The notes below the pieces were generated by a model. The model was not told where the DNA came from. It ran no database searches and saw only the letters and a program-made list of their open reading frames with translations. This document shows positions 1 to 36,725 of a stretch of DNA of 36,725 nt, in pieces (positions within the stretch are counted from its first letter, which is position 1; each line of letters starts with the position of its first letter). The translations under genes and the position numbers were made by a program. Origin of the DNA: Actinomycetota bacterium (GTDB lineage Bacteria > Actinomycetota > Nitriliruptoria > Nitriliruptorales > Nitriliruptoraceae); NCBI GenBank assembly GCA_019347575.1, contig JAHWKY010000040.1, positions 1 through 36,725 on the forward strand, in the 5' to 3' direction.

Positions 1-1243
1 TGGCTGTTCTGGTCGAGCGCTCCGGCTGCGGCCTGGAACGTCGGGTCCTCGAGGTCGCCACCGGCCTGGACGCCGGTGTAGACCGCGATCCCGGCGAGGT
101 AGACGTGCTCCTGCAACCCGGCGGTCAGCGTCGACCGCAGGTCGGCGCCAGCGCTGGCGGGGTCGCCAGAGATCTCATCGGGGAACTGGGTGGCGATGCC
201 GCCCGCCAAGATCGCGGCGGTGCCGGGTATGACGCCGGCGGCGGTCTTGAGCTTGTCGAAGGCGGTGCCGTCACCGGCCACGACCGCGTCGATCGTGTCG
301 AACACGGTGTCGACGTGGGGGACCAGCTCCATCGCGACGGCGTCTGCCGGCAGGTTGGGGTTGGCGCCTGCCAGGAACGCGCCGAAGTCGGTGCGGTACT
401 GGTCGAGCCCGTCTCGGGCCTGCTGCGCGGCAGCGTCGTCACCGGTGGCCTTCGCCAGCGTGTAGTCGACGAAGAAGTCGATGTGCTTGCGCCACAGGGG
501 CAGGAACGCGTCGCCAGCTTCCTGGCCGTAGACCGAGCCGATCGCGGCGGCGAGGTCCTGGCTGTTCTGGTCGAGCGCTCCGGCTGCGGCCTGGAACGTC
601 GGGTCCTCGAGGTCGCCACCGGCCTGGACGCCGGTGTAGACCGCGATCCCGGCGAGGTAGACGTGCTCCTGCAACCCGGCGGTCAGCGTCGACCGCAGGT
701 CGGCGCCAGCGCTGGCGGGGTCGCCAGAGATCTCATCGGGGAACTGGGTGGCGATGCCGCCCGCCAAGATCGCGGCGGTGCCGGGTATGACGCCGGCGGC
801 GGTCTTGAGCTTGTCGAAGGCGGTGCCGTCACCGGCCACGACCGCGTCGATCGTGTCGAACACGGTGTCGACGTGGGGGACCAGCTCCATCGCGACGGCG
901 TCTGCCGGCAGGTTGGGGTTGGCGCCTGCCAGGAACGCGCCGAAGTCGGTGCGGTACTGGTCGAGCCCGTCTCGGGCCTGCTGCGCGGCAGCGTCGTCAC
1001 CGGTGGCCTTCGCCAGCGTGTAGTCGACGAAGAAGTCGATGTGCTTGCGCCACAGGGGCAGGAACGCGTCGCCAGCTTCCTGGCCGTAGACCGAGCCGAT
1101 CGCGGCGGCGAGGTCCTGGCTGTTCTGGTCGAGCGCTCCGGCTGCGGCCTGGAACGTCGGGTCCTCGAGGTCGCCACCGGCCTGGACGCCGGTGTAGACC
1201 GCGATCCCGGCGAGGTAGACGTGCTCCTGCAACCCGGCGGTCA
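1..1243. repeat. 558-bp tandem direct repeat, two identical copies plus a partial third
   Basis: Bases 1-558 and 559-1116 are identical as far as I can read. Bases 1117-1243 repeat the first 127 bases again before divergence at 1244. The period is 558, which is 186 codons, so the repeat stays in frame in the minus-strand lipoprotein gene. Because synonymous sites are also identical, the duplication is very recent, homogenised by gene conversion, or an assembly artefact. The array continues past the left edge. Confidence 0.95.
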
Positions 1244-1505
1244 ACGTCGCACGCAGTTCCGAGGCGGGCGTGTCTGGACCGCCTTCTGCACCGGTGGCGC
1301 TGCCGGTGTCCTCGGTCAGCCCTTCGGATGGATCTTCGGTCTGGGTCGCGGTCTCGGCTGCGGGGGCGGCATCATCGGCGTCGTCGCCGTTGCCACCACA
1401 CGCGACGAGCGCGACGGACAAGGCGGTGGCAGCCGCGATGGACCTCACGCCGGAACGGCGGCGGGTCGATCGGGTCGGCTTCGACCGCGTCCTGAGTGAA
1501 CGCAT
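1..1505 (-). CDS. Repeat-containing lipoprotein, unknown function (C-terminus beyond left edge)
   Basis: This frame stays open from an ATG at 1505 to the window edge (about 501 codons), so the C-terminus is missing. An AGGAGA ribosome site lies at 1518-1513, 7 bases upstream of the start. The N-terminus has basic residues, a hydrophobic stretch and a lipobox LVAC with the lipidated Cys at residue 36, so the product is predicted to be anchored outside the membrane. A low-complexity Asp/Ala/Glu/Thr linker follows to about residue 82. Helical modules of 186 residues begin at residues 84, 270 and 456; the third is cut by the edge. Each module carries conserved His positions (H95 in QEHVY, H155 in WRKHIDFF, H211 in VPHVD), which suggests a metal-binding helical bundle, but I cannot name the family. 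The neighbouring divergent gene encodes a cupredoxin. Function is unknown; the reading frame and lipobox are clear. Confidence 0.8.
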   Translation of the reverse strand, partial: MRSLRTRSKPTRSTRRRSGVRSIAAATALSVALVACGGNGDDADDAAPAAETATQTEDPSEGLTEDTGSATGAEGGPDTPASELRATLTAGLQEHVYLAGIAVYTGVQAGGDLEDPTFQAAAGALDQNSQDLAAAIGSVYGQEAGDAFLPLWRKHIDFFVDYTLAKATGDDAAAQQARDGLDQYRTDFGAFLAGANPNLPADAVAMELVPHVDTVFDTIDAVVAGDGTAFDKLKTAAGVIPGTAAILAGGIATQFPDEISGDPASAGADLRSTLTAGLQEHVYLAGIAVYTGVQAGGDLEDPTFQAAAGALDQNSQDLAAAIGSVYGQEAGDAFLPLWRKHIDFFVDYTLAKATGDDAAAQQARDGLDQYRTDFGAFLAGANPNLPADAVAMELVPHVDTVFDTIDAVVAGDGTAFDKLKTAAGVIPGTAAILAGGIATQFPDEISGDPASAGADLRSTLTAGLQEHVYLAGIAVYTGVQAGGDLEDPTFQAAAGALDQNS

Positions 1506-1684
1506 CGTGGTGTCTCCTGGGTGGGGTTCGCCGCAGCGATCTGCTGGGCGGCTTGCGTGGCTGGTTCGTGGGTGCCCCTCGCGATGGATTGGCGTGATCC
1601 CCTGGCCGTTCGGACATCGCGCTCGACCGAGCTGGACTCAGGCCGGCTGCGAACCACCCCTGACCTCGCCGCCAGGAACCCACG

Positions 1685-2107
1685 TTGCGAACCACGCTCG
1701 CACTCGCACTGCTCGCCCTCCTCGCCGCTGCCTGCGGAGGGGGCGCTGAGACGGCGGACACCTCCGCGCCCGCGGCGGGCAACGCGAGCGATGACGTGAC
1801 CCGTTGCGCGTCGTTCGACCCCCACTGCGACGAGGAGCTGGCGCCGGACACCGTGGAGCTCCGCGGCATCCAGTTCAGCCCTCCGAGGCTCGAGGTGTCC
1901 GCGGGCACGACGGTCACGTTCGCCAACCTCGACCCGGTCCCACACACCGTGACGGCCGGAACCCCTGACGCACCGGTCGCGGCGACGTTCGACGAGGACC
2001 TCGCAGCCGACGAGACGGTCACGATCACCTTCGATGAGGCCGGCGAGGTCGCCTACTTCTGCGTGGTTCATCCGGGCGCTATGCAGGCGACCATCGTCGT
2101 GAGCTGA
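1685..2107 (+). CDS. Plastocyanin/amicyanin-like blue copper lipoprotein
   Basis: A predicted 140-residue exported lipoprotein with a single cupredoxin domain. The N-terminus is a short hydrophobic signal ending in a lipobox (LAAAC, Cys17), followed by an Ala/Asp/Thr-rich linker. The copper domain spans about residues 55-140. Type I copper ligands are visible as His87 (in VPHTV), then Cys126, His129 and Met133 in the CVVHPGAM loop, which is the usual Cys-x2-His-x3-Met spacing. The start is taken as TTG 1685 because it gives the full signal peptide and has AGGA at 1674-1677 upstream. Proteins of this type carry single electrons on the outer face of the membrane. It is divergent from the repeat lipoprotein and sits 23 bp before the UbiD gene. 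The partner is unknown; the family call is strong and the start is moderately certain. Confidence 0.85.
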   Translation: MRTTLALALLALLAAACGGGAETADTSAPAAGNASDDVTRCASFDPHCDEELAPDTVELRGIQFSPPRLEVSAGTTVTFANLDPVPHTVTAGTPDAPVAATFDEDLAADETVTITFDEAGEVAYFCVVHPGAMQATIVVS

Positions 2108-2118
2108 GTTCCACCGCG

Positions 2119-2124
2119 TAGGCT
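2119..2124 (+). promoter_or_regulatory. Candidate -10 box (TAGGCT) for a leaderless ubiD transcript
   Basis: TAGGCT fits the actinobacterial -10 pattern TANNNT and ends 6 bases before the ATG at 2131, so transcription would begin at or next to the start codon. There is no Shine-Dalgarno sequence before that ATG, which suits leaderless translation. No convincing -35 box is seen. Confidence 0.45.
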
Positions 2125-2130
2125 CGTGGG

Positions 2131-3612
2131 ATGGCGTACCGCGACCTGCGCGAGTTCCTCGCGGCCCTCAGGGCCGCCGGCGAACTGCACGAGATCACCG
2201 CTCCGGTGTCGGCTGAGCTCGAGATCACCGAGATCGTTGACCGGGTGGTCAAGGCCGGTGGGCCGGCGCTGCTGTTCCGCAACGTCGAGGGCTACGACGT
2301 GCCCCTCGTCATCAACCTTTTCGGGTCCGAGAAGCGCATGGCCCTCGCGCTGGGCGCGTCGGACCTCGAGGAACCGGCGCGGCGTATCGAGAAGATGCTC
2401 GACCTCGACGTCCCAGCGGGGCTGCTGGGCAAGCTCGGCAAGCTCAAGGACCTCAAGGACATCGCGCACACCCCGCCGAAGCAGGTCAAGAAGGGGACCG
2501 TGCAGGAGGTCGTCAAGCGCGGCGACGACATCGACCTGCTCCGCGACTTCCCGATCATGAAGTGCTGGCCCATGGACGGCGGCCGCTACATCACCCTGCC
2601 GCAGGTCATCACCCGCGACCCGACGACGGGGCGACGCAACGTCGGCATGTACCGCCTCCAGGTGTTCGACGGGCGGACGCTCGGGATGCACTGGCAGATC
2701 CACAAGCACGGCGCCGAGCAGGAGGAGGAGGCGGGTCGGCTCGGTCGACGGATCGAGGTCGCGGTCGTCCTCGGCGGTGATCCGATCCTGACCTACGCCG
2801 CCACTGCGCCGCTGCCGGGCATCGACGAGTACGTGTTCGCCGGGTTCCTCCGCCAGGCCAACGTCGAACTCACGAAGTGTGTCTCGGTCGACCTCGAGGT
2901 GCCCGCGGACGCCGAGATCGTCATCGAGGGTTACGTCGACCCGACCGAGCGGCGCACCGAGGGGCCGTTCGGCGACCACACCGGCTACTACTCGCTCGCG
3001 GACGAGTACCCCGTACTGCACGTCACCGCCGTGACCCACCGCCGGGACCCCATCTACCCGTCGATCATCGTGGGCATCCCGCCGCAGGAGGACGACTGGC
3101 TGGGGAAGGCCACCGAGCGCATCTTCCTGCCGCTGCTGAAGTTCCAGCTCCCCGAGCTCGTCGACCTGTCCATGCCGTTCGAGGGCGTGTTCCACTCGTG
3201 CGTCATCGTCAGCATCAAGAAGCGCTACCCCAAGCACGCGTTCAAGATGGCACACGCGCTGTGGGGACTCGGCCTGATGAGCCTGGCCAAGCTCGTCGTC
3301 GTCGTCGACGAGGACGTCGACGTGCACGACTACTCCGAGGTGGCCTGGCGCACGTTCAACAACGTCGACTGGCAACACGACACGATCACGACGCTCGGGC
3401 CCGTGGACTCGCTCGACCACTCCAGCTACCAGCTCAACTGGGGCGGAAAGATCGCCATCGACGCGACCCGTAAGACCGCACGCGAGGGCTTCCCCCGCGA
3501 GTGGCCGCCCGACATCACCCAGGACCCCGACGTCGTCGCTCGCATCGATGAACGCTGGTCGGCGTTCGGACTGCCACCGCTGCCATCACGGCACGATCGG
3601 TCGTCTGACTAG
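2131..3612 (+). CDS. ubiD: UbiD-family prenylated-FMN decarboxylase, probable menaquinone pathway (MqnL-like)
   Basis: A 493-residue protein, the usual length for UbiD decarboxylases, which use prenylated FMN with a divalent metal and potassium. Family landmarks are the segment at residues 170-193 (NVGMYR then GMHWQIHKHG), with Asn170, Arg175 and His191 placed like the cofactor/metal-site residues of the family. They also include an acidic pair near Glu262/Glu266 and the hallmark EGPFGDHTGYY at 277-287. The nearby UbiA, MqnE, MqnA and MqnC genes suggest it removes the ring carboxylate late in the futalosine pathway, the role called MqnL in Streptomyces. That assignment is by context. The UbiX partner that makes prenyl-FMN is not in the window. 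The start is the ATG directly downstream of the TAGGCT box; an ORF upstream of it is not supported. Confidence 0.92.
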   Translation: MAYRDLREFLAALRAAGELHEITAPVSAELEITEIVDRVVKAGGPALLFRNVEGYDVPLVINLFGSEKRMALALGASDLEEPARRIEKMLDLDVPAGLLGKLGKLKDLKDIAHTPPKQVKKGTVQEVVKRGDDIDLLRDFPIMKCWPMDGGRYITLPQVITRDPTTGRRNVGMYRLQVFDGRTLGMHWQIHKHGAEQEEEAGRLGRRIEVAVVLGGDPILTYAATAPLPGIDEYVFAGFLRQANVELTKCVSVDLEVPADAEIVIEGYVDPTERRTEGPFGDHTGYYSLADEYPVLHVTAVTHRRDPIYPSIIVGIPPQEDDWLGKATERIFLPLLKFQLPELVDLSMPFEGVFHSCVIVSIKKRYPKHAFKMAHALWGLGLMSLAKLVVVVDEDVDVHDYSEVAWRTFNNVDWQHDTITTLGPVDSLDHSSYQLNWGGKIAIDATRKTAREGFPREWPPDITQDPDVVARIDERWSAFGLPPLPSRHDRSSD

Positions 3613-3615
3613 GCT
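3610..3615 (+). promoter_or_regulatory. Candidate -10 box (TAGGCT) for the OsmC-family gene
   Basis: TAGGCT overlaps the ubiD stop codon (TAG 3610-3612) and sits 30 bases before the ATG at 3646. Transcription near 3622 would give a short leader that still contains the AGGAG at 3634-3638. The flanking bases TAGGCTCG match those before ubiD and nuoA1. No -35 box is evident. Confidence 0.35.
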
Positions 3616-3645
3616 CGTCCTCCCGCCTTCGACAGGAGAGCCGCC

Positions 3646-4074
3646 ATGCCCACACGCACTTCGACCGCCGTCTGGACCGGCAGCCTTGGATCCGGATCGG
3701 GCGAGATGACGATCGGCGACGGCGTCTGGACCGGCCCCTACAGCGTCCCATCACGCTTCGAGGAGGGCGACGGCACCAACCCCGAGGAACTCATCGGGGC
3801 GGCTCACGCGGGCTGCTTCTCGATGGCGCTGTCTGGGGTGCTCGCCCGCGCAGGCCACGACCCGGAGAGCATCGAGACCACCGCCGACGTCACCGTCGAG
3901 AAGTTCGACGACGGTTGGCGCATCACCACCATCGTGCTCCAGACCACGGCCTCCGTCCCGGGGATGGACGATGCCGCGTTCCAGGAGTCCGCCGAGGACG
4001 CCAAGGCCAACTGCCCGGTCTCGAAGGCTCTGGCGGGCGTCGAGATCAGGCTCGAGGCGTCACTGGCCAACTGA
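3646..4074 (+). CDS. OsmC-family peroxiredoxin-like protein
   Basis: A 142-residue cytoplasmic protein of the OsmC/Ohr superfamily, thiol peroxidases that reduce organic hydroperoxides. The two family cysteines are visible: Cys57 in the AAHAGCFSMALS helix and Cys123 in ANCPVSKAL. The conserved NPEELIGAAHA segment precedes the first. Length and motif spacing match OsmC rather than the longer YhfA types. An AGGAG ribosome site at 3634-3638 supports the ATG at 3646. It lies between ubiD and the prenyltransferase gene, has its own candidate promoter, and is not an obvious menaquinone enzyme. A role protecting against quinone or lipid peroxides is a guess from position. The family call is strong. 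Confidence 0.93.
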   Translation: MPTRTSTAVWTGSLGSGSGEMTIGDGVWTGPYSVPSRFEEGDGTNPEELIGAAHAGCFSMALSGVLARAGHDPESIETTADVTVEKFDDGWRITTIVLQTTASVPGMDDAAFQESAEDAKANCPVSKALAGVEIRLEASLAN

Positions 4075-4087
4075 GCGTTCTCTGGCG

Positions 4088-5002
4088 ATGACACGGACCC
4101 CGGCCTCGGCCTCCCCATCGCCTCAGGCGCCCCCGCTCCGCCGGACCGCGGTGGGCCGGTTCCTGGGGATGATCGCGTTCGAGCACAGCGTGTTCGCGCT
4201 GCCGTTCGCGCTGCTCGCGGTATGGACCGCCACCGACGGCGCCCCGCCCGTCGCGGGAACGCTGTGGGTCATCGTCGCCATGGTCGCGGCGCGGACCTTC
4301 GCCATGGCGATCAACCGCATCGTCGACCGCCACCTCGATGCCGAGAACCCCAGGACCGCGCAGCGCGAGCTCGTGACGGGGGCGCTCACCACCCGCGCCG
4401 CGTGGGGAGGGGTCGCCGTCAGCGTCGCCATCTTCGCGGGGGCACTCAGCCAACTCGACCCCATCACCTGGCCGCTGGCCCCGATCGCGCTGGCGGCGCT
4501 GGCCATCTACCCCTACTGGAAGCGGTGGACGTGGGCCGCCCACTTCGGTCTGGGCTTCACGCAGGCGATCGCCCCGGTCGGGGCGTGGCTGGCCATCACC
4601 GGAGAGCTCACGGTGGCTGCCGTGCTCCTCGGGCTCGCGGTCGGGACCTGGATGGCGGGCTTCGACCTCATCTACGCGACCCAGGACGTCGACGCCGATC
4701 GACGCCAGGGGGTGCACTCGTTCCCGGCTGACTTCACCATCGCGGGTGCGCTCACGCTGTCGCGCGCGCTCCACGTCCTCACGGTCGCCCTCTGGATCGG
4801 CTTCGGTCTCGCGGCGGGGTTCGGGGCGCTCTGGTGGACAGCGGTCGCGATCGGAGCGGTGATGCTGGCCTACGAACAGTCGCTGGTACGCCCCGACGAC
4901 CTGACCCGCGTGAACCGGGCGTTCTTCACCGTGAACGGCTACGTCGCCATCGTCATCGGGGCGCTCGGCATCATCAGCACCGTGATCGATCAGGCGAACT
5001 GA
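4088..5002 (+). CDS. mqnP: UbiA-family prenyltransferase, probable MqnP
   Basis: A 304-residue integral membrane protein with about eight to nine hydrophobic helices. It has the two Asp-rich motifs that bind prenyl diphosphate and magnesium: Asn76-x3-Asp80-x3-Asp84 (NRIVDRHLD) and Asp193-x6-Asp200-x3-Asp204 (DLIYATQDVDAD). The form YATQDVDADRR is typical of bacterial menaquinone/ubiquinone prenyltransferases. The ATG at 4088 is chosen because it gives a normal cytoplasmic N-terminus 13 bases after the OsmC stop; an upstream in-frame start would overlap OsmC by over 100 bases. With a UbiD gene and mqn genes close by, it most likely attaches the polyprenyl chain to the naphthoate of the futalosine pathway (MqnP). 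Protoheme or chlorophyll prenyltransferase roles are less likely in this context. Confidence 0.88.
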   Translation: MTRTPASASPSPQAPPLRRTAVGRFLGMIAFEHSVFALPFALLAVWTATDGAPPVAGTLWVIVAMVAARTFAMAINRIVDRHLDAENPRTAQRELVTGALTTRAAWGGVAVSVAIFAGALSQLDPITWPLAPIALAALAIYPYWKRWTWAAHFGLGFTQAIAPVGAWLAITGELTVAAVLLGLAVGTWMAGFDLIYATQDVDADRRQGVHSFPADFTIAGALTLSRALHVLTVALWIGFGLAAGFGALWWTAVAIGAVMLAYEQSLVRPDDLTRVNRAFFTVNGYVAIVIGALGIISTVIDQAN

Positions 5003-5149
5003 GGGCCAGCCTCGCGTTCGATCCCGGTCGAGGCGGTGGCGGACCGGTCACTCAGCGCCGCGGTGGGAACCGCGCGAACGTCCGTCGACGAGGCAGGAGA
5101 GCGGGGGTCGGACGGCGAAGGGGCCCGTGACGACGATCACGAGGTCCTC

Positions 5150-5887
5150 ATGCGACGTGTCTCGGCTTCCCTGCTACTGCTCGCCCTCACCAGCGTCCTG
5201 CTCATCGCGGCGGATCAGCCCGAGGGCTGCTACTCGCTCGCCGATCCGAACGACACGCCGGATGTCCACGCCGATGACGTCCTCGCGTGTCGACTGGACA
5301 CCTTCATCAAGGCCAACGCCGCGCGCATCGGTAACGTCCGCGGTGTCACCGGCCAGGACACCTACCCGACCTTCTCGCCCGAGGCACCAGCGGGCTCCTA
5401 CGAGGCTGGGAGCGGAGGCGCGACGCTCACGAGCTGGCACGCCGCGGCCGCAGCCGGCCACACCGACGATCGCTTCGCGCTGACGGTCGAAGGCGAGTTC
5501 GAAGGCAACATCGACACGCTGGCGATCGATCTGTACGCCATCAACCCGGTCGACCAGTACGTCTTCGTTGAGTTCTGGAGCCAACTCCACCTCGAGATCG
5601 ACGGGACGACCGTCTTCGACACGTTCGGCAACGAGCTCGTCCTGACCCAGTACACCCCCATCAGTGACGAGCTCGTCAGGATCAGCTTCGCCTTCACCGA
5701 CATCTGGGACACCCTCGGCGAGGTCGACTCGACCGACGAGACCCACACGGTGAGGTTCCAGATCAACGGCTTCACCTACGGCGACGAGGCGGTCTTCGTC
5801 TACGACGCCGTGGAGGTCCCCGCGGCCTTGAACTTCAACATCGCGCCGGGATCACTGTTCGCCTACCAGCAGATCTCGACGGCCTGA
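5150..5887 (+). CDS. Secreted protein of unknown function, paralogue of the 8807-9523 product
   Basis: A 245-residue protein with a cleavable-type signal peptide (residues 1 to about 21, ending near LIAADQP) and no further membrane segment. ATG 5150 is chosen because it starts the signal peptide directly; the in-frame region upstream is Asp/Gly-rich and unlike coding N-termini. The mature part is rich in Thr, Asp, Val and aromatics and looks beta-stranded. Its order of short motifs matches the protein at 8807: PEGC near the N-terminus, PAGS-x2-AG in the middle, then EGEFEGNIDT, LEIDGTTVF, HTVRFQINGF and VYDAVEVPA-x3-FN at the end. I do not recognise the family. It was probably exported by Sec and may be an adhesive or binding domain of immunoglobulin or jelly-roll type, which is only a guess. 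The preceding gap 5003-5149 holds no clear signal. Confidence 0.75.
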   Translation: MRRVSASLLLLALTSVLLIAADQPEGCYSLADPNDTPDVHADDVLACRLDTFIKANAARIGNVRGVTGQDTYPTFSPEAPAGSYEAGSGGATLTSWHAAAAAGHTDDRFALTVEGEFEGNIDTLAIDLYAINPVDQYVFVEFWSQLHLEIDGTTVFDTFGNELVLTQYTPISDELVRISFAFTDIWDTLGEVDSTDETHTVRFQINGFTYGDEAVFVYDAVEVPAALNFNIAPGSLFAYQQISTA

Positions 5888-5981
5888 CGACGAGAGCGTC
5901 GGCTCTGGAGCAGTCCAGGCCTGCCGGAGGCCTCTTCCGGGTCCTCTGAGGAGACACCCGGGGGCGTAGCATCCGTGCTCC

Positions 5982-6927
5982 ATGACCGCCGACGATCGCC
6001 GCGACGCTCCCCTCCGACGCCTCTGTCGCGCTACGCCGGCGGCCACCGGCGCGCCATCGTCGGGGCGTCGGTCCTCTCGGTGCTCAACCCAGTCGCGCAT
6101 CGCCCCGCGCTACGCCCTGGTCCGCGAGCAGGTCGGGCTGCTGAACCGCCAGCTGGCCAACAACCTTGGCGCCATCGTCACGATCAAGAGCTTCACGGCG
6201 GAACCACGTGAGGTGGACCGGATCGCCGCCGAGTCCGGCGAGTACCGCTAGCGCAGCCGCGCCGCCATCAAGCTCTCCGTCGTGTTCGTGCCGCTCATCC
6301 GTGTCGCGATCATGACCAGCGTTCATCGCCACGCTGCTGTACCGCGGGACGCTCACCCTCAACGGCATGTTCGCCGTGGGCTCCTACAGCGTGCTCGTCG
6401 TCTACACGCAACGGCTGCTGTGGCCGCTCACGCGGCTCGGTGAGACCTTCGATCTGTACCAGCGAGCGATGGCGTCCACCCGGCGGGTCCTCGACCTGCT
6501 CGACACGCCCGTCGCGATCGCGGACGGTCCTCGACCTCTGCCGCGCGACCGGATCTCCGGTGAGGTCCGCTTCGACGGCGTCGGTTAGCGTGGGCAGAAG
6601 CTGGCGGGAGGCCAGCGCCAGCGGCCCTCCATCGCGCGGGCGCTGCTCAAGGATCCTCCGACCCTGGTGCTCGATGAGGCCACCTCGTCGGTCGACAACG
6701 AGACCGAGGCCGCGATCCAAGGCTCGCTCGAGGGCCTCGCGGTCGGCAGGACGGCGATCGTCATCGCGCATCGCCTCTCGACCGTCCGCAACGCCGACCG
6801 CATCTGCGTGCTGTCGGCCCGACGCGTCGAGGAGATCGGTCGTCGCGACGACCTCGTGCGACACGGTGGCACCTACGCGAGCCTGTGGCGGGTGCAGACC
6901 GGCGAGCGCGTGAGCCCCGCCGTCTGA
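5982..6927 (+). pseudogene. Decayed ABC exporter gene (fused TMD-NBD type) with stops, frameshifts and deletions
   Basis: Pieces of a multidrug/lipid-type ABC exporter lie in order but in different frames. An N-terminal start (MTADDRRDAPLRRL) shifts into RYAGGHRRAIVGASVLSVLN. Then comes a transmembrane-domain piece (REQVGLLNRQLANNLGAIV and TIKSFTAEPREVDR) ending at TAG 6249-6251, followed by a further TMD piece and a shifted piece from about 6325 to 6588. After TAG 6586-6588 the same frame resumes with the ABC signature (LAGGQRQR), Walker B ([12 protein letters not shown]) and the H-loop (IAHRLSTV), ending at 6927. Walker A, the Q-loop and several TM helices are missing, so internal deletions accompany the stops. 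It cannot encode a working transporter. An intact gene of about 1.8 kb would be expected. A TAGCAT box at 5967-5972 may be the relic promoter. Confidence 0.88.
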
Positions 6928-6939
6928 ACGCGGGGTCGC
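6915..6939. repeat. Left copy of a 25-bp direct repeat flanking the HNH gene
   Basis: CCCCGC, then one variable base, then GTCTGAACGCGGGGTCGC; the right copy at 8671-8695 matches 24 of 25 bases. The unit contains CCCCGC...GCGGGG arms (6915-6920 with 6930-6935) around a 9-base loop that includes the stop codon of the decayed ABC gene, so it can also form a terminator-like hairpin. Confidence 0.8.
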
Positions 6940-7057
6940 GCGGTGGTCACGGGGACTCCCACAAGGTGCGCGGTGAACGCACGATGGGTACGTGTGTGCG
7001 GGAGTTGGTGTCACAGGTGGCGCGTAGCGTGGCGACGTTCCCGGATGGAGGGTCGTG

Positions 7058-8539
7058 ATGCGTGTGCAGGTCCGTGAGTTGCTGACCAGGATGGATGCTC
7101 GTGCTGCCCAGGCCGAGTCCGGCGCGGGCGAGGGTGAAGCGGTGGTGTTGCCGGAGCTGGGTGGTTGGGAGGAGCTGGTGATCTACGCGCAGACGTCGGA
7201 GCGTGATCCGGCATTGGCGGAGCTGGATGATGGGGAGTTGGAGGATCATTGTCGGCGACAGGCGGCGTTGGCGGCGGCGACGATGGGGCGCTGGTTGCGG
7301 CTGTTGCGGGAGGTGCTGGTGCGGGGGGTGTGGGCGATCGAGGGGGCGAGGACGCCGGCGGCGTGGTTGAGCTACACGGTGGGGATGGCGTCCTCGACCG
7401 CGCGGGAGCACTGCCGGGTCGCGTTGCGGCTGCCGTCGTTCCCCCAGGTGCAGGCCCGGTTGGAGGCGGGCGAGCTCAGCTACAGCAAGGCGCGGGCGAT
7501 CACGAGGGTGTCAGATCCGCGGCTGGAGCCGCTGCTGGTCCGTTTCGCGGAGCAGGCGACGGGTGAGCAGCTGGATCAGATCATCGCGGGGTTCACCCGC
7601 TCGGTGCGGGCGCAGCAGCAGGGGGTGCCGGCGTGGGATCGGGCGAGCCTGACCAGCGCTCAGCTCGATCACGAACTGACCCAGATCCGCATCGTGGTGC
7701 CCACCGCCGACGCGCAGGCAGCGCTGGCACGCCTCGACGCCTACGTGGAGGCAGTACGTCGGGAGGCGGTCGCGGCCGCCAAGCAGGCGGGGGAGGATCC
7801 GGTGTTGCCGACCCAGTTGGTGCAGCGGGTCGAGGCGCTGCTGGCCGCGGCCGAGCGCCTGGCGGTTGAGGTGGCCCAGGATGTGTCGGGGGCGGATGCG
7901 GCCACGCTGGTGATCCACGCCGATGTCGAGCAGCTGACCCCGCCCGAGTCGGGTCAGGACCGGGTTGAGGTGGTCGAGACCGTCACCCGGTGGGGTCGTC
8001 GCCGCGCGGCGATGTCGGCACGGACCCTGCAGCGCCTGGCGTGCAGCGCCCGCTACGCGCTGATCGGTCACGACCAGGACGGCGACACCGCCGGGGTGTC
8101 GGGCACCACCCGGCGGATCCCGCCCCGGCTACGACGGGCGCTGCTGGCCCGCGATGGCACGTGCCGGTTCCCGGGCTGTCACCGCAGCCGCGGGCTGCAC
8201 GGCCACCACATCATCCCCGTGGAACGTGAAGGACCGACGGTGCTGGAGAACCTGATCGTGCTGTGCGGCTACCACCACACGTTCGTGCACGAACGGGACT
8301 GGGTCATCATCCACGACGGCAAGGGCCGGGCCCGGTTCAAGCCCCCCACCGGCCCGCCGCTACCCACCACCCGGGCGATGCTGGGCGCTTCCGCGGAAGC
8401 GCGTGACTGGCGCCGCTACGACCCCGACATCCTGCGTGCCCGCGACGGCACCCCCGCCGACTACGACAGCTGCGTGATGGTCCTACACCAAGAACTGCGC
8501 CGACTCGAAAACCCCGCCCAACTCGCCAACGCCGCCTGA
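7058..8539 (+). CDS. DUF222 / HNH endonuclease-domain protein (13E12-type family)
   Basis: A 493-residue protein with an N-terminal helical DUF222 region (about residues 35-300) and a C-terminal HNH nuclease domain (about 365-420). The nuclease part shows RDGTCRFPGCHRSRGLHGHH, then the ENLIVLCGYHHTFVHE segment, which supplies the Cys pairs for the structural zinc and the catalytic His residues. The ATG at 7058 is preferred over the adjacent GTG 7055 because GGAGG at 7047-7051 is 6 bases upstream. Such genes are multicopy in many actinobacteria, including the 13E12 repeat family of mycobacteria, and their role is unsettled. Codons in the first third end mostly in G, unlike the C-ending neighbours, which hints at a separate origin. 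Near-identical direct repeats bracket the gene, and pieces of its own 3' end follow it. Confidence 0.9.
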   Translation: MRVQVRELLTRMDARAAQAESGAGEGEAVVLPELGGWEELVIYAQTSERDPALAELDDGELEDHCRRQAALAAATMGRWLRLLREVLVRGVWAIEGARTPAAWLSYTVGMASSTAREHCRVALRLPSFPQVQARLEAGELSYSKARAITRVSDPRLEPLLVRFAEQATGEQLDQIIAGFTRSVRAQQQGVPAWDRASLTSAQLDHELTQIRIVVPTADAQAALARLDAYVEAVRREAVAAAKQAGEDPVLPTQLVQRVEALLAAAERLAVEVAQDVSGADAATLVIHADVEQLTPPESGQDRVEVVETVTRWGRRRAAMSARTLQRLACSARYALIGHDQDGDTAGVSGTTRRIPPRLRRALLARDGTCRFPGCHRSRGLHGHHIIPVEREGPTVLENLIVLCGYHHTFVHERDWVIIHDGKGRARFKPPTGPPLPTTRAMLGASAEARDWRRYDPDILRARDGTPADYDSCVMVLHQELRRLENPAQLANAA

Positions 8540-8652
8540 CCGCTTCCGCGGAAGCGGGTGACCGGCGTGTGCGCCCCGCGGGGATCCTGAGACGCTCCGC
8601 CGGGCCACTGCTACCCACCATCCGGACGATGCTGGACGCTTCCGCGGAAGCA
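8386..8652. repeat. Three copies of the palindrome CGCTTCCGCGGAAGCG
   Basis: A perfect 16-base palindrome sits at 8386-8401, inside the HNH gene, and again at 8541-8556, directly after its stop codon. A third copy with one edge change (14-base perfect core) is at 8637-8652. Homology continues into GTGACYGGCG after the first two, and a stretch before the third copy resembles the sequence before the first. The copies therefore look like truncated duplications of the gene's 3' end rather than independent sites. Confidence 0.8.
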
Positions 8653-8672
8653 GCGCGACGCGCGGCGTGCCC
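8569..8672 (+). pseudogene. Remnant of a second DUF222/HNH 3' end
   Basis: In one frame this reads AGPLLPTIRTMLDASAEA, which aligns with TGPPLPTTRAMLGASAEA near the C-terminus of the intact HNH protein upstream. The DNA similarity covers about 60 bases including the palindrome. No start, DUF222 region or zinc ligands remain, so it is a fragment left by duplication or recombination. The rest of 8540-8806 shows only the right 25-bp repeat and a ribosome site for the next gene. Confidence 0.65.
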
Positions 8673-8695
8673 CCGCGGTCTGAACGCGGGGTCGC
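8671..8695. repeat. Right copy of the 25-bp direct repeat flanking the HNH gene
   Basis: It matches 6915-6939 at 24 of 25 positions (the only difference is C6921 versus G8677), lying 1,756 bp downstream. It keeps the CCCCGC/GCGGGG arms. Here it is not at the end of any intact gene. Confidence 0.8.
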
Positions 8696-8806
8696 CCACT
8701 GGAGGTCGAGCCGCGGCAGGAGAACGGCGGGGCGAGGGCGAATTACCCCCTCGACCTGACTTCCCGGGCGGATCCCGGCAAGTCCATCCTCCACGAAGGA
8801 GTCGTC

Positions 8807-9523
8807 ATGCGTTCGCGCACCATCGTCACGATCGTGGCCCTCGCGGTCACCGCCCTGCCGGGCATCGCCGCACACGAAGCCCCGCCCGAGGGATGCCGCG
8901 AGACCGGCACCCACGCCGAAGGCGAGGAGCCGCGCCTGATCTGCACCGAGGCCAACTACTTCCACTGCGCGGGCGACCTCAAGCTCCAGAACGCCGAGAT
9001 CATCGCGAACTCGAACATCCCGTCCTGGGACACCACCCCGCCCGCAGGCTCGGTCACGGCGGGCGAGGGGTGCGGGACCTACGAGACGCTCCTGACCAGC
9101 GGTGACAACCCCTACAACGGCATGGACGGGATCTGGGAGGGGACCTTCACCGGCAACCTCGAGTCCTTCACGGTCGAGGTGCACAAGATCGACACCGGAA
9201 CGTCCCGAGTGGACGACACCGAGGCCGCGCTCCTGTGGATCCGGATCGACGGCGTCGATGTCGTCGCCAGGCAGGCCGACGGCACACCGATGGCCGCGGA
9301 GCGCAGCTCGACCGGTGCCAGCATCAAGTACACGTTCACGGTGACCGGGCTGCAGGGCTACAACCTCGAGCGCGGCGCGGGCACGATCGAGCGCACCATC
9401 ACCATCGGGGTCCGCAGCTTCGCCAACAACCAGGGCGCCTGGGTCTGGGACACGACCGAGGTTCCCGCGGGCGTCACGTTCAACCCCGCGTCGCCCGCCG
9501 GCACGCTGGTGTTCCCCGGCTGA
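8807..9523 (+). CDS. Secreted protein of unknown function, paralogue of the 5150-5887 product
   Basis: A 238-residue protein with a signal peptide (residues 1 to about 22, RTIVTIVALAVTALPGIAA) and no other hydrophobic helix. An AAGGAG ribosome site at 8796-8801 supports the ATG at 8807. The mature protein has four cysteines in its N-terminal third and then a Thr/Gly/Val-rich, probably beta-stranded region. It shares an ordered set of short motifs with the product at 5150: PEGC, PAGSVTAGEG, WEGTFTGNLES, WIRIDGVDV, RTITIGVRSF and VWDTTEVPAGVTFN. No catalytic motif is visible and I do not recognise the family. A strong hairpin follows at 9540-9566, so it probably ends a transcript. The two paralogues flank the ABC pseudogene and the HNH gene. 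Confidence 0.8.
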   Translation: MRSRTIVTIVALAVTALPGIAAHEAPPEGCRETGTHAEGEEPRLICTEANYFHCAGDLKLQNAEIIANSNIPSWDTTPPAGSVTAGEGCGTYETLLTSGDNPYNGMDGIWEGTFTGNLESFTVEVHKIDTGTSRVDDTEAALLWIRIDGVDVVARQADGTPMAAERSSTGASIKYTFTVTGLQGYNLERGAGTIERTITIGVRSFANNQGAWVWDTTEVPAGVTFNPASPAGTLVFPG

Positions 9524-9539
9524 GCCATCAGCAGCAGCG

Positions 9540-9566
9540 GTGCCCCGGCCACTGCGGCCGGGGCAC
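9540..9566 (+). terminator. Terminator-like hairpin after the secreted-protein gene
   Basis: A perfect 11-bp GC-rich stem (GTGCCCCGGCC at 9540-9550 with GGCCGGGGCAC at 9556-9566) closes a 5-base loop 17 bases after the stop codon. No T-run follows, as is common for actinobacterial terminators. Confidence 0.7.
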
Positions 9567-9649
9567 TGCCGTGCGCCCCGCGGGGCGCGGGTTGGCAGCG
9601 GGAGCTCCGGTCGGCCACCCTTGACGGCCTCACCGACCGCGAGGCGTGC

Positions 9650-10819
9650 GTGACGACGACAGCCACCGGGCAGCTCCGCGATATCGAGGGCAGGGTCCTC
9701 GCCGGCGAGCGCCTGACCGCCGACGACGGCAACGCGCTGTACGCCTGCGACGACCTGTCGTGGCTCGGGGGGCTCGCCCGGGAGGTCCAGCGCACGCGCA
9801 CCGGCGACACGGTGATGTTCAACGTCAACCGCCACCTCAACCTGACCAACGTGTGCGTGGCGTCGTGCGAGTACTGCACCTTCGAGCGCAAACCGGGCCA
9901 GCCCGACGCGTACACGATGCGCATCCCCGAGGCGGTCCGTCTCGCCGAGCAGATGCAGCCCGAGGGGCTCACCGAGCTGCACATCGTCAACGGCCTGCAC
10001 CCCACGCTGCCCTACGACTACTACCCCAACGCCATCCGCCAGCTGAAGCAGGCGCTGCCAGGCGTCGCCATCAAGGCGTTCACCGCCACCGAGGTCGACT
10101 GGTTCTGCGAGCTCACGGGGCGCGACGCCGAGACCATCCTCGACGAGCTGATCGATGCCGGCCTCGAGTCGCTCACCGGTGGCGGCGCCGAGATCTTCGC
10201 CGAGGAGGTGCGCTCGAGGATCGTCGATCACGACTGCCACTGGGAGCGCTGGTCCGAGATCCACGAGCTCGCGCACGGCAAGGGGCTGCGGACCCCGGCG
10301 ACGATGCTGTACGGCCACATCGAGGAGCCGCGCCACCGCGTCGACCACGTGCTGCGCCTGCGCGAGCTGCAGGACCGCACCGGAGGCTTCGTCACCTTCA
10401 TCCCGTTGCGCTTCCACCCCGAGGGGTCGCGCATCCCGCGCCCCATCGCCACCGGTGCCGAGGCGATGAAGGTGTTCGCGGTTAGCCGCCTCCTGCTGGA
10501 CAACTTCGACCGGCTCAAGTGCTTCTGGGTGATGCACGGACTGACTCTCAGCCAGCTGCTGCTCGAGTTCGGCGTCGACGACCTCGACGGGTCGGTGGTC
10601 GAGTACAAGATCACCCACGACCCGGACGGTCAGACACCCGACACGATGCACCGTTCTGACCTGCTGCGCCTCATCCGCGAGGCGGGGCGGATCCCGGTCG
10701 AGCGCGACACCCGCTACCGGCCGTTGCGGGTCTACCCCCGCCATCCCGCCCCGGACGAGGATCGACACGAGCGCCCCTTCCGGGTGAGGCAACTGCCGGT
10801 CGCGAACCCCGGTGCCTGA
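9650..10819 (+). CDS. mqnE: Aminofutalosine synthase (MqnE), radical SAM enzyme
   Basis: A 389-residue radical SAM enzyme of the futalosine menaquinone pathway, which joins the MqnA product 3-[(1-carboxyvinyl)oxy]benzoate to the adenosyl group of SAM. The [4Fe-4S] motif Cys69-x3-Cys73-x2-Cys76 (CVASCEYC) follows NRHLNLTNV. MqnE-type segments follow: ELHIVNGLHPTLPYDYY, IKAFTATEVDWF and the C-terminal KCFWVMHG and EFGVDDLDGSVVEYKI. These separate it from MqnC, which is also in the window. Start GTG 9650 has GAGG at 9641-9644 just upstream. The gene overlaps or abuts mqnA, so the two are likely co-transcribed and translationally coupled. The sequence looks intact. Confidence 0.93.
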   Translation: MTTTATGQLRDIEGRVLAGERLTADDGNALYACDDLSWLGGLAREVQRTRTGDTVMFNVNRHLNLTNVCVASCEYCTFERKPGQPDAYTMRIPEAVRLAEQMQPEGLTELHIVNGLHPTLPYDYYPNAIRQLKQALPGVAIKAFTATEVDWFCELTGRDAETILDELIDAGLESLTGGGAEIFAEEVRSRIVDHDCHWERWSEIHELAHGKGLRTPATMLYGHIEEPRHRVDHVLRLRELQDRTGGFVTFIPLRFHPEGSRIPRPIATGAEAMKVFAVSRLLLDNFDRLKCFWVMHGLTLSQLLLEFGVDDLDGSVVEYKITHDPDGQTPDTMHRSDLLRLIREAGRIPVERDTRYRPLRVYPRHPAPDEDRHERPFRVRQLPVANPGA

Positions 10820-10820
10820 G

Positions 10821-11678
10821 ATGAGCGAGCTGCGGCTCGTGCAGCGACCGCGGGTCGGACACATCCAGTTCCTGAACTGCCTCCCGCTGTACCACGGGCT
10901 GGTCCACAGCCAGGCGGTGCTCGATCTCGAGCTGACGAAGGGGGCGCCGACCGAGCTCAACCGCATGCTCCTCGATGGCGAGCTCGACGTCGCGCCGATC
11001 TCGTCGGTCGAGTACCTGCGCCACGCCAGCGAGCTGCTGCTGCTACCCGACCTCGTCGTCGCGGCCGACGGGGCCGTGCGATCGATCACCCTCGCGACCA
11101 AGGTCCCCGTGGAGGATCTGGACGGGGCGACCATCGCGCTCACCAACACGTCCGCGACCTCGGTGTCGCTGCTCGAGCTGCTCATGCAGGAGCGCTGGCA
11201 GGTGAAGGTGGACACGTTCACCTGTCCACCGGACCTTCCGCGGATGCTCGAGGAGGCCGACGGGGCGCTGCTGATCGGCGACGACGCCCTGCGGGCGAAC
11301 TACGCCGCCCACGACGTGGACACCTACGACCTCGGCGAGCACTGGCACGCGCTCACCGGCATGCCGATGGTGTTCGCCGTCTGGGCCGCGCGGGCCGACT
11401 GGGCCGACGAGCACCGCGACGCGTGCCGCGCGGTCTACGAGGGCCTGCACCGCTCGCTCGAGCACTCGCTGGCCGAGGTCGCCGCGATCGCCGCCGACGT
11501 TGCACGCTGGGAGCCCTTCGATGCCGCGTTCCTCGAGTCCTACTTCCGCGGCCTCAGCTTCCGGTTCGGGCCGCGCGAGCAGACCGGCCTGGCACTCTTC
11601 GCCGAGAAGCTGGTCGCTGCTGGTGACGTCGGCCTCGACCACGTCCCGCCGTTCGAGTTCGCCCCGGTCGACCGCTGA
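10821..11678 (+). CDS. mqnA: Chorismate dehydratase (MqnA)
   Basis: A 285-residue cytosolic protein with a periplasmic-binding-protein-like fold, which in this family converts chorismate to 3-[(1-carboxyvinyl)oxy]benzoate, the first futalosine step. The family opening VGHIQFLNCLPLYHGL is present, followed by the APISSVEYLRH and TNTSATSVSLLELL segments and the LIGDDAL motif. The ATG at 10821 directly follows the mqnE stop (10817-10819). An in-frame GTG at 10812 overlapping mqnE is an equal alternative that adds three residues. Neither has a clear ribosome site, which suggests coupling to mqnE. MqnD belongs to a related fold, but the N-terminal motif favours MqnA. The gene ends exactly against the stop of the antisense Uma2 gene. 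Confidence 0.9.
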   Translation: MSELRLVQRPRVGHIQFLNCLPLYHGLVHSQAVLDLELTKGAPTELNRMLLDGELDVAPISSVEYLRHASELLLLPDLVVAADGAVRSITLATKVPVEDLDGATIALTNTSATSVSLLELLMQERWQVKVDTFTCPPDLPRMLEEADGALLIGDDALRANYAAHDVDTYDLGEHWHALTGMPMVFAVWAARADWADEHRDACRAVYEGLHRSLEHSLAEVAAIAADVARWEPFDAAFLESYFRGLSFRFGPREQTGLALFAEKLVAAGDVGLDHVPPFEFAPVDR

Positions 11679-12281
11679 TCACCGTTCGGCGTCGAACACC
11701 TCCTCGACGTCCAGTTCGAAGCCGGGCAGGAGCGGGGTCGTGAGCCGCTGGCCGGGTCCGTACGTCTCCGGCGCCCCGTACGCGCCGTCGCGTAGGCGGT
11801 GCACGTCGATGCACGGAACCTCGAGGTCGACGAACCAGAACTCGGCCACGCCCTCGCGCTCGTAGAGGTTGCGCTTGTTGATCAGGTCGAGCCGCCGTGT
11901 CGAGGGCGACGACACCTCGATCGCGATGTCGGGTCCACCGCGGATGTAGCGCCGTTCGAGCCGCTCGAGGTGGTCGCGCGTCAGCAAGACGACGTCGGGC
12001 TCGACGTGGGTATCCTCGGCGAACCACACACCGGTCGGGGCGGGGTACACGCGCCCGCCGTGCTCCTCGACGTAAGCGAAGAGACGAACCGTGAGGATGG
12101 TCACGGCGTGCTGGTGGGGGACGATCGGCGGCGCTGTCACGTACAGCTCCCCGTCGATGAGCTCGCGCCGGAGGTGGTCGTCGGGGAAGTCGAAGAGGTC
12201 GTCGTACGTGAGCCCCGTGGCCACGGGGACACCCGCTGGCAGCGGCGCCGACAGCTCGCTCACGACCGCTCTCTCGTGCAT
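11679..12281 (-). CDS. Uma2-family (DUF820) PD-(D/E)xK nuclease-fold protein
   Basis: A 200-residue protein of the Uma2/DUF820 family, which has a restriction-endonuclease-like core. Conserved pieces are GLTYDDLFDFPDDHLRRELI near the N-terminus (the Glu in RELIDGEL), then HVEPDVVLL with the active-site Asp, and IAIEVSSPSTRRLDLINK with the Glu-x-Ser/Lys part. The ATG at 12281 fits the family length of about 190-200 residues. The biological role of the family is not established; many are multicopy accessory genes. It is inserted antisense between mqnA and mqnC: its stop codon touches the mqnA stop (TGA 11676-11678, then TCA 11679-11681). The 109-base gap to mqnC is divergent. Confidence 0.88.
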   Translation of the reverse strand: MHERAVVSELSAPLPAGVPVATGLTYDDLFDFPDDHLRRELIDGELYVTAPPIVPHQHAVTILTVRLFAYVEEHGGRVYPAPTGVWFAEDTHVEPDVVLLTRDHLERLERRYIRGGPDIAIEVSSPSTRRLDLINKRNLYEREGVAEFWFVDLEVPCIDVHRLRDGAYGAPETYGPGQRLTTPLLPGFELDVEEVFDAER

Positions 12282-12359
12282 GGACGGGACCGTACGTGTG
12301 GAGCGTACCGACGTGGTCGCGGACCCGGCCGTGCCTGTGGAAGCTCCGCAGCCGCCGGA

Positions 12360-12365
12360 TACCCT
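12360..12365 (+). promoter_or_regulatory. Candidate -10 box (TACCCT) for mqnC
   Basis: TACCCT fits TANNNT and lies 25 bases before GTG 12391, giving a leader of about 20 bases that holds AGGAG at 12380-12384. The same hexamer occurs before ubiE (14489) and the lipoprotein gene (15296). No -35 box is clear. Confidence 0.35.
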
Positions 12366-12390
12366 CGAGCTCCACCATCAGGAGCCCGTC

Positions 12391-13506
12391 GTGCAGGTGT
12401 TCGCCGAGGACCGCCGGTCGACCGAGATCGCCGACCTGCTCGCGCACGCTGCCGACGGCGGCCGCATCAGTGACGACGAGGCGCTCCTGCTGTACGAGCG
12501 CGCCCCGTTCCAGGCCCTCGGCCGCGCCGCCGACGAGGTCCGGCGCCGCCGCTACCCCGACGGTCGCGGGACCTTCATCATCGAACGCAACATCAACTAC
12601 ACCAACATCTGCGTCACGAACTGCAAGTTCTGTGCCTTCTACCGCCCCCCGAAGCACGACCAGGCGTGGGTGCGTGACTGGGATGAGATCGACCGCCGCG
12701 TCGACGAGGCGGTCGATCTCGGCGCGTGCCAGATCATGTTCCAGGGTGGACACAACCCCGAGTTCGGGATCGAGTACTACGAGGAGCTGTTCGGGCGCAC
12801 CCACCGCCGCCACCCCGAGCTGTTCCTGCACTCGCTGGGCGGGTCCGAGGTCGTGCACATCAGCAAGGTCAGCGGGATCGCGTTCGAGGAGGCTCTCACC
12901 AGGCTGCGCGCCGCGGGCCTCAGCTCGTTGGCGGGGGCCGGGGCGGAGATGCTCCCGGAGCGACCGCGATCGCTCATCGCTCCGCTCAAGGAGCCGGGCC
13001 GCGTCTGGCTCGAGGTGATGGAGCTCGCGCACACGATCGGGATCGAGTCCACCGCGACCATGATGATGGGCACGGTCGAGACCATCCCCGAACGCATCGA
13101 GCACCTCGCGATGATCCGGGATGTGCAGGACCGCACCGGCGGCTTCCGAGCGTTCATCCACTGGACCTACCAGGCCGAGAACAACAAGCTGTTCGGCCAG
13201 TCGCCCAGCGTCTTCGAGTACCTGCGGCTGCTCGCGGTCGCGCGGCTGTTCTTCGACGACGTCGCACACATCCAGGGATCCTGGCTCACGACCGGCAAGG
13301 AGGTCGGTCAGCTGAGCCTCCACTTCGGCGCCGACGACCTTGGCTCGGTGATGCTCGAGGAGAACGTCGTGTCGGCCGCGGGCGCCAAGCACCGGTCGGA
13401 CACCGACGAGATCATCGCGCTCATCGGGGCGGCCGGCCGTCTGCCGGCGAAGCGCAACACCCTCTACGAGATCCTCGAGACCTACCCGGTCGAACAGGCC
13501 GCGTGA
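12391..13506 (+). CDS. mqnC: Cyclic dehypoxanthine futalosine synthase (MqnC), radical SAM enzyme
   Basis: A 371-residue radical SAM enzyme that cyclises dehypoxanthine futalosine in menaquinone synthesis. The cluster motif Cys74-x3-Cys78-x2-Cys81 (CVTNCKFC) follows the family signature IIERNINYTN. Other MqnC hallmarks are QIMFQGGHNP, GAGAEMLPERPR, the TATMMMGT segment, WLTTGKEVGQLSLHFGADD and EENVVSAAGAKHRS. Start GTG 12391 is chosen because AGGAG at 12380-12384 is 6 bases away, a -10-like box lies before it, and the length then matches other actinobacterial MqnC proteins. Upstream in-frame starts, including ATG 12280, would overlap the divergent Uma2 start and add an unrelated Pro/Glu-rich stretch. 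Its stop is 3 bases from the stop of the convergent next gene. Confidence 0.92.
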   Translation: MQVFAEDRRSTEIADLLAHAADGGRISDDEALLLYERAPFQALGRAADEVRRRRYPDGRGTFIIERNINYTNICVTNCKFCAFYRPPKHDQAWVRDWDEIDRRVDEAVDLGACQIMFQGGHNPEFGIEYYEELFGRTHRRHPELFLHSLGGSEVVHISKVSGIAFEEALTRLRAAGLSSLAGAGAEMLPERPRSLIAPLKEPGRVWLEVMELAHTIGIESTATMMMGTVETIPERIEHLAMIRDVQDRTGGFRAFIHWTYQAENNKLFGQSPSVFEYLRLLAVARLFFDDVAHIQGSWLTTGKEVGQLSLHFGADDLGSVMLEENVVSAAGAKHRSDTDEIIALIGAAGRLPAKRNTLYEILETYPVEQAA

Positions 13507-13509
13507 CGA

Positions 13510-14442
13510 TCACCGGCGCAGCCGGAACCGTCCCTTCTTCCCATCCTCGTCATCGTCGTTCGATGACCGCCGTGTCTTCGATGGCTTCGAGCCTCGCGCG
13601 GTGAAGTTGTAGGGGTCGAGGTCAGCCGGAGGCCCGGCAGCGGACGGCGATCCCTGCGGTGCGCCGGTGTCCGCCGTTTCCTCCTCCGAGGTGGGCGTCG
13701 CCGGTTGCGGCGACACCGCCGGTTCCGCGGGAGGAGCCGGCGCGGCAGGCGGCGGGATCGGCGGGGGAGCGGGCTGCGCAGCGGCGCCTGGAGGTGGAGG
13801 GGGAGTCGGCGGTGTCGAGGGCGTGGGAGCACCCGCATCCGGGGCCGTCGCGGGGGATCCTGCGGGCGGCGCGATCTCGAACTCCGCGAGGGCGTCGGCC
13901 ACGTCATCCTGGCCGGGCGCCGCGATGTCCGCCGCGGCCGCGGCGACCTCGTCGATCGGGGAGGGCGGCGCGGGTCGCGGTGACGCGGGTGGCGGCGGTG
14001 TCGCAGCCGGCGGTGGTGTCGCGGCGGGTGGCGAAGGGGGTGGAGACGCTGGTGGGGGCTCCATGCCGAGGTCGGTGACCGCCTGCTGCAGATCGTCGAG
14101 GTCGAACTCCCCTTCGAGATCTTCGGCGGGACCGGTTAGCGAGGGGTCCGAGACCGTCGGAGGCGCGGGGACGGCGGGTGGAGGAGGAGCCGGCGCAGCC
14201 GGGGCGTCGCCCGTTGGGATCGGCGCCGTCCACGGCTCCGGCTCGCCGGCTTCCGTGGCGGCGCCCGCCCCGAGGTCGACCTCGTACTCAGCCGGCTCGG
14301 GGCCCTCGCTTGCTGCGGTCTCGGCATCTGGCGCGGGCGAGGATGCCGCGGACTCGACCTGGACGAGGTGCCCGCTCGGGCAGCGCCCCTCGCTGTTGAT
14401 GGGCACCTCGCCGCCACACAACGAGCAGTAGGCGTGGAGCAT
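13510..14442 (-). CDS. Proline/alanine-rich protein with N-terminal zinc-finger-like motif, unknown function
   Basis: A 310-residue protein. The first 25 residues hold a compact Cys/His cluster (Cys6-x2-Cys9, then Cys21 and His25 in CPSGH) that looks like a small zinc ribbon. Most of the rest is low-complexity Pro/Ala, interrupted by two acidic, probably helical islands (around residues 108-127 and 164-192: EFDLDDLQQAVTDLGM and VAAAAADI...VADALAEFEI). The C-terminus is strongly basic (SKTRRSS, then KKGRFRLRR). There is no signal peptide or membrane helix, so it is predicted to be cytoplasmic and largely disordered. ATG 14442 has an AGGAG site at 14452-14448. The family is unknown; the basic tail would suit contact with nucleic acid or a membrane, which is a guess. 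It is convergent with mqnC and divergent from ubiE. Confidence 0.75.
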   Translation of the reverse strand: MLHAYCSLCGGEVPINSEGRCPSGHLVQVESAASSPAPDAETAASEGPEPAEYEVDLGAGAATEAGEPEPWTAPIPTGDAPAAPAPPPPAVPAPPTVSDPSLTGPAEDLEGEFDLDDLQQAVTDLGMEPPPASPPPSPPAATPPPAATPPPPASPRPAPPSPIDEVAAAAADIAAPGQDDVADALAEFEIAPPAGSPATAPDAGAPTPSTPPTPPPPPGAAAQPAPPPIPPPAAPAPPAEPAVSPQPATPTSEEETADTGAPQGSPSAAGPPADLDPYNFTARGSKPSKTRRSSNDDDEDGKKGRFRLRR

Positions 14443-14488
14443 GCGATCTCCTGCGCGATCCGGCGGTGGGGTGTGCCAAGGGTCAAGC

Positions 14489-14494
14489 TACCCT
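14489..14494 (+). promoter_or_regulatory. Candidate -10 box (TACCCT) for ubiE/menG
   Basis: TACCCT lies 39 bases before GTG 14534, in the divergent gap with the minus-strand zinc-finger-like gene. It matches the hexamers before mqnC and the lipoprotein gene. No clear -35 box is seen. Confidence 0.3.
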
Positions 14495-14533
14495 CCCGGC
14501 CGCCTCTCCCGCAGACCTTCGACGGAGTCCCCA

Positions 14534-15283
14534 GTGGTGCCTGGTGCCGCACGCCCCGATGGGTCGGCACCGCTGCCCGACGCCCGGCCCGACGCCAAGC
14601 AGGCCGACCTGGTCCAGGCGATGTTCGACCGCGTCGCGCCCCGCTACGACCTCCTCAACGCGCTGCTGTCGGTCGGCCAGGACGCGCGGTGGCGTGCGGT
14701 CGCGGCGGACGCCGCGGACCCGGCTGGCGCCACGGTGCTCGACCTGGCGGCGGGCACGGGGGCCCTCAGTCGCGACCTGATCGTCCGGGGTGCGCGTCGG
14801 GTGATCGCCCTGGACCTGTCGTGGAACATGCTCGCGGAGGGTTCGCGGAGGCTGTCCGCGGCCGCTGTCCCGTCGGTCTCGTGGGTGAACGCCGACGCGC
14901 GCCGACTACCGCTCGCTCGCGACAGTGTGGACGCGATCACGATCGGGTTCGGTCTGCGCAACGTGCCCCTGCCGGACCGCGCGATGGCCGAGTTCGCGCG
15001 CGTGGTCCGACCGGGCGGACGACTCGTCGTGCTCGAGTTCGCGGGGCCGACGTGGGGGCCGTTCCGCAGGCTCTACACCGAGTACCTCGGCCGAGCTCTG
15101 CCACGGATCGCGCGCCTCTTCTCACCGTCACCCGAGGCCTACCGGTACCTCGCGGACAGCATCCGGGCCTGGCCGACGCGACGCACGGTCGCCGACTGGA
15201 TGCGCGCAGCGGGGTGGACCGACGTGGGGGTCCGCGACCTCAGCGGCGGCATCGTCGCCGTGCATCGCGCGGTCCTGGGCTGA
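14534..15283 (+). CDS. ubiE: Demethylmenaquinone methyltransferase (UbiE/MenG)
   Basis: A 249-residue class I SAM-dependent methyltransferase, which adds the ring methyl group at the last step of menaquinone synthesis. Visible family parts are the entry segment MFDRVAPRYDLLNALLS, motif I VLDLAAGTGALSRDL (SAM binding), the acidic end of strand 2 (IALDLS), DARRLPL and the UbiE/COQ5 signature region GFGLRNV. RPGGRLVVLEF and the C-terminal DLSGGIVAVHRA follow. Start GTG 14534 is preferred because GGAG at 14524-14527 is 6 bases upstream and the length becomes typical; the open frame farther upstream crosses the divergent gene's start. It probably acts at the membrane surface on demethylmenaquinone made by the nearby Mqn enzymes. 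Confidence 0.92.
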   Translation: MVPGAARPDGSAPLPDARPDAKQADLVQAMFDRVAPRYDLLNALLSVGQDARWRAVAADAADPAGATVLDLAAGTGALSRDLIVRGARRVIALDLSWNMLAEGSRRLSAAAVPSVSWVNADARRLPLARDSVDAITIGFGLRNVPLPDRAMAEFARVVRPGGRLVVLEFAGPTWGPFRRLYTEYLGRALPRIARLFSPSPEAYRYLADSIRAWPTRRTVADWMRAAGWTDVGVRDLSGGIVAVHRAVLG

Positions 15284-15295
15284 CACGGGGCTCGG

Positions 15296-15301
15296 TACCC
15301 T
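15296..15301 (+). promoter_or_regulatory. Candidate -10 box (TACCCT) for the lipoprotein gene
   Basis: TACCCT is 35 bases before ATG 15336 and 13 bases after the ubiE stop. It repeats the pattern seen before mqnC and ubiE. Weak evidence alone, since no -35 box is recognised. Confidence 0.25.
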
Positions 15302-15335
15302 CCCGCGGATCCCGCTCCCCGCCCTGGTGATTGCC

Positions 15336-16346
15336 ATGTCGACCCGACTCCACGCCCCTCGGATGCCACTGCTCGTGCTGCTCGTCGCGTTGGTGGCCTC
15401 CGCCTGCGGTGGCGACAGCGATCCCCAGGAGGAGCTCGCCGCCGCGGTCGAGGGGACCTTCGACGACTCGTTCGCGTTCGAGTTCACGGTGGATGCCGAC
15501 CAGTCGGCACTCGCCGCTCTGGGCGAGGGTGCGGGGCAGGCAGCGTTCTTCCTCTCGGGCTTCAAGATCGCTGGTGCCACCGAAGGCGACAACACGCGCC
15601 TGGTCCTGCAGCTGCTGAGCATCGACGTCCTCGAAGCCCGATCCATCGGCGACGAGGCGGTGTACCTGCGTCTTGGGCTCGACGACGTCGCCCAGCTGAC
15701 CGGCACGCCGGTCGACGTCGAGGCGCTGGCTGGCCAGCTCGACGACCTCGGTCTCGACCCCGCCGTTCGTCAGACCGTCGTCACCGCGCTGGAAGGAGGC
15801 TGGGTCGGCGTAGAGGGAGGTCTGGATCCGGAGCGCCTGCAGTCGCTGCTCGGCGGCGAGGAGACACCCGACGAGGCCGAGGTCGAGAGCGCGTTCGAGG
15901 AGAACTTCGGCGCGGACCTGCCGGCGTTCATCGAGCGTTTCGTCACCGTTTCGGAGCACAGCGACGAGGACGGCCAGCAGACCTTTCGCGTCGACCTGCA
16001 GGTGCGCGAGCTCCTCCGCGCGGCTGCCGACCTCAGCCAGCGCCTGGGTGAGCGGCAGATCGCGCTCGACGATCTCGAAGCCGACCTGCAGGAGCTGCCC
16101 GAGACCATCCCGGGCACGATCGTGACCTCCGGAGATCGCATCGACCAGATCCGTTTCGACCTCGGCGAGTCCGCACGACGGTCGGGTGAGGAGGTCGAGG
16201 GCCGCATCGACGTGACGCTCGCGCTGACCGACCACGGCGAGGTCGCTGCCATCGAGGCGCCTGCGGATGCCGACGTGCTGACCAGCGAGCAGTTCAGCAA
16301 CGCCGTTGCTCAGGTGATGGGGTTCCTCACGGGTCTGGGAGCCTGA
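15336..16346 (+). CDS. Lipoprotein of unknown function between ubiE and the reductase
   Basis: A 336-residue predicted lipoprotein. The signal is hydrophobic (PLLVLLVALVASAC) with the lipidated Cys at residue 24; the -3 position is Ala, slightly unusual for a lipobox. ATG 15336 is taken as the start, with an in-frame ATG at 15363 as an alternative that still leaves a signal. The mature protein is acidic, with alternating beta-rich stretches and helical segments (residues about 225-265). The layout recalls the large actinobacterial lipoproteins that bind lipids (LppX/LprG type), but I see no diagnostic motif and make no assignment. Its position between two menaquinone genes may mean a role in the cell envelope near quinone metabolism, or nothing. 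Each flanking gap is small. Confidence 0.78.
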   Translation: MSTRLHAPRMPLLVLLVALVASACGGDSDPQEELAAAVEGTFDDSFAFEFTVDADQSALAALGEGAGQAAFFLSGFKIAGATEGDNTRLVLQLLSIDVLEARSIGDEAVYLRLGLDDVAQLTGTPVDVEALAGQLDDLGLDPAVRQTVVTALEGGWVGVEGGLDPERLQSLLGGEETPDEAEVESAFEENFGADLPAFIERFVTVSEHSDEDGQQTFRVDLQVRELLRAAADLSQRLGERQIALDDLEADLQELPETIPGTIVTSGDRIDQIRFDLGESARRSGEEVEGRIDVTLALTDHGEVAAIEAPADADVLTSEQFSNAVAQVMGFLTGLGA

Positions 16347-16400
16347 TCCGCCACCCGGGGCTGGGATCTCCGGGCGGTGCCGGGTCAGCGTCACGTCCAC

Positions 16401-16406
16401 TAGACT
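16401..16406 (+). promoter_or_regulatory. Candidate -10 box (TAGACT) for the reductase gene
   Basis: TAGACT followed by CG resembles the TAGGCTCG boxes before ubiD, the OsmC-family gene and nuoA1. It precedes ATG 16473 by 66 bases. A -35 box is not obvious. Confidence 0.35.
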
Positions 16407-16472
16407 CGCGCGCATCGTGAAGCGTTTCACAAGCGCGGGACGGTCGCGCTCGACCGGAGGGAGGACGCGCCG

Positions 16473-17732
16473 ATGGCACAGGTGCGGTACGCCGACGTCG
16501 TCATCGTCGGCGCGGGCCCCGGTGGCAGCACGGCGGCCGCGCACCTCGCTGATGCCGGGCGCGACGTCGTCGTCCTCGACAAGGATCACTTCCCGCGCGA
16601 GAAGGTCTGCGGCGACGGCCTGACCCCGCGGGCGGTCAAACAGCTGGTCGCGCTCGGCTTGCGGGACGAGGCCGAAGGCCGCGTCGCGGGGTGGGCCCGG
16701 AGTACGGGACTGCGTGTCCACGGTGGTGGTCACGTGATCGAACTGCCGTGGCCCGAGCTCACCGACTTCCCCGGCCACTCGCTCACATGCGTCCGCTCGA
16801 CCTTCGACCATACGCTCGCTCAGCACGCGGTCAAGCGGGGGGCACAGGTGCAGGAGGGCGCCGAGGTCACGGGCCCCGTCTGGTCAACGCGCCGCCCCGA
16901 CCGGGTCGCGGGCGTGCGCTGGAAGGACGAGGAAGGCAACGAGGGAGAGGTGAGAGCGCCGGTCGTGCTCGCCGCCGACGGGGCGTCGAGCCGGTTCGCG
17001 GTCGCCCTCGACCTCCACCGTCGCGACGACCGCCCCATGGCGGTGGCGGTGCGCACCTACTACCGCTCCGATCGACGCGACGACGTGTGGTTGTCGAGCT
17101 TCCTCGAGCTCCGTCACGGCGACGATCTGCTGCCGGGCTACGGCTGGATCTTCCCGATGGCCGACGGCACGGTCAACGTCGGCGCGGGCCTGCCGGACTC
17201 GTCGCGTCACTTCCGCCAGGTCAACTACCGGCGGTTGCTGCAACGGTGGGTCGAGGGCCTGCCCGACCACTGGGGCTTGTCCGACGCCATCCGCGACGGC
17301 CGCATCCGGTCCGGGCCGCTCCCCATGGGGTTCTCGCGCAAGCCGCACGCTCACCGGGGCGTGCTGCTGATCGGCGACGCTGGCGGGCACATCAACCCCA
17401 TGAACGGCGAGGGCATCGCCTACGCCATGGAGTCGGCGCAGCTCGCCGCCGAGACCGCTGACCGTGCACTCGAGACGCGGCGGACCGACACCCTCCGGAT
17501 GTACGCGGTCGAACTCGACCGGCGGTGGGGCGGGTACTACACCCTGGGGCGCCTGTTCCTCGAGTTGATCGGTCACCCCGAGATCATGCGCGTCTGCACC
17601 GAGTACGGACTGCCGCGCCGGCGCCTGATGGCGTTCGTGATGAAGCTGCTCGCCAACCTCACCGACCAGCGTCCCGGCGACGCGATGGACGTCGTCATCA
17701 ACACCGCGTCGCGGATCGCCCCCGCCGCCTAG
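16473..17732 (+). CDS. Geranylgeranyl reductase family flavoprotein, probable menaquinone side-chain reductase
   Basis: A 419-residue FAD-dependent oxidoreductase. The N-terminal dinucleotide fold has GAGPGG at residues 13-18 and an acidic end of strand 2 (VVVLDKD). The family motif FPREKVCGDGLTPRAV follows. A second FAD motif LLIGDAGGHINPMNGEGIAYAM lies in the C-terminal half. ATG 16473 has a strong GGAGGGAGG ribosome site at 16456-16464. Relatives saturate isoprene double bonds of archaeal lipids, chlorophyll or, for MenJ of mycobacteria, the menaquinone side chain. Between ubiE and nuoA the MenJ-like role is the best inference. It is followed by a noncoding repeat array rather than directly by nuoA. 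Confidence 0.88.
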   Translation: MAQVRYADVVIVGAGPGGSTAAAHLADAGRDVVVLDKDHFPREKVCGDGLTPRAVKQLVALGLRDEAEGRVAGWARSTGLRVHGGGHVIELPWPELTDFPGHSLTCVRSTFDHTLAQHAVKRGAQVQEGAEVTGPVWSTRRPDRVAGVRWKDEEGNEGEVRAPVVLAADGASSRFAVALDLHRRDDRPMAVAVRTYYRSDRRDDVWLSSFLELRHGDDLLPGYGWIFPMADGTVNVGAGLPDSSRHFRQVNYRRLLQRWVEGLPDHWGLSDAIRDGRIRSGPLPMGFSRKPHAHRGVLLIGDAGGHINPMNGEGIAYAMESAQLAAETADRALETRRTDTLRMYAVELDRRWGGYYTLGRLFLELIGHPEIMRVCTEYGLPRRRLMAFVMKLLANLTDQRPGDAMDVVINTASRIAPAA

Positions 17733-17740
17733 TACGGGAC

Positions 17741-17906
17741 GGAGTGCTCAAGTAGCGAAGCGGTAGCACAGCAGGGAGTGCTCAAGTAGCGCAGCGGTAG
17801 CACAGCAGGGAGTGCTCAAGTAGCGAAGCGGTAGCACAGCAGGGAGTGCTCAAGTAGCGAAGCGGTAGCACAGCAGGGAGTGCTCAAGTAGCGAAGCGGT
17901 AGCACA
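17741..17906. repeat. Five tandem 34-bp repeats with imperfect dyad symmetry
   Basis: Units start at 17741, 17775, 17809, 17843 and 17877. Each has a 26-base core that begins GTGCTCAAGTAGC, has GAA in the middle (GCA in the second unit) and ends GCGGTAGCAC. Cores are separated by the 8-base spacer AGCAGGGA. The ends GTGCT and AGCAC are complementary. There are no unique spacers. The array fills the gap between the reductase gene and nuoA1, just upstream of the candidate nuo promoter. A related 36-bp version lies inside nuoC2. Confidence 0.95.
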
Positions 17907-17912
17907 GAGGGT

Positions 17913-17942
17913 TTGTAGGCCCCAGCGACCCGCCCGTAGGCT
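17913..17942 (+). promoter_or_regulatory. Candidate promoter of nuo operon 1 (TTGTAG - 18 bp - TAGGCT)
   Basis: A -35-like TTGTAG (17913-17918) and a -10-like TAGGCT (17937-17942) are spaced by 18 bases, beginning only 7 bases after the last repeat. Transcription would start near 17949, leaving a leader of about 27 bases with AGGAGGA at 17964-17970. This is the best-formed promoter candidate upstream of nuoA1. Confidence 0.5.
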
Positions 17943-17975
17943 CGACGCCCGCCGACGATCACCAGGAGGACCGAG

Positions 17976-18335
17976 GTGCTGAACGAGTACCTGCCGATCC
18001 TGCTGCTGTTCGGGCTGGCGCTGGCGTTCGGAGCGGGCTCGCTGCTGGTGTCCTCGATGGTCGGCCCCAACCGACCGAACCCCACGAAGCTGTCGGCGTA
18101 CGAGTGCGGCAACGAACCGCTGGCGGACGTGCGGGGCGTGCGCTTCTCGGTGAAGTTCTACCTCGTCGCGATGATGTTCCTGATCTTCGACGTCGAGACC
18201 GTCTTCCTCTACCCGTGGGCGGTCGTCTACCGCAGCTTGGGGTGGCAGGGTCTGGTCCAGATGTCGGTCTTCATCGGGATCCTCTTCGTCGCCTTCGCCT
18301 ACGAGATCGGGCGCGGAGGTCTGAAGTGGGACTAG
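17976..18335 (+). CDS. nuoA: NADH-quinone oxidoreductase subunit A (first complex I)
   Basis: A 119-residue membrane subunit with three hydrophobic helices. Family signature: [10 protein letters not shown] in the first loop (containing the conserved Cys), then [28 protein letters not shown] across helix 2. The loop between helices 1 and 2 helps form the quinone-site entrance of complex I. GTG 17976 has AGGAGGA 5 bases upstream. Its end overlaps nuoB by 10 bases, so translation is coupled. It is the first gene of a complete nuoA-N operon, with the same gene order as the operons of Streptomyces and other actinobacteria. Confidence 0.95.
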
Positions 18336-18814
18336 AGGAGAAGCTCCCCTCGGGGATCCTGCTGACGAACCTCGAGCGGTTCGTCAACTACTCGCGCTCC
18401 AAGTCGCTGTGGCCGGCCACCTTCGGACTCGCCTGCTGCGCCATCGAGATGATGGCAGCGGGCGCCGCGCACTACGACCTCGCGCGGTTCGGCATGGAGG
18501 TGTTCCGCGCCTCGCCACGTCAGGCCGACCTGATGATCGTGGCGGGCCGCGTCAGCCAGAAGATGGCGCCGGTGCTGCGTCGCATCTACGACCAGATGTC
18601 GGATCCCAAGTGGGTCCTGTCGATGGGGGTGTGCGCGACGTCGGGTGGGATGTTCAACAACTACGCCCTCGTCCAGGGGGTCGATCACATCGTGCCGGTG
18701 GACATGTACGTCTCGGGCTGCCCGCCCCGTCCCGAGATGCTCATGGACGGGATCCTGAAGCTGCACGCCAAGATCTCCGGTGAGACGTTCGCCGAGCAGG
18801 GGTCGCACGCATGA
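18326..18814 (+). CDS. nuoB: NADH-quinone oxidoreductase subunit B (first complex I)
   Basis: A 162-residue peripheral-arm subunit that holds cluster N2, the last iron-sulfur centre before menaquinone. The four ligands are visible as adjacent Cys37-Cys38 (GLACCAIE), Cys103 (GVCATSGG) and Cys132 (SGCPPRPE). GTG 18326 is chosen because it gives the usual short N-terminus and lies inside the last codons of nuoA; longer in-frame extension would overlap nuoA heavily. The gene overlaps nuoC by 4 bases (ATGA). The paralogue at 35145 differs in the third-ligand loop (GSCANCGG). Confidence 0.95.
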
Positions 18815-19404
18815 GGGACCTCGAGGCGATCGAGCGCGCGGTCCAGGAGCGCTTCCCCGATGTCGCCAGCGACATCGCTCGCGGCGAGCTCACACTGTTC
18901 GCCGCGCCCGAGCAGGTCGTGGACCTGCTCCGCTTCTGCCGCGACGACGCCGCGCTGGCGTGCGACTACCTCGCCGACCTCGGGGGCGTGCACTGGCCTG
19001 CCGGCGAGCACGTACTCGAGCGTCAGCCGTCGACGACCGGCTGGCCCGAGTACCGGGTGTCACGCGAGCGGGGCGTGGTCGAGATCAACTACATCCTCCG
19101 TTCGACCTCGCGCAACCACTGGTTCCGCGTGTCGGTCGCCACCGATGACGAGGACGCCCGGCTGCCGTCGGTCACGAGCTTGTGGGCGACCGCGGACTTC
19201 CTCGAGCGCGAGGCGTACGACTTCTTCGGCGTGAGGTTCGAGGGGCACCCGAACCTGCTTCGCATCCTGATGCCGGACGACTGGGTCGGCCACCCGCACC
19301 GCAAGGACTACCCGCTCGGCGGGGTCGACGTGACCTACCACAACGAGAAGTTCATCCCGCCGCCTGACGAGCGCGACCTACGGCGCGAGGTGGCGGACCG
19401 ATGA
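18811..19404 (+). CDS. nuoC: NADH-quinone oxidoreductase subunit C (first complex I)
   Basis: A 197-residue peripheral-arm subunit without cofactors that packs on NuoD. The conserved C-terminal signature is present: [19 protein letters not shown], then [16 protein letters not shown] and [14 protein letters not shown] 18811 overlaps the nuoB stop by 4 bases, and its own stop overlaps the nuoD ATG by 4 bases. Unlike the second NuoC at 35653, it has no long tail and no repeats. The N-terminal domain (residues 1-70) is less conserved, as is normal for the family. Confidence 0.94.
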
Positions 19405-20714
19405 GCACCGTCGAGCACGGCCGCACCGCTGCCAGTCCCGATTTCAGCGGCGATCTGTTCGTGACGGGGGCCGACTGGGAGACGGTCGAGGATGCGGTCG
19501 GCGACAACGTCATCACGGTGAACATGGGGCCGCAGCACCCCTCGACGCACGGGGTTCTACGCCTGATCCTGCAGCTCGAGGGCGAGACGGTCCTGTCGGT
19601 CCAGCCCATCATCGGCTACCTGCACACGGGCATCGAGAAGAACGCGGAGTTCCGCACGTGGGTCCAGGGCGTGACGTTCTTCACGCGCATGGACTACCTG
19701 GCGCCGCTGTTCAACGAGCTCGCCTACTGCCTGGCGGTCGAGCGGCTCCTCGGTATCGAGGCCCCCGAGCGGGCGCAGACCGTACGGGTGATCCTGACCG
19801 AGTTCAACCGCATCGCCAGCCACCTGGTCTGGCTCGCCACCGGAGGGATGGAGCTCGGCGCCATCTCGATGATGATCTACGGCTTCCGCGAGCGCGAGCG
19901 CATCCTCGACCTGTTCGAGTCGCAGACGGGCCTGCGGATGAACCACGCGTACATCCGCCCCGGGGGCTTGGCCGCGGACGTCACCGACGACTTCATCGAG
20001 CGCTGCGAGAGCCTGCTCCAGGTGCTGCCCGACAAGATGGGCGAGTACGAGGACCTCCTGCTCAAGAACCCCATCTGGCTCGAGCGCACGAAGGGCGTGG
20101 GGATCCTGACGACGGAGGACGCACGCAACTTCGGGGTCACGGGGCCGCTCGCCCGCGCCGCCGGGCTCGCGTTCGACCTGCGCAAGGCGCAGCCGTACTG
20201 CGGCATCGACCAGTTCGACTTCGACGTGCCGACCGAGTCGGCGGGCGACAGCTACGCGCGGTTCCTCGTGCGGCTCGAGGAGATGCGCCAGAGCCTGCGC
20301 ATCATCCGCCAGGCGCTCGACGTGCTGCCCGACGGCCCGACCATGGTCGCGGACCCGCACATCCGGTGGCCCGCGCAGCTCGCGCTCGGACCCGACGGCC
20401 TCGGCAACAGCCCCGAGTACATCCGCCACATCATGGGCGAGTCGATGGAGGCCCTCATCAACCACTTCAAGCTCGTCACCCAGGGCTTCACCGTTCCCGT
20501 CGGACAGGTCTACGAGGCGGTGGAGTCACCGCGAGGTGAGCTCGGCTACGCCGTGGTCAGTGACGGCACGAACCGCCCGTACCGGGTCCACGTCCGCGAC
20601 CCCTCGTTCGTCAACCTCCAGGCCACCGACCACATGGCGGGCGGTCACACCGTCTCCGACGTCATCGCGGTGGTCGCCAGCCTCGATCCTGTGATGGGCG
20701 GCGTCGACCGCTGA
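19401..20714 (+). CDS. nuoD: NADH-quinone oxidoreductase subunit D (first complex I)
   Basis: A 437-residue subunit related to the large subunit of [NiFe] hydrogenases; with NuoB it forms the menaquinone-binding cavity. The hallmark [16 protein letters not shown] begins near residue 37, followed by [14 protein letters not shown], the [11 protein letters not shown] segment and the C-terminal [28 protein letters not shown] 19401 is coupled to nuoC. The N-terminal 35 residues form a variable lead. The 32-base gap to nuoE contains a GGAGGG ribosome site. Confidence 0.95.
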
Positions 20715-20746
20715 CCGTCCCCGACCCCCACCGGAGGGCCTCCCAC

Positions 20747-21478
20747 GTGCCGCTGTCCGACGAGACGCTCCGAGTCGCCGACCGGCTCGTCGCGCGCTAC
20801 CCGCATTCGCGGTCGGCGCTGCTGCCGCTGCTGCACCTCGTGCAGGCGGACCACGGCTACGTCAGCGACGAGGGCATCGCGTTCTGCGCGCAGCGCCTCA
20901 ACCTCACCAAGGCGGAGGTCGGCGCGGTCGCGAGCTTCTACACCATGTTCAAGCGCGAGCCGGTCGGCGACTACCTGCTGTCGGTCTGCACCAACCCCGT
21001 GTGCAAGATCGCGGGCGGCCAGCGCATCTACGACGGCTACCTCGAGCAGCTCGGTGGCCACCATGACGAGGAGACGGGGGTAAGCGTCGAGCACGCCGAG
21101 TGCCTCGGCATCTGCGACGCCGCACCGGTCGTGCAGGTCAACTACGAGATGTACGGACCGGTGACGGACGACGAGGCGGACGAGCTCCTCGCGGCGTGCC
21201 GCAAGGGCGAACCCCCGGCCAGCAACTGGTCCGGTGACGTCCCCGGCACGTTCAAGCAGGTGGAGTGGGACCTCTCCGGCGCCGCCGACCCCGAGTCGCT
21301 GCAGGTCGGTTCGGAGGCGTCCGCTCGGTCCGCGGTGAACGCGTCCGTGGCCCCCTCGATCCGCAACGGCGAGACCGATCTGCCGGTCGTGTTCCCCGGT
21401 GTCGATCCCAGGGGCGTCGGGGGCGAGGTCGTCAGGCACCAGCTGGAGGGTGGTGGCGACCGTGGGAAGGGGGCCTGA
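20747..21478 (+). CDS. nuoE: NADH-quinone oxidoreductase subunit E (first complex I), with C-terminal extension
   Basis: A 243-residue subunit of the NADH-input module carrying the [2Fe-2S] cluster N1a. Ligands are Cys81-x4-Cys86 (CTNPVC) and Cys119-x3-Cys123 (CLGIC) in a thioredoxin-like domain, after an N-terminal helical part (ALLPLLHLVQADHGY). The domain ends near residue 160. The remaining 80 or so residues (Ser/Ala/Gly/Asp-rich) exceed the E. coli length and are probably flexible; tails of this kind occur in actinobacterial NuoE. GTG 20747 follows GGAGGG at 20732-20737. Together with NuoF and NuoG it shows that this complex is NADH-driven. Confidence 0.93.
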   Translation: MPLSDETLRVADRLVARYPHSRSALLPLLHLVQADHGYVSDEGIAFCAQRLNLTKAEVGAVASFYTMFKREPVGDYLLSVCTNPVCKIAGGQRIYDGYLEQLGGHHDEETGVSVEHAECLGICDAAPVVQVNYEMYGPVTDDEADELLAACRKGEPPASNWSGDVPGTFKQVEWDLSGAADPESLQVGSEASARSAVNASVAPSIRNGETDLPVVFPGVDPRGVGGEVVRHQLEGGGDRGKGA

Positions 21479-21479
21479 C

Positions 21480-22853
21480 GTGGGCGCGACCGGTGTCGTG
21501 GAGGCGCTGAGCAAGCGTTACGGACTCGACGACGGCCACACCCTCGACGCCTACAAGGGCTCGGGTGGGTACGCGGGTCTGCGACGAGCGCTCGAGCTCG
21601 CCCCGAACGAGATCATCGAGATCGTCAAGGACTCAGGCCTGCGCGGCCGAGGGGGGGCGGGGTTCCCCACCGGCATGAAGTGGGGCTTCGTCGCCCAGGA
21701 CACCGGCAAGCCGATCTACGTCGTGTGCAACGCGGACGAGGGCGAGCCCGGCACGTTCAAGGATCGCGAGCTGATGGAGCGAGACCCCCACGCTCTCGTC
21801 GAGGGCATGGTCGTCGCAGGCCTCGCGCTCAACTCCGAGCACGGGATGATCTACCTCCGCGGCGAGTTCGCACACGCCGGCCGGCGACTGCGTGCCGCCA
21901 TCGCCGAGGCCTACGAGGCCGGCTACCTCGGGGATGACGTCCTGGGCTCGGGCAAGCGCCACCACCTCACGATCCACCGCGGTGCCGGCGCCTACATCTG
22001 TGGCGAGGAGACGGCGTTGCTCGACTCGCTCGAGGGGCGTCGGGGTCAGCCTCGGCTGCGTCCTCCGTTCCCGGCGACCCACGGGCTGTACGGCTGCCCG
22101 ACCACGGTCAACAACGTCGAGACCATCGCCTCGGTGCCGCTCATCGTGCTGAACGGGGCCGACTGGTTCCGCCAGTGGGGAACCGAGAAGTCCCCCGGGT
22201 TCAAGCTCATGTGCATCGCGGGTGAGGTGGAGCGCCCCGGCAACTACGAGTTCGCGCTCGGCACGCCGGTGCGACAGATGCTCGAGCACGTCGGTGGGAT
22301 GAAGGATGGCCGCGAGGTGTCGTTCTGGCATCCGGGGGGCTCGTCGACCCCGTTCCTCACTGCCGAGCACCTCGACCTGCCGTACGCCTTCGAGGAGATC
22401 TCGGAGGCGGGTTCGTTGCTGGGCACCGGCGCGATCAGCTTCTTCTCGACCGAGTCGTGCATCGTCGATGTGACGCTGCGGTTCACCGAGTTCTACGAGC
22501 ACGAGTCGTGTGGCAAGTGCACCCCCTGCCGTGAAGGCACGTACTGGCTGAGCCAGATCCTGCGCCGGATCGAGGTCGGGCGCGGACGCGAGGACGATCT
22601 CGCCGTCCTCCAGGACGTGTGCGACAACATCTTCGGCCGCAGCTTCTGTGCGCTCGGCGATGGCGCGACCAGCCCCATCGTGTCGAGCCTGAAGTACTTC
22701 GCGGACGACTACGAGCTGCACATCGCCCAGGGACGCTGTCCGAAGGAGATCACCCCTCCCGACCGCTCCATCCCGATGCTCGAGCCTGTCGGTCTGATCT
22801 CACCCCCCAGGCCGACTACGTCGGCCCCTCCCCCCTCAAGGGGGAAGGCATGA
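21480..22853 (+). CDS. nuoF: NADH-quinone oxidoreductase subunit F (first complex I), NADH/FMN site
   Basis: A 457-residue flavoprotein that oxidises NADH. The FMN/NADH-binding region shows GLRGRGGAGFPTGMKW and CNADEGEPGTFKDR; the glycine-rich ICGEETALLDSLEG and RPPFPA segments follow. Cluster N3 ligands are Cys344, Cys347 and Cys350 (CGKCTPC) plus Cys390 (SFCALGDG). GTG 21480 starts one base after the nuoE stop and has GGAAGGGGG 6 bases upstream; in-frame starts within nuoE are less likely. A short Pro/Ser-rich tail ends the protein, encoded where two RNA hairpins precede nuoG. The stop overlaps the nuoG ATG. Confidence 0.95.
   Translation: MGATGVVEALSKRYGLDDGHTLDAYKGSGGYAGLRRALELAPNEIIEIVKDSGLRGRGGAGFPTGMKWGFVAQDTGKPIYVVCNADEGEPGTFKDRELMERDPHALVEGMVVAGLALNSEHGMIYLRGEFAHAGRRLRAAIAEAYEAGYLGDDVLGSGKRHHLTIHRGAGAYICGEETALLDSLEGRRGQPRLRPPFPATHGLYGCPTTVNNVETIASVPLIVLNGADWFRQWGTEKSPGFKLMCIAGEVERPGNYEFALGTPVRQMLEHVGGMKDGREVSFWHPGGSSTPFLTAEHLDLPYAFEEISEAGSLLGTGAISFFSTESCIVDVTLRFTEFYEHESCGKCTPCREGTYWLSQILRRIEVGRGREDDLAVLQDVCDNIFGRSFCALGDGATSPIVSSLKYFADDYELHIAQGRCPKEITPPDRSIPMLEPVGLISPPRPTTSAPPPSRGKA
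22810..22844 (+). promoter_or_regulatory. Two tandem hairpins covering the nuoG ribosome site
   Basis: GGCCGAC-TAC-GTCGGCC (22810-22826, a perfect 7-bp stem) is followed by CCCCC-TCAA-GGGGG (22831-22844). The second right arm is the G-rich ribosome-binding region of nuoG, whose ATG is at 22850. Ribosomes finishing nuoF would melt both, so nuoG translation may depend on nuoF translation. Confidence 0.45.
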
Positions 22854-25285
22854 CTGTCGGGACGGTCACCCTTACGATCGACGACCGCGAGATCACCGTG
22901 CCCAAGGGCACCCTGGTGATCCGGGCCGCCGAACAGCTCGGCATCATCATCCCGAGGTTCTGCGACCACCCCCTGCTCGATCCGCTCGGGGCGTGCCGCC
23001 AGTGCATCGTGGACGTCGAGGGCCAGCGCAAGCCGATGACGGCGTGCACGACCCAGGCCACGGACGGCATGGTCGTACGGACCCAGATGACGTCGGACGT
23101 CGCCGCCACCGCGCAGCGCGGGCAGCTCGAGTTCCTGCTCATCAACCATCCGCTCGACTGTCCCATGTGCGACAAGGGCGGCGAGTGCCCGCTGCAGGAC
23201 CAGGCGCTCCTGCACGGCCCCGGCGAGTCGCGCTTCGTCGACCAGAAGCGCAGGTACGCCAAGCCGGTCGCCGTGTCGGCACAGGTGCTGCTCGATCGGG
23301 AGCGCTGCGTGCTCTGCGCACGGTGCACGCGGTTCAGCAACGAGATCGCCGGCGATCCGTTCATCGAGCTGTTCGAGCGCGGCGCGCTCGAACAGGTCGC
23401 CATCTACGAGGACGAGCCCTACGTCAGCTACTTCTCCGGCAACGTCATCCAGATCTGTCCCGTCGGAGCGCTGACATCGGCTGCGTACCGCTTCCGTGCG
23501 CGGCCGTTCGACCTGCGCTCCTCGCCGAGCGTCTGCGGGCTGTGCTCCGCCGGATGCAACCTCACGGTGCAATCGCGACGCGGTGACATCCAGCGCCAGC
23601 TCGCGCGCACCAACATGGCCGTCAACGAGATGTGGAACTGCGACAAGGGCCGCTTCGGGTTCCGCCTCCTCGACTCCGACGCCCGGCTGCGGGAGCCGGC
23701 CATCCGCAAGGAGGGCGACCTCGTCGCGGTGTCGTGGTCCGAGGCGCTGACCGCCGTCGCGGATGCCGTGCGCCGTGCCGACGAGACCGGCCCCGGACGG
23801 GTCGCCGTTCTGACCGGCTCGCGCCTCGCTGACGAGGACGCCTACGCGGCGTCGAAGTACGTGCGCACCGTGCTCGGCACCGACGACGTCGACTTCCGCA
23901 CGACGCCGGCCGGTCCCGACGAGGACGCGGCCCTGGCGGCCGTTCTGAGCCGCCCCACCGCGACCTATGCGGAGGTCGAGGCCGCACCCGCGACGATCGT
24001 GGTCGGTCTCGACCCGGAGGAGGAGGTCCCGATCCTCCACCTGCGTCTCCGCAAGGCGTGGCGCACGCACCAGAGCAAGATCGTGCCCATCGGAGCGCGG
24101 TCCGGTTCGCTCACCCGCTACGCCTGGCGCGTCCTGCCGACCGCCCCGTCGGCCGAGCTCGGTGCCATGGCCGCGCTGGCGCGGGCCCTCGGCGTGGCCA
24201 ACCTCGCCGACGCGGCGGTGTCGGCCGGCTACAAGCACCCCCACCTCGACGATGTCGCAGCGGCCTTCCGTGAGGCCGGTCACGACGCAGTCATCCTCGT
24301 CGGTGAGCGTGGGGCGCGGTCTCCCGGGATCCTGGCCGCGGCCGTCCGACTGGCTGACCACCTCGGTTGCAAGCTGGCCTGGGTGCCCCGCAGGGCGGGT
24401 GCCCGCGGGGCGCTCGCGGCGGGACTCGCTCCCGGCTTCCTGCCCGGCGGACGGCGCTCGGACGACGAGGCGGACCGTACTGCCGTGTCGCACGTGTGGG
24501 GAGCGCTGCCCGAGGCACCGGGCCGCGGACTCCAGCCGATCCTCGAGGCTGCCGCTGCCGGTGACATCGACGTCCTCCACCTCATCGGCATCGATCTCGT
24601 CCGCGATAGCGGTGATCCCGACCTCGTGCGGCGCGCCCTCGATCGGGTGGCGACGGTCGTGGTCCAGGACCTGGCGACGAACGCGACCACCCCGGCCGCG
24701 GACATCCTGCTGCCGGTCACGGCGACCCAGGAGCGGGCGGGCACGTTCACCAACTGGGAGGGGCGCAGCCAGCAGTTCCGGGCCGTCATCGACGGACCGT
24801 CACTGTGCCAGGGCGACTGGGAGGTGCTGGTGCAGCTCGCCGCCGTCCAGGGGCGCGACCTCGGCTTCCACGACCTCGACGGACTCCGCGCTGAACAGCA
24901 CCGACTCGGGGTGCGGTCGGGCGATCCGCGTCCGGTCCCGGACCCTGTGTCGCCCGCCGGTGACGGGGCGCCCGCCGAGGGCTTCGTCGTGCTGAGCTAC
25001 CCGACGCTGCTCGACCGCGGCACGATGCTGACCGGCGCGACCGATCTTCTCGCGGCCGCCCCCCCGGCGACGATCGGACTCAACCCCGAGGACGCGCAGC
25101 GACTCGACATCGAAGCCGGGACGCTCGTCACGGTGTCTTCGGGTGAGGAGAGCGTGACCCTGGCGGCCGTGCTCGAGCCGGGGCTCATGCCGGGTGTGGT
25201 GTTCGTGCCTGCGAACAGCGCGGAGACGTCGGGGCGTGCGCTGGCCTCCCCCGCGCAGGTCGCGCCAGCGGAGGTGCCCGCGTGA
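22850..25285 (+). CDS. nuoG: NADH-quinone oxidoreductase subunit G (first complex I)
   Basis: An 811-residue peripheral-arm subunit. Residues 1-75 form the [2Fe-2S] domain N1b with Cys38, Cys49, Cys52 and Cys66. The His-x3-Cys-x2-Cys-x5-Cys motif of N5 (HPLDCPMCDKGGEC) and the N4 ligands (CVLCARC and ICPVGAL) follow. A further Cys set, CGLCSAGCNL with CDKGRFGF, matches the extra N7 cluster known in some bacterial enzymes. The remainder is a molybdopterin-oxidoreductase-like domain without its cofactor. ATG 22850 overlaps the nuoF stop and gives the normal N-terminus; longer in-frame extension lies within nuoF. The gene is coupled to nuoH by a 4-base overlap. Confidence 0.95.
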   Translation: MTVGTVTLTIDDREITVPKGTLVIRAAEQLGIIIPRFCDHPLLDPLGACRQCIVDVEGQRKPMTACTTQATDGMVVRTQMTSDVAATAQRGQLEFLLINHPLDCPMCDKGGECPLQDQALLHGPGESRFVDQKRRYAKPVAVSAQVLLDRERCVLCARCTRFSNEIAGDPFIELFERGALEQVAIYEDEPYVSYFSGNVIQICPVGALTSAAYRFRARPFDLRSSPSVCGLCSAGCNLTVQSRRGDIQRQLARTNMAVNEMWNCDKGRFGFRLLDSDARLREPAIRKEGDLVAVSWSEALTAVADAVRRADETGPGRVAVLTGSRLADEDAYAASKYVRTVLGTDDVDFRTTPAGPDEDAALAAVLSRPTATYAEVEAAPATIVVGLDPEEEVPILHLRLRKAWRTHQSKIVPIGARSGSLTRYAWRVLPTAPSAELGAMAALARALGVANLADAAVSAGYKHPHLDDVAAAFREAGHDAVILVGERGARSPGILAAAVRLADHLGCKLAWVPRRAGARGALAAGLAPGFLPGGRRSDDEADRTAVSHVWGALPEAPGRGLQPILEAAAAGDIDVLHLIGIDLVRDSGDPDLVRRALDRVATVVVQDLATNATTPAADILLPVTATQERAGTFTNWEGRSQQFRAVIDGPSLCQGDWEVLVQLAAVQGRDLGFHDLDGLRAEQHRLGVRSGDPRPVPDPVSPAGDGAPAEGFVVLSYPTLLDRGTMLTGATDLLAAAPPATIGLNPEDAQRLDIEAGTLVTVSSGEESVTLAAVLEPGLMPGVVFVPANSAETSGRALASPAQVAPAEVPA

Positions 25286-26481
25286 GCTTGCCGATCTGGG
25301 TGCACGTGTTCCGAGTCGTCGTCGGCTTCGCGCTGTTCCTGGTGTCGACCGCACTGCTCATCTGGGCCGAGCGTCGTGTCGTCGCACGTATGCAGTCGCG
25401 CATCGGCCCCAACCGCGTCGGACCGTTCGGGATCATGCAGACCCTCGTCGACGGGGTGAAGTTGTTCTTCAAGGAGGACGTCACCCCCTCGATGGTCGAC
25501 CGACCCATCTACGTGCTGGCACCGCTGCTGTCGGTCGTCGTCGCGTTCCTGTCGTTCGCGATCATCCCCTACGGGGGAGAGGTATCGCTGTTCGGTGAGA
25601 CGTTCGCGCTGCAGATCGCGGACCTCAACGTCGGGCTGCTGTGGTTCCTCGCGATGGGGTCGATCAACGTCTACTCGGTCGTCCTCGCGGGCTGGTCGTC
25701 GCGTTCGCCCTACCCCCTGCTCGGCGGTGTGCGCTCGAGTGCCCAGATGGTCAGCTACGAGATCGCCCAGGGTCTGGCCGTGGCGAGCGTGTTCGTCTAC
25801 GCCGGGACCCTCACGGTCTCCGAGATCGTCGCCATCCAGGCCAACGAACCTGGCCTCATCGCTGGCGTTCCGAACTGGTTCGTCATCCCGCTGTTCCCGG
25901 CCTTCCTGATCTTCGCGGTCGCGATGGTCGCCGAGACCCAGCGGCCGCCGTTCGACCTGCCCGAAGCCGAGGAAGAGCTCGTCGCCGGGTTCCACACCGA
26001 GTACGGCGGGCTCCGCTTCGCGATGTTCTTCCTCGCCGAGTTCATGAACGTGATCACGGTCTCGGCGATCCTGGTCACGATGTTCTTCGGCGGACCCGCC
26101 GGTCCCAACCCGCTCGACGGCACACCCGCCCTCGCGTGGATCCTTCCGGTCGTGTGGTTCCTCGCGAAGACCTGGGCGGTCGTGTTCGTGTTCATCCTGC
26201 TCCGGGCGGCACTGCCACGGTTCAAGTACGACCGGCTCATGGACATCGGCTGGAAGTGGCTGCTGCCGCTAGGGCTGGTCTGGGTGCTCGCGACCGCGTT
26301 CATGGTCCTGGTCAACGAGCAGCTCTCCGACGACGCGCGCTTCGCCATCGCCGGCGGTGGCATCGCCGCGGCCGTGATCCTCTACCTGGTGGCGCCGCTG
26401 TTCACGAGCGCTCCGATCACGACCGACACCACGCCACCGAGCGAGGAGTTCGGCGACGAACTCGAGGAGGTCTCCACCTGA
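25282..26481 (+). CDS. nuoH: NADH-quinone oxidoreductase subunit H (first complex I)
   Basis: A 399-residue membrane subunit with about eight to nine helices that joins the two arms and lines the quinone chamber. Conserved loops are [20 protein letters not shown] plus KLFFKED after helix 1, [15 protein letters not shown], and the [20 protein letters not shown] loop with the acidic E-channel residues, followed by [20 protein letters not shown] 25282 overlaps the nuoG stop by 4 bases. An acidic tail of about 25 residues ([20 protein letters not shown]) extends beyond the last helix. Confidence 0.95.
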
Positions 26482-27233
26482 TGCCTACGGTCGTCAGCTC
26501 ACTGATCGCGCTCGTCGCCGTCGCCGCACTGCTGTGGCTGTTCCTCAGCCGCACCGTCCTCGGGCGCGGGCTCAGCGTGCCCCTGCGGACCATGTTCACC
26601 CGCCCCGTCACGACCCAGTACCCCGAGGTCAAGCGTGAGCCGCAGCCGCGCTACCACGGCCGCCACCAGCTCAACCGCTACTCCGACGGCCTCGAGAAGT
26701 GCATCGGCTGCGAGCTGTGCGCGTGGGCGTGCCCCGCGGACGCCATCTACGTGCAGGGAGCGGACAACACCGCCGAGAAGCGCTACTCGCCGGGTGAGCG
26801 GTACGCCATCGACTACCAGATCAACTACAACCGCTGCATATTCTGCGGCCTGTGCATCGAGGCCTGTCCGACGCGTGCGCTCACCATGCTGCACGACTAC
26901 GAGATCGCGAGCGACTCACGCCTCGAGCTCATCTACACCAAGGACCGCTTGCTGGCGCCTCTCGCCGACGGCACCGACCCGCCGCCCCACCGTGACCGCG
27001 ACGTGCGCGAGCGCGGGATCAACTACTACGGCGGCCTGGCGACGACGCCGCCCAACCTCCACGGTGGGGAGTTCGCGCCGGCGACCGCCGCCCCCTCGTC
27101 GCGCGCTGGCGATGTCGTCCCGGCCGGACCGTGGGGTGGCGGGGGCGACCGCGCGGACCACGGCGAGCTGCCGGAACCGGGGACGCATCCGCCGGATGCG
27201 GCCACCGTCGGCGAGCCCGACGAGGACCGGTGA
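26481..27233 (+). CDS. nuoI: NADH-quinone oxidoreductase subunit I (first complex I)
   Basis: A 250-residue ferredoxin-like subunit with two [4Fe-4S] clusters, N6a and N6b. Motifs are Cys74-x2-Cys77-x2-Cys80-x3-Cys84 ([11 protein letters not shown]) and Cys119-x2-Cys122-x2-Cys125-x3-Cys129 ([11 protein letters not shown]). An N-terminal hydrophobic stretch (residues 5-22) may sit at the membrane. The core ends near residue 180; about 65 Pro/Gly/Ala-rich residues follow, longer than in E. coli and probably disordered. ATG 26481 shares its A with the nuoH stop TGA, and its stop shares the last base with the nuoJ ATG. Confidence 0.94.
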
Positions 27234-27970
27234 TGGATCTGCTCGTACTCGCTCAGGACGTCGGCCAGGACGTCGTCGAGGTCGCGGGGCAGGACCGGAT
27301 GGCCGAGACCATCCTGTTCTGGGTCCTCGCAGTCATCGGTATGGGCTCCGGCATCGGCATGGTCGTCATGCGCAACATCGTCCACGGTGCGCTGCTGCTG
27401 GTCCTGAACTTCCTCGCGATCGCGGGTCTGTTCCTCGTGCTCCAGTCCGGCTTCCTATCGATCGTGCAGGTGATCGTCTACGCCGGGGCGATCATGGTCC
27501 TGTTCCTGTTCGTGATCATGCTCCTCGGTGTCGACCGTGACGATGCGCTCATCGACACCACGCGCCTGCACCGGGTCGGGGCCGTCTTGGTCGGCCTCGC
27601 GGTCGTCGGGGCGCTCGTGTTCAGCCTGGTGGGCACATTCACGTCGGCGGGCTCCCGGTGTGGCGACCAGGTGGACACCGAGGTGCTGGATCAGCGCACC
27701 GACGCCATCCGGTGCGAGGGACTCGACCGCGCGTTGGCCGAGCAGGACGGCAGCGTGGCCGTCCTCGCGAACCGCCTGTTCGGCCGTTACACCTTCCCCT
27801 TCGAGGCGTCCGCTCTGCTGCTGACGGTCGCGACGATCGGGGCGATCGTCCTCGGCCGCCGCCACGATGACCCCGAGGACCTGATGGGGGACGGTGTGAT
27901 CGATCCTCCGCTCCCCGATCGCGAGACCGAGTCCGCCTCGGCGGTCGACGACGAGCCGGGGGTCGACTGA
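27233..27970 (+). CDS. nuoJ: NADH-quinone oxidoreductase subunit J (first complex I)
   Basis: A 245-residue membrane subunit with five predicted helices. The key third helix is clear (SIVQVIVYAGAIMVLFLFVI), the region that bends during turnover. The soluble loop between helices 4 and 5 is long and has two Cys residues (SRCGDQVDTE and AIRCEGLD), which may form a disulfide if exposed; that is inference. ATG 27233 overlaps the nuoI stop by one base; a later ATG at 27299 is possible but would remove a plausible N-terminal lead. An acidic tail ends the protein. Confidence 0.93.
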   Translation: MDLLVLAQDVGQDVVEVAGQDRMAETILFWVLAVIGMGSGIGMVVMRNIVHGALLLVLNFLAIAGLFLVLQSGFLSIVQVIVYAGAIMVLFLFVIMLLGVDRDDALIDTTRLHRVGAVLVGLAVVGALVFSLVGTFTSAGSRCGDQVDTEVLDQRTDAIRCEGLDRALAEQDGSVAVLANRLFGRYTFPFEASALLLTVATIGAIVLGRRHDDPEDLMGDGVIDPPLPDRETESASAVDDEPGVD

Positions 27971-28269
27971 TGCCCATCGGCTACTACTACGCGATCGCCG
28001 CGATCATGTTCTGCACGGGGCTGGTCGGGGTCCTCCTGCGGCGCAACGCCATCGTGCTGTTCATGTGCGTCGAGCTGATGCTCAACTCGGTGAACCTGAC
28101 GCTCGCCGCGGCCGCGCGTCAGTGGGGCAGCGCCGACGGTCAGGTCTTCGTGTTCTTCGTCATCGTCGTCGCTGCCGCCGAGGTCGTGGTCGGACTCGGG
28201 TTGATCGTCAACATCTTCTTCCGGCGCGGCACCCTCGACGTCGATGCACCGCGACTGTTGAGGGGCTGA
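27970..28269 (+). CDS. nuoK: NADH-quinone oxidoreductase subunit K (first complex I)
   Basis: A 99-residue membrane subunit, the standard length, with three helices. The two buried glutamates needed for proton transfer are visible: Glu35 (FMCVELMLNSVNL) and Glu71 (AAAEVVVGLG). It is homologous to MrpC antiporter subunits. ATG 27970 shares its A with the nuoJ stop, and nuoL follows after 3 bases. Confidence 0.95.
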   Translation: MPIGYYYAIAAIMFCTGLVGVLLRRNAIVLFMCVELMLNSVNLTLAAAARQWGSADGQVFVFFVIVVAAAEVVVGLGLIVNIFFRRGTLDVDAPRLLRG

Positions 28270-28272
28270 GCG

Positions 28273-30222
28273 ATGACGTCCGTGCTGCTCGCCACCGAGG
28301 CGTCCGACGCGGGGTTCACCGCCGTCGAGGCCAGCGGTGCGGCGGCCGTCGCGTGGCTGATCCCCCTCCTGCCCCTGATCGGCTTCGTCATCCTCGTGTT
28401 CAACCCGCGGCGCGTACGGGAGCCCACCGCGGGGTACGTCGCGACCGCGGCCGCGGGGCTGAGCTTCGCCGTATCCGTGTTGGTGTTCGTCCAGCTGCTC
28501 GGTCAGGACGCCGAGCAGCGCACGATCATCACCGAGCTGTTCACGTGGTTCGACGTCGGTGGCTTCCACGTCGATGTCGCCTTGCTGCTCGACCCGCTGT
28601 CGGCGGTGATGCTCCTCGTGATCACGGGTGTCGGCTCGCTGATCCACCTCTATTCGATCGGCTACATGCACGGCGACGAGCGGTTCACCACCTACTTCGC
28701 GTACCTGAACCTGTTCCTGTTCTCCATGCTCGTCCTGGTCCTCGGCAGTGACCTGCTCGTGCTGTTCGTTGGCTGGGAGCTCGTCGGTCTGTGCAGCTAC
28801 CTGCTCATCGGGTTCTGGTTCGAACGCTCGGAGTACGCCAGCGCCGCGAAGAAGGCGTTCATCGTCAACCGTGTCGGCGACGTGTCGTTCATGATCGGGA
28901 TGTTCCTGATCTTCAACACGTTCGGGACCCTGGCCTTCGCCGGCGTGCTGCCTGAGGCGGGCGCGATCGCCGGGACCGCCACCGCGACCGCGATCGGGCT
29001 GCTGCTGCTGGGAGGCGCAACCGGCAAGTCGGCGCAGATCCCCCTGTACGTCTGGCTCCCCGATGCCATGGCGGGTCCGACCCCGGTGTCGGCCCTGATC
29101 CACGCCGCGACGATGGTCACCGCCGGGGTCTACATGATCGCTCGGATGTCGGCGATCTACCTCGGCTCCACTACGGCGCTCGATGTGGTCGCGTGGATCG
29201 GCGTGGCAACCGCGCTGCTGGCAGCGCTCATCGCGGTTCGGCAGGACGACATCAAGAAGATCCTGGCCTACTCGACCGTCAGCCAGCTCGGCTTCATGTT
29301 CATCGGGGTCGGCGTCGGGGCGTTCGCCATCGGCATCTTCCACCTCGTGACGCACGCCTTCTTCAAGGCGCTGCTCTTCCTCGCCGCCGGGTCGGTGATG
29401 CACGCCCTCGCCAACGAGCAGGACGTATGGCGGATGGGTGGGCTGCGCAAGCACATGCCCATCACGTTCGCCACCTCGGCGATCGCCTGGGCGGCCATCA
29501 GCGGCATCCCACCCTTCGCCGGGTTCTGGTCGAAGGACCAGATCCTCACCGAGGCCTACGAGACCGGGCACGAGGCGATATGGGCCCTCGGTGTCGCAGC
29601 CGCCATCCTCACCGCCTTCTACATGACCCGCTGGCTCATCCTCGTCTTCTTCGGCCAGGAACGGTTCGGTCGCGACCTGCATCCCCACGAATCGCCCTCG
29701 ACCATGACCGTGCCGCTCATCGTCCTCGCCGTCCTCTCCGCGGTCGGTGGCGTCGCGTTGAACCCCACCCTCCAGGGCCCGTTGGCCCGCTGGCTCGAGA
29801 CGGCTGTCGGCGCGTTCCACCCCGAGGAGGGCATGGACCTGCTCTTCGGCCTGAGCGAGCCGATCCTGATCGCGCTGTCCGTGGTCGCGGCGGCGATCGG
29901 GATCGGTGCCGCGTACCTGCTGTACTTCCGGGACGGGCCGGAACGCTTGACGGGACCGGTGGCGCGTGTGCTCGAGCAGCGGTTCTACGTGGACCAGTTC
30001 TACGAGCTGATCTTCGTCAAGGGCGGGGGGTTGCTCAGCCGCGGCGTGGCCTTCGTGGACCGCTGGGTGATCGACGGTGCCGTCAACGGCGCCGCGACCG
30101 CCACACGGTGGTCGGCCGGGGTCACCCGGCGGGTCCAGTCCGGGCTGGTGCGGGCGTACGTCGGACTGCTCGCCCTCGGGACGGTCGCCGTCCTCGCCGT
30201 CTTCCTCGTGCGGGCGGGGTGA
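28273..30222 (+). CDS. nuoL: NADH-quinone oxidoreductase subunit L (first complex I)
   Basis: A 649-residue antiporter-like proton-pumping subunit with about 14 to 16 helices plus the lateral helix. The conserved TM5 glutamate is Glu169 (FVGWELVGLCSYLLIGFW). Other landmarks are GKSAQIPLYVWLPDAMAGPT with the TM7 Lys, AATMVTAGVYMIARM, and DIKKILAYSTVSQLGFMF with the Lys of the broken helix. ISGIPPFAGFWSKDQIL follows. The C-terminal part includes the long amphipathic helix region and a final TM anchor. ATG 28273 follows nuoK by 3 bases. Confidence 0.95.
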   Translation: MTSVLLATEASDAGFTAVEASGAAAVAWLIPLLPLIGFVILVFNPRRVREPTAGYVATAAAGLSFAVSVLVFVQLLGQDAEQRTIITELFTWFDVGGFHVDVALLLDPLSAVMLLVITGVGSLIHLYSIGYMHGDERFTTYFAYLNLFLFSMLVLVLGSDLLVLFVGWELVGLCSYLLIGFWFERSEYASAAKKAFIVNRVGDVSFMIGMFLIFNTFGTLAFAGVLPEAGAIAGTATATAIGLLLLGGATGKSAQIPLYVWLPDAMAGPTPVSALIHAATMVTAGVYMIARMSAIYLGSTTALDVVAWIGVATALLAALIAVRQDDIKKILAYSTVSQLGFMFIGVGVGAFAIGIFHLVTHAFFKALLFLAAGSVMHALANEQDVWRMGGLRKHMPITFATSAIAWAAISGIPPFAGFWSKDQILTEAYETGHEAIWALGVAAAILTAFYMTRWLILVFFGQERFGRDLHPHESPSTMTVPLIVLAVLSAVGGVALNPTLQGPLARWLETAVGAFHPEEGMDLLFGLSEPILIALSVVAAAIGIGAAYLLYFRDGPERLTGPVARVLEQRFYVDQFYELIFVKGGGLLSRGVAFVDRWVIDGAVNGAATATRWSAGVTRRVQSGLVRAYVGLLALGTVAVLAVFLVRAG

Positions 30223-30225
30223 CGG

Positions 30226-31734
30226 ATGGGGCTGCTGAGTCTGACCATGTTGCTGCCCCTGGCGGGGGCGGTCGCGCTCGCCTTCGTCGACGGGGAGGAT
30301 CGCCGGAACGTCCGCAACATCGCGCTGGGAGCCTCGCTGCTGACGTTCGTCGCGAGCCTCGTCGTCCTGGCGCGCTTCGACACCACCGACGCTGGCTTCC
30401 AGCTGCAGGAGCGGATCGACTGGCTCCCCGCGCTCGGGGCCAGCTACCACCTGGGGGTCGACGGGATCGCACTGGTGCTGATCCTCCTCACGAGCTTCTT
30501 CACTCCGGTCGTGATCGCCGCGCACTGGCAGCACACCGACCGGCTCCGCGGCTTCCTCGCCGCGTTCCTGGTGCTCGAGACCGCGGTCATCGGGGTCTTC
30601 CTGAGCCTCGACCTGCTGCTGTTCTACGTCTTCTGGGAGGTCATGCTCGTCCCGATGTACCTGCTCATCGGGATGTGGGGCTACGAGAACCGACGCTACG
30701 CAGCCATCAAGTTCTTCCTCTACACCCTGCTCGGTGGGCTGCTCATGCTCGTCGGGATCCTCGTCGTGTACGCGCAGGCCGGAGGCTCGTTCGCCTACGA
30801 CAGCGTCCTCGACGTCGCCCTCGATCCCGGGACGCAGCGGTGGTTGTTCTGGGCCTTCATGGCCTCCTTCGCGGTGAAGATCCCCCTCTTCCCGGTCCAC
30901 ACGTGGCTGCCGGACGCGCACACCGAGGCACCCACGGGCGGCTCGGTGATCCTCGCCGCGGTGCTCCTGAAGATGGGTGGCTTCGGGATGCTGCGCTACG
31001 CGCTCCCGCTCTTCCCTGACGCGACGCACGAAGCCGCGCCGTGGCTGCTGGCCTTGTCCGTGGTCGGGATCCTGTACGGCGCCGTCATGGCGCTGGTCCA
31101 GACCGACCTGAAGCGCCTGGTGGCCTACTCCTCGGTGTCGCACATGGGCTTCGTCGTGCTCGGGATCTTCGCGCTCACCACGACGGCCACGTCCGCCGGG
31201 GTCGTGCAGATGATCAACCACGGCCTGTCGACCGGCGCGCTGTTCCTGCTGGTGGGCTTCCTCTACGAACGGCGCCACACCCGCCAGATCGCAGCGTTCG
31301 GCGGCTTGGCCAAGCGGGTCCCGGTGTACGCGGGCCTGTTCCTCGTCGTGGCGCTGTCCTCGCTCGCCCTACCCGGCCTCAACGGCTTCGTCGGTGAGTT
31401 CCCCATCCTGCTCGGGACGTTCCAGGTCTCACGTTGGGCCGGTGTGCTGGCCTCGTTCGGTGCCGTGCTCGCCGCCCTGTACCTGTTGTGGGCCTACCAA
31501 CGCGTCTTCCACGGGCCCCTCGAAGGCGCCGACAACGAGAACACCACCGACCTCAAGCCGCGCGAGATCGCGATCCTGGCACCCATCCTCGCCTTGATCG
31601 TCGTCATCGGGATCTACCCCAAGCCCCTCTACGACACCGTGGGCCCGTCCGTCGAGCGGACCCTGTCGCAGGCCGGATCGGCGGAGGTGGCGGCCGCTGC
31701 CGTCGAAGTCGCACCGGCGACGGTGGAGGAGTAG
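30226..31734 (+). CDS. nuoM: NADH-quinone oxidoreductase subunit M (first complex I)
   Basis: A 502-residue antiporter-like proton-pumping subunit with 14 predicted helices. Glu138 in YVFWEVMLVPMYLLIGMWG is the conserved TM5 acid. KIPLFPVHTWLPDAHTEAPT carries the TM7 Lys, and DLKRLVAYSSVSHMGFVVLG the Lys/His region of TM8. ALPGLNGFVGEFPIL matches the NuoM family and separates it from NuoL and NuoN. ATG 30226 follows nuoL by 3 bases. The C-terminus ends in an Ala/Glu/Val-rich tail. Confidence 0.95.
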   Translation: MGLLSLTMLLPLAGAVALAFVDGEDRRNVRNIALGASLLTFVASLVVLARFDTTDAGFQLQERIDWLPALGASYHLGVDGIALVLILLTSFFTPVVIAAHWQHTDRLRGFLAAFLVLETAVIGVFLSLDLLLFYVFWEVMLVPMYLLIGMWGYENRRYAAIKFFLYTLLGGLLMLVGILVVYAQAGGSFAYDSVLDVALDPGTQRWLFWAFMASFAVKIPLFPVHTWLPDAHTEAPTGGSVILAAVLLKMGGFGMLRYALPLFPDATHEAAPWLLALSVVGILYGAVMALVQTDLKRLVAYSSVSHMGFVVLGIFALTTTATSAGVVQMINHGLSTGALFLLVGFLYERRHTRQIAAFGGLAKRVPVYAGLFLVVALSSLALPGLNGFVGEFPILLGTFQVSRWAGVLASFGAVLAALYLLWAYQRVFHGPLEGADNENTTDLKPREIAILAPILALIVVIGIYPKPLYDTVGPSVERTLSQAGSAEVAAAAVEVAPATVEE

Positions 31735-31737
31735 CCC

Positions 31738-33411
31738 GTGCTCTTGCTCGCCCAGACCCAACCACCTCCCGGTGTCCCGGGTGGTCAGGAGACGCCGCTC
31801 GTCCAACCGCTCGAGGTCGCCTGGTCGGCCTTCGCGCCTGAGCTCGTCGTCTCCGGTGTGGCCCTCGCCCTGCTCCTGCTCATCATCGCGCGGCACAACC
31901 GCAGCGGGATCGGGGTCGTGCTCGGCGGGATCAGCACCGCGGTCGGCCTGTGGCTGGCGAGCCAGGACCTGTGGGTGCCCGCCGTCGTTGCGATCTTCAC
32001 CGGCGTGGTCGGTGCCGGCATCGTCGTCGCGTTCCGCGACCGACCCACCCTCGGCAACGCGTGGCTCGCCGCGCTCGCACTACTCGGGGCGTTGGGGCTA
32101 ACGGCGTGGCAGTGGGCGGACGTCGTGGTGCTCGACACCGGCGTGCGTGAGGCGCAACTGGCCGTCGGCGGTTCGATCGCGCTCGATGGGATCGCGTTCT
32201 TCACGAGGATCGTCGTCTACCTCTCCGCCCTCCTGACGATCCCAGTCGGCTACGGCTACCTGCACGAGCGGCGGATCCACCGGCCCGACTTCGAACCGCT
32301 GATCCTGCTGGCGTCGACCGGGATGGCGTTGCTCGGGGCCGCGGCGGACCTGATCACCCTCTTCGTCGCGCTCGAGATCCTGTCGCTGGCCCTGTACATC
32401 CTCGCGGGGCTGGCCCGGCGCGATCGGCGGTCACAGGAGGCCGCGATCAAGTACTTCGTCCTCGGCGCGGTCGCCGCCGCGGTGCTGCTCTACGGCCTGG
32501 CACTCATCTACGTGGCGACGGGCACGCTCGACATCGCGGTGATCTCCGACGCCCTCGGCCTGGTGACGACCCCCGACCGCCTCGCGCTGCTGGGTGTTGC
32601 CCTGGTCACGGTCGGGCTGGGGTTCAAGGTCGCGCTGGTCCCCTTCCACCTCTGGATCCCCGACGTCTACCAGGGCGCGCCGACCAACGTCACGATGTTC
32701 ATGGCGGCAGCCACCAAGGCCGCAGCCTTCGCAGCGATCCTGCGGCTGTTCGGCCTCGGCTTCGAGCGGCTCGCCGACATCTGGGCGCCGATCGTCGCGG
32801 TCCTGACCGCGGTCACGATGATCGTTGGAGCGGTCCTCGCGATCGTGCAGACGGACGTCAAGCGCATCCTCGCCTACTCGTCGATCGCGCACGCCGGATA
32901 CGCGGCGATCGGCGTCGTCGCCGGTGGCGCGGCGGGGCGCTCCGGAACGCTGTGGTACCTGCTGACCTACGCCGTGAGCGTCATCGCCGCGTTCGGTGCT
33001 GTGCTGGCCCTCGAGCGCCGCCGACGGGGCGAGGTCACGCTCATCGACCTCAAGGGACTGGGGCGTCGGTCGCCGATGATCGCCGGGATGTTCAGCCTGG
33101 CCCTGCTGTCGCTGGCCGGCATCCCGCCAACCGCCGGGTTCGCCGGCAAGTGGGTCGTGTTCTCCGCTGGGGTCGATGCGGACTGGACCTGGCTCGTCGT
33201 GGTCGGCGTCATCAGCACGGTCATCGCCGCGTTCTTCTACCTGCGGCTGATGGCCATGATGTACCTGGAGGAACCCGAAGAGGACGGCCTGGAGCCGAGG
33301 GTCACCACCGGGCTCTCCGTCGGCATCTCGTTCGCTTCGGCTGCCGTCATCCTCCTCGGGGTCGGTACCTTCCTCGATCTGGCCGAACAGGCCGCGCTGC
33401 TCGCGCGGTGA
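31738..33411 (+). CDS. nuoN: NADH-quinone oxidoreductase subunit N (first complex I)
   Basis: A 557-residue antiporter-like proton-pumping subunit with about 14 helices. Glu213 in LFVALEILSLALYILAGL is the TM5 acid. FKVALVPFHLWIPDVYQGAP carries the TM7 Lys, and DVKRILAYSSIAHAGYAAIG the TM8 region. LAGIPPTAGFAGKWVVF is typical of NuoN. GTG 31738 follows nuoM by 3 bases. The N-terminal 20 or so residues are polar (QTQPPPGVPGG) and unusual in being Pro/Gln-rich. Its stop lies 23 bases before the start chosen for the polyprenyl synthase. Confidence 0.95.
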   Translation: MLLLAQTQPPPGVPGGQETPLVQPLEVAWSAFAPELVVSGVALALLLLIIARHNRSGIGVVLGGISTAVGLWLASQDLWVPAVVAIFTGVVGAGIVVAFRDRPTLGNAWLAALALLGALGLTAWQWADVVVLDTGVREAQLAVGGSIALDGIAFFTRIVVYLSALLTIPVGYGYLHERRIHRPDFEPLILLASTGMALLGAAADLITLFVALEILSLALYILAGLARRDRRSQEAAIKYFVLGAVAAAVLLYGLALIYVATGTLDIAVISDALGLVTTPDRLALLGVALVTVGLGFKVALVPFHLWIPDVYQGAPTNVTMFMAAATKAAAFAAILRLFGLGFERLADIWAPIVAVLTAVTMIVGAVLAIVQTDVKRILAYSSIAHAGYAAIGVVAGGAAGRSGTLWYLLTYAVSVIAAFGAVLALERRRRGEVTLIDLKGLGRRSPMIAGMFSLALLSLAGIPPTAGFAGKWVVFSAGVDADWTWLVVVGVISTVIAAFFYLRLMAMMYLEEPEEDGLEPRVTTGLSVGISFASAAVILLGVGTFLDLAEQAALLAR

Positions 33412-33434
33412 CATCGACCGAGCGAGGTGACCTC

Positions 33435-34463
33435 GTGACCGCCACGCCCGCGCCCCGCTCGATCGGGGATGCGATCGCGGAACTCGAACGTCACGGACTC
33501 GGCGTCGCCGACACGCTCGCCGAGGTCGAGTCGCGGCTGCGGGTCCAGGTCCAGACCTCGCACGCCTTCGTCGATCGCGCCGCCAAGTACCTGATGCAGG
33601 CGGGTGGGAAGCGGTTCCGGCCGCTGCTGGTGGCCCTGGCCTCGCACCTCGGTGACCCCGACGATCCCCGCATCCCGGACGCCGGTGTCGTGGTCGAGCT
33701 CGTGCACCTCGCCACGCTCTACCACGACGACGTCATCGACGAGGCGACCACCCGACGAGGCGCACGGTCCGCGAACGCGCGGTGGGACAACACGGTCGCG
33801 ATCCTGACGGGCGACTACCTGTTCGCCCGGGCGTCGGAGCTGTCCGCCGACCTCGGCGTTGAGGTCACCCGGATCATGGCGCGGACCATCGCCACGCTGT
33901 GTGAGGGCCAGGTCCTCGAAGTGCAGGGGTCGCGGGGCGCGCTGCCGCCCGACGTCCCACGGGTCGAGGCCGGCCTCGACCACTACCTGAAGGTCGTGGG
34001 GGACAAGACCGCCAGCCTCATCGCGACGTCGTGTCAGCTCGGGGCCCTGCTGTCGGGCTGCGATGCGGAGGTCATCGCACGTACGCGCGAGTACGGGTGG
34101 AACACCGGGATGGCCTTCCAGCTGTCCGACGACATCCTCGACATCGCCTCCGACCGGACGGAGAGCGGCAAGATCCCGGGGACCGACCTGCGCGAGGGCG
34201 TGCGCACCCTGCCGGTCCTGTTCGCGGTCGAAGCGGAGCGGGGCGGGGAGCTCGAGCGCCTGCTCGACACCGATCATCTGTCGGATGCTGCGGTCTCACG
34301 AGCGCTCGAACTGCTGCGCTCGAGCCCGGCGCTCGAGCGGGCCCGGGTGACCGCTCAGGACTACGCGGACCAGGCGGTCAAGGCGCTCGACGGCCTCGGG
34401 GATGCCGCGGTCGTGCAGGCCCTCGAGGAGCTCGCGCGCTTCGCCGTCACCCGCGTCGGGTGA
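33435..34463 (+). CDS. Long-chain trans-polyprenyl diphosphate synthase
   Basis: A 342-residue all-helical synthase that elongates allylic diphosphates with isopentenyl diphosphate. Both Asp-rich motifs are intact: Asp98-Asp99-x2-Asp102 (YHDDVIDEATTRRG) and Asp232-Asp233-x2-Asp236 (LSDDILDIASD). The KRFRPLL motif and the GDYLFARASEL segment are also present. The residue five before the first motif is small (Ala93), which in this family allows long products, consistent with a menaquinone side chain; the exact chain length cannot be read. GTG 33435 is preferred because GAGGTGA lies 4 bases upstream. An in-frame GTG at 33408, overlapping the nuoN stop, is the alternative. It is probably co-transcribed with nuo operon 1. 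Confidence 0.9.
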   Translation: MTATPAPRSIGDAIAELERHGLGVADTLAEVESRLRVQVQTSHAFVDRAAKYLMQAGGKRFRPLLVALASHLGDPDDPRIPDAGVVVELVHLATLYHDDVIDEATTRRGARSANARWDNTVAILTGDYLFARASELSADLGVEVTRIMARTIATLCEGQVLEVQGSRGALPPDVPRVEAGLDHYLKVVGDKTASLIATSCQLGALLSGCDAEVIARTREYGWNTGMAFQLSDDILDIASDRTESGKIPGTDLREGVRTLPVLFAVEAERGGELERLLDTDHLSDAAVSRALELLRSSPALERARVTAQDYADQAVKALDGLGDAAVVQALEELARFAVTRVG

Positions 34464-34478
34464 CGACTACCCATCCAC

Positions 34479-34517
34479 GCTGGTACATCGCACCCTCCGA
34501 CGTTGCGATGTGCCAGC
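34479..34517 (+). terminator. Strong hairpin after the polyprenyl synthase gene
   Basis: GCTGGTACATCGCA (34479-34492) pairs with TGCGATGTGCCAGC (34504-34517) in a 14-bp stem with a single T-G wobble and an 11-base loop. It starts 16 bases after the stop codon. No T-run follows, so it may terminate nuo operon 1, stabilise its 3' end, or bind a protein. Confidence 0.6.
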
Positions 34518-34545
34518 ATCGATGGGCTGAGCCCCGCCCGACGCG

Positions 34546-34575
34546 TTGGGTGGGTCTCGACGCCGCTGGTAGTCT
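34546..34575 (+). promoter_or_regulatory. Candidate promoter of nuo operon 2 (TTGGGT - 18 bp - TAGTCT)
   Basis: TTGGGT (34546-34551) and TAGTCT (34570-34575) have an 18-base spacer. TAGTCT fits the actinobacterial -10 pattern TANNNT. The resulting leader to GTG 34771 would be about 190 bases, which is long for this genome style. Confidence 0.4.
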
Positions 34576-34770
34576 CCGCCTGACGCGGGGCAGGTACGCC
34601 GGCAACGACCTAGACCGCCGTTCCGAGCCCCGCACACGGTCGACCTGCGGGAACCCTGAGCACCTCCCGCACGAACATCCAGCGGACGCATACCGGGCCC
34701 TTCCCCGGTCTCTGACGCTCGCCAGGGTGCCGACCGCACGACGTGACGACCTGGGTGAGGAGGATGCTCG

Positions 34771-35157
34771 GTGGGCTTCTACGAGCAGTGGGGCACCTTC
34801 GCGGTGCTCACGATCGTGGGCGTGGGTCTGTACGCCCTCATCATGCTGCTCAACCGGGTCATGCGCCCCGCCTTCCCTTCGCCGGCGAAGCTGTCCACCT
34901 ACGAGTGCGGCGTCGATCCGGTCGGGGCGGGCTGGAGCCAGATGAACATCCGCTACTACGTGTTCGCGTTCCTGTTCGTGATCTTCGACGTCGAGAGCGT
35001 CTTCATCTTCCCGTGGGCGGTCCTGCTTGACGGCCTCGGTGACGACAGCGCGATATCGGCCACGTTCGCGCTCGTCGAGATGTTCATCTTCATCGCCGTC
35101 CTGGCGGTGGGCATCGTGTACGCGTGGAGGAAGAAGGTCCTGACGTGGGACTCGTAG
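34771..35157 (+). CDS. nuoA: NADH-quinone oxidoreductase subunit A (second complex I)
   Basis: A 128-residue three-helix membrane subunit, paralogous to the product at 17976. The signature loop reads [20 protein letters not shown] with the conserved Cys, then [27 protein letters not shown] 34771 has GAGGAGGA 6 bases upstream. It overlaps nuoB2 by 13 bases, nearly the same arrangement as in the first operon. It opens a second nuo gene set that continues beyond the window. Streptomyces also has a second set downstream of the main operon, so this layout has a precedent. Confidence 0.93.
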
Positions 35158-35651
35158 ACCAGGTCGAGATGCCCAAGCCGGTGAAGTTCCTGTTCAACTG
35201 GGGCAGGAAGTACTCACTGTGGGTGTTCAACTTCGGACTCGCTTGCTGTGCCATCGAGTTCATCGCGGCCTCGACGTCACGTCACGACTTCATCCGCCTG
35301 GGTGTGATCCCGTTCGCGCACGGCCCGCGCCAGGCCGACCTGATGGTCGTGTCGGGGACCCTCACAGACAAGATGGCCCCGGCTCTGAAGCGGCTCTACG
35401 ACGAGATGCCCGAGCCCAAGTACGTGATCAGCTTCGGGTCCTGTGCCAACTGTGGTGGGCCGTACTGGGACAGCTACTCCGTCACGAAGGGTGTCGACCA
35501 GATCGTCCCCGTCGACGTCTACGTGCCCGGGTGCCCGCCCCGTCCGGAGGCGCTGCTCGAGGGCATCATCCGGCTCCAGGACCGCATCGGTGGCGAGTCG
35601 CTGAAGGAGCGCCTGTCGACGCGCCGTGAGCCGATCGTGGTGGAGGGCTGA
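35145..35651 (+). CDS. nuoB: NADH-quinone oxidoreductase subunit B (second complex I)
   Basis: A 168-residue subunit with the N2 cluster ligands Cys34-Cys35 (GLACCAIE), Cys100 (GSCANCGG) and Cys130 (PGCPPRPE). An additional Cys103 in the third-ligand loop is absent from the first NuoB. GTG 35145 lies in the last codons of nuoA2, mirroring operon 1; ATG 35169 (MPKPVKFLF) is an alternative that drops 8 residues. The gene ends one base before the nuoC2 start. All residues needed for cluster N2 are present, so the second enzyme is expected to be redox-active. Confidence 0.93.
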
Positions 35652-35652
35652 G

Positions 35653-36621
35653 GTGACCCCCGACGAACTCCATGACCACCTCGCCCCCAAGCTGGGGTCG
35701 CACGTCGTCGAGTCGGGGGTGGCGTTCGGCGACGTCACGCTGACGCTCGATGCCGACGGCTACGTCGAGGCCGCCGAGCTCTGCCGCGACACCGACGAGG
35801 TCGCGTGCGACCTGTTCGACTGCCTCTTCGGCGTCGACGAGCGCGACGCGGGCTTCGGCGTCGTCACGATCCTGTACTCGACCCGGCATCGCCACCGCGT
35901 GATCCTGCGCACCGTCGCGAGCGGGGGTCGCGACCAGCCGACGGCGCCCACCCTCACACACCTGTACCCCGGCGCCAACTGGCACGAGCGTGAAGCCTGG
36001 GACATGTTCGGCATCGAGTTCGAGGGTCACCCCGGGCTGACGCCGCGCATCCTGTGCACCGAGAACTTCGAGGGCTGGCCGCTGCGCAAGGACTTCTACC
36101 TGGGCAGCCGTGCGGCGAAGCCGTGGCCCGGCGTGAAGGAGCCGGCTGAGACCGACGAGGAGGGCAACGTCATCGTCAGGGAGCCCAAGCTCGGTGACGC
36201 ACCCGGCCCCTACATCCTCGATGAGTTGATGGCCAAGCAGGCCAAGCAGGTCAACCGCGCCGACGAGGAGCTCGCGATCCCCGACGAGCCGTCCGTCGGC
36301 GTCGAGGCGGCACCGTCGGAGCCGGCGACCGACGAGGACAAGGCCGACCAGGCAAAGGCCAAGGCCGAGCGCGCGCGCAAGAAGGCGGCCGAGATGCGCA
36401 AGAAGAAGGCGGCCGAGCGCTCTGCAGCCGAGGCCGAGAACGCTGAGGAAGGTGCTCAAGTAGCCGAAGGCGGTAGCACGGAGGAAGGTGCTCAAGCAGC
36501 CGAAGGCGGTAGCACGGAGGAAGGTGCTCAAGCAGCCGAAGGCGGTAGCACGGAGGAAGGTGCTCAAGCAGCCGAAGGCGGTAGCACGGAGGAAGCCGAA
36601 CAGGACGGAGGTGGGTCGTGA
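35653..36621 (+). CDS. nuoC: NADH-quinone oxidoreductase subunit C (second complex I) with repeat-bearing tail
   Basis: A 322-residue protein. The NuoC domain occupies about residues 1-155, with the signature HLYPGANWHEREAWDMFGIE then FEGHPGLTPRILC and the GWPLRKDFY end. A linker follows (EEGNVIVREPKLGDAPGPYILDELMA from about 174, seen in pieces), then a Lys/Ala/Glu-rich stretch at about 230-260 that should form a charged helix. Four perfect or near-perfect 12-residue repeats, EEGAQVAEGGST or EEGAQAAEGGST, span residues 265-312. The tail roughly doubles the length of the first NuoC. GTG 35653 begins one base after the nuoB2 stop. The stop overlaps the nuoD2 GTG by 4 bases. The NuoC identity is secure; the role of the tail is unknown. 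Confidence 0.9.
   Translation: MTPDELHDHLAPKLGSHVVESGVAFGDVTLTLDADGYVEAAELCRDTDEVACDLFDCLFGVDERDAGFGVVTILYSTRHRHRVILRTVASGGRDQPTAPTLTHLYPGANWHEREAWDMFGIEFEGHPGLTPRILCTENFEGWPLRKDFYLGSRAAKPWPGVKEPAETDEEGNVIVREPKLGDAPGPYILDELMAKQAKQVNRADEELAIPDEPSVGVEAAPSEPATDEDKADQAKAKAERARKKAAEMRKKKAAERSAAEAENAEEGAQVAEGGSTEEGAQAAEGGSTEEGAQAAEGGSTEEGAQAAEGGSTEEAEQDGGGS
36445..36588. repeat. Four tandem 36-bp repeats inside nuoC2, related to the 17741 array
   Basis: Units start at 36445, 36481, 36517 and 36553. Each has a 28-base core that begins GTGCTCAAGTAGCC (GCAGCC in units 2-4), has GAA in the middle and ends GGCGGTAGCAC, with the 8-base spacer GGAGGAAG. Compared with the 34-bp noncoding repeats, one C before and one G after the central GAA are added, so the unit is 12 codons and stays in frame. 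Confidence 0.95.
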
Positions 36622-36725
36622 GCGATCTCTCATCCACCGAGACGGTCCTCCCGGCGACGGCCCCTGGCGAGGCTCTCGCGGTCGAGGTCGAGGGCGACGG
36701 CGACTTCGCCACCCAGGACATGACC
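36618..36725 (+). CDS. nuoD: NADH-quinone oxidoreductase subunit D (second complex I), N-terminal fragment
   Basis: GTG 36618 overlaps the nuoC2 stop by 4 bases (GTGA) and opens a frame that runs to the window edge: 36 codons, VSDLSSTETVLPATAPG and onward, ending DFATQDMT. Only the variable N-terminal lead of NuoD is visible; the diagnostic GPQHPSTHG-type motif would lie just outside. The call rests on gene order and on the TQDMT ending, which suits the approach to that motif. Confidence 0.75.
   Translation, partial: MSDLSSTETVLPATAPGEALAVEVEGDGDFATQDMT

Follow-up and report, generated by a model that had tools for sequence, protein, structure and literature searches.

The question raised by this locus, which comes from an uncultured actinobacterium, is how many copies of a repeated domain its gene contains. 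The window, meaning the whole stretch of 36,725 bp that was analysed, is an entire contig (C40), and its position 1 is a contig end lying inside the repeat. The assembly to which it belongs comprises 120 contigs and 4.89 Mb, with a completeness of 98.8% and a contamination of 4.6%. A base-by-base comparison of each position i with position i+558 gave an exact period of 558 nt over window positions 1-1243: the two were identical at every base for i=1 to 685, with the first mismatch at 686 versus 1244. The exact tract (1-1243, minus strand) thus amounts to 2.23 units, or 2 x 558 + 127 nt, and a 685-nt exact match at a single spacing is far beyond chance. The array was absent from the output of Tandem Repeats Finder, in which the longest period was 500 (the finder's limit being 500 nt), and was listed by a separate repeat search of the window. 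The first-pass annotation had reported an identical, in-frame 558-bp tandem repeat with a period of 186 codons, and this was reproduced exactly at 1-1243. Its two full copies were likewise recovered, whereas its third copy beginning at each end of the tract proved to be the same additional 127 nt counted twice.

The repeat unit corresponds to 186 codons on the minus strand and is open throughout. The coding sequence (3-1505, minus strand) starts with an ATG at 1505, displays the 5' part of the gene (501 aa) and runs off the left contig edge. The unit closest to the N-terminus was located at 684-1241 (minus strand) by self-comparison and translation and the second, identical unit at 126-683 (minus strand) by self-comparison; of a third unit only the start is displayed (3-125, minus strand), and this was ascribed to a second trip of the assembler round a loop. 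The linker joining one unit to the next is present and in frame in the displayed ORF. As read from the translation, the first 36 residues resemble a signal peptide ending in the lipobox-like motif LVAC (residues 33-36; 1398-1409, minus strand), which we take to be the lipobox of a lipoprotein signal peptide with Cys36 as the candidate cysteine, followed by an acidic linker and tandem domains of ~180 aa that are predicted to be all-helical. The earlier description of the product as a surface lipoprotein is supported to this extent, the signal peptide pointing on sequence grounds to a putative exported lipoprotein. The same annotation alone had suggested phase-like length variation. Phase variation proper, in which a change in copy number would turn expression on or off, is extremely improbable, as 558 = 3 x 186 and no displayed unit interrupts the ORF; recombination between these in-frame copies would alter the length of the protein without breaking the frame and would leave the expression state unchanged.

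The significance of the displayed copy number was assessed from the contig ends of the assembly. A total of 163 ends were collected and the 129 N-free ends were used, leaving out 34 ends from 17 contigs reading as N; 39 of the 129 (C1-C10, C12-C20 and the start of C29) were examined over 400 nt only, a length at which long-period tandems would escape. Among the 129 ends, three pairs had a common terminal suffix of at least 40 nt, and each of these suffixes was exactly 127 nt long. Two ends, those of C40 and C19, carried a tandem suffix longer than 127 nt, and when contig-end tracts were compared with a whole number of loops plus this word, they resolved into 2 x 558 + 127 and 2 x 78 + 127 nt, respectively. 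We conclude that 127 nt is the assembly word, although two observations run against this reading: the ends of C1 and C26 dovetail by 50 nt, which does not fit a 127-nt word, and the C9 end is self-recurring with a suffix of 68 nt and a period of 65, which is not the loop form. In the window the word at the loop exit occupies 1117-1243 and is identical to 1-127, the contig start, and to 559-685. Because the exact identity exceeds the 127-nt word, the assembly graph holds a 558-nt loop, and the tract of C40 is explained if, as we assume, the assembler circles an unresolved graph loop twice and then stops; the 2.23 copies and the contig break would both follow. Since the tract equals two loops plus the word at a contig end, it is the assembly that set the number of copies displayed: the repeat junction exists, and the count beyond two carries no information. 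The same holds wherever copy number is read at a contig end from a tract of two loops plus the assembly word.

The reading that we consider likely is a lipoprotein of two domains, in which intragenic recombination recently homogenised the halves and the repeat was extended further in assembly. The true gene would contain two copies that agree in DNA along most of their length because one was recently overwritten with the other, by gene conversion or by unequal crossing-over, and its other end would have been left behind on contig C29. Recent expansion, gene conversion and assembly error had been listed in the first-pass annotation as separate explanations of the identity; here both homogenisation of the halves and assembly play a part, the displayed count being the product of the latter. 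The principal alternative, which we regard as unlikely but worth retaining, is a real array of at least three identical domains, their number differing between cells so as to give a length-variable surface protein. The exact identity over 558 nt favours unequal crossing-over and hence counts towards such an array, while the displayed count, being the loop form found at both such contig ends, counts against it.

In the remainder of the genome, the other strong match to the array is the last 159 nt of C29 (62,438 bp), weak matches being present also on C11, C1 and C38. The last 99 nt of C29 are identical to window positions 238-336, a stretch that recurs at 796-894; the C29 sequence differs at 237 and 228 and departs leftwards from 177. 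Read on the minus strand, C29:62264-62437 encodes a gene C-terminus, ...GTAAILAGGIATQFPDQFNG and then a stop (after QFPDQFNG). From these sequence matches we take C29 and C40 to be the two ends of one gene, for which the joined product would measure 261 aa with one copy, 447 aa with two and 633 aa with three; the gene probably contains exactly two copies and encodes 447 aa. The stretch common to C29 and the array is 99 nt and not 127 nt, which goes against this reading and is presumably explained by an earlier rung of an iterative-k ladder. Onward from the gene, the order on C29 is a DUF6923-matching protein, a DUF4383 protein, an ECF sigma factor, an RskA-type anti-sigma factor and ResB, of which ResB is encoded on the plus strand and the anti-sigma factor, sigma factor and DUF4383 protein on the minus strand. 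At two related loci (L118 and L119), ResB, anti-sigma, sigma and DUF4383 genes lie beside the gene in the order and on the strands seen on C29. Against the join, the cupredoxin gene of L118 and L119 sits between DUF4383 and the gene, whereas in the C29/C40 locus a DUF6923-type membrane protein occupies this place and the cupredoxin lies on the other side.

The C29 copy also bears on the opposite alternative, namely a one-domain gene whose repeat is a pure artefact of chimeric joining or strain mixture. The assembly is 4.6% contaminated and a strain mixture is therefore possible, which counts against the preferred reading; however, the linker between copies is present and in frame, and the copy at the C29 end has its own changes (window positions 228 and 237 and a different tail). 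Because of these two observations a single module looks unlikely, and we regard the pure artefact as very improbable. This is an ordinary repeat gene that really contains at least two almost identical halves.

Domain number was then compared among relatives. The domain is present in 27 of 100 other genomes searched, which ranged from the same family out to the same phylum; the 60 relatives listed include no genome of the same genus. Across 22 two-domain proteins encoded at the loci recovered, the halves were 26-88% identical in protein and 47-88% identical in DNA. A scan of named genome contigs yielded 153 related stretches; the analysis covered the best 80 (79 loci), and a domain was counted as full when it covered at least 120 model positions. 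Among the 74 uncut loci from these best 80 of 153 stretches, 52 encode two full domains, 20 encode one (including L153, which looks frame-broken), two encode four and none encodes three in tandem; an architecture with two copies is the most frequent in the relatives analysed. This variation in domain number lends weight to a real array and the lack of three full tandem domains takes weight from it, while the 20 single-domain loci, with the same reservation about L153, are the family evidence in favour of the pure artefact. Several two-domain genes carry an additional half domain. In L029-L034, L175, L184 and L199 the gene opens with a half domain and closes with a truncated one, the pattern that a shift of the repeat frame would leave.

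In five of the 79 loci (best 80 of 153) the contig stops within the gene. Two of these, L140 (halves 95% identical, 174 nt left) and L141 (93%, 153 nt left), have terminal suffixes of 125 and 117 nt, respectively, each of which is found again one unit further back, so that the break in these assemblies seems to have had the same cause, in this same gene, as in C40. In the other three, L144, L146 and L214, no recurring suffix accompanies the cut. Intact two-domain genes with long exact repeats were also found, with a 347-nt exact repeat in L139 (halves 92% identical in nucleotide sequence) and one of 393 nt in L170 (91%). Near-identical tandem halves thus recur in this family, and both the two broken assemblies with recurring ends and the two intact genes argue against the pure artefact. 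Complete nucleotide identity between halves was found neither in the 22 nor in the 52 two-domain relatives, the maximum for a whole gene being 92%, which is a point against recently homogenised halves. Where the tandem copies are nearly the same, as they can be in this family, a genome assembled from short reads can break within the gene or show a wrong copy number.

The history of the halves was followed in two single-domain trees. In the first, 5 of 22 two-domain relatives had their two halves as sisters with starred support, and in the second 9 of 21 did; the second tree comprised the window and 34 of the 79 loci, most of them taken from the head of the list, with two four-domain proteins left uncounted. 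The window copies grouped with L139, L141 and L144 in the second tree (97/97), and their placement was weak (56/93) in the first, from which these three loci were absent. Many relatives show separate histories for their halves, for example L159/L163 and L175/L199 in the second tree, contrary to the preferred reading, and because in some of them first halves group with first halves (L159 with L163), homogenisation is episodic. The identical copies seen in the window could have come from conversion, from unequal crossing-over or from a fresh duplication of a gene with one domain; we infer recombination as the cause.

The gene was compared with known systems of tandem repeats. Periscope Proteins are described as carrying folded, highly identical domains in tandem at the cell surface; their high DNA identity is proposed to permit intragenic recombination and a change in domain number, and short reads fail to resolve their tandem domains (PMC8201768, PMC9704523). 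The natural variation of such genes described there also speaks for a real array at this locus. The window gene is similar in having tandem, highly similar folded domains (two DNA-identical units, with a domain model of pLDDT 95.6), and differs in that it probably has only two domains, with a putative N-terminal lipid anchor and a predicted helical bundle and without a separate tip domain: the joined two-copy model consists of signal peptide, linker and two domains only, with no projected functional domain of the Periscope type. The gene may be likened to this group, and membership is not claimed. The Legionella intragenic tandem repeats are reported to lie within coding genes and were compared between several strains (PMC2639597), whereas the window gene is known from one strain. 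Concerted evolution in prokaryotes, by which copies within a genome are more alike than orthologues, is reported for paralogous genes (PMC6053082), whereas the present case concerns the halves of one gene. A narrow literature search found no paper on collapsed repeats in MAGs.

A two-domain relative lies on a Planococcus lenghuensis plasmid (L138, 5314-7437), has a PETG-plus-hydrophobic tail and is encoded directly beside a class F sortase gene. This protein, named 'copper amine oxidase', has two copies of a domain of the same family (41% identity over one domain) and an N-terminal signal-like sequence, as in the window gene, but differs in its PETG tail followed by a hydrophobic stretch and in the adjacent sortase gene, which suggests sortase anchoring in L138 as opposed to lipid anchoring in the window. 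The name is without Pfam support for the domain: no copper amine oxidase family was matched at E <= 0.01 in 97 domain sequences, and the Planococcus protein likewise had no such match at E <= 0.001. A literature search found no paper joining class F sortase with copper amine oxidase.

A single domain was predicted to be an all-helical bundle (pLDDT 95.6, pTM 0.89), and H14, H74 and H130 are invariant across 97 aligned domain sequences. The window ORF gave no match over the Pfam or NCBIfam cut-offs, a PDB sequence search with the domain gave no convincing match and Foldseek with the domain model gave none at E <= 0.001; VIA-align Z scores were at most 8.0, which for helical bundles falls inside the noise range given for the tool, and a known fold is neither claimed nor excluded. 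The missing family or fold match is no proof of a new fold. The domain family is widespread, with no name found for it in Pfam, NCBIfam or PDB sequence searches, and its genes in Actinomycetota, Chloroflexota, Bacillota and others often have cupredoxins and ECF sigma/anti-sigma pairs nearby. In the window a divergent cupredoxin gene (1685-2107, plus strand; PF00127 and PF13473 in Pfam) adjoins the lipoprotein gene. A cupredoxin relative was found in 15 of 20 relatives' loci (stretches of 4 to 12 kb; 20 of the 27 genomes fetched) and in 49 of the 79 named loci (up to 2.5 kb on each side; best 80 of 153), in which sigma relatives (40/79), anti-sigma relatives (38/79) and class F sortase relatives (15/79) also occur. 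PF00127 matches number 2 to 20 per genome (21 genomes), so that by a rough estimate chance cupredoxin neighbours would amount to a few percent at most. This neighbourhood would be consistent with a surface copper- or redox-linked role of the lipoprotein. A broader proposal, that the exported three-histidine bundle is a surface copper- or redox-linked protein, with copies subject to repeated homogenisation and a number of sites that changes in the population, as an environmental, non-adhesin counterpart of the Periscope Proteins, is put forward as speculation that we doubt.

Further repeats were observed in the same genome. A dispersed, imperfect palindrome of 26-31 nt, GTGCTCAAGYAGC..GGTAGCAC, occurs at window positions 17741-17911 and 36445-36595, often in short tandem arrays with a spacing of about 31-40 nt; exact-pattern matches in the genome numbered 74 forward and 49 reverse, with none in 40 relatives and none in a backward control. 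One of the window arrays lies between ORFs and the other extends the C-terminus of an ORF that we take to encode a NuoC-like protein. The regions 17976-31734 and 34771-36621 are presumably two complex I (nuo) clusters, each starting with NuoA/B/C-like ORFs. The right end of C19 (L115) carries a 78-nt tandem with an end tract of exactly 2 x 78 + 127 nt, the same assembler form as at C40.
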